Shown: positions 1 to 64,000 of the stretch, one piece after another
Layout: each line of letters begins with the position of its first letter
Position numbering within the stretch: the first letter of the stretch is position 1
From: Amyelois transitella
Taxonomy: Eukaryota > Arthropoda > Insecta > Lepidoptera > Pyralidae
Reading direction: 5' to 3'
Length of the DNA stretch: 64,000 bases
Assembly: GCF_032362555.1 (NCBI RefSeq)
Contig: NC_083523.1
Span: 7,787,501 to 7,851,500, forward strand
Made by a program: the position numbers and the translations under genes
Notes under the pieces: generated by a model
Database searches by the model: none
The model's input: only the letters and a program-made list of their open reading frames with translations
What the model was told of the DNA's origin: nothing

Positions 1-135
1 AGGGACAGGTTGCTAGCGCATAGCCTAAACGAAGAATCCCAAGTTTATAAACCTTATAGCCCTTAGTCGCTTTTTACGACATCCATGGGAACAGAAGGAA
101 TGGTCCTATACTTTGTTTTATTTTTTTATATTGAG
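1..135 (-). mobile_element. SINE-A, cut by the window edge
   Basis: The body segment gacaggttgctagc through gacatccatggga matches SINE-A. The head is degraded. Confidence 0.75.
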
Positions 136-225
136 GTATCTAAAACAATTAATCTGCCGTATGGTTTCCGACACTATAACATGGAACCACTCCATAACCC
201 ATGAATGTCGTTGAACTAAAGATAA

Positions 226-430
226 ACTTGGGATACCTCTTTTAGGTTATGGGCTAGCAACCTGTCACTGTTTGAATCTCAATACTATCAAAAAGCTGAA
301 CGTGGCCTATCAGTATTTTCAAGACTACTGGCTCTGTCCACCCCGCAAGGGATATAGCTGTCACTATTTAAATTTCAATTCCATCAGTAAGCAAGCTGAA
401 AGTGGCCTTTCGGTCTTTTCAAGAATTGGT
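226..430 (+). mobile_element. SINE-A fragment with its 3' half duplicated
   Basis: 226-360 is the 3' two thirds. 361-425 repeats the segment from cactatttaaatttcaatt to cttttcaag. The tail is missing. Confidence 0.65.
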
Positions 431-547
431 CGATACAGAGTCTTCTTCTTTTTATTCTTTTATTTGAACCTCTTTTTTTAATTCTTAATTCACCATGAAT
501 CCCTTAAAAAGAAAACATGATCCACCTAATACGTGATTTTATTTAGG

Positions 548-1719
548 GACATACATATATTAAGTCACGTCCATATGCCTTACGGAGTAGACGGAGTCAA
601 TAGTCTTGAAAAGACTGAAAGGTTACGCTCACATTTATAATGGAATTGAGATTCAAATAGTGATAATTTATAGACAAATAGATTGTTTGATGAGTGGGAG
701 ACATTTATACGTATTTTAATTTATTAAAGTAGTTATGCAGACATCTGGAGGTAAACCAGATCAACTTTAATAAATATAAATATGTATAGAATATTTACAC
801 TGCTGAATTAAAGAGATACATTAAGTTAGGACTGAAGAAATCATTATTGTCAGTAACAGTTATAAATAAATAAATATATACGGGACAAATTAATAATTAA
901 ATAAACTAAACAATTGGATTATTCCCGTCTCTTTCACATGGACTCATAATGCGACTAATGGATAGACTTAACTTGGGATTCTTCTTTTACGCGATGGGCT
1001 AGCAACCTGTCATTATTTGAATCTCAATTCTTTCATTCAGCTGAACGTGTCCTATCAGTCTTTCAAAACTGTTAGCTCTGTTTACCCCGCAATGGTTATA
1101 GACGTGATTTTATGTATGTATTAATATAAACACTTACAAATCACACTGATTTAATTCAAGCCTCAAACAATATTTAACTTACAAACTATCATTTTTTTAC
1201 GTTTTCTTTTACAGGTTCCTGGAATTTTTGTATTAATTATTGGAATTACGTACAATAAAAGCAAAAAAAAAACTATACTTGAACTAACTAATAATAAACA
1301 TCAAAAGCCTTACATTAAAAATGCAATCTAAAGTCATAAATTTGAACCACAGACATCTTTATCGCTTCTTATAATAATATCGTATCATTACACCGCGTAA
1401 CGAATCACACAGTAGCCATATACTAATATGTAAATTTGATTGCTGAGATCCAAAAAGTAAAAGGCCGTGGGCTTATCTCCATTGTCAATGACGGCACGAC
1501 ATTGTTTTTAAGACATTTTACGAACTGTTTCGAGAGGCGACTACGGGATAGGCTTACAAACTTGGGATTTTTTTTTAGGCTATGGGCCAACAACCTGTCG
1601 CTATTTGATTGAATTTCAATTCTATCATTAAGCCAAATAGTAAAACGTGTCTTCAAGACTGTTGGCTCTATCTACCCCAAGAGGGATATAGACGTGACCA
1701 TATGTATGTATGTAGGTAC
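548..1719. repeat. three partial SINE-A copies in gene-free AT-rich DNA
   Basis: Fragments at 548-672 (-), 956-1120 (+) and 1530-1719 (+). The remainder shows no coding signal. Confidence 0.65.
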
Positions 1720-2101
1720 ATCAGTTTGAATCATTCTTCTGGTAATAGCCCCGTCGCGTATTCATTGCAAGATAAACATGATTTAAACTTAGGTACGATA
1801 GTGGGATGGAAACACACTCAATATCGAATATAAAATAGGGTTTGTTTAATGTTCAGATCCGACGTGATTCCCATTTGAAATTCTAATGTGATTTATTGTA
1901 CGTACGCAAGTAATCGCATGTTCTCTAATGTTGTATTGAGAGAAAGTGAGCTTACAAAAAATAATATCTATAAAGTAATAAATAAAGCTATAATAAATTA
2001 CAGTTATAGGTAGTTTGAAGTTAAAATCGCAACTTATATTAAAAATGAGAAAGTAAGTAAGTAACTAAGTAAATGGTTAATTGTTCAAGTAAAGTACTAC
2101 A

Positions 2102-2322
2102 TCCTACTAACATAATATTATAAATACGAAACTTTGTGAGTAGGTATGTCAGGATGTCAGTATGAATGTTTGTTACTCTTTCACGCAAAAACTACTATAG
2201 CGATTACGATGAAATTTAGTGTGATAAATATAATAATATATAGGCAACTTTTTATCCCGGAGTTCCCGCGGGATTGCTAGGGTTTCCATGCGGACGAAGT
2301 CGCGGGCGGCCTCTAGTTACAA
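2102..2322 (-). mobile_element. 'CCCGCGACTTCGTCCGC' family interspersed repeat
   Basis: The minus strand begins GAGGCCGCCCGCGACTTCGT and ends TTATAATATTATGTTAGTAG. This is a very common lepidopteran non-autonomous repeat of uncertain class. Sister copies lie at 47150, 49315 and 55030. Confidence 0.75.
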
Positions 2323-2329
2323 ATAAAGG

Positions 2330-2400
2330 AGCATCGCCCGGTTAAAACGCCTGATGCGCATAAAGGCACAGGTTCGAATCCCATCTCGGCCATGTACGAG
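2330..2400 (+). mobile_element. tRNA-like SINE fragment
   Basis: Box B-like caggttcgaatcccatc preceded by cgcctgatgcgcataaagg. Same general style as SINE-B but a different sequence. Confidence 0.45.
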
Positions 2401-2497
2401 TGTAAAAGTTATGTACATTCAAATTCAAATTTTTATTTGCATAATATGAGCACAACAAAGTCTTAAATTTATATGTATACCAGAGAACGTTCCGCTG

Positions 2498-2690
2498 TTA
2501 AGCTTAATGATAGAATTGAGATTCAAATAGTGACAGCTTGCTAGCCCATCGCTTAAAAGAAGAATCCCAAGCTTAGAATATCCCTTAGTCGCCTTATACG
2601 ACATCCATGGGAATGAGATGGACTGGTCCTATGGAAAGAGAGTGAGAGATCCTACTCTTTTTTAAATTGGTACCGGGAACCACACGGCAA
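2498..2690 (-). mobile_element. SINE-A, 3' truncated
   Basis: Complete head (ggtaccgggaaccacacggc); lacks the tail. A 20-bp extra segment sits before the T-run. Confidence 0.75.
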
Positions 2691-3016
2691 ATGAATGTTT
2701 ATTTTCATATAAGTATGCAAATAACACATGTATTATAATTGCATTATGAATATATACAAGAATGTTCCCTAATTACAGCTAACACCCACAATAATTATAT
2801 TATGCCTTAACTAAATGATTGGCATGCTAAATTGCCAGACGATTATTTGAATAGTTGTTTGAATAATATTTGTTGGGTGCCTACATTTATTTACCAATTT
2901 ACATTATTAATATATTTTGCCTGCAAATTTGTACTCGTTTGAATTAATTCATGATCGATTTTTGAAAACTTTTTCGGTATTCATTAGAATTTTTCCATTC
3001 CAGGTCGTTTTGAAGT

Positions 3017-3460
3017 ACATACATACATACATATAGTCACGTCTACATCCCTTGCGTGGTAGACAGATCCAACAGTCTTGAAAAGGCCATATTCAGCTTT
3101 TTGGCTTGATGATTGAATTGAGATTCAAATAGTGACAGGTTCCTAGCCCATTAAGGACGTCCTGGTAAAGGGTCAGGTCAAAAGTACCTGAAACCGCCGA
3201 GCTTGCATGAAGAGAGTTATGAATGTGGATGAAGCGAAGGAAGTATGCAGAGATCGTGGCAAGTGGAAAGAGGTAGTCTCTGCCTACCCCTCCAGGAATG
3301 AGGCGTGATTTTATGTATGTATGTATGTATGCTAGCCCATCGCCTAAAAGTCTCGCGAAAACTGAAGCCAGCTTTCAGCTGTTAGCAGCTGAACGTTGCT
3401 TCATTGTTTTTGCGAGACTGTTAGCTCTGACTACCCAGCAAAGGATATAGACGTGACGTG
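3017..3460 (-). mobile_element. SINE-A split by LINE-C, followed by a rearranged inverted piece
   Basis: 3017-3153 and 3332-3349 are one minus-strand copy around the LINE-C insertion. 3349-3419 is an imperfect palindrome. 3420-3456 is a plus-strand SINE-A 3' end (ctacccagcaaaggatatag). Confidence 0.7.
3154..3331 (+). mobile_element. LINE-C 3' tail inserted into a SINE-A copy
   Basis: Starts aaggacgtcctggtaaaggg and ends in (ATGT)n. The split SINE-A reads ctagcccat on both sides (3145-3153 and 3332-3340), a 9-bp target-site duplication. Confidence 0.8.
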
Positions 3461-4385
3461 AAATAGTTATTTTGGGCATCATTGAAGAATGATGCCCAAA
3501 ATAACTATTTTACGCGGACGGAGTCGCGGGCACAGCTAGTTTAAAATAAGCTGTCTTGTAGAAAAGTACACACAATCTGTTGAGTTATAAGGGTGCGGGA
3601 CCTAACAGCTTAATCATTAGACCCAGATTCGTTACGATTAGGTACTATTAATATTTATGTGTTTATTACTTAGGTATTTACTTCTTATAGCTTAATTGTA
3701 TCTTGTTAAACATTTATCTTGTAAATCCACCTTAAGCAGTAATTAAGCCATATGGCAAGGACAAATAGACAAACACAAAGTCACATGTCTTTCCCGGAGG
3801 GGTAGGCAGAGACTACATACACATCTTATAATTCCGATTGTGGCACAGTGGTAAAGTATTGCAAAGTCTCGAGTTTGACCTCCGGTCAGAATGTAAACGA
3901 AATGTTAAATTAACCGGCGTAGAGGTTGTATACTTAATATTTTAGGACAAAATATTTTATATATAATTCATAAGCCTTTCCTTGGCTGACAATCAGCGCA
4001 GGAGTAGAAGAAGCGGCTGGCGCATTAAGTTCTTCGCTACTCAATAGCAAATTAAAATTCGTTTATACCTCTAATACCCTTCATTTTCATCAAGGCACAC
4101 AAAGCATTAACGGCGCAAATTGCAAAAGCTTACCATTCCGTCTAGATATAAGCATGAATTTAAATATTTCAGGAACGCAGGAAACCCTTAGTGGACGTAA
4201 AAGCGGGATTCGAACCTAAGTACCGGCTTAGCGTCGCGTTAAGTGATCATAGAGCGTGCGCTTGATTTATAGCGGATAATCCGTATGGTCCAAGTTACGC
4301 TTCGATATATACATACATACATACACAAAGTCACGTCTACATCCCTTGCGGGGTGGACAGGGCAAACAGTCTCCTAAGATAACTT

Positions 4386-4980
4386 ATTACAAATCCGCTA
4401 AAAAACAAATATTTAAATCAGTTGTATTTAAATCTACCTGACGTAAGATCTTCTTTGTAGCTCAACTACTTTATTCTAAAACAGCGTGACTTAATTAAAT
4501 AAAACTAATTTCTAAACCACTTTCAACTTTTGAATTATGTCTCAAACAGGCGCCATATTTAAATCAGTTCAATTAACATCTACCTAATGTAAAATCTGCT
4601 ATGTTCATTTACTTTATAATAAAACGGCGTGAGGTGATTCTAAAAATTACTATTGTAAAAACCGTTTATAACAACAACGTTTAAGAAACAACAACAGACG
4701 CCATATTTTAATCAGTTATATTGCGATCCAAGAAGCTGGATAGATTCTAAAGACAACCATTGTCAAAACCGCTTTTAACTTTTAATTTGAATCTAAAACA
4801 AGCGGCATTTTTAAATCAGTTCTTTTGTAAACTATTAAGAAGTTGGATAGATTCTGAAATCAACCATCGTAAATTCCGCTTTACGCTTGTAATTTGTACC
4901 TCGAACAGGCGCCATATTTAAATCAGTTCTATTGCAATCTACCTGACATAAAATCTGCTGTGTAGCTCATTGGGTAATGC
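4386..4980. repeat. diverged tandem repeat, about five units of 100-150 bp
   Basis: The phrase (g)cgccatatttaaatcag recurs at about 4409, 4551, 4698, 4802 and 4910. It is followed by partly shared text (ctacctgacgtaaaatctgc, agaagttggatagattct, aaaccgcttttaacttt). Units differ by substitutions and indels, so the array is old. No coding frame. Confidence 0.7.
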
Positions 4981-5119
4981 ATCTTAACGTCAGTAAGGAT
5001 TTCAGCGGGGATTTGCATTAAATCATGTTAAGTAGACGCGATGAAAGGTCCAACTTGTTCCGGAATTTATAATAGCCTGTATTAATCTAAATATGTGGTT
5101 AGAAATAGCTAAATAATAG

Positions 5120-5492
5120 CCAAATAGCTGAACGTGGCTGATCAGTCTTTTCAAGACTGTTGGCTCTTTCTACCCCCAAGGGATATAGACGTGACCATAT
5201 GTATGTATGTATGTGGTTAGATGTGGTGATAGTGCCGTGTGGTTCCTGGCACAGAATAGGACAACTAGACTTAGACAGACAATTGAACAGTGCCAACAGT
5301 CTTGAAAAGATTGATAGGCCACGTTCAGCTGTTTGACTGTATGATAGAATGAGATTCATATAGTGACAGGTTGCTAGCCCGTCGCCTAAAAGAATCCCAA
5401 GGTTAGGAACCCTTAGTCACCTTTTATGACATGCATGGGAAAGAGATGGAGTGGTTCTGTTTCTTTGTTTTAGTGCCGGGAACCACACGGCA
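5120..5492. mobile_element. cluster of three SINE-A pieces
   Basis: 3' end at 5120-5212 (+), an isolated head at 5231-5265 (+), and a near-complete copy at 5285-5492 (-). Confidence 0.75.
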
Positions 5493-6167
5493 AGTCGTGC
5501 CCCCTAACGTAACGTAATCGTAACTACACACACAATTCAGTAAATCCTATAACAGAAAGCCTATTTACAATGTGTCAGTTACCATTTCCGACTTGCGGAT
5601 AAATACAAACGATAATTAATATGAAAGGGCTATATAAAATCTAGCCCTTAAGGTACGCACTGGTCTTAAATCACTATGCTGGTTAGTAAAACCCCTTAGG
5701 TTATTTCGAGGGCTGATATAACTTATTGGAGAAATTAATTTGGTTATTTTTTTCAATCACCGCGTTATATTTCATTCAAATGAAGTAGCGTAATCAATTG
5801 GCTGGAAGATTATTAAAAATATTGATACTTATGAAATATACTATGATATTGATATTTATAAATAAACAGCTGTGAATTATACACTTATTGATGTTTGGAT
5901 ATGTAAACGGTATCTTAAAGCTTTAGAGGGGAGACCGACTTTCTACTAATTTAAAAGGGAATGTTTTTGGCAAAATAAAAAATGTTTTATCTACATCCTT
6001 ATTAGTAACATAAAAAGATAGAATACCCTTTATTGCACAATAACTTATTGTAATAAATTTAGTTAAGGTAATAGTTAGTATCTCGTGGCACAAGTTTGAA
6101 CTTCTACGGTACCAAATCAAAACTCAACGAGGCTATATTCTCAAAAAAAAAACATCTCTCAGTTATC

Positions 6168-6267
6168 TACATAAGGCAGAGTCAACAGTCTTAAAAAACT
6201 GAAAGGCCACGTTCAGTTGTTTGGCTAAATGATAGAATTGAGATTGAAATAGTGACAGGTTGCTATA
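6168..6267 (-). mobile_element. SINE-A fragment
   Basis: 3' half only; it stops at caggttgcta, next to the coding-like island. Confidence 0.7.
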
Positions 6268-6282
6268 GCAAAGAAAATTAAT

Positions 6283-6700
6283 TTGTACAATATCAACCCT
6301 GGCGAGTATTTCAAAAGCAGCGCGTGCTCACTTCCTAGTCAATTTGGAGTGACCAGTGGCCACGCCTATTACGTACAGTCAGGAGCGAACTCGAACTCAA
6401 AAATATATCATATCGATAACGTAGAAGAGGCAGGCCTAAGCAACCCTTTTTTTGTCAACGAAGGGAAATCCTTTTTACAGACGATGGGTGGGATGGTTGG
6501 GAGATTCTGGGACTTGTGGCACCTTATGTACCAGCCTACCCAATAAAACCCCTCTGTGCGGCCTAATTGCCATTTTGAAGGTATCATGGGATCGCAAGCA
6601 TTTCACAACGATGGCCTCGTGGCTGTCCGGTGCGTCTGTGCTGGGAATTTTGCTATTATGGGCGACCAGTAAGAGCTGACCTAAAGAGATAATAAAACCC
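6283..6700 (+). pseudogene. GC-richer coding-like island, probably a broken gene fragment of unknown origin
   Basis: An open frame from about 6283 to 6546 encodes 87 residues, and an overlapping frame continues from 6452 to 6679. Base composition is visibly richer in G and C than the flanks. A polyadenylation-like aataaa follows at about 6690. The two frames together suggest one older coding region interrupted by a frameshift near 6500. A SINE-A fragment abuts it upstream at 6168-6267 and may have cut off its 5' part. I do not recognise the protein. It could be a gene remnant, a captured fragment in a transposon, or a terminal exon of an unseen gene. Confidence 0.3.
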
Positions 6701-6841
6701 TGGTTAAATGTATTTTTACGAGGTTTTTTATATACGATTGATTAAATTTTGTAATTAATTCGATAAAAGGTCATAAAAATACAATTTTCAATATTTCCAT
6801 AGAAATGATTACATTAACAACAAACGAGAATATTTCTCATG

Positions 6842-8400
6842 ATGAATTCTCTAATATTTTTCTTAATTTTATCTGGTAAGTGTTATTAATATTGGGTAAA
6901 ATATAAAAATGTATTATTATCTTTGCGGTTTAATTGAAATTGTCAACTTATGTATAAAGATATAAAAGTTTTTGAAAAACCCCTGCACTCAGGTCGGCCG
7001 ACTTAAAGAATTATATTACTTTTGGTTATTAAATATTTAACGAATGATAGTAAAACTTTTTCTTACAAGTAAAATTTATATCTCTTGTTTTAGTATTTCT
7101 TAAAATCTCGTCATGTTATGATTTTGAAGTAGAAGGTATAATGAAAATGGGCAAAAACTTTATCAATGAAATACTTCAGAAAGATGATAGTAAAAAGTCC
7201 TATCAGGTAACGTCAATCTTTCAAGCAAATCTTCTGAAATGTTTTCGCGTAACGTCAACGTAAATGCGAAAACATTTCAGAAGATTTGCTTTCAAAGAAA
7301 AACAGAATAATATCACATCGCCCGATGAAAGTAAAAATTCTATGGAAAATATTTTCAGTTCATTCGGTATAATGTTATCGAAATTCGGTGTTAATCAGCT
7401 TAACAATGTAACGGAATATCTGGCAAAAAAATGTGATATAGAAAATTATTCAACTAAAATAATTATTAATGAATACACATCAAAAGTAACAGAAACAGTA
7501 AAGGAACTTACTAGTGATAAACAAAATCTGAGACTTGATGAACTTGACAAAGAATATATACTTCTAATTATAGTCCACGCATCAAGCGCGGCATTTTATC
7601 GAATGGAAAAAGTAATCCTTAATGATATGCTGAACATTACCAACAAACCTTCTCTAGATTTGCATTTAAAATCTTTAAATGAAAAATTACATGACAATTA
7701 CGTAGTCCATAAAAAAGAGGGTTTAAAATTTATCTGTGATCAATTAAACAAATGTAGGGAATATCCTGGTTTTTCAGACAATTTCGCAAGCTTGTTTAAT
7801 GAAATTATGAAACTACCACCGACGAAGTTATTGTCTTTCATGACTATTTTGAAAAGAATTCTTATACAAGAAGTTAAATTTATTGGCAAATTGTTAGAAG
7901 CAGACGTTTTGAATGAGATTATAAATTTATTGAAAGCTAATGATGATGTACATAAAATAAGAGAAACTCTACGTTTGATGAGATCCCTCATCGCTACCAG
8001 ATATAAAATACCACGTTCAAGAAACAAGGACGTCATGAGAAATAATAAAGCTTTCAGGGTCTTGTTAGATATTTTTGATAAAACATTTGAAAAAGATGAT
8101 CGATTCCTGCAGTCGATGGAGTTTAATACTATTATAACTACAATGAAAGAGTGGTCTGTAGATCAAAGAAAGACTGTAGAATTAACAAAGTGTTTGAGAA
8201 GTTTTATTCAAAATTTACAGCAAACGCTGAAATACCAATGGAATGAAAATGTCGCCAATGAATTGAATACACTAATAGAAATTTTACTTTTAGGCAAAGC
8301 AAAAGATGAATTCACTCAGAACATTTTATTGCACAAAGGATCATTGTTTGTGAGAGATAAATCGTTCAATTCTGATATTGATCTAGGTCATCTACTGTAA
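6842..8400 (+). CDS. putative secreted alpha-helical protein, 413 aa, three exons, family unknown
   Basis: I built this gene from splice signals. Exon 1 is 6842-6875 and ends before gtaagt. Exon 2 is 7094-7206, between ttttag and gtaacg. Exon 3 is 7306-8400, after aaacag. Phases are 1 and 0, giving 413 residues. The first ~19 residues (MNSLIFFLILSVFLKISSC) form a hydrophobic signal peptide, so the product is probably secreted. The rest is rich in Leu, Ile, Asn and Lys and looks helical throughout, possibly an armadillo/HEAT-like solenoid, but I see no diagnostic motif and cannot name a family. A 378-residue reading frame also starts at 7264, but that ATG lies inside an intronic hairpin and lacks a signal peptide, so I prefer the spliced start. 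Codon use is very AT-rich, in line with the surroundings. The gene is free of transposon insertions, whereas the flanks are full of them. The exon 3 frame is solid; the upstream exons are inference. Confidence 0.7.
7207..7305 (+). other. 99-nt intron 2 of the secreted-protein gene, carrying a 26-bp hairpin
   Basis: Arms 7223-7248 and 7266-7291 are exact reverse complements, around a 17-nt loop. The donor motif gtaacgtcaa at 7207 is repeated as the start of the loop at 7249. The fold occupies about two thirds of the intron. The acceptor that keeps the frame (7304-7305) lies just outside it. Confidence 0.65.
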
Positions 8401-8600
8401 GTTATGTTGATGTTTGTAGAAATAATGTTAGCAATATCACATAACGTCAAATTTCTGCTGAATCGAATTGCAATGAGGTTCTCTTGTTGACATTAAACTG
8501 AGTATTACAAAATAACTCTTGTTTACAAAATATTTTTTTATTCGTCACATTTATTTAAACTACACCAGACACTATTTAAACTACTCCAAAATGAACTGAA

Positions 8601-8828
8601 TATACATACATATGGTCACGTCTATATCCCTTACGGGGAAGTCAGAGCCAATCAACTATTTGGCTTAATAATAGAATTGAGATTCAAATAGTGACATGTT
8701 GCTAGCCCATCGCCTTAAAAAAATCCCAAGTTTGTAAGCCTATCGCTTAGTCGCCTTTTAAGACATCCATGGGAAAGAGACGGAGCGGTCCTATTCGTTT
8801 TTGCATTGGTGCCGCGAACCACACGGCA
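8601..8828 (-). mobile_element. SINE-A, nearly complete
   Basis: From tatacatacatatggtcacg to gaaccacacggca. The tail is short. Lies 200 bp downstream of the secreted-protein gene. Confidence 0.85.
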
Positions 8829-9639
8829 CACTGAACTGGATATACTTGTTGTTAAGGGAGGGACCATATGAAAATAGACTAGGTAATGGTAATTAGTGCT
8901 GTATTTAGTAAACTAAACTAAATTACTAAACTAACTTTAACCTAAATTTACTTGATGGATGAACGGAAGAATTGTTGGTCTCATATTATTTCGATTTCTA
9001 CATTAAATACCTTTTAAATATTCATTCGAACATGAATGCTTATAAACTTCTGTAAGGCGACAGGCTAGCAACGTATCACTATTTGTATCTCAATTCTATC
9101 AGCTAAACCTACTTAATTATGTATATTGTTTATCTATTGCAGTTTTTTATGTATGCACATTAAAATTATTTTATTTTATATATTAGTTATAAATATATTT
9201 ACTTAGTTTGACCCCACATAAAGTTCTCTGTCAGACCCAATGGTTGACTGGTATATAACGCTTCTAGCATTAAGTCAACCAATTGTGCTATACATTTGTA
9301 TTTTGTACAATGAAGTTTAGATAAATAAATAAACGTGGCCTTTCCGACTATTCGAGACTTTTGGCTCTGTCTGTCTCGTAAGCGACAAGACGTGATTACA
9401 AATAATTGAAGATGAATGGAATGACTCATCTACCGTTTCCTTTTGCATTCTTCAAAAGTGTCAAGCGCGACAGAGAATAATATTGAACGGAATACACCAT
9501 TTAATATAGATATATTTAAATCACCACACAAAGCACTTGATTCAAGATCTAAATATACAAGCGTCAGGAAGCGTTGTTGAAATTACTCTAAATTTGCATA
9601 AATAAAAAAAATACAGTGCTACAACTGCGACGTCGTTTT

Positions 9640-9765
9640 TAATTGCACAAAAACATATCGCTATCCCGTTTTTCGTTATAATAAAAAGTGAAACAGCGAT
9701 AGTTCTTCGCGCGATAAAAATGGCTTCGCGCGTGACATGCTTCGGAGGCTGTATTAGTGATGGAA
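9640..9765. repeat. short inverted-terminal repeat (MITE-like), copy 1
   Basis: The ends tatcgctatcccgtttt and aaacagcgata face each other. ttcgcgcgataaaaatggc follows. It is shared with 24385-24485. Confidence 0.5.
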
Positions 9766-10067
9766 TTGAGAATCAGATAGTGACGTTCCTAGCTATAGGT
9801 TAAAATATATTATTACTGTATTAAATGCTCCTGCATATAATTTTGTGTACATAAATAAATAAATCTGGTTTACTGCTGGATTTCAATAGATGTTTATTTT
9901 GAGTGTGCTTTCCGCAACGATATCGGCTCAGTACAGTCATGTGTATTTTTAGCTGATACCTTGAATACTTTATGGCTTTGTACATAATAAATTAAGAGTT
10001 CAATTACCAAGGCTTTTTTGGGAACCGGCAAATTTTTGAAAATATGTAATTTCGTGTTATAAATATT

Positions 10068-10214
10068 TGGTCAAGAGTACCCGAAACCGCCGAGCTTACA
10101 TGAAGAGAGTTATGAATGTGGATGAAGCGAAAAAAGTATGCAGAGATCGTGGCAAGTGGAAAGGTCTCTGCCTACCCCTCCGGGAAAGAGGTGTGATTTT
10201 ATGTATGTATGTAA
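10068..10214 (+). mobile_element. LINE-C 3' tail fragment
   Basis: Contains cccgaaaccgccgagcttac, the matching gtggatgaagcgaa, and a terminal gattttatgtatgtatgta. 5'-truncated. Confidence 0.8.
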
Positions 10215-10604
10215 ATATTTGATTCTTCAATTGTTTTTAATACACATCTTATTCCTACAGTCCTAATTTTAAGACAGAGTAAGAGTATTATAATGAAAAT
10301 AAGGTATTACCCCGAATCTATGATTCGACATAGCACTTCATCGAGTTAATTTACATAAAAACCGAATTGATTTGTCGATGTTTTATCGTAAGATGAAAAT
10401 CAATACGCCGCATTGCGTTCCTATATACGTACACGAGTTTAAACATCCTGATTCAATATAAACAATTTATTTCTGGCGCCAAGAACAATCGTAACCTTGC
10501 GTGCGTTCACCTCACATTGGATTTGCAGAAATTATAAAGAATCTAGAAATTTATCTTTCGTATATATTCAATAAGAGAATAAGCACATCTGATGTATGTT
10601 TGTT

Positions 10605-10850
10605 ACGGCCTCTGTGGCGCAGCGGTAGTACGCTTGTCTGTGACACCAGAGGTCCCGAGTTCGAATTCCGGCTAGGGTATCATGAGATCTCTTTTTCTGA
10701 TTGGCCTGGATCTTGGATGTTTATATAAGTATTTTCTATAAAATATAGTATCGTTGAGTTGGGGTCTCGTAACACAATTCTCGAACTTACTTCAAAGATA
10801 ACTCAATCTGTGTAATTTGTCCCGTATATATTTATTTATGTTTTATTTTG
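10605..10850 (+). mobile_element. SINE-B: tRNA-derived SINE
   Basis: The head contains polymerase III box A (tggcgcagcggtag) and box B (gagttcgaattcc), in a tRNA-like layout starting ggcctctg. A body and a conserved end (actcaatctgtgtaatttg, tcccgtatatatttattta) follow. The acceptor arm does not close, so this is not a tRNA gene. Confidence 0.85.
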
Positions 10851-10904
10851 TTTCATTATAGGTAAGATCTTCCTGAAAAGGTCGCGGAGTTCAGATGAGA
10901 GTCG

Positions 10905-11150
10905 GGTCACGTCTATATCCCTTGTGGGGTAGACAGAGCCAACAGTCTTGAAAAGACTGATAGGCCACGCTCAGCTATTTGGTTCAATGATAGAATTGAG
11001 ATTCAAATAGTGACAGGTTGCTAGCCCATCGCTTTAAAAAAGAATCCCAAGTTTGTAAGCCTATCCCTTAGTCGCCTTTTACGATATCCATAGGAAAGAG
11101 ATGGAGTGGTCCTATTATTTTTTGTACTGGTGCCGGGAACCACACGGCAC
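10905..11150 (-). mobile_element. SINE-A, nearly complete
   Basis: From gtcacgtctatatcccttg to gaaccacacggcac; the (CATA)n tail is absent. Confidence 0.85.
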
Positions 11151-11418
11151 TGAATTACACAACCCATGATTCATGGTCAAATGGCGCACAGGTGTGCATG
11201 TGTGTTATTTTTGTCTGATCTCTGTAACTCGAGTAAACAAATAACTAGACTTTTGGCCGGGGCATAGCTCCCGTGAGAATTTCAGAAACTATCCAATCTT
11301 ACTTTACTTCCTGACCAAGCCTACCTCAGCACCGAATTTATAGGATTTTTTTCTCTTTCCAATATAAGAGTGGACTAATTCGTATGGATACATATAAAAA
11401 CGCATCTTTCCCGGATTG

Positions 11419-11935
11419 CAGTGCACAGGGGCGTGTTGGTCCCGACATTAATGTATGGGAGTGAAAGTTGGGTATGGCAAAAGAAGCATGAAAGCAGAAT
11501 AAATGCAATGGAAATGAGAGCGTTAAGGAGTATGATGGGTGTGAAATTGAGTGACAGGATAAGGAACAGCGTGATAAGGGAATGTTGTGATGTGAAAGAA
11601 GATGTAGTTACAGGAATAGAAAAGGGTATGTTAAGATGGTTCGGTCATGTGGAGAGGATGAATGCAAGCAGGTTGACTAAGCAGATATACAAGGAGAGTG
11701 TGGAGGGAAAGGTCGGAGTGGGAAGACCTAGACGAACGTATCTTGATCAAATTAAGGACGTCCTGGTAAAGGGTCAGGTCAAAAGTACCCGAAACCGCCG
11801 AGCTTGTATGAAGAGAGTTATGAATGTGGACGAAGCGAAAGAAGTATGCAGAGATCGTGGCAAGTGGAAAGAGGTAGTCTCTGCCTACCCCTCCGGGAAA
11901 GAGGCGTTATTTTATGTATGTATGTATGTATGTTC
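11419..11935 (+). mobile_element. LINE-C: RTE-like retrotransposon 3' end with endonuclease/RT polyprotein C-terminus
   Basis: The frame from about 11421 encodes the C-terminal end of an RTE-type reverse transcriptase protein. Recognisable stretches are PTLMYGSESW, MLRWFGHVERM and VGRPRRTYLDQIKD. It ends in the (ATGT)n tail typical of the family. It is 5'-truncated and has no ATG of its own. The normal stop (tga in gaggcgtga) is changed to tta, so the frame runs into the tail. An inverted tail fragment follows at 11932-12035. Confidence 0.85.
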
Positions 11936-12035
11936 CCGGATTGGTAGGCAATGACTTCATCTTTCCACTTGACACGATCCCTGCATACTTCTTTTGCTTC
12001 ATCCAAATTCATAACTCTAAATGCAAGCATGATAG
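11932..12035 (-). mobile_element. LINE-C 3' tail fragment, inverted
   Basis: It reverse-complements the last ~100 bp of LINE-C (ggtaggcaatgacttcatct, cacgatccctgcatacttc). It abuts the plus-strand copy tail to tail. Confidence 0.75.
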
Positions 12036-12170
12036 TTGCTGTGAAGAATCCTCTAGAGAGAAAGAATTTCTAGAAATTTCTGCGGGATCAGGAGATGACG
12101 GGATTTTTTCGTTTCACGCGGGTGGAGCTTCGGGCGGTCACTTTTATTAAAATAAAGCTTTCATGCCGAT

Positions 12171-12400
12171 CTGATAACCAGGGAAATACATATGTGTGCT
12201 AGCTGCATCTCTTTCCGTGCAGCTTGTAAAAGTCAACCAAGGAATATCTTAATAAACTTGGGCTGGTAACCAGGGAAAAACATATGTGCGCTAGCTGCAT
12301 CTCTTTCCGTGCATATTGTAAATGTCGATAAAGGGAAACCTTCATAAACTCAGGATTCTCCTTTTAGGCTCTGGGCTAGCAATATTTCACTATGAGAGTA
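12171..12400 (+). repeat. tandem pair of a variant SINE-A 5' half
   Basis: Two units 92 bp apart each read taaccagggaaa, then gctagctgcatctctttccg. The second continues into the normal SINE-A body (aaactcaggattctcctttt). A third relative is at 53610-53740. These carry an alternative head in place of the usual gccgtgtggttcccggcac. Confidence 0.65.
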
Positions 12401-12452
12401 ATTTCGTCAAATCTAACACGCCGATGACTACATGAAAACAAGTGTAACTTAG

Positions 12453-12712
12453 AACCGTGTGGTTCCCGGCACCAATAGAAAAAAGAATACGATCACTCCA
12501 TCTCTTTCCCATGGATGTCGTAAAAGGCGACTAGGGCATAGGCTTATAAACTAAGGATTCTTTTAGGCGACGGGCTTACAACCTGCCACTTTATATGAAT
12601 CTCAATTCTATTAGTAAGTCAAACAGCTGATTGTATCAGTATTTTCAAGACTGTTGGCTCTGTCTACCCCAAAGGATACTTATAACGGTGATTATATGTA
12701 TGTATGTATGCA
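12453..12712 (+). mobile_element. SINE-A, full length
   Basis: Complete head and body with a (TATG)n tail. Confidence 0.9.
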
Positions 12713-13002
12713 ACTTAGAAAATATCGTGAGAATATCAGAAATATCTTCCAGAGCATTAATATACCTTAGCAGCTAACTTGACACATTTAAAAATTAATT
12801 TCTTTTAACCAGCCTTAATAGCATCACATATTTCACTTGAAAATCTTGTTAAATTAAGTACTATAACTTTACAATCTATCAATTAATCTGACGCAAGAAC
12901 CAGAGGATATAAAATAAAGAAGGAACAGAGGGATTCAACTTCATAAAACTTAATAATATTTTTTTTTATAAAATTGTGAAATAAAGATGGTCAAATTATG
13001 TT

Positions 13003-13640
13003 AATGTGCCGTGTGGTTCCGAGCACTGATACAAAAAAATAGGACCACTCCATCTCTTTCCCGTGGAAATCGTAAAAGGCGATTAAGAGAGAGGTTCTTC
13101 TTTTTATATTATGATTACAATAACAATTACAATTATAATAAGAAAGTTATAAGTAAAGTTCTAACTAAAATAATATATATTTTATTCTGTTCTTTCCATA
13201 TTTTCCGTTCAGGATGCGACTGCAAAGAGGGATAAAAAATATAACGTATATTAATTAAGAAATGCAAAAGACGGCTGTCCGTCGTAAATCATATATCTGC
13301 GTGCTAACGATGTTATTATACGTTGTATTCAAGAAAAACAGCACTTTCATATTGTTAGGTCTTTAATTAAATCATGCTAGACTTTATTTTTAACCTGACA
13401 GATAGGTACATTTAATTCCTTTTTCTGACCACAGCAAGTGTAATGTTACGATATAGGTAGTTACGTAATAAGACATTTTCGGCTTCTTTAAATAATGTAC
13501 TTTTACAACCGTAATTAATTAGTTTAAATTCTCTTTCTGCATAAAAGTAGGGTAGAGCCTGATTGAAAGGCCACGCTCAGCTGTATGTCTGAATAATGGA
13601 ATAGAGACCCAAACAGTGACAGGTTGTTAGCCAACCCCCT
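13003..13640. repeat. two SINE-A fragments in otherwise gene-free DNA
   Basis: Head and body at 13003-13102 (+); 3' body at 13558-13640 (-). No coding signal between them. Confidence 0.65.
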
Positions 13641-13727
13641 TTAAGAAATCATTTATTAATTATATTAATATTATCTTATTTATTTTCTTATTCTTCTTAT
13701 CGTTATTCCCAGTCACCTTACTGACTG

Positions 13728-13815
13728 GAGTGCACCTTTTGACCATGACCTTGGATTGGAATAAGTCAGGTTTTTACAAAAAGCACTCCCAGTCTGACCT
13801 CCGTAACAAACAGAT
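13728..13815 (+). repeat. 'AAGTCAGGTTTTTAC' repeat, copy 1 of 3
   Basis: aagtcaggtttttacaaaaa, then ctcccagtctgacctccg. Matches 24720-24795 (+) and 59238-59305 (-). Confidence 0.55.
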
Positions 13816-14164
13816 ATATTTTACAGAGTTCTGTCTTATGTACATATCTTCATCAAATTTTATATATTTGATTTGCGGTTGTATACAAGCAGAATGCATT
13901 TGGCAATAAGTCATAATTTTCCTGAATTATTCAAACATACGAAACTGATTTAAAGCACATCAAAGAAATGTCAAAAAGTCGTAAGTATGTCGTGTTTATA
14001 AAACTTTATTAATTAGGGTTCCACACCTCCGAAGATGAAATAAAGAAACCCTTACAGGATCATTTACCTATAAATGATGCAGTGTAATTTGAAAACGGAA
14101 TGAATCCGGTGGAAATTGGAGCCTGTCACACAATTTAACACCGATTATACACCGATCGATGTTT

Positions 14165-14280
14165 AATTGAGTGATAGGATAAGAAATATCGCGATAAGTG
14201 AATGTTATGATGTGAAAGAAGATGTAATAACAGGGTTCTAAGGTGGTTTAAACATACAAGGAAAGTGTGGATAGAAAAGT
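14165..14280 (+). mobile_element. diverged LINE-C internal fragment
   Basis: Corresponds to the LSDRIRN..DVKEDVV part of the LINE-C protein, with many changes and a deletion. A short further piece (cccgaaatcgccgaacttg) lies at 14615-14645. Confidence 0.6.
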
Positions 14281-14784
14281 ACATTTTTTATATAATAGAC
14301 TAGTTGTTACCCGCAACTCCGTTTGCGTGTTATCGGAAATACGAAGGTTTAGGTTATTAAATTTACTCAAATTTCCGTACATATTACAGAGTCCCTTTGG
14401 CTTCTGCATTGCATGATCTAGATCTTCTATTTTTTTTCGCTAAAAGAAAATGCTCATCTGGTTGAACAACTTTTGTTAAGACGACTTTTCCATAATTCGG
14501 ATCTGGTATTTAATGGCTCTGTATTAGGTGTTCCAAATCTTCAATTTTTATACGCTAACAGAAATGGCTTATCAGAACAACTTTTGTTACGACTTTTTTT
14601 GCCGTTATTCGAAAGGTCAGGTCAAGTGTACCCGAAATCGCCGAACTTGAAGAAGCAGCGGCAGAACTCACTAGGTTTTAGGTTTAAGATCTTTATTCTC
14701 ATTAAGAATGACAAAATTCACTTCACATGAGAATAGCACTAAATTATATCTAATTAACATCAATATCTAAAGGTATGTACATAA

Positions 14785-14850
14785 GTACAACCATAAAATT
14801 ACGCCTCTTTCTCGGAAAGAGTAGACAGAGACTACATCTATCCACTTGAT
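14785..14850 (-). mobile_element. LINE-C 3' tail fragment
   Basis: Plus-strand acgcctctttctcggaaag and cagagactacatctatccac match the reversed LINE-C tail. It lies just before a full SINE-A. Confidence 0.6.
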
Positions 14851-14887
14851 CCCTACATAGTAACAAAATAATGATAATTCCTTAATC

Positions 14888-15154
14888 ACATACATACATA
14901 CATACATATGGTCACGTCTATATCCCTTGCGGGGTAGACAGAGCCAACAGTCTTGAAAAGACTGAATGGCCACATTCAGCTATTTGGCTTAATGATAGAA
15001 TCGTGATTCCAATAGTGACAGGTTGCTAGCCCCTCGCCTAAAAAAGAATCCCAAGTTTGTTAGCTTATCCCTTAGTCGCCTTTTACGACATCCACGGGAA
15101 AGAGATGGAGTGGTCCTATTCTTTTTTGTATTGGTGCCGGGAACCACACGGCAC
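14888..15154 (-). mobile_element. SINE-A, full length, with a fold-back at its head
   Basis: Complete copy. The sequence beyond the head (ggcaccaatacaaaaa, 15151-15166) is the exact complement of tttttgtattggtgcc inside the element. Confidence 0.9.
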
Positions 15155-15518
15155 CAATACAAAAAAAAAAACAAATATACATATTCTATCTCTGATTAAC
15201 AAATGACTTATGAAAATTAAACAAAATATGAAACATATCGGTGTTAAACCAACAATCTGTTTCCGATATAAGGTCAGACAAACAGACAAACAGGCATACA
15301 GATTAACACTCATAAATCGAGAATGTTTGTTCAATGAGATATTGAATTTACTTGATGTTTATGTGCTGACAGTTAACATGCAAACCCAGTGTTTATGACC
15401 ACTGATAAAAAAGAGGTGTGTAAGAACCTCGTTTTGTTTGATCTGGGTTAGAACCAATTTAGATATCTAAGTATTTTTTCAGCGGAACATGGTCTTGTGG
15501 CACTTAAGAATTACCTAA

Positions 15519-15976
15519 GAAGACCATTATCTCTTTCCCACGTATGTCGTAAAAGGCGAATAAGGGTGAGGCTAATAAACTTGGGATTCTTCTTGTAGGT
15601 GATAGGCTAGCAACCTGTCACAATTGAACGACTTCACTCTTTTCTACAGAAGTCTACTGTTAGCTCTGTCTACCCCGTAAGCGATAGAGACGTAGTTATA
15701 TATATGTATACACAAACATACATACATATGATCACATCTATATCCCTAGCGGAGTAGACAGAGCCACCAGTCTTGAAAAGACTGATAGGCCACGCTCAGC
15801 TGTTTGGCTTAGTGATAGAATTGAGATTCAAATAGTGACAGGTTGCTAGCCCATCGCCTAAAAGGGGAATCCCAAGTTTATAAGCCTATACCTTAGTCGC
15901 CTTTTACGATATCCGTGGGAAAGAGATGGAGTGGTCCTATTCTTTTTTTTTAATGGTGCCGGGAACCACACGGCAC
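15519..15976. mobile_element. two SINE-A copies tail to tail
   Basis: A diverged headless copy at 15519-15710 (+) meets a full-length copy at 15714-15976 (-). Confidence 0.8.
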
Positions 15977-16291
15977 ACATCCAGGCAATATTACATATAC
16001 ATATAATATGTATGTATGTAATATTGCCTCGATCTCTGCACACATCTCTCGTTTCATCTACATTCTTAAATCTCTTCATGCAAGCCCGTCTTATCAAACT
16101 ATTAGAACACGCCACGCCACACGGCTCTCTCTGACACCCGCGATCACCTCACGGTCGCCGGTTCGATTCCCGGCTGAGTGGGCCTGTCCGATTGATTGTC
16201 GTCGATTGTTAGTTGGACTTGACATTGAAACTCGGATAGACCGTAGAGTATACGTTTATAGAGTGCAAACTCTATGGTAACAACATGTTTT

Positions 16292-16410
16292 ATTTAACGC
16301 CATCTAACAAAAAAAGTGACTAAATTAGCACTACCTACAAAAAGCATCGAATTAAACGCCACTTAGGCAAAAAGGGAAGAATTTAGCGCCACTTTTAAAA
16401 ATACAGGTTT
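16292..16410. repeat. degenerate short tandem repeat
   Basis: Four phrases of about 30 bp share the pattern att-a-cgccactt-aaaaa (from 16292, 16324, 16352 and 16381). Confidence 0.4.
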
Positions 16411-16610
16411 TGACATTATCCCACGGGAATTTTTCGACATGAAATGATATTCATTCTGCTAACTGCTGTTCTTGAAGCCTGTGACTGTTGGCTCTGTCAA
16501 CACCTCTTTTCTGGTGAGAGTCAATGAATATGGCCTGTATTTTTTGTAGAAGGCGCCAAATGAGTCGTAAAAGTTAATAAATAATGAAGACATATTATAC
16601 ACATAGAAAC

Positions 16611-16780
16611 ATTCATACAATCACATCTTTATCCCTTGCGGCGTAAACAGAGTCGCGACTGTTGGCTCAACCATGAAAAAGACCAATAGACCGCGTTCAG
16701 CTATTTGGCTTACTGATAGAATTGAGATTCAAATGACAGGTTTCTTGCCCATCGCCTAAAAGAAGAATCCTAAGTCTACA
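16611..16780 (-). mobile_element. SINE-A, headless
   Basis: 3' two thirds with a small internal duplication of the 'cagtc..ttggctc' part. Confidence 0.7.
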
Positions 16781-16809
16781 AATAAATCTAAATCTATAAA
16801 GCTTCAAGA

Positions 16810-17106
16810 GAACAAGCGGCCGATCACCAACTCGCTGGACTGACCTGATCAAAAAAGCTACTGAGTCTACCATATTCCAATGTAGTTATAATTAGATTTA
16901 AGTTATGTGACGTCAATAAGTGATACCTTGTATCCAATTTTGAAATAAATCTATTCTATTCTGTGCTCGCAACGTCTACAACCGGCAGAAATGGAAGCGA
17001 ATCACTGAGAGAACTCTCGGAAAAGAATACGACCCGCCGAACACCTCTCCATGTATCTCATCTGCGCAACCACGACCACTCTGACAAGAGTGTTCGACTG
17101 AGAAGA
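16810..17106 (+). mobile_element. LINE-D fragment split by another insertion
   Basis: 16810-16868 and 16975-17106 together match the LINE-D end at 33375-33682 in reverse order. The ~105 bp between them, ending ctattctattctgt, looks like the 3' end of a further retroelement. Confidence 0.65.
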
Positions 17107-17412
17107 AGTCTATAAACCTATCTCTAAGACTAAGACGTGATATGTTTGTAAGAAAATGAGGCCACCGCCATACCTGTCTTCAAAGTTAGTCTAATCTAAT
17201 TTAACATATCAGCCGTCACCCTTCGTAGGGCATGTCAAGTTGGGCCGACGGTAAACATATTATGTAGACGATGATAATATTATTTTGTGTACAAATTAAT
17301 AGCAAATAAAGGAATTTTATACAACTCTTTAATGCCTTTGATTTTATGTATGTATCTCTGTATAGTACTCGTATATATAAATAGTAGAAGTAGTACTCTC
17401 TTTTTAAAAAAA

Positions 17413-17640
17413 AAATAATAGGACCACTCTATATCTTTCCATGGATGTCGTGAAAGGCGACTTAGGGATAGGTTTATAAACTTGGGATTCTTAAATTAGG
17501 CGATAGGCTAGTAACCTGTCACTATTTGGATCTCAATTCTATCATTAAGCCAAACAGCTGAACGTGGCCTATCAGTCTTTTCACGACTGATGCTTCTGAC
17601 TACCCCGCAAGCGAAACAGACGTCATTTAATGTATGTATG
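17413..17640 (+). mobile_element. SINE-A, lacking only the extreme head
   Basis: Body and tail are complete; the A-run joins directly to unrelated DNA. Confidence 0.8.
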
Positions 17641-18143
17641 TACTCTTCTTTGTAACTGCGTAAATTTCAGTGCAATAAAGGTAAAACAACAAACAAACAA
17701 ATGACACTACCGTCTAAGCTAACTACGATATAAATAAATATTTTCACTGTGTTGAAAATGATAGGTGTGAGAGATAAAGTAGTTGAGTGAAAGATGTAGC
17801 ACGATGACCTTCGTGTGTTAACCAAATGTTTAACCGAGCAAATATTTTTTCCTACTGTTGTTGAGAGTTAATTAATTATTCCATTTTTACTTTAATTATA
17901 TAAACTAATAAATAAAAAAAAATAATAATCTAAAAAAATAAAAATAATCTTATATATAAAATTCTCGTGTCACAATGTTCGTTCCCGTACTCCTCCGAAA
18001 CGGCTTGACCGATTCTCATGAAATTTTGTGAGCATATTGAGCAGGTCTGAGAGTCGGCCAAAATCTATTTTTCATACCCACAAAATGCAAAACAACGTAG
18101 CTAGTAAGAGTATATATTTATATAAACATTCAAGAACCTGGCT

Positions 18144-18407
18144 TACATACATACATACATATGGTCACGTCTATATCCCTTGCGGGGTAGACAGAGCCAA
18201 CGGTCTCGAATAGACTGAATGGCCACGTTCAGCTATTTATCTTAATGATAGAATTGAGATTCTAATAGTGACAGGTTGCTAGCCCATCGCCTAAAAAAGA
18301 ATCCCAAGTTTATAAGCCTATCCCTTAGTCGCCTTTTACGACATCCATGGGAAAGAGATGGAGTGGTCCTATTCTTTTTTGTATTGGTGCCGGAAACCAC
18401 ACGGCAC
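18144..18407 (-). mobile_element. SINE-A, full length
   Basis: (CATA)n tail, body and head intact. It abuts a truncated SINE-B. Confidence 0.9.
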
Positions 18408-18516
18408 CAGGCTTATCTGAAAAAAATCGTTTCTTATCATGCCCTGGCCGGGATTCGAACCCGGGACCCGTTGTGTCACAGACAAGCGCACTACCGCTGC
18501 GCCACAGAGGCCGTCA
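18408..18516 (-). mobile_element. SINE-B, tRNA-like half only
   Basis: Plus-strand ccgggattcgaacccgggac and the reversed box A (ccgctgcgccacagaggcc) are intact. The 3' body is missing where it meets SINE-A (18144-18407). Confidence 0.8.
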
Positions 18517-18670
18517 AAGTTTGGCTTACCCGCTTCTGAATTGCAGTCATACACCGATCTTGGACTACTCCTAATTGTGTCAAGTAAATAGAGTCAATAA
18601 GTAGCCTGATAGTGTGATATAACACTACTTATCAGATATCTTATTGTACTACACTGCCTACACCGTAAGA

Positions 18671-18800
18671 GTGCCGTGTGGTTTCCGGCATTTAAGAAAA
18701 AAAAATACTTTTTCATGGATATCGTAATAGTCATCTAAGAGAAAGGGTAATAAACTTGGGATTTTTCTTCTAGGCGATGGGCTAGCAACATGTCGCTATT
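18671..18800 (+). mobile_element. SINE-A, 5' half
   Basis: Head and body to gctagcaacatgtcgctatt, 600 bp before the TRPA start. Confidence 0.75.
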
Positions 18801-19395
18801 GGAATGACAATGTTGTCAATTAATTATAAAAATTATGATCTTTTGGTTTGGTTTAAGTACTTAAAATAATGGTTACGTATTTTTAGTAATTGAAAGCAAT
18901 GTGACAAAAATAAATAATAACTGAAAATATTATAAATTTACTACTACTTAGTTGCTGTCACAACTATGACTTATTAAGTATTTTATAAATGTATTTTATA
19001 TTAGAAGACATTCACCTTCACTTAACATTAATCTTCATTAACGCTCGTACTTTTTGACTATATAGTAATCACAAATATAAATATTTGAGATTCCCTCCAC
19101 ACACTTCCGTCCAATATACCAAATTCCAGTTTCATTTCCAAATGATAAATTGTATTGTAATCAAACATTATTCGGAAATAAAAGTGAGAATTGAAACCTA
19201 AAAGGTACCTATTTTTATCTCTTTGATTGTCATTAAAAGCACGTGACAATACAATACTTGAACCCGCGTATTGGAGCACATGTAACATTGTCATAAATTA
19301 AGACGCAGTGTCTGAATAAACATTTGTAAAACAAACTAGATAAGGTTGATAACACGACGCTGGATGCTGTATTGACGAGCAGTCGCGTTCCGACC

Positions 19396-22338
19396 ATGGA
19401 CAACTTCGGGTATCGCGAGATGAGTTGGCAGAGCCCGCCTACTACGCGAACATCGCAAAGAAGCAATCTCAGTAGAAGCTTCAGCTCCCGAACCAGAGAT
19501 TCCGAAGAGTTCCCCCTTAACGTCAGATATAAACATGTACGGAACATCGACCTACTCGAATCAGCTAGAGACGCTAACTCCACAAAGGATTATCTGTTTG
19601 TCGGCCCTTCACCACCCGCTGAAAATGCCCCAAACATGCACCAAAGTTTTGACGTGCTCGCCCCAGATTTGGAAGCACGTTTAACAGAAGAAGCCATAAG
19701 AAGAGGACTCTGCGAAAGAGCTGTTACTTTAGGCGCTGGAAGATTTTTCGATGACATGGAATGTGGATTGATTACTACAGAAAATATTGAAGAACACATC
19801 AGCTCTGCGCCAGAAGCTGTTATCAATTTAGCTTTATTATGGGCGACATTTTTGGCACGTGATGAACTTTTACCGGTTATTTTGAATGCTGGAGCCGACA
19901 TACACTATGCAGAACCAGCTGGACTTTCAGCGTTACATTTAGCCGCTTTCAGTGGAGCGAAAAATGCTGCCTTATATTTGCTCTCCCGTGGGGCCGATGT
20001 AGATTATGCTCCAAAATATTTCACGCCCCTACATTGTGCCGCTTTTGGAAATTCTGTTGAAGTAGCCGAAATACTGATTGCGAGTGAAGCATCTCTCCAC
20101 GCTGTAGTGCAAAGGGCTGGCTGTGAAGATAATCTAGTTCATTGTGCAGTGAGATCAGATGCCGTTGAATGTATGGATTTGTTCATAAGCTCAGGTGTTG
20201 ATCCGGGTTATGTGACTTCAGGAGGATTAAATGCGTTACATTTAGCTGCAGAGCTCGGATCAGTGCGTTGTCTTGGGTATTTACTTAAGGAAACTAAGAT
20301 AAGTGTAAATGGACTTACTAAACAAAGGGACAAAGAATGTACCGCTTTGCATTTAGCAGCGGCTCGTGGGTACGCGGAATGTGTGGAACTCCTTTTGGCC
20401 GAAGGTGCAAAAGCGAATACAATCAATCACAGAGGTTTCACAGCGCTACATCTGGCAGCCAGATGCTCTAGTCTGGAATGTGTGGAAGCTTTACTAAGAG
20501 ACGGTAATGCAGATCCTAATATTGAAGACTCTGATAAAAGGACACCACTACATGCTGCGATATGTGGTTCTGAGCGTGCTTCGGATATAATTGACATGCT
20601 CGTGAGTTGGGGAGCACAGGTAAATAAAAAAGATGTTTACGGATACTCCCCTCTACATCTAGCTGCTATAGACGGGTTGACGCCATGTGTTGAAACATTG
20701 ATATTTTTAGGCGCTGATGTAACATCAAAATCAAAGAAAGGACATACTGCCTTAAGTGTTATTGCTAGGAAAACGCCTAAATCTCTGGCTATCCTGCGAC
20801 ACAACTTAGACAGTGGAATATCCATAAGTCGACCGACCGAAGCAAATGAAGAAGTACAAATAGAATTCGATTTCGGCAAACTGTTAAAATTTTCTTACCC
20901 CCGAGAAATAACTTATTTGAATAGCTTAATTGATGAAGGTCAAAAAGACATATTATTACATCCACTGTGCTCGGCATTTCTGTTCATGAAGTGGCGAAAG
21001 ATCAGAAAATTTTACCTGGCGAGGCTTATCTTTTGTTTCTTGTTTGTATCATTTCTATCAATTTACGTCTTGACGACAGTTGTGAAAACATGCAAAGGAA
21101 AATATTCAGTGAAATATGGAGTTCCGAATGAATTGTGCCAAAAACAATCGCTTCTTGGCGTTATGTTGAAGAAGAACCCCATAGAATTTGAAAGGTGGAT
21201 CCTAATAGCTATCACTGCATTTGAAATTGTGCGAAAGTTGACTGGTATTACTGGGTATTCAAGTATGCACCAATATTTCACGACTTTTGAAAATTTGATG
21301 GAGTGGTTTGTTCTATTATCTGTATTTTCGCTGTATGACATAAACGATGACTACAGTTGGCAGAACCATGTTGGCGGGTACGCAGTGTTAGGAGCGTGGA
21401 CAAACCTTATGTTACTAATGGGCCAGCTTCCAATGTTCGGCGATTACGTAGCGATGTATCAGAAAGTATTGACTGAATTCTTAAAACTACTCTTAGCTTA
21501 CGTTTGCGTACTTCTCGGTTTCACTATATGCTTCTGTGTAGTATTTCCAAACGAGGAAATGTTTTCAAATCCTCTGATGGGTTTTATTTCCACACTATCG
21601 ATGATGGTAGGAGAGTTGAACTTGAGTATTCTCATCAATGACCCTATAAAACAAGATGATCCACCACTTTTATTTGAAATATCATCACAAATTATTTTCA
21701 TCCTGTTCCTTATGTTTGTCACTATTATCTTGATGAATTTGCTTGTCGGTATCGCGGTACACGACATTCAAGGTCTTCGCAAAACTGCTGGTTTATCGAA
21801 ATTGGTAAGGCAAACAAAGCTAATATTGTTCGTAGAAATGGGTATGTTCAGTGCTGTGCTGCCGAAATGTCTTCACAAATACGTTTACAGAACGGCATTA
21901 GTGTCACCTGAAGCTGGGAAAGTAATACTTATTGTGAAGCCATTGAATCCTCGAGAGAAAAGGTTGCCTACCGACATAATGATGGCGGCTTACGAACTAG
22001 CACAGCTAAACAAAATTAAATCTGGAGGATCGGTGAAGGAAATTTTGCATAAGAACAGATATTCATCCAAATTTAAGAACGAACCAAAGACACAAGACAC
22101 GACGATGAATATAGAAATAAGAGGAATGCAAGAGAAGATTGACCAGACGACGTTTAATTTGAAGAAGATAGATCAAGAAATGAGGCATTTGAACACATTG
22201 CTGATGGAACAACAGCATTTGCTCCAAACATTAGTTAAGTTCCATGACCCCAGTATACATAGATCTAGTCACGCGACTACACCATATAACGATTCACCTG
22301 TATTCTTTCCAAATAATGAGGTCTCTAGATATCAGTAA
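19396..22338 (+). CDS. pyx: TRPA-family cation channel, pyrexia-like, 980 aa, intronless
   Basis: One uninterrupted frame encodes a transient receptor potential channel of the ankyrin (TRPA) class. Residues ~150-470 hold about nine ankyrin repeats, with many copies of the TALHLAA / TPLHCAA signature. Six membrane spans follow at roughly 541-562 (S1), 603-618, 637-650, 663-680, 695-718 (S5) and 766-788 (S6), with a pore loop near 725-745. A C-terminal coiled coil lies at about 904-945. I chose the ATG at 19396 because it sits in a strong context (gaccATGG); the frame is open from 19330 but has no earlier ATG. A four-codon upstream reading frame starts at 19364. Layout, length and the EGQKDILLHPLCSAF stretch before S1 fit insect Pyrexia, a heat-gated channel in flies; Painless is the main alternative. 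Candidate polyadenylation signals are at 22539 and 22735. Family assignment is firm; the subfamily is inferred. Confidence 0.9.
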   Translation: MDNFGYREMSWQSPPTTRTSQRSNLSRSFSSRTRDSEEFPLNVRYKHVRNIDLLESARDANSTKDYLFVGPSPPAENAPNMHQSFDVLAPDLEARLTEEAIRRGLCERAVTLGAGRFFDDMECGLITTENIEEHISSAPEAVINLALLWATFLARDELLPVILNAGADIHYAEPAGLSALHLAAFSGAKNAALYLLSRGADVDYAPKYFTPLHCAAFGNSVEVAEILIASEASLHAVVQRAGCEDNLVHCAVRSDAVECMDLFISSGVDPGYVTSGGLNALHLAAELGSVRCLGYLLKETKISVNGLTKQRDKECTALHLAAARGYAECVELLLAEGAKANTINHRGFTALHLAARCSSLECVEALLRDGNADPNIEDSDKRTPLHAAICGSERASDIIDMLVSWGAQVNKKDVYGYSPLHLAAIDGLTPCVETLIFLGADVTSKSKKGHTALSVIARKTPKSLAILRHNLDSGISISRPTEANEEVQIEFDFGKLLKFSYPREITYLNSLIDEGQKDILLHPLCSAFLFMKWRKIRKFYLARLIFCFLFVSFLSIYVLTTVVKTCKGKYSVKYGVPNELCQKQSLLGVMLKKNPIEFERWILIAITAFEIVRKLTGITGYSSMHQYFTTFENLMEWFVLLSVFSLYDINDDYSWQNHVGGYAVLGAWTNLMLLMGQLPMFGDYVAMYQKVLTEFLKLLLAYVCVLLGFTICFCVVFPNEEMFSNPLMGFISTLSMMVGELNLSILINDPIKQDDPPLLFEISSQIIFILFLMFVTIILMNLLVGIAVHDIQGLRKTAGLSKLVRQTKLILFVEMGMFSAVLPKCLHKYVYRTALVSPEAGKVILIVKPLNPREKRLPTDIMMAAYELAQLNKIKSGGSVKEILHKNRYSSKFKNEPKTQDTTMNIEIRGMQEKIDQTTFNLKKIDQEMRHLNTLLMEQQHLLQTLVKFHDPSIHRSSHATTPYNDSPVFFPNNEVSRYQ

Positions 22339-22538
22339 GACTTGTTTATAAATAACATGGTTATCTAGACGTGTTAATGTTTTCTCCGAAGTTGAAGATA
22401 ATAACTGCTGTTTAATTAACTGTCAGGGTATTTTGTGATGTGATCATGTATTATTTGTTTTAGGCTAAATCTTGATTTGATGTGTATTGTTTATAAAAGA
22501 TTAAAAGATGCTCATGTTATGTGATAACGAAACTGAAA

Positions 22539-22544
22539 AATAAA
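22539..22544 (+). terminator. candidate polyadenylation signal of the TRPA gene
   Basis: AATAAA about 200 bp after the stop codon. A second candidate follows near 22735. Confidence 0.45.
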
Positions 22545-22739
22545 AAATTACGGTGCAATTTTTACATTTTTATACGTGTCGTCCAATATTTTGCCTGTTT
22601 TGTTCCTTTTTTTCTAAAATATTCTCTCATTCACTACCATTTTCCTTTTATGTCCAAGATTAAATTAAAATTTTGTTTTGTTAAAAACCTTATCATCATT
22701 TTACTGCTCAAAAGTTAATCATAAATTTATTGAGGAAAT

Positions 22740-23320
22740 AAAAATGAGGAAAAACGTTGCAATAATAAATAATATAAGGAGAAAATTACGATTATTGTGT
22801 TTTGCAAACCACTCGTTTTGTTCATTTAAATCCGTGGGATTTGTTCCGTAAATGTACACCTATAAAGGTACCAATGTATATAAAGGTATATGTTTGTATT
22901 TTGTTTAAATACATAAGGATTTTTTTAAAGTAAATAAATCATTACTTATCTTATCTGCTCGTTATTTTTATGAAATTATTTAACAATGTCAACACTAACT
23001 CATTACAAAGAAAAATAGACACGGCACATTCATGTAAATTATAAATAGAGTACTTCCATTGTCAGGCGCTGAAAACAATTGAAACATCAGTAAATCACTT
23101 TTCAAAAAAGTCTACTCCAAATAAAATCTCTGTTTTTGTCATTCTACCTAAACAAAGAGATACAAACTACAACAGCAACACTTAAAACAAATTGTCCTTT
23201 CTATTTGAACCTAGACCATCTTGGTGTTACATAAACTCATTCTCACATAGATATTTATCTATTTAGATACGTCAACACTACTTATACTTACATTCGCGGC
23301 AGCTCTCAAGTAACATAACA
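22740..23320. other. SINE-free intergenic stretch downstream of the TRPA gene
   Basis: AT-rich and without reading frames or recognisable repeats. Probably the end of the TRPA 3' region and spacer. Confidence 0.4.
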
Positions 23321-23324
23321 TAAA

Positions 23325-23570
23325 ATCACGTCTATGCGATTATATACCCTTGCGGGGTAGACATAGCCAACAGTCACCAAAAGACTGAAAGGCCACGCTT
23401 AGCTGCTTGGCTTAATAATAGAATTGGGATTCCAATAGTGACAGGTTGCTAGCCCATCGCTTAAAAAAGAATCCCAAGTTAATAAGCCTATCCTTTAGTC
23501 GCCGTGTGTATCCGTGTAAAAAAAAGAAAAGGACCACTCCATCTCGTTCCCGTAGATGTCGTATAAGGCT
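23325..23570. mobile_element. chimeric SINE-A: reversed 3' half joined to a forward head
   Basis: 23325-23500 is minus-strand body ending ccctttagtcgcc-like. It switches directly to plus-strand head and body gccgtgtgtatccgtgt from about 23501. Confidence 0.65.
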
Positions 23571-24384
23571 GGTTGTAACAGTTTTAGTATTTAATTTTTG
23601 ACAGTGAAATATCTCATTCATGTTATCGGTGCAACTTAAATTAACCCATTAGTCTTCTACATTATATTTTGTTTCATCACTCATCTATTTCTTACACATT
23701 AGTTCTATTCTTTTCTTTGAATTGGATTAGTTCTTCTTTAGCATATCACATGCATTTTTCCTCTACAAAGTTATTTGAGTCTCTATCTGAAGTAACGATG
23801 CGTGATCTACTAAATATACATCTATGTTTGCTCCCATACTTTATGTTCAATTAGACCTGGTCACAATGCCTCTAGAGCCTTCCGCATTCCCTGTGTATTG
23901 TTATCGGCCCCAAGTTGTGGTTTATGGGACCTACAATCTAATGTCCTGCTACTGAACAAAAGCGGGCAATGAGAGAGGCCAATCCCAGCCAATGCATACT
24001 TATAATAAACTAACGACCCCCTCTGGCTTTGCATGTGTAGTAATTATAGATAGAAACCTTCCTCTTAAATCATTCCGTCTACTAAAAAAACTGCATCAAA
24101 ATCCGTTGTGCAGTTTTAAAGATCTAAACATACATACAGACATAGATGTTTGCGGATGACGCGGGAAACGACTTATATTAAGTGGTGCAAAAACCTGCCT
24201 GTCTATACGATGGACTGTTTGTCACAAAAATCCTGCCTGCCTTTTTTATATTACATTTTGTACTCCCTAATTCGCGTAACGATTGAACAAATCGTAATGA
24301 AACCCTTTTGTTGTATAAATATTGATCCTCACTACAAACTAGAAGACCCCGTATCATGGCACGCATAACGTCTTCTTAATCGCT

Positions 24385-24485
24385 CGATAAACTATCGCTG
24401 TTTCGCTTTTAATTATGATATAAAACGGGACAGCGATAGTTTTTCGCGCGATAAAAACGGCGTCAAGCGTGTCATGCTACGGGGA
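24385..24485. repeat. short inverted-terminal repeat (MITE-like), copy 2
   Basis: aaactatcgctgt and acagcgatagttt are inverted ends around an AT-rich core, then ttcgcgcgataaaaacggc as in copy 1. Confidence 0.55.
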
Positions 24486-25065
24486 CTGATGTACTTCTAT
24501 AATAATCAGAGATATCCAATAAATTTCCTACATATTAATAATTGCTAAACGAAATACTATTAATTTTAATACAATTTACGAAGGTACGAGAATACTCACA
24601 GAAAGCCAATAACATTAGGGTTATTAATAAATAAGCATGTTCGACGCCAGGTATCTGGCGCCGTCTATTTTCGTGGCGTCACAAAACATAGAAGGTTCAG
24701 AATGGACAGTGTTACGCTTTTCCACGATTCTGGATAGAGTAAGTCAGGTTTTTACATAAAGCGACTCCCGTGTGACCTCCGCAACCTTTTCAGGAGAATC
24801 TTACTCATATTGGATCATGGTAACAGTTTTCCTCGCGTTTTCTTTCTAAGTCATTTATTTGATTTAAGAACGTAATTTTTTTGCCGCCCTATCCTAGCCT
24901 AGCTAGCCCGAAAAGAAAGAAACCAAGCCACTCATAGATTTTTCTGTAGAAAGCGTATTAGGTATTTCCACTATTCACGGCAATCTACAAGTCATGCAGT
25001 AGACATACTTATAATGCTGAAAGGCAGATATATGAGGTCATAAAAACCTGAAGAGTTTTGGTAAA

Positions 25066-25833
25066 CAAAAGTCTGATTATGTCTCTCTGTCAGGCCTTAG
25101 GTAGAAGGTACTCGTTTAGGCCGAAGTATGACGTCACGAAAGATGCTAAGCGCGTGCGCATGAACTTAAACCTAAGAGTGCCGAACACCACATAAGGCGA
25201 AGAGAGAGATGTCGCGAAGCATAGCAGTTTAGCAGTCCACTGTTACCACGCAAAAATTAAAGATATACAAAGATTTTTAAATACAATATACATACATATG
25301 GTCACGTCTACATCCCTTGAGGGGTAGACAGAGCCAACAGTCCTGAAAAGACTGAATGGCCACGTTCAGCTATTTGGCTTTATGATGGAATTGAGATTCA
25401 AATAGTGACAGGTTGCTAGCCCATCGCCTAAAAGAAGAATCCCAAGTTTATAAGCCTATCCCTTAGTCGCCTTTTACGACATCCATGGAAACGAGATGGA
25501 GTGGTCCTATTCTTATTTTTATTGGTGCCGGAAACCACACGGCACCAATAAAAAAAAGAATTTTTGATGAACAAATGTCTGATTATGTCTCTCTGTCAGG
25601 CTTTAGGTAGAAGGTACTCGTATCGGCCGAAGCATGACGTCACGAAAGATGCTAAGCGCGTGCGCATGAACTTAAACCTAAGAGTGCCGAACACCATATA
25701 AGGCGAAGAGAGAGATTAAAAGAAGAATCCGAAGTTTATAAGCCTATCCCTTAGTCGCCTTTTACGACAACCACGGGAAAGAGATGGAGTGGTCCTATTC
25801 TTTTTCTTTTGGTGCCGGGAGCCCCACACGGCA
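25066..25833. repeat. direct duplication of a ~150-bp segment around SINE-A
   Basis: 25066-25213 and 25570-25715 share text from gtctgattatgtctctctgt to aaggcgaagagagagat. A full SINE-A (25288-25545, -) lies between them. A partial SINE-A (25714-25833, -) follows the second copy. This fits a ~505-bp tandem duplication with a later deletion. Confidence 0.8.
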
Positions 25834-26109
25834 AAAAACGGCACGTAAAGTATCTGTATTATTTATAAATTTAAAATCAGTTTAACACAAAGATGTTGCT
25901 CACTACTTTCGCTGTTTTTTAATGGCAAAATTAATCAGTAGAATGCCTGATTTGATTACTGAAGACAACATAAAGCATGACGTGTGACGACACGAATTCT
26001 TGGAGTGTAATTGCAGGTGGATTCTGGAGCGGGAGCTATATTAGAACAGAATGTCCGGCGGGAGTGATCCATGTTAACTTCAGGTATTAGGTTATTATAT
26101 TACGGACGA

Positions 26110-26510
26110 CTATATATACGGGACAAATTACACAGATTGAGTTGGTCTCGAACATACATACATACATATGGTCACGTCTATATCCCTTGCGGGGTAGACA
26201 GAGCCAACAGTCTTGAAAAGGCCACGTTCAGCTATTTGGCTTAATGATAGAATTTAGATTCAACTAGTGACAGGTTGCTAGCACACGGCATTGTATTGGT
26301 GCCGGGAACCACACGGCACTTGGTCTCGAAGTAAGTTCGAAACCTCGTATCACAAAGATATTATGTTTTATAATATATACTTATATAAATATACATCCAA
26401 GACCAAATAGAGAAAGTTCATTTCTCATCATACCCTGGCCTTGATTTGAACACGGGACCTCTGGTGTCACAGACAAGCGCACTACCGCGCCACCGAAACT
26501 GTAAATGTGT
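26110..26510 (-). mobile_element. SINE-B interrupted by SINE-A
   Basis: The two SINE-B parts are 26110-26152 and 26320-26510. Between them is SINE-A 26153-26319, flanked by an 11-bp target-site duplication. SINE-B is therefore older than that SINE-A insertion. Confidence 0.85.
26153..26319 (-). mobile_element. SINE-A with internal deletion and clear target-site duplication
   Basis: TTGGTCTCGAA occurs at 26142-26152 and again at 26320-26330. The body between ttgctagc and the head is deleted. The boundaries define the element's true ends: the ggcac head and the (CATA)n tail. Confidence 0.92.
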
Positions 26511-27022
26511 AGCGTAGACAAACATTTTGGCACAAGTTCATTTGATTATTTATTTATTTCTCAATCTGCAACAGTCATAAGTTAATGTTTACAAAACACA
26601 ATATTCTTATAGATTTTTTTTCTTATTGAAATCAGTATCAAGTAAATCTACCCCGAATGCATTTGATTGTTCTGGACAGTGTAGTGAGGCAACAAGGTCT
26701 TGGATTAAGTCCCCGATCAGCAAGATAAAAAATCGGATCAACTTCTGGAACAATCTTTTTCCGGTGAATTACTTACTTTCTCGTGCTTTGCCACAACCGA
26801 TTTTGTCTTCCGTAGTGGATAAAGACGTAATTGTATGTCTACCATGTAGGTACATACGGCTCAAAAGAGATCTGGGCCACCCCCCATACTCTTATCAATG
26901 CGAGGTGTCACAGCTATCTCCTGAGCCCACCATACAATGCGTTTAACAGAAGCACTTTTTTATTGAGAAATGTAAAATAATATATATGAATTACTTTGTG
27001 AGTTATTGTATGCCGTAGATTA

Positions 27023-28240
27023 AACTTGAGATTTTTCTTTTAGGCGACGAGCTAGCACCATGTCATTTTATATCTGAACCTATCAGTATTTTCAAGACAT
27101 TTGGCTCTGTCTACCCCGTGAGGGATATAGACGAGATTATATGTATGTGTTTAAGCACTCATTGAAAAATAGTTATATGAACTCTTGATGAACTGAAACT
27201 GCACTTTGATTTGAACTTTAAAAACATGCACTTTAATAAAATAATAATATCTACTTATGCTAAATATCAAATGACTTAACTTTTGGAATTCCAAGTGAAC
27301 TCAAAAATTATCTTTTTATTTTTTTTGTATGTGGCCAGTTGCAACCTGGTAAACGAAGTAAAAAGTTTTAACCAATACTCATTTTGAATACTAAAAAGTA
27401 TGTATGTTATTGTATGTAGTACCTAAACTTTCGTGCGCGGTTCTACTCGCATTTCGCTCAGTATCTTCTCCCTCAGAACTGTTTTAATTTTGAATAAGTA
27501 CGTTTTAAAGGTTAAACTAAATAAAATCCCAACATGCTCTGTAAACACTTCACTAGAAATTGAATGCCAGTTGGCTTATTCAGTAACTTTTTATCTTTAT
27601 TTTAATTCTCAGTTTTATGACCAGTAATTGTTTACTAGGCAATTCATGAAATGTCTACATCAGTTAACTGTCGTTCATGAGAAGCGTTATTAACATTTTA
27701 TACGAAGTTTTGTTTTAACTGACTCGGTGGGAAATAAAGGAATTACCCACCTAGAATTGCACCATAATCATAATGATATATGGTGCTTAAAATTGGATCT
27801 GTGTATACCTTGGGGCATGGGATGAACCTGTTCTCTGTAATGGATAGACAGATCCAATAGTCTAGAATGATTTCGACTCATTGGGCTAGGATCCGCCGTA
27901 TGGGTTAATGTTGGAATTGAGACTCAGATTGACAGGTTTTAGACAAATTAAAAGACCAATTAAAAGATTTTAAAACGACTGATAGATTATTTAAATATGA
28001 ATAAAGAAATAAGTCAGCTTCCTAGCGCTAATCCCGTGGACATTCCTGTAAAGCGAAGTGACCAATGACCAGGACCTACGTTAAGTCAGATTTAATCATC
28101 AGGGAATCATTATAAGGGCTCCTAATCCAGCTTGGTATACGATTGATGCATAAAAAGAAAGAAGGTATTATTAAATTTAAGAAATTCTCTGTCTACCCCC
28201 AAGGGATATAGAAGTGATTATATGTATGTATGTAATTCTT
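27023..28240. repeat. scattered SINE-A fragments in gene-free DNA
   Basis: 27023-27150 (+), 27842-27940 (-, poor) and 28185-28235 (+ tail only). The rest is AT-rich with no supported gene. Confidence 0.55.
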
Positions 28241-28405
28241 TTCACACCTCAAACTAACAATTTCCTTGGGTTCAAGACGAAATAGTAGTTTTTAATGTAT
28301 ACAAGCGGAACGCAAACATACCTTTTTACCTATCGTGGTGACAGGATGTTCTCTGAAGTATTAAAAACCACACGGCTCACGTCGTAAAACTAACTCATCA
28401 TTACC

Positions 28406-28678
28406 ACATACATATGATCACGTCTTTATTCCTTACGGGGTAGACAGAGCCAACAGTCTTGAAAAGACTGATAGCCACGTTCAGCTGTTTGGCTTAATGA
28501 TAGAATTAAGATTCAAATAGTGATGGGTTGCTAGCCCATCGCCTAAAAGAATAATCCCAAGTTTATAAGCCTATCCCTTAGTCACCTTTTACGACATCCA
28601 TGGGAACGAGATGGAATGGTCCTATTCTTTTTTTTATTGGTGCCGGGAACCACACGGCACTGCCGGGAACCACACGGA
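28406..28678 (-). mobile_element. SINE-A, full length, with the head repeated
   Basis: After the complete copy, tgccgggaaccacacgg is repeated at 28661-28677. Confidence 0.88.
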
Positions 28679-29195
28679 ATCATTACCACAGTTCAACATT
28701 ACTAAAACAGGAAGCAAAACCTGTGAAATAATTGTCACATTTCAAACTTAACAAAAAGCCGAACTGTCTTGAACTCAAGGGTAATTCAAAGAATTTCATT
28801 GAGATAATTAAGGAATGAAATAGGAGGAATAAATAATTAGGTAGTTAACATAGACATGCTTCGTCTGAGGCACTCTGGCGTGCCAGACGGCGCCGGCGCC
28901 TTGCAAGTCTTTGACGAGGGACTAATTACTTTGAATCATGGTTAGGGATGGTACTAATCATAGTTCACATTTATAGATCAGTCTGATTCGAATATATGTA
29001 CTTATTTTGTTCTTAGCTTCTACATATCTCTGCCAGCGTAAAACTTTTTTGATTGCTCTTTTTTGGGAATCCCGGAAAATTCTCGCTCAGTATAAAAGGT
29101 ATCGTTACCTTTCATTTTATAAGGCTATACTATCCGTTGTACTATCAATACTGCCTCAATTGTTAAACATCCGAAAGGCTATCTCTTGGGAAGCT

Positions 29196-29298
29196 GGGAA
29201 AGAGGCGTGAATTTATGCATAGATACATACATACATAAAATCACGCCTCTTTCCCGGAGGGGTAGGCAGAGACTACCTCTTTCCACTTGCCACGATCT
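29196..29298 (-). mobile_element. LINE-C tail with a short inverted duplicate
   Basis: The tail on the minus strand (29226-29298) is preceded by a plus-strand piece gggaaagaggcgtga at 29196, forming 22-bp arms (one mismatch) around a 16-nt loop. SINE-A sequence follows directly at 29297-29345. Confidence 0.65.
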
Positions 29299-30059
29299 GT
29301 GCTAGCCCGTCGCCTTAAAGAAGAATCCCAAGTTTATAACCTTACGACATAAAATAACTCACAAAGTAATTCATATACATATTTATGCATAGATATTTAT
29401 AAAAAATCAGTTTGCGGGTATGTTTCTATCCGGATAAATATTTTTTTTTAATAATTATGTCATATTTATAATAACTATAAATATCCGGAAATCACATAGA
29501 TTAAACTAGCCCCAAATTAAATATTTAATGGTAGTTTTTGCTTTCAAAAAATCTTGAAAGCAATAACTACCATTAATAATTTTGTGAATTTAGTAGTGAC
29601 AGCCCTAGTCGTCATCCCACATATCCAGCAATTGTCAACCTGCATACCTCTTTTATTTATAGCACACGGCAGGTGAACCCAGTTCACGACAAACTAGCTA
29701 TATGTCTCTAAAACAGCCGTGCTTTCAAATAGCTAAGTTGAGTTTTTCTTAACAACCTTTCTTTCTAAGATCATCATTTCCCTATCAGAGGCAAATGATG
29801 GCGTCCCTGACTATTGGCTCTGTCTATCTTGTTAGGCACATGAGTGAGAGAAATTGTAAAAATATTTGTGTATGGTGGAATTTCTACTCCCTTGGAGATA
29901 CATTTTCCAAAATTGTAATATTTACCTTCCTAAAGACATCTGTTCTTTTCATATTTTCATTTTGTTATGTTTAATTGTAATTCTGGCAGGTTAAGGAAAG
30001 TATATGGAAATGAAATTTTTAAATAAGAAAAAGGAGTTAAGCTTAACATAAACACAAAT

Positions 30060-30277
30060 AATGCCTTGTGGTACCCAGCACTTAATAATAGGACCACTCC
30101 ATATATTTCCCATGGATTTCGTAAAAGGATACTAAGCTAATATAATTGAGAATCTTCTTATAAACGATGGTCTAGTAAAAATTTCAATCTCAATTCCATA
30201 ATTTATTGGTGGCATTGGCATTTCAGTCTTCTCAAGACCTTTGACTCTGTCTACCCGACAAGGAATATAGATGTGAT
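30060..30277 (+). mobile_element. SINE-A, diverged
   Basis: Recognisable head (ccttgtggtacccagcac) and body with many changes. Confidence 0.7.
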
Positions 30278-30993
30278 GAAAAATAGAAAAATAAAACTAA
30301 ATTTAAAGATATTTAAATTGTCGTTTGAACAGAAATGCTATAATTATTGTTACATTGCTCCAGATGCATTCTATAAAACCGCTTCTTCGACCATAACAGC
30401 CCTCAATTGATCCAAGTCGATGTTTTCAAACATTTCTAATGCTTATTTAACTTAGATGGCTGTAATTATCAGCTTTAATTTACTATTTTTCGCATAGTTT
30501 CTATGTAGTGCCGACGTTTTATAAAAAATATTTGTGCTATTACTGTCGTTCAACATTTTTTTTTATTTATTTATTCTTTATTGTAACAATTACAATTTGT
30601 AAAGCACAATAGGCGGACTTAATGCTGATAGCATTATCTAACATTATAATAAATTGCATGCTATAATTAATGGCTGACCAGGAGGAAATATATTTTATTC
30701 TACACCTTTTGTAAACCCTAAGCAAATAAATATTCTATTCTATTCTATAACAGTCTACCATTGGGTTAAGCATCTCTTATTATTATCACCCATACAAAGG
30801 TGAGAACCTTTGTATGGGTGATATGTATGGGTGATAATAATAATGTATAATAAACATAGTTTCTATACCATATAAACATATTGTGACGTTAAGGTAAAAC
30901 TTTGCAAGTAAGAGAGATGAGAGATAATTTAAAGATCTATAGAATAACTACAACCTTTACTAGGACTAGTGTGACTAGTGATTTTTTGTATAA

Positions 30994-31254
30994 GTGCCGT
31001 GTGGTTTCCGGCACTAATACAGAAAAGAATAGGACCACTCCATCTCTTTCCCATGGATGTCGTAAAAGGTGACTAAGGAATAGGCTTAACTTGGGATTTA
31101 ATTTTGGCGATGGTCTAGCAACCTGTCACTATTTGAATCTCAATTCTATCATTAAGCCAAATAGCTGAACGTGGCCATTCAGTCTTTTTAAGACTGTTGG
31201 CTCTGTCTATCCCGCAAGGGATATAGACCTGACCATATGTATGTATGTATGTAT
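30994..31254 (+). mobile_element. SINE-A, full length
   Basis: Intact head, body and (TATG)n tail. Confidence 0.9.
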
Positions 31255-31259
31255 CAGGA

Positions 31260-32700
31260 CTAATTACTAGGCTAGGGTCTAGCTATAGACACCAGATCCA
31301 GCAAGGAATCACCAGAGGATAGCGAGGTTATTAACTTGGTGAACGTTGAAGTAGACTAAAGGCGAAGGCCCGGAAGGAGAAGAGAAGGAGGACAGGGGAG
31401 ACCGCAGTGGCAGGTCAAACTTGCAGTTTGGATTGTAGATTTAACCTTTTTCAAATCCTTTCTGATTATAAACAGACAGACAGACAGATTTACAAAAAAA
31501 AAAACTTTGTTAATAACATATTTTTGTAATTTAACTCAAAAATTTTGTGATCGTCACAAAACGTCACCTGTACCATCTCTGTTATCTCCTTTATATTGTA
31601 TGTCCATTACATCAAATCGATAAAAACAGATACGTATTAAATAAAAGCGGATTTCCCACTAGATTCCCCATATTTATGAATGGATTAAGATAATCTTATA
31701 AGCCTACAAAAATTAGTATTGCTAAAATATAAAATAATCTAGCCTACTTTCTGGCTACTTTAATATATATTTTACCTATAGGGAACTATGAATAAAACAT
31801 AAGTAAGTATATGTAATAGCGTAATACACCCACATAACCTTTGATTCCTGGTTATGATTTAAAATTCTAGAAAAACACGATATCAACTTAATTGTCTTGT
31901 TACCATTGTAAAGTATAAGAAATTTGAGTCTTTGATCACATTATTATTAAACAGGCGGATTTGTTTCATGGCACATGAAAAATATTTATGCTTAGTCGAA
32001 CTTTATTCACCAAATTATGTTTTTTCATACTCTTCCTGATAGTGTTTGTGCATTTTTTTATTATGCCATAATACTGTTACATAAAACTTCTTCTAATACG
32101 CATCTCAATGTACAATATACAATGACATTTCTAATTCCGTATGTAAACTCATTTTTTACACCTATAACGCTATTTTTTTAAACATATTCATACTACTTCT
32201 ATAGTTATTATTATTTATTAGTTAATTTGATAGGTATTGTAAATTAATACCACCAGCGATCATTTTATTACCTCGTGCACATATAATTTAGATATTTTAT
32301 ACAACCTGCAGTTACGTAGAAATGGCTAAATATATTTTTATTGACGAAATCATTATATCTGATTATTAGTTAAACGAAACTTAATGTTTGCTGTAGTTTG
32401 CATACTGAAACTGAAGTTTTAAACTGAAACAAAATTAAATTCTTACACGATGAAGCGACTTAATTACGTCTGACCTCCATATAAGCAACTTTTGCAGAGA
32501 GAGAGAGAGAACACAAACAAATGATTACGTAATCAATGTCCATTTTTGTACATTCTCAGTTTAACGTCCAAAAATTTCTTTCTTATTACACATACGAATT
32601 TTTAAAAAAAAAAACACACCTGATTTATAAGCAAATTACTAAACGGTAGGAAATTGATCGTAAAGATAACGTGAGATAAACATATACGGTTGTAAATGAC
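31260..32700. other. SINE-free spacer before the trypsin-like gene
   Basis: AT-rich, with a short (GA)n at about 32496-32510. No coding frame or known repeat. It includes the likely upstream regulatory region. Confidence 0.4.
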
Positions 32701-32722
32701 CGAATAAAAGGCCACGTTATCG

Positions 32723-32760
32723 ACTATATCGATAATTGTCCGGTCGATAGTCAGTCAGTC
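32723..32760 (+). promoter_or_regulatory. candidate core promoter of the trypsin-like gene
   Basis: A TATA-like ctatatcg at about 32724 lies some 28 bp before TCAGTCAGTC at 32751, which matches the arthropod initiator TCAGT. The start codon follows at 32767, so the leader would be very short. Seen directly; function inferred. Confidence 0.45.
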
Positions 32761-32766
32761 ACCGAA

Positions 32767-35700
32767 ATGGCGCGGATCTTGGGTTTCACTGTTATACTGC
32801 TTGCGGGTATGTAGAATTTCTTACGCAATTCCTTTATTGCCGTGCCGTGTGGTTCCCGGCACCAATACAAAAAAGAATAGGACCACTCCATCTCTTTCCC
32901 ATGGATGTCGTAAGGCGACTAAGGGATAGGCTTACAAACTTGGGATTCTTTTTTAGGCGATGGGCTAGCAACCTATCACTATTTGAATCTCAATTCTATC
33001 CTTAAGTCAAATAGCTGAACGTGGCCATTCAGTCTTTTCAAGACTGTTGGCTCTGTCTAGCCCACAAGATATAGACGTGACCATTTGTATGTATGTATTC
33101 CTTAATTCAGACGATTTTCGGGGTCACAAACCGTCACAAGTCCTGGAAGTACGATGTTAATTCAGCACATACCTACATACAATTAGAGAGAGCTGCATGG
33201 CTTAATGATGGAATTGACATCCAAAGAGTAACTGATTGCCCTTCGGCCACGTTTTAGAAGAAGAAGAGAAGTTTTGAAAGTTAGTTAGTTTGAAGTTTAG
33301 AAGTTTATTAGCCATTGTGATAATCGGAATACAATTCATATCACCTTTACCATTGTTATTTAAATTTCTTCTTCTTCTTAGTCGAACACTCTCGTCAGAG
33401 TGGTCGTGGTTGCGCAAACGAGGTACATGGGGAGGTGTTCGGCGGGTCGTATTCTTTCCCGAGAGTTCTCTCAGTGATTCGCTTCCATTTCTGCCGGTTA
33501 CAGACGTTGCGAGTACGCTGGACCATGGTAGACTCAGTAGCTTTTTTGATCAGGTCAGTCCAGCGAGTTGGTGATCGGCCGTGTGTTCTCTTGCCTTCCA
33601 CCTGGCCCTGAATTACCAGTCTCTCCATCGAGTTCTCATTTCGAGAAATGTGACCAAAGAACTTTAGTATTCGTAATTGCACAGTTGTATTTAAATTTAG
33701 CTGTGGTTGAAAAAGTCTTTAAGCGAAAACTCATGACGTTTTGGTCAGTGTGATGTTACCTGCGTCAGTGTGATCCAAAATTACTATCATCAAAGTCATC
33801 TTAACGTCTTCACTGTTAACGTCATATCACTCAATTAAGGTGCCGTGTGGTTCTCGGCACTTCAGGATAAGACCGCTTCATAACTTTCCCATGGATCTCG
33901 TAAAAGGCAACTAAGGGATGTGCTTTTAAGCTTGCATTCCTCTTGTAGGCGATGTGTAAGCAACCTGTCACTAGTTGAATTTCAAATACATCATAGCCAT
34001 ACGGATTAACCTGGTCTTCCAGTCTGTTCAAGACTGTTGGCTCTATCTACCCAGCAAGGGATATAGACGTGATTATTAGAATAAATTGCTCAAATAAAGG
34101 GATTACCTACCTTCGATTGCACCATAATCACAGTAATAGTTTGCCTCTGTAAATTGTCCACTGATTCAAGACTCTTGGCTCTGTCTACCTCAAGAGGGAT
34201 AAAGAGGTAGTTTGTATTTCATGTGGATATAAGTCGTATATGGACTTAAACAGTAAAATTTGATCAAACACTGGTTTCCACTCAAATTTTTGTTTCTATT
34301 TCCGTTCGTTGACTCTCTCTGTTTGTACAATATTCTAAAAAGTAAAATTTATTTATACTCCCAATATACTTTATATTGGGAGTATAAATAAATTTTACTT
34401 TTTTTAATTATTACACAGATTGAGTTAGCCTCGAAGTAAGTTCGAAACTTGTGTCACGAAATACTAACTCAACGATACTATATTTTATGATAAATACTTA
34501 TATCGATAAACAGGCCTAGACTAATCAGAAAAACTTCATGCCCTAGCCGGGATTCGAACCCTGTATTCCAAAGTACAGGGCCACTACACCTAGTTTGGAA
34601 AACAGAGTTTTAAATATTGATTTTTAAAATCGTCTAAAATCTTAGACTTGTACAAAAATTTACATAAAGAAAGTCAAAATGAAGAATTTTTCCTTTTTTT
34701 TTATACATACATACATACATACATATCATCACGTCTATATCCCTTACGGGGTAGACAGAGCCAACAGTCTTGAATAGACTGAAAGGCCACGTTCAGCTAT
34801 TTGGCTTAATGATAGAATTGAGATTCAAATAGTGACAGGTTGCTAGCCTGTCGCCTAAAAAAGAATCCAATGTTTGTAAGCCTATCCCTTAGTCGCCTTT
34901 TACGACATCCATGGGAAAGAGATGGAGTGGTCCTATTCTTTTTTTTTTTTTTTTTTTTTTTATTGGTGCCGGGAACCACACGGCACGGTTAAGTAATAAA
35001 AAAACATTGTTCTATTTTAATCAACAATCAAACAGTAAGTACTATAATTTTAAGATAACCAACTGACATACTGACTGTAAATTATTTTATTGTTTCTGAT
35101 AAGGATAACAATTCTTTGGCGGTATGGAATCCGAAAGTCTACGTGATAATCCACTGGTTATTTGGAAGGAATAATTGTAGGCGACTAGCTTTTAGCCGCA
35201 GCTGCGCCCGCGCAAATTTAGCGACACCTACACGCGCGAATTCATCGCCACGTACAATAGAATACAGGTTTTTCGCAATGAAAGCAATGCCGTGTGGTTC
35301 CCGGCACCAATACAAAAAAGAATAGGATGTGAAATGGAAATGGAGTGGCCATTTCTTTCCCATGGATGTCGTAAAAGGCGACTAAGGGATAGGCTTACAA
35401 ACTTGGTATTCTTTTTTAGGCGATGGGCTAGCAACCTGTCACTATTTGAATCTCAATTCTATCATTAAGCCAAATAGCTGAACGTGGTCATTCAGTCTTT
35501 TCAAGACTGTTGGCTCTGTCTACCCCGCAAGGGATGTCCCTTGCGGGGACGTCTATGTAGACGTGACCATATGTATGTATGTATGTAATGTATAGCCATA
35601 GTTTTTACCGGGTAATACTATAAGTAACCTGTGTCCTTCTCCAGACTCTAAATTGAATTTTCACACAAAGATTTAAAAGATCTTTAAATTCAAGGAAATT

Positions 35701-38700
35701 TGTTCATTTTAATTCAAAATCTTTATTGCATTTCAAAAATACGTCAGTTGAATACGTCAATCCCAAGTTTATTTCTAACGGCCTCTGTGGCACAGCGGTA
35801 ATACGCTTGTCTGTGACACCGGAGGTCCCGGGTTCGAAACCCGGTCAGGGCATGATGAGAAACGAACTTTCTCTGATTGGTCTGGGTCTTGGATGTTTAT
35901 CTATCTAAGTATTTATTTTAAAATATAGTACCGTTGAGTTAGTATCTCGTAACACAAGTTACGAACTTACTTCGAGGCTAACTCAATCTGTGTAATTTGT
36001 CCCGTATATATTTATTTATCAGCCTTGCCCTCGATTGATTTTTACAGCTGTAGCCTGCAATAAAGCAGCTTCAAACAGGATCGTTGGCGGAGAGTTGACC
36101 ACTATCGAATACTACACTTCCCTGGTCCAAGTGGAGTTCCTGGGGGTGTTCACTGGCACCTGGAGCCAGTCGTGTGCCGCCAACATCCTCAACTCCAGGA
36201 ATGTATTATCTGCTGCCCACTGTTTCGAGGGATTGTAAGTATAAATCAGTTCTTAGATCATGATCAACCGATCTTATCTTATCTTTTTTTTATCGGTGCC
36301 GTGTGGTTCCCGGCACCAATAGAAAAAAGAAGAAAGGACCACTACAAGTCTTTCCCATAGATGTCGTAAAAGGCGACTAATGGATAGACTTATAAACTTG
36401 AGATTCTTCTTTTAGGCGACGGGCTAGCAACCTGTCACTTTATATGAATCTCAATTCTATCAGTAAGCCAATCAGCTGAACGTGGCCTATCAGTATTTTC
36501 AAGACTGTTGGCTCTGTCTATCCCGCAAGGGATAAAGACGTGATTATAAGTATGTATGTATCAATCAATCAATTTTCTTATTGCGTAACTAAGTGATGGT
36601 CAAAGAACATCTTCACACTCTTTGTGGCGCAGCGGTAGTGGGCTTGACTGTGACACGATATGCCCCGGGTTAGAATCTATGGGTCATGGAAATTTATCTA
36701 TGTATATTTATATAAAACATAGTATCGATGAGTTAGCGTCTGGTAACACAAGTTCAGAACTTACTTTGAGGCTAAATTAATCTGAAGAATTTTTGTTAAA
36801 AAATAGTGTAAAATTTGTCCCGTATATATTTATAAAAAAAAAAAAACTGAAAAATCTGCTGGGCGTAAGAAGATGATATGTTTCTTGGGCAATATTCAGA
36901 ATCATAATAACATTTCTTTTTAATCTTTATACTGTATTTGCGTAAAGAAGATAATATATAAAACATTATTTTGTACTATATTCCAGCCTGTACGAGCCTT
37001 CACGTCGTCGTATCCGCGCCGGAGCCACCTTCCGCAACACCGGTGGAATCCTCGCCCTGGTCGAACGTGAATTCAATCACCCTACCTATGGTCTTAATGC
37101 CATGGACGGTGACGTCGCCGTCGTCAGACTAAGCGAGCCCCTGGTCTACAGCCCCGTGGTCCAACAAGCCACAATTGTCGCTCAAGATACAGTCCTCCCC
37201 GATAATCTGCCTGTGGTTCATGCTGGATGGGGCGCGACCTCTGTAAGTATCTTGCCATGGATGGTGACGTCGCCGTCGTCAGACTGAGCGAGCCCCTGGT
37301 CTACAGCCCCGTGGTCCAACAAGCCACAATTGTCGCTCAAGATACAGAACTCCCCGATAATCTGCCTGTGGTTCATGCTGGATGGGGCGCGACCTCTGTA
37401 AGTATCTTGCCATGGATGGTGACGTCGCCGTCGTCAGACTGAGCGAGACCCTGGTCTACAGCCCCGTAGTCCATCAAGCCACAATTGTCGCTCAAGATAC
37501 AGTCCTCCCCGATAATCTGCCTGTGGTTCATGCTGGATGGGGCGCGACCTCTGTAAGTATCATGCCATGGACGGTGCCGTCGCCGTCGTCAGACTGAGCG
37601 AGCCCCTGGTCTACAGCCCCGTGGTCCAACAAGCCACAATTGTCGCTCAAGATACAGTACTCCCCGATAATCTGCCTGTGGTTCATGCTGGATGGGGCGC
37701 GACCTCTGTAAGTATCATGCCATGGATGGTGACGTCGCCGTCGTCAGACTGAGCGAGCCCCTGGTCTACAGCCCCGTGGTCCAACAAGCCACAATTGTCG
37801 CTCAAGATACAGTACTCCCCGATAATCTGCCTGTGGTTCATGCTGGATGGGGCGCGACCTCTGTAAGTATCATGCCGTGGATGGTGACGTCGCCGTCGTC
37901 AGACTAAGCGAGCCCTTGGTCTACAGCCCCGTAGTCCAACAAGCCACAATTGTCGCTCAAGATACAGTCCTACCTGATAATCTGCCTGTGGTTCATGCTG
38001 GATGGGGCGCGACCTCGGTAAGTATCATGACTGTTTGAAGAAAGTTTCGTATAGAGCAGACATCTCAACGACAGGTGAGCCCGGTAGCGCAGGAGCATGT
38101 GAACGAACCTAACACTACGACGATAGATCTGAAAGCCTATGATATTCCAACTCCAAACAAAACTTAAAGCCTCAGACCCCTACCAAAAATTTATTCAAGT
38201 ATGGATTCTCAAAGTGGAAGGAAATTAAATCGACAAGCAAAGAAGGAGAAACAAAAACCTGCAAACAAAATTCAAAATAAAGAATATTCTAACAATACAT
38301 ACATATGGTCACGTCTATATCCCTTGCGGAGTAGACAGAGCCAACAGTCTTGAAAAGACTGAATGGCCACGTTCAGCTATTTGGCTTAAAGATAGAATTG
38401 AGATTCAAATAGTGACAGGTTGCTAGACCATCGCCTAAAAAAGAATCCCAAATTTGTAAACCTATCCCTTAGTCCCTTTTTTTTCTAATTATAACTATAG
38501 AAATTAAATATTTCTCGGGAGTTTTCCCTAGAACGGACAGTCAGTCTGTTGGCTCTGTCTCTCCCGTATAAACGTGATTATATGTTATAACATAACAATT
38601 TTATATCAAATTCAACTATTTAAAATATATATATATATATATATATTATTTTCCAGTGGCAAGGACCCGCTTCCAGTCAGCTCCAAGACGTGACCATCTA

Positions 38701-38962
38701 CACTGTTAACAACGAGCTTTGCCGCCAACGTTACCTCGCCCTTCCCAACCACGTCGTCACCACCAACATGATCTGCGCCGGCATCCTCGACGTCGGTGGT
38801 CGTGACGCCTGCCAGGGAGACTCTGGTGGTCCCCTGTACTACGATAACATCCTTGTTGGCATCGTCTCCTGGGGACACCAATGCGCCAATGACACCTTCC
38901 CTGGAGTCAGCACCGCTGTTGCCCCTTACACCAATTGGATCGTCCAAATTGCAGAGAGCTAA
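32767..38962 (+). CDS. trypsin-like serine protease (S1 family), 262 aa, four exons
   Basis: Exons are 32767-32806, 36048-36234, 36987-37242 and 38657-38962, with intron phases 1, 2 and 0. Residues 1-16 are a signal peptide. A short propeptide ends in Arg24, before the activation motif IVGGE. The triad is His71 (LSAAHCF), Asp118 (GDVAVVRL) and Ser217 (GDSGGPL). Asp211, six residues before the serine, predicts trypsin specificity (cleavage after Lys/Arg). The usual CGG after the first active-domain cysteine is CAA here. The length is normal for a secreted digestive protease, and the closest class is the lepidopteran trypsins. Introns 1-3 are packed with SINEs and LINEs. Exon 3 is followed by five extra tandem copies of its 3' part with donors; only the first donor (37243) gives an intact protein, because reading on meets a stop after about 15 codons. 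AATAAA is at 39106. Expression in larval midgut is a family-based guess. Confidence 0.88.
32842..33098 (+). mobile_element. SINE-A, full length, in trypsin intron 1
   Basis: Head begins 35 bp after the exon 1 donor. Confidence 0.9.
33375..33682 (-). mobile_element. LINE-D: second RTE-like retrotransposon C-terminal fragment, in trypsin intron 1
   Basis: The minus-strand frame reads [20 protein letters not shown], then [28 protein letters not shown] and a PPNTSPC-like end. This is the C-terminal pattern of another RTE/BovB-type reverse transcriptase protein, distinct from LINE-C. It is 5'-truncated. Confidence 0.75.
33839..34076 (+). mobile_element. SINE-A, in trypsin intron 1
   Basis: Head and body present, diverged. 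A tail fragment of another copy is at 34150-34205. Confidence 0.8.
34410..34562 (-). mobile_element. SINE-B, lacking its extreme 5' end, in trypsin intron 1
   Basis: Shares acacagattgagttagcctc and the reversed box B (ccgggattcgaaccc). Sequence is lost beyond box B, so box A is missing. Confidence 0.75.
34703..34986 (-). mobile_element. SINE-A, full length, with a 26-nt T-run
   Basis: The A/T-run near the head is expanded to about 26 (34939-34961). The copy is inverted relative to neighbours in the same intron. Confidence 0.9.
35288..35586 (+). mobile_element. SINE-A, full length, with an internal fold-back insertion
   Basis: All parts are present, but after ccccgcaaggga the copy reads tgtcccttgcggggacgtct before rejoining the consensus at tagacgtgacc. 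Confidence 0.92.
35778..36022 (+). mobile_element. SINE-B, full length, ending 25 bp before trypsin exon 2
   Basis: Intact box A and box B (gggttcgaaacccgg), with the usual end cccgtatatatttattta. Only about 25 bp separate its end from the exon 2 start at 36048, so the branch point of intron 1 may lie in or beside the SINE. Confidence 0.85.
36294..36561 (+). mobile_element. SINE-A, full length, in trypsin intron 2
   Basis: Head begins about 60 bp after the exon 2 donor. Confidence 0.88.
36620..36840 (+). mobile_element. SINE-B, diverged, in trypsin intron 2
   Basis: tttgtggcgcagcggtagtg (box A) and ccccgggttagaatc (degraded box B), then the family end with a short internal insertion and an A-rich tail. 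Confidence 0.75.
37099..38028 (+). repeat. six tandem 155-bp copies of the exon 3 end plus 5' splice site
   Basis: Copies start at 37099, 37254, 37409, 37564, 37719 and 37874, nearly identical to each other. Each holds about 144 bp of exon 3, from gccatgg through GGGGCGCGACCTC(T/G), then gtaagtatc. Donor sites therefore lie at 37243, 37398, 37553, 37708, 37863 and 38018. 155 is not a multiple of three, so copies cannot be read through in one frame. Few differences between copies imply recent expansion, or an assembly error. Confidence 0.93.
38297..38590. mobile_element. SINE-A copy and tail fragment in trypsin intron 3
   Basis: 38297-38480 (-) lacks the head; 38528-38585 (+) is a tail fragment. 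A (TA)n run at 38621-38646 precedes the exon 4 acceptor. Confidence 0.75.
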
Positions 38963-39105
38963 ATTAAATGTTGATTTTTTTTTAAATTAATTATATGGTT
39001 TTCAGTTATGTTTGCCTTTTATTTAATTCTGGATAATATGATGACATTTTTTTTCGTGTTAATTTAGTTTCACAACAACAAAAACATTGGTTAAATAATG
39101 GCATC

Positions 39106-39111
39106 AATAAA
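39106..39111 (+). terminator. candidate polyadenylation signal of the trypsin-like gene
   Basis: AATAAA 144 bp after the stop codon at 38962, in an AT-rich 3' region. Confidence 0.45.
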
Positions 39112-39409
39112 CAATAATCTACCTGAGATATGCGAAGGAATATAACAAATTATTTGGACTCGTACAAAACGCCTCTTACAAAACGTTACTCCAGTGTGAC
39201 GTCACATGTTAGTATCTTGTTCGCGTCGTAAAATTATTTGTATGGCAGCTACCTATATTATTGCGTTTATGGATATGATGTCTTTATAAAAAGTATTCCA
39301 TATTTTGGTTTATTCACTCCTGGCATAGTTATTTTTTAATAATATTGATTTTTTTAAATTGACTTTCCCATTATTTTTTGCGATGCTGTGTCTCAGTTAG
39401 GGTCGGTAG

Positions 39410-39640
39410 CTTACATGATCGTCATAACGTGTGCCAGTATTAATCAACCTATGTCTTAACATCGTTGGTCTTTTTGGGCCGTCAATGCGATACTGACTCC
39501 TACCCGATAATGCTCCTTACAACATCTCGATCGACGAAATTGCCGAGAGCGAAATTATTTATTGCTTTCCTAAGATTAATTATACGATCTTCAGGTATTA
39601 TATTCCCCTTTTATTGGATTCCGGATCAGTCATTAATTTT
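39410..39640 (+). pseudogene. decayed copy of the trypsin last exon and 3' UTR
   Basis: The stretch from about 39457 aligns by eye with the end of the protease at 38850-38962. The 'gggccgtcaatgcg' and 'aaattgccgagagcgaaatt' segments match the sequence around the terminal WGHQCA and QIAES codons. Similarity continues into the 3' untranslated region (aattaattatacgatcttcagg against aattaattatatggttttcag). Frames are broken. It is a same-strand relic of a tandem duplicate. Confidence 0.65.
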
Positions 39641-39689
39641 GCAGCTTCTTACTACGAAATTTACCTAGGTTGTCTCTGATATTGTTGAT

Positions 39690-39900
39690 ATCAGATGTTG
39701 CGTCGGCAATCACTATATTCTGAATGATTCTGGTGGCCCTCTATACCATGACGACATTATCGTTGAAACATTCTCTTGGGAATAACAGAATTATTTGTAG
39801 TAATTCGTCAATGATATTTTAACCTAGAGCAAGTACTTACATTGCCCCGAACGTAAATTACTGATTTTCGCATTTGATCAAGAATCTTAATCTGCTACGA
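39690..39900 (+). pseudogene. second decayed copy of the trypsin last exon
   Basis: It keeps the codons for D-S-G-G-P-L (gattctggtggccctcta at about 39727), followed by ataccatgacgacattatcg, which matches the live gene's tactacgataacatccttg. Before it, gatgttgcgtcggcaatcac corresponds to the DVGGRDA region. Stops (including tga just before the serine motif) and indels show it is dead. Confidence 0.7.
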
Positions 39901-40339
39901 AACTGTTTTGTACCTCTTTTTTTATAATGTAATTATTTATGTTAAGAATGGAAATGCAAATTAATAATTCGGCAATATGTGTTGGTACCTCTCTGTGACA
40001 CATTTTTTGGACATATATTTTGTTACTTGCTTTCGTCCGCGACTCCGTCTGCGCGGATGTCGGTCTTCGCGTGGATGGTTTATTTCTCTATTTTGAATAT
40101 CTCTGACAATGACATCTTATAAATATCTATTAGACCCAAATACGGCTAGGCCTACAATAATTAAGGAGATCCCTCGATTGCGCTACTGCTGTTGTGAGCT
40201 GTGTGTGAGCTCGCGATCTGTAGTAAGTATTTATTTCATAGTAATTCCGACCTTGATAAGTAGCATGTAGCAGTAAATTACCGACAGTGATGAATAGTTT
40301 GCAAAAATAAAAAAGTGATCGTGACAATGCGACAGAAAG

Positions 40340-40570
40340 TTAATTGAGAGCTTCAGCATATACAACATTGTAAGTGAGCTTGTCCGGAATATGAACATGA
40401 AGATTTCTTAAACTGCTCACACAGGAAAGAGCTATGTTAAGTTGCCCGTGTGAAAAACAACTCGCGGTAAGATCTACGCCAGCAACTCCTAGGGTCTGAA
40501 CTTGAGCCTTATTTATTGTCATGGCGTAACACAAAGCTACAGGATTCTCTTAAATTGAAATGGAAAATTG
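40340..40570 (-). pseudogene. Helitron Rep/helicase C-terminal fragment
   Basis: The minus strand reads CYAMTINKAQ, then CFSHGQLNIALS and NVVYAEALN. These match the last motifs of the PIF1-like helicase domain of Helitron rolling-circle transposons, where AMTINKxQGQT and FSHGQLYVALSRV are typical. The conserved Gly (QGQT) is Val and the Arg (ALSRV) is Cys. A frameshift at about 40545 precedes a further FPFQFKR-like stretch. A dead fragment; the rest of the element is not seen nearby. Confidence 0.7.
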
Positions 40571-41647
40571 TTGAGAAACGGCGCTGAATCTACTGCGGGT
40601 AACGCAACGTGTGTTCGCGATTCTACAGACGTCTATGGATAAAACTGAAAAATTAAGATTTCTTTTGTATTTTTCCAGGATAAAAAGTATCCTATTTTAT
40701 GCCCAGGATAATAAGGTATAATTATACCAAGTTTCATCGAAATCGAACCGTTAGTTTTCTCGTGATGCCTGAACATACAGACAGACAAAAAAAAATTTAA
40801 TCACATATTTGGGTTTGGTATCGATCCAGTAACACCCCCTGCTATTTATTTTTTCAATGTTTTCAATGTACAGAATTGACCCTTCTACAGATTTATTATA
40901 TGTATAGATAATTATTAGGGCTTTTATTTTTTTGTTCTATTTCTGCTGCCACAGAAAACTATTTATTAAAAACTTTATTGCACAAAAAATATGTTCAAAG
41001 GGTAGACTTAATACCGCTTAGTATTCTCCACCATTCAACCAGCTGACCAAACAGAAAAACTTTAAGTTGGTGGTGCAATAAAGTGGTATACACAATATCT
41101 CGTGGTCTTTTTATATGCTCTACTTAAGAAACTTCCTTAGAGTTTATTTCCACTTCTTTTTCAGAAACAGTTATAAAACGAATTATTTACATTAATTCGA
41201 AACAAAAAATACTTGGATACTCTTCAGACGATGATAGCTGATTTACATTTTTTATTATTATACTAGAAAAAAATAAAAAGAAAACAAGTTATGACGTATG
41301 AAAAATGTTTATTTTTATGTAAAATACATATACCTATAGATATTCAAGTAATAATGACCATAATCCAGATAGTGTAAATCGGATAATGTAGTGTACACTT
41401 ACATAAACAATGCACCTTGAGAAATGATTTCTTTAAGGTTCCTCGGGTGCAATGAAAGTCAAAGATATTGGGCAAGGATACCTCAGCTGATCATATTGCT
41501 TGTCATGTCATAAGACCGTATTAGAAGTGTAATACTGGTCTTTTAACACTATTAACTTAAAAATTTTAAGTATTTTAAGAATGAGATATCTGCCAAATGA
41601 AATTATTGCTATAAAAATAATAAATATATAAACAAAATCAAAGGTCT

Positions 41648-41820
41648 AGAGGAACGTAGGTACCTTGATCAAATCAGGGTCGTCCTTTCAAGAGTACCCA
41701 AAATCGACGAGTTTGCATCAATAGAGTTATGAATGTAGATAAAGCGAAAGAAGTATGCAGGGATCGTGGCAAGTGGAATGATGTCTCCGTCTACACCTCC
41801 AGGAAGGAGGCATGATTTTT
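41648..41820 (+). mobile_element. LINE-C 3' tail, next to the stop of the protease homologue
   Basis: It matches the LINE-C tail (agttatgaatgtagataaag, gtatgcagggatcgtggcaa). It starts 18 bp beyond the homologue's stop codon and lies antisense to it, so the gene's 3' UTR must run through it. Confidence 0.75.
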
Positions 41821-41837
41821 CATAGGCAGAAACAAAA

Positions 41838-44800
41838 TTACGTAGCCGTGGCAATGATCCAATCAGTGAAAGAGGCGACATCAGTGCTGACCCCTGGGAA
41901 ATCAGGTAAAGCACATCCTTGTCCCCAAGAGATGATTCCGATCTGAATATTCTGGTAGAACAGAGGGCCTCCAGCATCGTCTTTACACGCGTCCCGACCT
42001 CCTTCGTTGAGGACTCCTGCGCAGATCATGTTGCTAGTGATGTCTCGAGGAGATTGTAAGGATTGGTAGCGTTGGGCGCAGAATGACCGGTCGACGCTTT
42101 GGACTTCGACTTCTTGGAGGACATCAGCGTGGGATGCTGATCCGGTTGTCTGTGAACAGAGTTATATAACTGTGATTAGGAAATCGTTAAAGACAATTCA
42201 ACAATAGCTATTTGGCTTTGAATATTGGAGACTACTCGAACTGACCTTTTATTTATAGTCAAAAAAAATTACTGATAGGTAAAGTTACATACATACATAC
42301 ATACATAAAATCACGCCTCTTTCTCGGAGGGGTAGGCAGAGACTACCTCTTTCCACTTGCCTCGATCTCTGCATACTTCCTTCGCTTCATCCACATTCAT
42401 AACTCTCTTCATGCATGCAAGGTACTTTTGACCTGACCCTTTACCAGGACGTCCTTAATTTGATCAAGATACGTTCGTCTAGGTCTTCCCACTCCGACCT
42501 TTCCCTCCACACTCTCATTGTATATCTGCTTAGTCAACCTGTTTTCATTCATCCTCTCCACATGACCGAACCATCTCAACATACCCTTTTCTATTCCTGT
42601 AACTACATCTTCTTTCACATCACAACATTCCCTTATCACGCTGTTCCTTATCCGGTCACTCAATTTCACACCCATCATACTCTTTAACGCTCTCATTTCC
42701 ACTGCATTTATTCTGCTTTCGTGCTTCTTTTGCCATACGGACCAACACGCCCCTATGCACAGCCACAGTAAAGTTACAAATAAAAATTAATGATATTAAA
42801 ACAGGCGGACGACTGTGATAAGAGAGTCTAGATTCCTACTGTTGTAGCTCGGGTGGTTGATGGCATAAGGGACCTTGATGATGATTCTGATGCGGCAATT
42901 ATGTTTTTTCGTTATTAGAGACAAATAGTTTTCAATATCATTAAACGTTACAATGATACTTATGAACTTACCAATGTTCGACTCTTTAAAGATGGCTTCT
43001 TCAGTATAAATGTTAGCTGTATTAGAGGTAGATTTTATGCGAAATTACATACATACATACATATGGTCACGTCTATATCACTTGCGGGGTAGACAGAGCC
43101 AACAGTCTTAAAAAGACTTAATGACCACGTTCAGCTATTTGGCTTAATGATAGAATCGAGATTCAAATAGTGACAGGTTGCTAGCCCATCACCTAAAAAA
43201 GAATCCCAAGTTTGTAAGCTTATCCCTTAGTCGCCTTTTTCGATATCCATGGGAAAGAGATGGAATGGTCCTATTCTTTTTTGTATTGGTGCCGGGAACC
43301 ACACGGCACAATTACTTGTTTAATTTCATCATACAAACCGAAGTGAGACCCCAGCCGACGTAAGTCACAGGAATGTTGCCGGGGAAATCGAACCCGCTGC
43401 CGATGATGACAGCCTGCTGGATCGTGGTACCAAATATCAGCTGGGAAGACAGGCGGACGACGGTGATGTCAGAGTCCAGATTCCTACTGTTGAAGTCAGG
43501 GTGGTTGATGGCGTGTGAGATCTCGACGACGGATCCGCCGGTGTGACGGTTAGCAGTGCCAGCTCTGATGCGGCGGTCGCGGTCCGAGTACAGACTGGAA
43601 TAGATTAACATACACATACATATAATCACGTCTATATTCCTTGCGGGGTGGACAGAGCCAACAGTCTTGAAAATTCTGATAGGCCACGTTTGGTTGTTTG
43701 ACTCAATGATGGAATTGAGATTCAAATAGTAACAGGGTGCCAGCCCATCACTAGTATATCCCTTAGTCGCCTTTTACGACATCCATGGGATATGGTGTGG
43801 AGATATAGAGTAGTTCCTATTCTAAAGTGCCGGGACTCACACGACACATTGTTTCTTCTTATTCTAAAAGAAATTAATCCATTTCTACTTCTATAGAGAG
43901 TGATTATAAAAATTTACCTTCCTGAGAAGCAATGGGCAGCAGACAAGATGTAAACTGAGTTGAGGATGCTACCAGCACACTGCTGGGTCCAGGTGAAAAT
44001 GGTACGGAACTCCACTTGGACTACTGCTGGGTAATTCTCGATGGCCGTGTCGGAACCACCTATTATACGACTGGATCCTGATGCGTTGGAAACTGCCGCT
44101 AAAAGATTTTTTATTATGAAACTAACAGTACAAAAGTAAGCGGTAATTTTTGACCGACTTCAAAGAATCAATGTCAATACGATCGTATTTTTTTTTTCTA
44201 TGCTCCAAATAAAAAAAAAATCGATCTTTCAGTTACTAATGGCTGTGTGTTACAGCACTCATAAGAATAGATATCATAGAATTGACTCTCTTCACTTGTG
44301 TAGCTTTTAATAGGATGTGAACAATAAGTAGAATATCTATTAGAAAAAAAAATTTTTTTTCCATGCCCCGACTATATAAGACGACTAAATAATTAAAGAC
44401 AATTATTTCGTCAAAAAAAATCTTTCGTCTCTCTCTTTCTCATCTCCGCGTGTTCCAGGTTGCACCCTCCACAGAAGTGTTTCGGGGCCCGGGGTCTGCC
44501 TTCCGACTTTCCTCTCTCCACTTGGTCCGATTTTCGGCGTCCTCGGATTTCAGTCCATTGGCTCGCATATAATCCTTTGCGAGGAGCCATGATAAAATGC
44601 TGTCATATAGTTAACTGTAAAAACTTTGATAAGATTATTACAGAATAAATTAAACTTTAATTGTTTAAATCATTCACATTGTCACTTTCACATCTTCAGT
44701 TAAGAAAAAAAGAGAATCATTGCTACAATTGGGGCTTTAATTCTACCCCCCAGCGGATGGAATTGAAGGCCGACTGGTCACTCTGCTCACCGCTCCGTGG

Positions 44801-45051
44801 AGAGCGGCCGAGCCGAGGCCGCCGATTTGAGTGAGGGTAGCCCACGCTGCCAGTACCGAAGCGGTAGGCGGTGTGGTTTTAGTGGGTTCAAGCCCTACAT
44901 ATCCCGACCGTCTTCGGCCGGGCAGACAAAGGCCCTTCCACACATAAAAACACACACAAAAAAGGGTTACCCCTTTTTTATGTTAGTTGTATTAAAATAA
45001 ATTAGAAAAGATACCTGCAGCAATAAGCACTAACAACAATTTGGCCGCCAT
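41838..45051 (-). CDS. serine protease homologue (catalytically inactive S1 fold), 261 aa, four exons
   Basis: Minus-strand exons in order of translation are 45051-45015, 44098-43918, 43594-43339 and 42149-41838. Phases are 1, 2 and 0, and exon 3 is 256 nt, both exactly as in the trypsin gene at 32767-38962, so the two are duplicates. Residues 1-16 are a signal peptide; Arg23 precedes the activation motif IIGGS. His68 (LSAAHCF) and Asp115 (SDITVVRL) are intact. The serine motif reads CKDDAGGPL in place of CQGDSGGPL: Ala217 replaces the nucleophile and Asp215 replaces the oxyanion-hole glycine, so peptidase activity should be lost. Asp211 of the substrate pocket is kept. Such homologues act as binding partners or cofactors in other insects; the role here is unknown. 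The exon 3 donor is gtttgt, weaker than usual. Introns hold SINE-A, LINE-C and a relic exon. Frames are clean, so this is a gene rather than a pseudogene. Confidence 0.87.
42289..42765 (-). mobile_element. LINE-C 3' end (RTE-like), in intron 3 of the protease homologue gene
   Basis: This is the same protein end as at 11419-11935, on the minus strand (RALKSMMGVKLSDR, LRWFGHVERM, GRPRRTYLDQIKD), with a (CATA)n tail on the plus strand. It carries a ~25-bp internal deletion near its 5' edge. Its 5' truncation point is within a few bases of that of the 11419 copy. Confidence 0.85.
42800..42905 (-). pseudogene. relic second copy of protease exon 3 inside intron 3 of the homologue gene
   Basis: Plus-strand 'caggcggacgac', 'agattcctactgttg' and 'gggtggttgatggc' repeat the order and wording of the live exon 3 at 43450-43515. 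An in-frame stop and substitutions mark it as decayed. It implies an internal exon duplication, or a remnant of another paralogue. Confidence 0.7.
43045..43308 (-). mobile_element. SINE-A, full length, in intron 3 of the protease homologue
   Basis: Intact. It ends about 30 bp from the exon 3 boundary. Confidence 0.9.
43606..43848 (-). mobile_element. SINE-A, in intron 2 of the protease homologue
   Basis: Starts 12 bp outside exon 3. Head degraded to gccgggactcacacgacac. Confidence 0.8.
44440..44600. repeat. GC-rich retroelement fragment, copy 1 of 2
   Basis: ggttgcaccctccacagaag through tcagtccattggctc. A matching piece is at 54920-55035. Probably a LINE remnant; class unknown. Confidence 0.5.
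44740..44960. repeat. GC-rich interspersed element in intron 1 of the protease homologue
   Basis: About 220 bp with far higher GC than the flanks (gagagcggccgagccgaggc, cgtcttcggccgggcag). It is not coding in the gene's frame. Probably a LINE 3' region. Confidence 0.45.
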
Positions 45052-45103
45052 ATTTAAAACGTTCGTTACCACAATTAAATGTAACAACCAATTTCTTCAT
45101 CAA

Positions 45104-45110
45104 TTTATAC
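45104..45110 (-). promoter_or_regulatory. candidate TATA box of the serine protease homologue gene
   Basis: Minus-strand TATAAAT lies about 55 bp before the start codon at 45051. A TSS near 45075-45080 would give a leader of roughly 25 nt. Confidence 0.5.
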
Positions 45111-45699
45111 ATCCATGTTATCGTCAATTATAAAATTTTAATCCCTTTGTTTATTACGAAATTAGACACCGCACAAATCGAAATAACTTGTTGCTATAGA
45201 AAATAATAGAAAAACCCTATCGGTTATCAAAGTTATTATAACTTGATGATTGTAAGTTTTTTTAAAATTTGTTTATCTTTATTATGGGACATTTAAAACA
45301 TCACTTAACAATTTTCATATCTTTTGGTTTCACTCAATCAATGTTGATTAACGTCCAATAAAAAACTAAGTTTGCTTCGAAAGCGTCAGTGCAGAAGAAG
45401 TGCTAACAAACTGCAATGCAATTTAGAATTTGAATAGAAATATGGACGAGATAATACATTGTCATTGTTATGATAAATTGATTTAATTGAAATATTTTTT
45501 TAAATGGAATGTCAAATTTTAATACATTGATGTATACAGTGTACCTACTGAATTTTGATTTGAACCTACTAAAAATCTTCAACTGTTCAGAAACTTTAAT
45601 GAAGCATAGATCACAACAGGGATCCATCGAAATAGAGAAATAGAGAGAGAGAGAAGATAAAATATATGTTGTATCATAAAGAGTCCCACAGGACTTGAA

Positions 45700-45892
45700 T
45701 TCATCACTACATAGTATAAAACAAAGTCGCTATTTTAGTCTGTTTGTCTGTATGCTTAAATCTTTAAAATTACGCAACGGATTTTGATGCGGTTTTTTGT
45801 AACAGGTATAGTGATTCAAGAGGAATTTTTATGTATAATTTTTTCCGAATTTTGCACCCGTGCGAAGCCGGGGCGGGTCGCTAGTATGACAT
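45700..45892 (-). mobile_element. 'GCGACCCGCCCCGGCTT' family repeat
   Basis: Minus strand starts TAGCGACCCGCCCCGGCTTC. An inverted sister copy lies at 47636-47822 and a diverged one at about 24030-24150. Confidence 0.75.
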
Positions 45893-46236
45893 AATTTGAG
45901 CACAATTTTTGCCTGACATAGGTTTCTGTCGCAATAGTAGCGCGGCTCATTCAGACCTCCTTAACCTTAAAGTCTCGAGAAATGAAAGGAGAAATTGAGT
46001 AGTCCTTTTAAACCATTATAGTATATTAAGCAGTTAAACATAAAAGGCGACGTTCTTAAAGCATGATCATAACCTTTAATTTTCTCAATATTTTTTAAAG
46101 GAATTTAAGACATAAGAAACGACATAGTTAATAAGAAAGCATTAATTACGAGTAGTATATCCTCCAATACCTTCGGTCGCAAGCTGTGAAATTGTTATAA
46201 AATTTAAAAATAAATTTTGCTGTTACGCTTTTGCGT

Positions 46237-47086
46237 CGCCGTGTGGTTCCCGGCACTTAAGAATAGGTCCTCCCTGTCTCTTTCCCATGGATGTCGTAAA
46301 AGGCGACTAAGGGGTAGGCTAATAAACTTGTGTTTTTTCATTTAGACGATGGTCCTAGCAACCTGTCACTATTTAAATCTCATTCCAGCATTAAATCCAC
46401 TTATATCCGCAATTCCAGGATTAATGCTGAAAGTGGCCTTTCAGAAGTTTCAAAACTGTTGGCTTTGCCTACCCCGTATGGGATAAAGACGTGAGTATAT
46501 TAATATCTGAATGTACGTAACTCTTATCTCAGGAAATAGCTACACTAAACATTATCGCATAATAAAATTACTTGAATTACCGTGTATCTACTAAGTTACA
46601 CACTGGTCGTCACAAATCTTCAGATTATGATAAGACAAAGTTTATTGCCACTAAAGATATGACTTTGCCCGGTATGAATAAAAAAATATTGAAAAACTAA
46701 TGTGGCAATTTCATCGCGTTAAGGTCGATTAAGGGCCAGTTCACATCGAGAATAATTAGATGCCGAACGACGCTGAAATAATGTTTTTTTTTTCTCTATT
46801 TATATTATATTTGTACTATGTTTTATTTGACGTGTGGATCCCGGCATTAATAAAAAAAGAATAAAATCACTCCTTCTTTTTTCCGTGGATGTCGTTAATG
46901 GCGGCTAATGGATAGGCTTATAAACTTGAGATGTTTTAGGTGATGGTCTAGTGACAAGTTCACTATTTGAATGTCAATTCTATCATTAAGCCAAAATGCT
47001 GAAAGTGGCCTATCAGCCCTCTCATGACTCTTGGCTCTGTCTTACCCGAAAGGGATAAACGTGATAAAATGTCTGTATGTATGTAG
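46237..47086 (+). mobile_element. two SINE-A copies
   Basis: 46237-46500 and 46825-47086, both nearly complete and diverged. No gene in the surrounding 45.1-49.8 kb. Confidence 0.8.
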
Positions 47087-47149
47087 GTACTATTTTATAT
47101 TTGTAATGTACTTCTTTAGTGAACAATAAAGCATTTAACTAGGTACTTA

Positions 47150-47345
47150 CTAACTTATATTTGGGGTTCTTCGCGGGAACTCCGGGATAAAAAGTAGCCT
47201 ATATGTTATTCTGGGTCTCCAGCTATCTACATAACAATCGAAAAAATTTCGTAGTAATCGGTTCAGTAGTATTTGCGTGAAAGAGTAACAAACATCAATA
47301 CTGACATATTCACAAACTTTTGCATTTATAATATTTTTAGGATGT
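47150..47345 (+). mobile_element. 'CCCGCGACTTCGTCCGC' family repeat, 5'-truncated
   Basis: Shares cgggaactccgggataaaaa, gtaatcggttcagtag and tttgcgtgaaagagtaacaa with the other copies. Confidence 0.7.
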
Positions 47346-47635
47346 TTTATATACATATTTTTGTCGCATATTTTTTTCGGTGTGAACTGACCTAAGACAC
47401 ATACGAGTAGATAATATAGTTCTGTTGAAGTTATTCACTTGTTCATGGATTAAATAAGTGATATCTTACTCCAGCGAACTACTTACTGTATTTACATCAA
47501 TATTTAGAACTAGATATCAAAGGGTGGCTACGTCAGCTAGTCTATTTAAAAATTCATTTAATCAATCGTTCATTTCAAGAATGTAAAACATCAAAAATAA
47601 TGAAATTCATTGTTTTTTTTTTTAATTTATATATG

Positions 47636-47822
47636 TACCAGCGACCCGCCCCGGCTTTGCACGGGTGCAAAATTCGGAATAAATTATACATAAAAACCTT
47701 CCTCTTGAATCACTCTACCTGTTACAAAAACCGCATCAAAATCCGTTGCGTAATTTTAAAGATTTAAGTATACAGACAAAGAGACTAAAATAGCGACTTT
47801 GTTTGACTACTATGTAGTGATT
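47636..47822 (+). mobile_element. 'GCGACCCGCCCCGGCTT' family repeat
   Basis: Starts accagcgacccgccccggct and ends in tagcgactttgtttgactac. It faces the copy at 45700 in inverted orientation. Confidence 0.75.
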
Positions 47823-47935
47823 TGACAAATCATGCTTAAATTAAGTAAGTGTTGGGTTCGATAATTTGCTGAACAAGGAACATTTGGTGCATAGGTAACA
47901 TAGCAACAGTGATTCAATGATTTCATATTACATAG

Positions 47936-48197
47936 GTGCCGTGTGGTTCCCGGCACAAATACAAAAAAGAATAGGACCACTCCATCTCTTTCCCGTGGAT
48001 GTCGTATAAGGCGACTAAGGGATAGGCTTACAAACTTGGGTTTCTTTTTCAGGCGATGGGCTAGCAACCTGTCACTATTTGAATCTCAATTCTATCACTA
48101 AGCCAAATAGCTGAACGTGGCCATTCAGTCTTTTCAAGACTGTTGGCTCTGTCTACCCCACAAATGATATAGACGTGACCATAAGTATGTATGTATA
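47936..48197 (+). mobile_element. SINE-A, full length
   Basis: Intact head, body and short tail. Confidence 0.9.
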
Positions 48198-48908
48198 GGT
48201 ACTAGACCACGCCAACGGTAACGCGTAACGTAACCCGCGTAAATAAATCATGACCATAATTATCGTTTCCGCGGGAATTTTGGGAAATCTCTGAGTGTAC
48301 CCTTAAACCACATAAATAATCTACACGCCATAAAGTCTCTTGTCTCTCATTGTCAATCAGATCAAATCAAATCAAATAATTATATTTATTGTGCAACACA
48401 GGTTAAAAGGCTGTTACATATTTGTGATCATCACTTTGAGCTGTCCTAAGTCATTCACTTTCGTCTTGTATATATTTATAAAAAAAATGTGTGTCTCTCA
48501 AATTCAACTATTTCTTTATTAAACAAATGTAAATTCAAACTTTCCTTTACATTATAAAACAAATCTCAAAATTTTTTTGAAGCGCCATCTATGGAGCTCC
48601 ACATTACTTAAGCATAAAAGTAAGTTTAAATGAAAAGCGACTGTTCATACAAGAAAGAATTGTGCTTATCAATAATGCCGACAGATGTCACTATGTGTAA
48701 CATTCTAAAATTGAAATTAGGAACTTGTATCCTGCAGAGTACTGCAGATTGTATGAGCCAGTTTGCAAAAGACAATGGCTTGTTATAGTACATACAGTTA
48801 ATATTGTACAAGCGACTTCTTACCCCTGGGGTTAAGAGTAGTCATTGTTACATCCTCAACTCTTTGGAGGGACTCAGGGTAAGCCTTTTTTTTAACAAAT
48901 TGTAGGTA

Positions 48909-49132
48909 GTGCCGTGTGGTTCCCGGCACCAATACAAAAAGAATAGGACCATTCCATCCCTTTCCCATGGATGTCGTAGAAGGCGACTAAGGAATAGTCA
49001 CCTGTCACTATTTGAATCTCAATTCTATCATTAAGCCAAATAGCTGAACGTGGCCTTTCAGTATTTTGATGACTGTTGGCTCTGTCTACCCCGCAAGGGA
49101 TATAGACGTGACCATATGTATGTATGTATGTT
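48909..49132 (+). mobile_element. SINE-A with a small internal deletion
   Basis: The segment between ggaatag and tcacctgtcac is missing. Confidence 0.88.
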
Positions 49133-49314
49133 GTAGGTACAGACTGACATATTAACGCACAACTCAACCACAGGGTCTAAAGACTTGTTGGATTTATCGT
49201 GTAGGTTCTTTATGATATGATATAGATTTCCCAAAATTGCACCATTAGCAATTATGGTGATTTTTCATTTTGGGCGGGCGGAACAGCGGGCGGTCTCTAG
49301 TTAATTAATAACAT

Positions 49315-49517
49315 ACTAGAAGCCGCCCGCGACTTCGTCCGCAAGAAAACCGCGGGAACTCCGTGATAAAAAGTTTATTCTGGGTCTTCAGCTACCTACA
49401 TACCAAATTTCATCGTAATCGGTTCAGTAGTTTTTGCGTGAAAGAGTGACAAACCTCCATAGTGATATGATATCCTGACATACTCACAAACTTTCGCATT
49501 TATAATATTAGTAGGAA
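49315..49517 (+). mobile_element. 'CCCGCGACTTCGTCCGC' family repeat
   Basis: Near full length, from agaagccgcccgcgacttcg to tataatattagtagga. It lies about 350 bp before the small membrane-protein gene. Confidence 0.75.
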
Positions 49518-49765
49518 GCTTTTTTTAGAAAATTCATTATTTTTTAAGAATAAAATAGGCTAAGTAGTACTTTTGTATTATCTCCCTCAATTTCTATAAA
49601 ATTAGTACGAAGATTTGTTTGTAACAAAACAAAAAGTAAAACATTTTCTATTATTATGGTTACAAAAATAAAACCTAGCTTATTTCTTTGCTAGGTTTTA
49701 GACCTAACTAACAGCCAGGTATCCCGGGGTACCGATCAATATATTCCCGCTTATCCCAATCGACA

Positions 49766-49793
49766 CGGCGCATGCGTCAGCCGCCATTTTGGA
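49766..49793 (+). promoter_or_regulatory. candidate NRF1/Ewg-like and YY1/Pho-like sites
   Basis: GGCGCATGCGTC at about 49767 resembles the NRF1 (insect Erect wing) palindrome. GCCGCCATTTTGG at 49780 resembles the YY1 (insect Pleiohomeotic) element. They sit about 90 bp before the start codon at 49870, in a short CpG-containing patch, and suggest a TATA-less housekeeping promoter. Recognised by motif only. Confidence 0.5.
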
Positions 49794-49869
49794 ATAACCA
49801 AAAACCGGGATCATGCGTGCTTGAAAACAAAAGACTCAAGATAAATAAAGTGTTAAATTATTTCGCAAA

Positions 49870-51053
49870 ATGAGTACAAATCGCGAACCAGAAGGTAGGT
49901 GTTCAAACTTAATAAAAATAATTATTTATTTTAGTGTTAATTGTGTTTTATAAATAAATAGAAAAGGTTTCCAAAATACTTCTTGAAATAAAATTTTGCA
50001 TAGGTAATTGCTTGTTTCTTTCATGAAAATGAAGGCCCTTTTTTATATTATTGATTTAAAATTAAATTACCAAAAAAATGTAGGTACCTACATACATATA
50101 GGTACCCTTAGGCATTCTTTACCAGACAAAATTAAATGTAATGTTGTCTACATAATATGTTACTTGATAAATAAATGTAACTTACCAAGACTTATTTTAG
50201 GGTGTTAAATTTATTTTTATTGGTGTATATTTTCAGTTTATTCATTATAAACATATAATTTTTTTTACTTTTTCGTAAAGAACTTTGAAATTAACTTTAT
50301 CGAGGCTTTGACACGAGATTTTCTATAATATCTATATGTTTATTGTTTTAATGTGATAACAAAACTTTTTTGTTTTCGCTCAAAGTTTATGAGATCAGTC
50401 ATTCATGTTCCTTAAACATACTCGTATTCAAAAATTGAAGAAAATAAAGAATAGAATCTTTATTTCATTTTGAAAAGTTTAATGTTTAGATATGTTATTT
50501 TGCCGTGTGGTTCCCGTCACCAATACAAAAAAGACTAAGACCACTCCATCTCTTTCCCATTGATATCGTAAAAGGCGACTAAGGGATAGGCTTACAAGCT
50601 TGGAATTCTTTTTTGGGCGATGAGCTAGCAACCTGTCACTATTTGAATCTCAATTCTATCATTAAGCCAAATAGCTGAACGTGGCCATTCAGTCTTTTCA
50701 AGACTGTTGGCTCTGTCTATCCCGCAAGGGATATAGACGTGACCATATGTATGTATGTATGTGTTATTTTTTCAGCCTCAGAGGACATGTTGGAATCGAT
50801 AGATGAATTAAAAGAGCGGTTGTCATCAATGAAACGTATGATGGAGGAGCGGAAAGCCACAGGATCAGGATCCAAAGACCTGTTCCAGGGTCACGCAAGA
50901 AGTCTCCATGGAACCAACATGATAGACGGGAATTTCTTGAGTTTCGTCTTCGGAGGCTCCCTCGTGGTTATACTTAGTGTTTCCGTATATGCGTTCTATA
51001 ATTTATACCACGCTGTGTTGAAGAAATTCCCTTCGTCCCATACGGAGTTGTAA
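49870..51053 (+). CDS. small single-pass membrane protein, 100 aa, two exons
   Basis: Exon 1 is 49870-49894 and ends before gtaggt. Exon 2 is 50776-51053, after ttttttcag. The phase is 1, giving 100 residues. After an acidic N-terminus (MSTNREPEASEDM), residues ~13-35 are charged and helical, a likely short coiled coil. A polar linker follows, then one hydrophobic span at about residues 63-83 (FLSFVFGGSLVVILSVSVYA) and a short basic tail ending HTEL. There is no signal peptide, so it is probably anchored near its C-terminus. I do not recognise the family. The coding exons are clean although a complete SINE-A sits directly before the exon 2 acceptor. Polyadenylation signal AATAAA is at 51214. 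Small conserved membrane proteins with this layout are common in insects, so a real gene is likely. Confidence 0.75.
50502..50763 (+). mobile_element. SINE-A, full length, 12 bp before exon 2 of the small membrane-protein gene
   Basis: The (TATG)n tail runs straight into gttattttttcag, the splice acceptor at 50775. Confidence 0.92.
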
Positions 51054-51213
51054 AATGGATTGTTACATTTCCATGACTGATTTGTAGAGAGAACGTTGCG
51101 ATAGTTCTGCCAAAGTTAAGGCCCGTATATATTATTTTGAGATAATTTAAGTTATCCCGAATTATAACACGACCTTCACCCTCCTGATCAAAGTTTATTT
51201 CGCCGACTGACTA

Positions 51214-51219
51214 AATAAA
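51214..51219 (+). terminator. candidate polyadenylation signal of the small membrane-protein gene
   Basis: AATAAA 161 bp after the stop codon at 51053. Confidence 0.5.
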
Positions 51220-51721
51220 TATAAGAACGTTTAAAAAAGTTATAAAAAGCCAGGTTTCACATGTTTAGAGTAACATTAAGTAACTATTTAACTTTTCCAC
51301 TCTAATTAGAGAAAAGTTCTAGAAAAAAAGCCTTAATGTTGATGATAACTTGATATTACAATGGCGCGAGTTTGATGAATGATGTTTAAATAGGCAGATA
51401 ACTAACCGCAGAATCTTGCCAATTTTAAACGCAAAAGTGACTGACTGACTGATATTTCAATGCACAGTCAAAACTGCTGAACATATCGGGCTGAAATTTG
51501 ATATGCAGATAATTAAGAAATTAAAAAGATTTCTTGCATGACTCGGTACTAATATATACTTGAAAAATCATTCGTTAGCTTAGCCTGAGTTTGAAAAGAA
51601 AATTTAACCTTACGGGGGTGACAAAACCCCTTTCTAATCTAAAAGAATTAAAAAAAAACGATTGGCATTGCGATAATAGAAAGAAAGATACATGTACAAT
51701 AGAGGGATGGCTAATAAACTT

Positions 51722-52775
51722 ATATACATACAATGACGTCTTAATCCCTTACAGGGTAGACAGAGCCAACGGTCTCGAAAAGACTGACAGGCCACGTTAA
51801 GCTGTGTGTATTGCATATATGATGGAATGTTAATAAAACGTGCAATAATTATGAAAATTGTGATCGCGATAGTGTAAAATGCTTAGTATAATTAATTTAA
51901 ATAAATGTATGAGTTTTCCTAATAATCTTTTGTGCCATAATACCTTGGCAAATCTCAATAGTTATAAGTCATTTTAAACAACAAAATTTTCACTTCCATA
52001 TGACTTCCAGTAATGTAATTAAGTTGTAAAAGTTGTGAGCAAGAAATATTTGGATAAGACATTATGAAAAGCGGAGAAAGTTTTGGAGTAAATGATATTC
52101 GAATAATATTTTGTTTAATTATATCTAACTATCTACTAATTGACTGATTACAATTATGGTCTTTCTTACATGAGTATATGATCACGTCTCTTTACAGGAG
52201 GGGTAGGCAGAGACTACATCTTTCCATATACCACGATACCTGCGAAGCTTCTATCGCTTTATACGAGTATCATCTTTTTCTACATCCAGTTAGAACGTTT
52301 TTTGTCCCCTTGTGCCTGTGCCCGAGAGATTATATAGTGCCGTGTGGTTCCTGGCACTAAAGAATAGGAACACTTTGTCTCTTTCCTATGGATGTCGTTA
52401 AAAGTGACTAAGGAAATAGGCACACATTCTTCTAGTGCAAGTTTCTATGCTGTTCTGCTAAAAATGAAAAAAACATACAGTTTGTAAAAAGCAATCAAGG
52501 GAATGGCTAATATACTTGGGATTCTTTTACAGCAGATCATGACCTTTCAGTATTTTCAAGACTGTTGGCTCTGTCAACCCCGCAAGGGATATAGAGGTGA
52601 TGATATGTATGTTTATATTCTTCTTTTAGGCCGGTTAGCAACCCGTCAATATATGAAGTCAATATAATCAGTTCCATCATTAAGCACATAGCTGAACGTG
52701 GCCTTTCTGTCTTTTTGAGACTCTAACCTCTGTCTACACCGTAATGGATAAAGATGTGATTGCATGTAATTTTGT
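51722..52775. mobile_element. SINE-A and LINE-C pieces
   Basis: SINE-A at 51722-51805 (-), 52337-52612 (+) and 52613-52775 (+). LINE-C tail at 52168-52260 (-). No gene supported. Confidence 0.7.
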
Positions 52776-53042
52776 CAAAACAGTGTCAGCGTTTTCCAGT
52801 AAATTAGGTGCATGATTTGAACTCATTTGCACAACGCATAATTGCATGTATTGATGGATGAACCACAAAATTTGCTACTACATTTGGAGCAAACATCGAC
52901 TTTATTTCTATAACGTCAGAGTTTAGATTACGTAAACAATGTAATGGTATTTTCAGTAACTTGCTGAATAATTTCAGCTTTCAGTTTTCATCAAACCGGT
53001 TGCATAAATTAGCTTTCCCTTACCAAAATGTTATTTTTAATT

Positions 53043-53555
53043 TTACATACATACATATAACACGTCTATATCCCTTGCGGAGTAGACAGAGCCAATGGTC
53101 TTAAAAAGACTGATAGGCCACGTTCAGCTGTTTGGCTTAATGATAGAATTGAAATTCAAATAGTGACAGGTTGCTAGCCTGTTGCCCAAAAATAGAATCC
53201 CAAGTTTATAAGCCTATCCCTAAGCCGCCTTTTACGATATCCATGGGAAAGATATAAATAAATATATACGGGACACATTACACAGATTGAGTTAGCCTAG
53301 AAGTAAGTTCGAGATTTGTATTACGAGATACTAACTCAACGATACTATATTTTATAGTAAATACTTATAAAGATAAACATCCAAGACCCTGGCCAATCAG
53401 AAAAAAATATTTTCTCATCATGCCCTGGCCGGGATTCGAACCCGTGACCTCCGGTGTCACAGACAAGCGTACTACCGCTGCGCCACAGAGGCCGTCAAAT
53501 ATTAGATATGGAGTAGTCCTATTCTTTTTTTCTATTTGTGCCGGGAACCACGGCA
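53043..53555 (-). mobile_element. SINE-A split by SINE-B
   Basis: The tail half is at 53043-53249 and the head at 53500-53555. Confidence 0.85.
53250..53498 (-). mobile_element. SINE-B inserted into SINE-A
   Basis: A full copy with reversed box B (ccgggattcgaacccg) and box A. It splits a minus-strand SINE-A (53043-53249 and 53500-53555), with agatat repeated at the two edges. Confidence 0.85.
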
Positions 53556-53609
53556 AAATTTAAATTTTTACATGCTTATTTTAAGTAGATATATGTTTTT
53601 TTTTAATAT

Positions 53610-54300
53610 AATGGGTGCTAGCTGCTTCTCTCTCCTTGCAAATTGTAAAAGTACTTCAAGGGAAATGCCATCAAACTTGGGACTCCTCTTTAGGGATAGG
53701 CCATACCAACCTGTCACTATTTGTACCTCAATTTCGCAAATAATTATTGATTAGCCTAGATAGCCATATTATCAAAAGCTTAGAACACTGTTATTAAGAA
53801 AACTAATATAACTTAATATAAGTATAGATATAATATAATTAAAAAGCTGTTGACTGTACTTAATCGAAATTAGTTCTAAAGAACAAAGTTGGTATTATGA
53901 AGTTTTTATCGCAAGACATTAAGGTACAGTCGAGTTCAAAATAATGACTACATTATCCTTATCTCACATTATAATTATTGAAATAACTTTTTAAATGAGT
54001 TTATTCAACACAATTTTGGAAAAGTCCCTACTCCCAATACACTTGTGTCTCCTATTATGCAAAACTAGCTGTTGCCTTCGACTTCATCCGTCTAATTTGT
54101 CTTTAAATATTCACGTATTATTCTGTTCCAATATCTAAGCTATATTACTGCAACATTATATGTAATGTGTGTACGTACGTACATTACATATAGCCACGTC
54201 TATATCCCTTGCAAGGTAGACAGAGCCAACAGACCTCAAAAGACTAAAAGGCTGCGTTCAACTGTATTGAGATTAAAAAAGTGGCAGGTTATTAGTATAT
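53610..54300. repeat. variant-head SINE-A (53610-53740, +) and a SINE-A fragment (54181-54298, -)
   Basis: The first carries the ggtgctagctgcttctctct head described at 12171. The rest is AT-rich with no gene seen. Confidence 0.55.
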
Positions 54301-55029
54301 CTGTTATCTTAATTGGCGCTAACTGTACAAAATTTAACGTGGTTGTTCTTCGAAACAAAACAAGCGTTTAATATCACATTTTCTTCCATGAGACTTTGAA
54401 TGAGTTTTGTACTTATTGTATATTCATGTTGGGTGTTCGACTTTGATTTTGTGCTTAGTTTCAAGTACTTCTTTATTGCCCGGGTGTTACGTCTACTGGT
54501 TGTTGTAGTTTGTGATGATATTCTTATTATTATTTACACAGGAAAATACACGAGATGCATTTAAAAAATCATTAAGAAATAGTAAAATAATAGGTATTAT
54601 TTATCTGCAACAATGGCGATTGATTATTATTTTTTATTTTATATAATTAAATGATCTTTTCTGCCGGGGAGCCCAAAGTCGTTTTAAAAACAGGAACGTG
54701 AAGTCAAATTTCACGGAGAAATTCCCGTCTCACTTTTACTATCCAGCAGGAAAATCTTACCTGGTCGGGATTCGAACCCTGAGCTGGAACCTTGTGACTC
54801 ATTACGTAAGCACATTTTCTCTCTCTCTCTCATTTATTTATTTACGCCTATAATACAATTGTTTTAGTTCACCTCTTAAAGTAATTATTTTTACAAAGAA
54901 TTCTTATATACGAGTAGCATCTCTGCGTGTCCCCAGTTGCACCCTCCATAGAAGTGACCGGAGCCCAGGGTCCGCCTCTCGACTTTTCTCTCTCCACCGT
55001 CTTCCATCGTCCTGAGTTTTCAGTCCATT

Positions 55030-55180
55030 GGCTCCCAAAAACTTCTGAACCGATTACGATGAAATTTGGTATGTAGCTGAAGACCCAGAGTAACATATAG
55101 ACTACTTTTAATCCCGGAGTTCCCGCGGAATTGATAGGGTTTCCATGTGGACGAACTCGCGGGCGGCCTCTAGTACAATT
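55030..55180 (-). mobile_element. 'CCCGCGACTTCGTCCGC' family repeat, partial
   Basis: Ends cgggcggcctctagt on the plus strand. Contains aaccgattacgatgaaattt. Confidence 0.7.
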
Positions 55181-55199
55181 ATACAACAAGCTCGTTTTA

Positions 55200-57240
55200 T
55201 ACATCTAAACTAACAATTTTTTAAGTTAAAGCCAGAAAAGCTGCAAATAGAAAAAGGTAAAAGTCCCTGCCTACCCCTCAGGACACAGATTTCATGTTCG
55301 TTTTTTTTCAAAAATATTTATTAGTTTATTTAAACTTTATTTTACAAAATAGAAAGGTACAGCACAATTGGCGGACTTTATGTTCTTACTCTCACTCAAT
55401 ATTAATTACTTTATATAAATAGTTCTTAACATTTACTGCATTAACCGACAACTGAGTCATATTTCAAGGAAATGTAAGTCTATCACCATAATTTTGAAAG
55501 TATACCCGTCTCTTTCCGTCCTATTCATAATTCTCTAACTAGACAATGGGTGTAAGGGAGATGGCAATCGTAAATTGTAATAGGGTGGGAAAACGTGACG
55601 TGGGAATGAAAATATGTCTAGGGAACAGATGTCGTTAGAAAATATGGAGGTGTTTCGGTCATGTATACTAGGGTGTGGAACAGGTATTTCATGATACCTT
55701 TAAAACTGCTAAATAATTATTTCTGAAATAAATTTTTAAACCAGAATTTTTATCAGCACTTTATTTAGGTGACTACAGTTTATTTACTCTTTGTTTTCCA
55801 ATGAACGTAGCAGTATACATATATTTTTAACTAGCTGTGCCCGCGACTTCGTCCGCGTGGAATAGTTATTTTGGGCATCATATTTATTTTTGCAAACATC
55901 CTCCTCGGCTTTATCAATTATAGCTTCTAATTGTTATGCGACTTGACGACGACTTGACCCACATCATTACCCGCGACGGAACGGAGACCGTATAGTGAGA
56001 TGAGAGGCCTTTGCCCAGTAGTGGGATCAGGCATTACAGGCTGATACTTTACTTTACTTTAAAATAGTAATATCTTCTAAGATGTTCATTGAAATTAAGT
56101 GATATCAAAGACAGTTGTGTTTACAATTAAATACTCATAATCAACAACAATCTTAAAAGATAAACATAATCAGTTTAAAAGTAGGTAAGAGGTAAAAACA
56201 GACAAACATACAAAGGAATTATTATAAGTAGAATGATACCTATCTATATGTAGGAAGTAGGATAGAGCAGGGCGATCAAAAGATGCGGGGTGAGGGGGGC
56301 GGTCAGGCGGTCACGCGTATTAGAAAGAACGCTGGTTCGCCGTATTAAATGTTTCGCTGCAAATTGCTTATAACGACTATATCTCAAAACCTATTCGTCT
56401 GATTTATATACTGTAAATGGCAATTTTAGACTACATGAAAAGCCGAAAGTAGTAAACATATTTATTTGGATAAGGATTAATACTGAATTAAAGAAAATTG
56501 GTTTCAAAATAACTTATGTTTATAATGAAAAAATAATCTTAAAAAATGAACATAAAAGTGGTTATTGTAAGTAAACCTTAAGAGATAGATATATGCTCTC
56601 GCGGACTTTTTTGTGGCAAAAAATGAGTACTTCACATCTTTAGTACATTGTTTTACAATGTCTTTGTTGGTTTGCGCAGCGTTCGCGTGGAAAGCTCGCA
56701 GATGGCCGACTCATTCAACTTTCACCTGCATTGTTGACGTTTCCCGTAGGAAATCCGGGATAAAATGTAGCCTATAGCCTTCCTCGATAAATAGACTATC
56801 TAACAGTGAAAGAATTATTCAAATCGGTTCAGTAGTTTCTGAGATTAGCGCGTTTAAACAAACAAACAAACAAAACAAACTCTTCAGCTTTATAATATTA
56901 GTATAGATATATAGTATCCTATAATAATGAATAAAAATTTTGAATTTGAATTTTGAATTTGAATTTGAGATACAGACAGATAGACAGACAAAAAATGTAA
57001 AAAGAAATTCTCTATCCGTTTCAGTCAAAATATTAAATGTACAGACAAAATATTTTTACCGTTTTATTATATTATGTAGTATTTTGATTTTCAGTTTTTT
57101 TTAAATAAAATACTCAAACAATACAAAAAAAAAAAATATCTTGTAATTGTTGGGATTCGAACTTGGACCGCCAACTTCACAGTCTCACAGGCTAACCACT
57201 GGACCATCGAGGCCGTTGCGTTGATGGCGAAATTAAAGTA
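55200..57240. other. gene-free stretch with old retroelement tails
   Basis: It holds a LINE-C tail scrap near 55262, a poly-T LINE end near 55320-55400, a 'gctgtgcccgcgacttcgtc' repeat at 55835-55885, and a repeat ending tataatattagtatagat at 56740-56912. A short GAATTT tandem is at 56937-56970. No gene supported. Confidence 0.5.
57150..57216 (-). mobile_element. tRNA-like SINE head of another family
   Basis: On the minus strand it reads GGCCTCGATGGTCCAGTGGT, then a box B GTTCGAATCCC, followed by a T-run (plus-strand A-run at 57123-57136). The 7-nt acceptor stem has no 3' partner, so it is not a tRNA. Confidence 0.6.
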
Positions 57241-57242
57241 GA

Positions 57243-58010
57243 CTACATACATATGGTCACGTCTATATCCCTTGCGGGGTAGACAGAGCCAACAGGCTTA
57301 AAAAGACTGAATGGCCACGTTCAGCTATTTGACTTAATGATAGAATTGAGATTCAAAAAGTGATAGGTTGCTCGCCCATCGCCTAAAAAAGAATCCCAAG
57401 TTTGTTAGCCCATCCCTTAGTCGCCTTTCACTTATATTTATATGTTATAGGTATAATGCTGTCGTATAATGATAAATAACTTTGAATTTTTAATTTCATA
57501 ACTTATTTGCAGGCAAACTGATGCCTTGAGTTCATTCAAATGTCGATAACTTTTTTTTTAGTGAACCGATTTTGATGAAACAAACTTTAAATGTTCTTCT
57601 GAGTTAAAACAAAGCAATTGGTGTAAGTTTTAAGTAAATCGGTTCAGTACTTTCGGAGATAATCGTGATCATACATACAGACAGACAAGAAATTCAAAAA
57701 AAAATTTTTGCTTTCTCTTATTCATTCTAAGTGTACCTCTATCCATTTCAGTCAAAAATACTAAATGTACAGAAAAAATATTTTTACTGTTTTATTATAT
57801 GTATAGATTGAAATATTATTTACTGTAATCACTTAAACTAAAGATAAAATATGTTTTCTTTAAAATTTACAGTCTAGGAAATTTATACATACACATATAA
57901 TACACATATAATCATATCTATATCACTTGCGGGTTAGACGGAACAGTCTTGAAAAGACTGAAACGCTATATTCAGCTGTATGTCTTAATGATAGAATTGA
58001 GATTCAAATA
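57243..58010 (-). mobile_element. two partial SINE-A copies
   Basis: 57243-57428 lacks the head; 57888-58010 is the 3' half only. A repeat with aaatcggttcagtactttcgg lies between them. Confidence 0.7.
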
Positions 58011-58079
58011 ATTCAAATTTATATTAATATGGAACGCAATAACGTAGATATTTTCATCAAATCGAGCTTTAGTGAAGTA

Positions 58080-58340
58080 TCGAGCTGCGAAATACTAGGT
58101 ACGTACGCTGTTCCGTTTCACCCTAGCCCCGCCTTCAGCAACAAAATAACAGGTACAGTACGATACAGGTACAAACTGGAATTCTGTAGCGTTTCGTTCC
58201 AGTCCGGGCCCGACCGCCAAGGGGTGCGCACACCACGGCGATAAAAATATATATTTTTAGTCATTAAATGACAATTTGAAATAACACCGTGATAATATTC
58301 CATCGGGCTTCGGGCCACTGGCTGAAAACACAGGTAAGAA
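58080..58340. other. GC-richer patch ending in a strong donor-like site
   Basis: Contains ttccagtccgggcccgaccg and ggcttcgggccactggctga, then cacaggtaagaa (donor GT at 58334). It could be a promoter with a non-coding first exon, or an unknown transposon. The next ~900 bp are free of SINE-A. Confidence 0.3.
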
Positions 58341-59327
58341 TTTGAATTTAGAACGCTGTTGTATTTTTACTGTACGCGTAATATTTTTATGTCACTTCAA
58401 ATACTTTGTCAAATTTTAATATACTTATGTTTGACAGATAAAAGTACGTATTATTATAATTTCTATTACAATATTTTAGTATGTTTTAATATATTTTTAG
58501 AACAAAGAATGAATCTACGTGTTGCGCACATAATCAACAAGTAAAGCACTTCGCACGCACAAAGGTTTTCAAGGGAGATGTTTTCAGTGTGCTAAAAACC
58601 TTTTTCAATCTCCCTTTATATTTCGTTCTACACAACTTACGTTACGAAAAGGGACTGATACTAATGAGATTACTTTTACGGTAAATTCACTCAGTAAATG
58701 ACGTCTCCTCGCAGCAATTTCAATGAAATACGTTGTCTGAAGGAATTTATTTATGTTTCTGAGAAAATGTGAATGTTTATTCAGCTCACAAAAACATTAT
58801 TTATTCATTCGAAAATAATTCAATAGGCTTCGATTTTTACGACGTAATTTCGTTTGATACCTACGTCGTATTGCGACGGAAATAAATAATTTTGAACTGC
58901 TAATACAAATATCTATAGCCGACGACTTTTTCTGCGGAAATATTACAATTCATTATCAAAAGTCGATACGTGTAAATGAATTATTAAACACAATTGATAA
59001 CATATACCCATTAACTTTGTTATATCATTAATCACTGCTAGGTTCAAATCCTACCGAGGCTAAGTACCAGAAAATATCCTTTTCTGAATTATACATTAGT
59101 TTGAGCGCTAACCGACGCACTAAGGTCAGGGAAATCGTGAGAAAATCCGCACATCCAGACAGCGGGATGAAAACCATAATCAAATAGGGGTATAATTAAA
59201 TTATTTATTAAGGGTTTCATTAAATAAGTTTTCCTGAATTGCAAAGGTCAGACGGGAGTCGCTTGTGCAAAAATCTGACTTACCCAGAATCGTGGTCACG
59301 GGCGCAATCCGTGCTCCTCTCTAAATA

Positions 59328-59583
59328 GACATACATACATACATATCTTCACGTCTTTATCCCTTGCGGGGTAGACAGAGCCAACAGTCTTGAAAGGCCA
59401 CGTTCAGCTGTTCGGCTTAATGATAGAATTGAGATTCAAATAGTGACAGATTGCTAGCCCGTCGCCTAAAAGGAGAATCCCAAGATTATAAGCCAATCCC
59501 TTAGTCGCCTTTTACGAAATCCGTGGGAAAGAGATGGAGTTGTCCTATACTTTTTTCTATTAGTGCCGGGAACCACACGGCAC
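59328..59583 (-). mobile_element. SINE-A, nearly full length
   Basis: Complete head and tail, with a short deletion after cagtcttgaaa. Confidence 0.88.
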
Positions 59584-59897
59584 AACGACTATAGATAGAT
59601 GTGGGTGAAATATCAGAAGAATAACGACAATGAGTTAAAAAGAGACGGCAGTTGTCGTTCTCGCTCATTAACCCCTTTCATAATTAAATACGTATTGTTT
59701 CCATTCGCAGTAAAACGTAGGCTTTATGTCACGTACCTACGTACAAGTTTATGAGCTGTAACATGCGAGACAATTTTATGAGTACCTCGTAAAATAGGGC
59801 TGGGATCACGTATTAATATATCATCAATGAATGTCTGTTACGCGGTGGTAATGTACTTTTTCTGAACTAAATTATTATTAATGGCTACTTAGATTTA

Positions 59898-60735
59898 GGT
59901 TAAGAAACTTGGGATTCTTATTTTAGGCGATGGGCTAGCAACCTGTCTCACTATTTGAATCTCAATTCCATCATCAAACCGTAATGCTGAGCGTAGCCTT
60001 CAGTATTTTCGACACTGTTGGCTCTGTCTACCTCGCAAGTGATATGGACGTGAGTATAAACATATAAACAAACATAAGGCATGCGCTATGTATGTTTGTA
60101 TGTTTTCTTACGATATCAGACTTAGTCTGAGCTTCTAAGTCTAGATTTGTCAAGTTAGCTCTCTAATCAATACAATCTATTTATATTCCTGGCTAGACTT
60201 ACATAACGTCTCTTAGTAACGTGGAAACTATTCAGTGCATTTTGAATTATACGGCGTGTGGTATCCGGCTTAAGAATTGAACCATATCTTTCCCATGGAT
60301 GTCGTAAAAGGCGACTTAGGGATATAAACTTGGAATTCCTTTCTTAGACGATGGGCTGTCAACCTGTCACTATTTGAACCTCTATTCCATCAGAAAGCCT
60401 GAACGTACAAGTCTTTAAAAGACTGTTGACTCTGTCTACCCCACAAAGGATAAAGATATATGTAGGTATAAATTGAATTATATAAATAGGTTGCCGGGTG
60501 AAGGCAGGACCAGAAAGCTCGGTAATTTTTCCAATATATTTTTTAATTTATTTTTATAATATATATATAATAATCTAATGATACAGTGTGTGAAAAGCGT
60601 AAAGTTAGCGTTACTTTAGGAGATAGGATGACAACCTGTGACTTTTAAATCTCAATTTTATCATTAGCCAACCAGCTAAAGTTAGCTGTCTCAAGGCTCT
60701 CTCTACCCCGAAAGGCATTAAGACGTCTTATGTAT
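59898..60735 (+). mobile_element. three diverged SINE-A copies
   Basis: 59898-60058, 60252-60462 and 60600-60735, all with many substitutions. Confidence 0.65.
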
Positions 60736-60769
60736 TAGTGTACTATGTAGTACTTCATTATAATATTCA

Positions 60770-61026
60770 TACATACAGTTACGTCTATTTTCCTTACCGG
60801 CTGGACAGAGCCAACTGTCTTGAAAAGACTGATTGACCACGCTCAGCTTTTTGGCTTGATGTAAGAATTGAGAATCAAATAGTGACAGGTTGACTAGGCC
60901 ATCGCCTAAAAGAAGAATCCCAAGTTTATAAGCCTATCCCTTAGTCGCCTTTTACGACATCCATGGGAAACAGAAGGAGTGGTCGTATTCTTTTTTTTTT
61001 AATTGGTACCGGGAACCACACGGCAC
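60770..61026 (-). mobile_element. SINE-A, full length
   Basis: Short tail, intact body and head. Confidence 0.88.
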
Positions 61027-61369
61027 ATCACTTCATTATAATCTAGCATATTTATCCCTGTTTCGTTATAATCTAGCTTTTATTCCTCCCTAGCGACAAA
61101 TTCGGATACCGCCTTAGTTTAGCTTAACTTCGTGCACTATATTTTCTTAGATATTACGACATAATGTCGTAAAAATAGAACTTAACCTTCTTACGGCGAC
61201 ATTGAAAAAATTAATGTCCTCCGTCCGTCGGTTGGGCGATTTATAGCCCGGTGGCAGTGTATATTAACTGTGTATCTTCGAGACTGATGCCAGGGGATTT
61301 TATTTTATTTGATGATTTTCTCAGTACCCTTAATATTTTTTATTTATTTAATATTTGTTTCTGCAGGTA

Positions 61370-61600
61370 CACAAGAGGTACCAAATCTACATAACAGTTT
61401 ACTTACCTCAGATGCTAACTAGAGGTACACCCGTGGTCCTGACGTCAGGATGGCGGGTGTACCTATTTTATTTAAAAATCTTTACATAGAAGGAGGTACA
61501 CAGAATTTTAGAATAGGTACACAGAAGTACACATCAGGTACGTTTTTAATCCAAAACAGATATTTAAATCCGTGAGGTACACCCGCGATTCTGACACATA
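61370..61600. repeat. cluster of GGTACAC motifs with a 42-bp palindrome
   Basis: aggtacac or its complement occurs about seven times in 230 bp. The palindrome 61423-61464 joins AGGTACACCCG and CGGGTGTACCT around CCTGACGTCAGG. A further gaggtacacccgcg lies at 61575. Perhaps the inverted ends of a small DNA transposon. Confidence 0.6.
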
Positions 61601-61994
61601 ATAAATGGTATATTCAACGCAAAAAGAATTTTTCAATTTCAACCAGTAGTTCCTGAGATTAGCGCGTTCAAACAAACGCAACTCTTCAGCTTTATAATAT
61701 TAGTATAGATGTGTATATATAAACGAACCTTTACCAACCAACTAAACAATTTTGACGAAACATATTGTGAATATTTTTCTGTTATTTTTTGACGAACGTG
61801 TGCGTTGTTATGAGTTTTTGTTAGCATTTGACGATGCATGTTATTTGAAAATAATTGGCTGTTATTTTTTTTTTTTATTTTTTTTTTTAATAAAATAAAA
61901 TACTTTACTCCTTACTGATTGGACAGAACAACATTTACCAACTAATCAATATAATATCTCATATTATATATATGTATAAGCTCTCTCGCTCTCA

Positions 61995-62098
61995 TAAAGT
62001 CATGCCTCTTTCCCGGAGGGGTAGGCATAGACTACATCTTGCCGCTTGCCACGATCTCTGGATACGTCTTTCGCTTCAGTTTCGGGTACTCTTGAAGC
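61995..62098 (-). mobile_element. LINE-C 3' tail fragment
   Basis: cctctttcccggaggggtag, then cacgatctctggatacg, match the reversed LINE-C tail. 5' part absent. Confidence 0.7.
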
Positions 62099-62099
62099 G

Positions 62100-63060
62100 A
62101 CTTTTAGTCAGAACGTGTCCGATTCCATAAAAATTCGTCTTTATAAATAGTAATAACATGCGACTAAGGGGTAGGCTTTTAAGCCAAGGTGTAGTATGTA
62201 TATACATATGTAATAATAACATATTATTATTAAATATATGTTATAGTCTAGTTCTATAAACCTAAACGCACATATACGAAATGCCAAACCGATAATATTG
62301 ATTTTCATTCATGAATAATTTATTACCGATGCCCACGCTAGTTTGCGTTATTAAAATAATATGCCTGTATCAAAACATTCCTTTTGTAACGTTATTTTCG
62401 GTAATCCATACGTGGGTAGAATATATAATGAGATATTCGTTAGTGGGTTCGTTCATTCATATTTTTCTAAAAATAAAATACGCCACGATATTTTTTAATC
62501 TCATTATAACGTGATCTCTTTCGAAATTTTATGTCGGCTATTATGTTGAAAATAACAATTTAAAAAAATGTCGTATTCTATTATACTCTATCCATATGTT
62601 TTCTGTAAAGTATTTTAACAAAAAAAAAACCACACCTCCCATCTTAAAGACATTATTCTTTTTTTAAATTCAATATTGGATTAAGCATTTGTCTTTCATC
62701 TCACCTGATGGTAAGCGACGATGAAGTCGGAGTTGTTACATTACGTTACTATCCAAGAGATAGCCATTTATTTAACTGTTGAATGTTCTCGAAGAGCTGT
62801 CTGGGAATATCGACACAGGCAGTCCATAGACTCGTAGAAAGTATAGTTATTAAGTTATTTAATATTTACCGTTGCTATGGCGTATACCAAGAAGGTTGCC
62901 TACAGACTTATAGTGACTTACAGTGTAATATGACTTTCCTATCGACTCATGATTTTGTTCTTGGTACTAAAAATAGGGGAGGACTTTTTATTATTAAATT
63001 ATTTATTTATTTGCTTATGTATGTTAAGATCATAACATATAGCGACTATACTTTTTAGTA
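62100..63060. other. gene-free AT-rich stretch
   Basis: Only short chance reading frames. No recognisable repeat apart from a SINE-A scrap (cgactaaggggtaggctt) near 62162. Confidence 0.4.
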
Positions 63061-63062
63061 TG

Positions 63063-63844
63063 ACATACATACATACATATAGTCACGTCTATATCCCTTG
63101 CGGGGTAGACAGAACCATCAAAAGACTGAAAGGTCACGTTCAACTGCTTGGTATATATAATCTTCCATTTAATTAACTAAATAGAGTATATCAGTTCAGC
63201 AGAGCCTAGATTAGATTGACGCATGAACTAGAGCACTAACAAAGGAAGACCTTGGCCGAAGAATAAGCCGTGGTGATGTATCTTAGGATTAACTATTTAG
63301 TCTAGGATTAAGTAAACGTTTTGATAAAGGTATCTATTTAACACAAATAATGTTTTTTTTTTTTAGAAGATGATATAAGAAAGTGAGAATCCTACCTCGG
63401 TTATTGTAAGAATTACTTTTTTCTGAGGTACCTACATTAGTTGGTGTGTTAACCGATGCTCTTATGCAGAAGCATAATATTGTTAGGCATTCACGCAACT
63501 GGATGTATAACCAAGATCTAATATGAGTTTTCCCTCCAAAAGGTTTCCCTCCAAACGTTTCCTCTATTACAAAAGATACATTTCATACATACATATAATC
63601 ACATCTATAACCCTTGTGGGGTAGGCAGAGCCAACAGTCTTAAATAAACTGATAGGCCAAGTTCAGCTGTTTGGCTTAATGATAGAATTGAGATTCAAAT
63701 AGTGACAGTTTGCTGGCCCATCGCCTAAAAGAAGAATCCCAAGTTTATAAACCTATCCCTTAGTCGCCTTTTACGACATCCATGGCAAAGTGGTGGAGAG
63801 TGGTCCTATTCTTTTTTCCTAATGGTGCCGGGAACCACACGGCA
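63063..63844 (-). mobile_element. two SINE-A copies
   Basis: 63063-63155 is a tail-side fragment; 63587-63844 is full length. Confidence 0.85.
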
Positions 63845-64000
63845 AATTACATAAGATTAACACACCATATTCGAGCAGTCGTGTAAGAAACTGTATCGAC
63901 CATGTAAATTTGACCTGTTTCAGCGCCCTTGGCCCACTGGGGCCTTTGGAAGCCAGCCTTTTGGCTGTAGCATTCTATTTTTATCGTAGGTCTTTAATTA

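Follow-up and report, generated by a model that had tools for sequence, protein, structure and literature searches.

An unusual but explicable tandem duplication across an exon–intron border of an insect trypsin gene

Tandem duplication can alter the exon–intron layout of a gene while its protein stays the same. In the AGGT duplication model, described for vertebrate ATP2A1 in PMC4974935 and PMC3443670, an AGGT within a repeated piece of exon supplies both a new donor and a new acceptor. The array analyzed here, which in the predicted spliced layout of a trypsin gene runs over the border between exon 3 and the beginning of intron 3, shares the altered layout and the protein that can remain intact, but AGGT occurs zero times in each of its units and in positions 37091-38040 of the window (the whole 64,000-base stretch of DNA that was analyzed). 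The expected outcome also differs, since no intron is gained; instead, an existing intron is lengthened and its donor multiplied. Because AGGT is absent and the outcome is a lengthened intron, we do not count the array as a member of the AGGT model. A case with a 24-bp exon unit containing AGGT has tandem copies of an exon piece inside introns (across four duplicates and across two), as here, but the 155-bp unit described below includes the actual end of the exon together with its natural donor. In a potato RdRp gene, according to PMC4974935, the duplicated exon–intron stretch likewise has a GTAAG donor; the potato copy gave rise to an additional spliced intron and exon, whereas our unit is without a natural acceptor.

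For the choice among donors, the closest described systems are minigenes with two identical donors, described in PMC9225289, where the donor-competition work of Reed and Maniatis is also retold. In both settings tandem donors compete for one acceptor. The minigenes, however, were designed, carry two donors and were used in human cells, whereas the array presents six donors in a natural insect gene, with the last one stronger. Rules for donor choice come mostly from designed minigenes and from statistics on unlike sites. This natural gene, with five donors alike and a sixth that is stronger, all evenly spaced, and with a protein frame that would tell which of them is used, pits the strength of a donor against its proximity across the exon. 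An exon-end array in a trypsin gene was unreported among the titles and abstract beginnings of the matches listed from the open literature, and PMC12776774 contained no splice-related passages.

We conclude that the array, although unusual, can be explained as a variant of the tandem duplications that affect gene structure. The account that we favor, and consider moderately probable as a whole, is a duplication spanning the exon border that grew by exchange, with donor 1 in use, units 2–6 reduced to passive intron and unit 6 of allelic origin.

The array and its host gene

The assembly searched comprises 327,366,114 bases in 33 contigs, and the window corresponds to C19:7787501-7851500. Within the window, TRF places an array at 37097-38029, with a period of 155, 6.0 copies, 96% matches, 0% indels and a score of 1726. 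Together with the alignment of the units, this bears out an earlier note on this DNA, which had claimed six copies of the end of exon 3 and its donor at 155-bp spacing; all six of the donors that it listed were located (Table 1). Each unit consists of the final 146 bases of exon 3 followed by nine bases of intron 3. When the sequence is compared with itself at lags of 20-2000 bases, the top 150-base match is 99.3% within the array and 94.7% outside it (lag 506, position 25056). In a DNA search of the genome with the unit, the best candidates scored were the six places of the array only, at 95-100% identity. Pattern searches for relatives gave 7 matches in viral_contigs and 21 in genome_contigs, with 0 confirmed in either set.

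Table 1. Predicted exons, intron 3 and repeat units of the trypsin gene, in window positions (a slash marks the exon–intron border)
Feature	Position	Strand	Remarks
Exon 1	32767..32806	+	13 residues and one base; least certain exon
Exon 2	36048..36234	+	contains IVGG and AAHC
Exon 3 with donor 1	36987..37242	+	256 nt; ends with the 146 exon bases of unit 1
Intron 3 if donor 1 is used	37243..38656	+	1414 nt; units 2–6 inside; acceptor AG ends at 38656
Exon 4	38657..38962	+	GDSGGP and stop codon
Unit 1	37097..37251	+	donor GT at 37243, tct/GTAAGTAT; no private changes
Unit 2	37252..37406	+	donor at 37398; private Val to Glu
Unit 3	37407..37561	+	donor at 37553; two private changes, Pro to Thr and Gln to His
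Unit 4	37562..37716	+	donor at 37708; private catalytic Asp to Ala
Unit 5	37717..37871	+	donor at 37863; no private changes
Unit 6	37872..38026	+	donor at 38018, tcg/GTAAGTAT; private changes 4/5 synonymous

The host gene is a four-exon trypsin. For its first exon, 29001-36040 was scanned for a hydrophobic start with fitting phase and donor; of the 4 candidates, the best was taken. The protein predicted from donor 1 has 262 aa, and its frame is intact with this donor only among the six, as the earlier note had proposed. The Pfam Trypsin domain matches at 4.6e-46 (248 aa, exon 1 left out), and in an alignment to crayfish trypsin 2f91 the 262-aa protein has the His/Asp/Ser triad and the trypsin specificity Asp. 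Domain, triad and specificity Asp together place the protein among the trypsins (S1A). In the same alignment, the catalytic Asp of 2f91 is matched by the Asp within the unit, the part of exon 3 that the earlier note had called Asp-bearing. With the array removed, intron 3 would be 639 nt long, which is inside the range of approximately 178-760 nt in the 8/13 relatives measured.

The end of exon 3 was read in 13 hits to other trypsin-like genes, from stretches picked among 76 genome matches. The donor placed by script is at exactly the same codon border in 8/13 and one codon earlier in 2/13. In 1/13 the script picked a site 2 bases off, although GTAAGTTG is present at the border, and in 2/13 the proper donor went unscored. 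One of these is L048, where the trypsin-like exon 3 border around 708 has GCAAGT instead of GT, possibly a GC donor; the other is the minus-strand relative in the window, for which the scored coordinate was off and the border is TCG/GTTTGT. Position -1 in the eight same-border genes is T in 6 (four tct, one gtt and one act) and G in 2. Two of the eight have exactly TCT/GTAAGTAT, and 2 more have NNT/GTAAGTAT. Since such borders are frequent in the family, donor 1 is ordinary for it; the G at -1 in unit 6 may be either ancestral or newly acquired. In 11/13 of the hits, the exon end is not repeated in the next 3 kb (or up to the end of a shorter stretch). In the remaining two, the match in L040 is by position the exon 3 of the next gene, and the minus-strand relative has one decayed partial copy.

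The stretches L040, L041 and L042 (C2 10.107-10.129 Mb) form a further cluster of trypsin-like genes; wherever the border of exon 3 was read there, it is the same. No exon-end array was found in this cluster, and in L040 and L041 no tandem arrays were found at a score of 100.

Donor strength and predicted donor use

The nine intronic bases of the donor are the same in 6/6 units. Base -1 is T in units 1–5 (TCT/GTAAGTAT) and G in unit 6 (TCG/GTAAGTAT), and the computed pairing with the 5' end of U1 is -11.2 for donor 6, the strongest, and -7.3 for donors 1–5. The extra sites had been described as five perfect decoys, which does not fit donor 6, as it differs at base -1 and pairs better with U1. 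An additional strong donor-like site is present in the intron at 38075, with a U1 pairing of -11.1. Use of donors 2–6 would extend exon 3 to 411, 566, 721, 876 or 1031 nt, and each of these donors, like intron retention, leads to a stop at codon 176 and a product of 175 aa. The earlier note was right that later donors bring an early stop, which it tied to 155 not being a multiple of three. The stop is nonetheless independent of the number of units retained: it falls inside unit 2 and stays at codon 176 even where three additional units add 465 bp, a length divisible by three. With donors 2–6 the last junction would follow the stop by 110-730 nt, and a message that is stopped so far ahead of it is generally exposed to nonsense-mediated decay. 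Messages from these donors would have the stop position seen in splicing coupled to this decay, and they should be unstable.

The human data in PMC9225289 indicate that the upstream of two near-equal donors is preferred when there are long introns on both sides, long introns being separated there by a 250-nt border. In human-cell minigenes with two identical donors and long flanking introns, the same source reports exclusive use of the upstream donor. The intron before exon 3 is 752 nt long, and the one after it is 1414 nt (donor 1) or 639 nt. Because exon 3 would be located between long introns, the spliceosome would be expected to pair its acceptor with the nearest downstream donor, donor 1, which we consider quite probably the main donor. 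The prediction is clear among donors 1–5 and less clear between donor 1 and donor 6. The suggestion that ignoring the decoys would be a special feat loses its force, since exon 3 sits between long introns, the very setting in which the minigenes of PMC9225289 used the upstream donor. If donor 1 is used, units 2–6 would be passive intron, and intron 3 would be longer by 775 bp of exon-like sequence drifting without coding constraint, with which the private changes in units 2–5 are consistent.

The U1 strength of donor 6 counts against the use of donor 1. Donor 6, which surpasses the others in U1 pairing and lies closest to the acceptor, could instead be the main donor, in which case most messages would have the codon-176 stop and the allele would be nearly silent or on its way to becoming a pseudogene. 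We consider this rather unlikely. It would agree with the stronger donor being dominant in 86% of human events and with the classical rule that the donor nearest the acceptor is preferred, both from PMC9225289, as well as with the relics and the inactive relative nearby. That source also states that, before correction for strength, the downstream donor is favored in most events of each of the four classes of architecture. However, donor 6 requires an exon of 1031 nt. Between long introns, inclusion is poor once an exon exceeds about 500 nt (PMC9225289), and donor 6 is less favored because its exon lies beyond this limit for efficient exon definition. In Table 1 of the same paper, the preference for the stronger site also drops to 77% if the minor-site and major-site exons are both >250 nt, and to 58% if the minor-site exon is >250 nt and the major-site exon is 50-250 nt. 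The intact frame of exons 1, 2, 3 and 4 with donor 1, and the lack of any private change in unit 1, likewise argue against donor 6 and for donor 1.

It has also been proposed, in the earlier note, that the isoform ratio may act as a control. The extra donors would then cause a share of transcripts to be stopped early and to decay, setting the level of active trypsin, a role that we regard as very improbable. Stops 110-730 nt before the last junction with each of donors 2–6, and intact donors in 6/6 units, are what such a role would produce, but the nine donor bases would remain unchanged 42% of the time by chance. For this reason the proposal is unsupported, as is selection preserving the donors. 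The unit is, moreover, confined to this locus among the best candidates scored in the genome, and 11/13 exon-3 hits are without a downstream copy. Equally improbable is a splicing rheostat, in which units variable in copy number would each add an unproductive donor and so set trypsin output, with edge units refreshed from single-unit alleles and inner units decaying.

Origin and divergence of the units

The copied stretch joins the last part of exon 3 to the beginning of intron 3, and its tandem duplication would have begun at a 3-bp match, where exon and intron both contain ATG. The parent sequences are TCTTA-ATG-CC (exon) and GTATC-ATG-AC (intron), and the junctions into units 4–6 are GTATC-ATG-CC; in units 2 and 3, T replaces the A of the junction ATG. 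Because the junctions of units 4–6 are hybrid and ATG is found in both parents, they point to duplication at this 3-bp match. The six units vary at 14/155 columns, 1 at the junction and 13 in codons, with 2-10 pairwise differences and 0 identical pairs. All four combinations are seen in 5/10 informative column pairs, which therefore reflect either sequence exchange among units or repeated change of the same base. Growth of the array by exchange between units is consistent with these mixed site patterns, which are indirect evidence for it.

The array could be, in part or as a whole, a product of assembly, either through a wrong consensus copy number or because a haplotype with the array was joined to the last unit of a single-unit haplotype. 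Unit 6 does differ as a second haplotype might (8-10 differences from units 2–5 and 7 from unit 1). We nevertheless hold an artifact to be unlikely, given that no units are identical, 14 columns vary, the period is exact with zero indels, and the assembly has 327 Mb in 33 contigs. Simple looping of reads appears unlikely because of the unit-specific changes, the lack of indels and the 33-contig assembly. A haplotype join at unit 6, if true, would itself imply a single-unit allele.

The substitutions differ in kind among the units. Changes private to units 2–5 are synonymous in 0/4 cases, which by itself is no departure from neutrality (neutral probability 0.23-0.30). The four shared columns and the five private to unit 6 are synonymous in 8/9 cases, where 26-31% would be expected without constraint (probability 0.0002-0.0006), and Fisher's test of 8/9 against 0/4 gives P = 0.007, figures that are suggestive only because the grouping of columns was chosen after the data were seen. 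Between unit 1 and unit 6, 6/7 differences are synonymous (neutral probability 0.002-0.005), which simple duplication does not explain. Had unit 6 been unused since the duplication, it would carry mostly amino-acid changes; it therefore resembles sequence that diverged while coding, as an allele still in use would.

Unit 6 may thus have come from another allele, one with a single unit, by an exchange in which the two were aligned on their right flanks; we put the odds of this step at about even. It requires a synonymous distance of 0.18, which is high for alleles and is based on few sites. Exchange between array and single-unit alleles on either flank would renew the edge units from coding sequence while the inner units decay. 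If this route is true, single-unit alleles exist, and the array may be polymorphic; the locus would then represent an early stage of a coding duplication being absorbed into an intron.

Other sources for unit 6 were considered. A paralogue in this assembly was rejected, as the unit matched only its own six places among the best candidates scored, and with no close enough relative in the assembly, another allele, or a copy outside the assembly, is the likelier source. A genome search with exon 4 found itself and two pieces, at 71% and 73%, and no other match. Continued translation of unit 6 was also rejected: the AGGT that would allow a clean jump between units is absent, and the 20 most pyrimidine-rich acceptor-like AGs give lengths that are not multiples of three; a poorer AG, chosen by eye, would give an in-frame 105 nt. 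Whole-exon duplication with alternative exons fails because the unit is without the exon 3 acceptor and its length of 155 would break the frame, so that the array does not have the whole exon, with acceptor and donor and in frame, that defines tandem exon duplication.

Neighborhood of the gene

A second trypsin-like gene is located at 44105-41844 on the minus strand. In this gene DDAGGP replaces GDSGGP, changing the catalytic Ser to Ala, and it is probably an inactive serine protease homologue. Its intron 3 contains a decayed part of exon 3 (42885-42802, minus strand; 57/67 bases in the best stretch), with Leu at the position of the catalytic Asp. This is a second case in the cluster of exon 3 sequence copied into intron 3. 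Decayed pieces of a trypsin exon 4 are found just 3' of the array-bearing gene, at 39504-39553 and 39726-39787 on the plus strand, and one of them reads DSGGPLYHDDIIVETFSW.

An interspersed repeat of ~265 bp forms 68 merged regions and occupies 10,984/64,000 bases of the window; one copy is in intron 2 (36296-36561) of the array-bearing gene and a piece is in intron 3. Two short tandem arrays are present at 4699-4941 (107 bp x 2.3) and 12171-12350 (92 bp x 2.0). ARAGORN gives five tRNA-His-like hits, at 10608, 18440, 26431, 35781 and 53421, which are perhaps tRNA-derived SINEs; the hit at 35781 also just reaches Rfam tRNA in a search that covered 30000-46000. On the plus strand, 19333-22335 is an apparently intronless open frame of 1001 aa with ankyrin repeats and an ion transport domain, resembling a TRPA channel.
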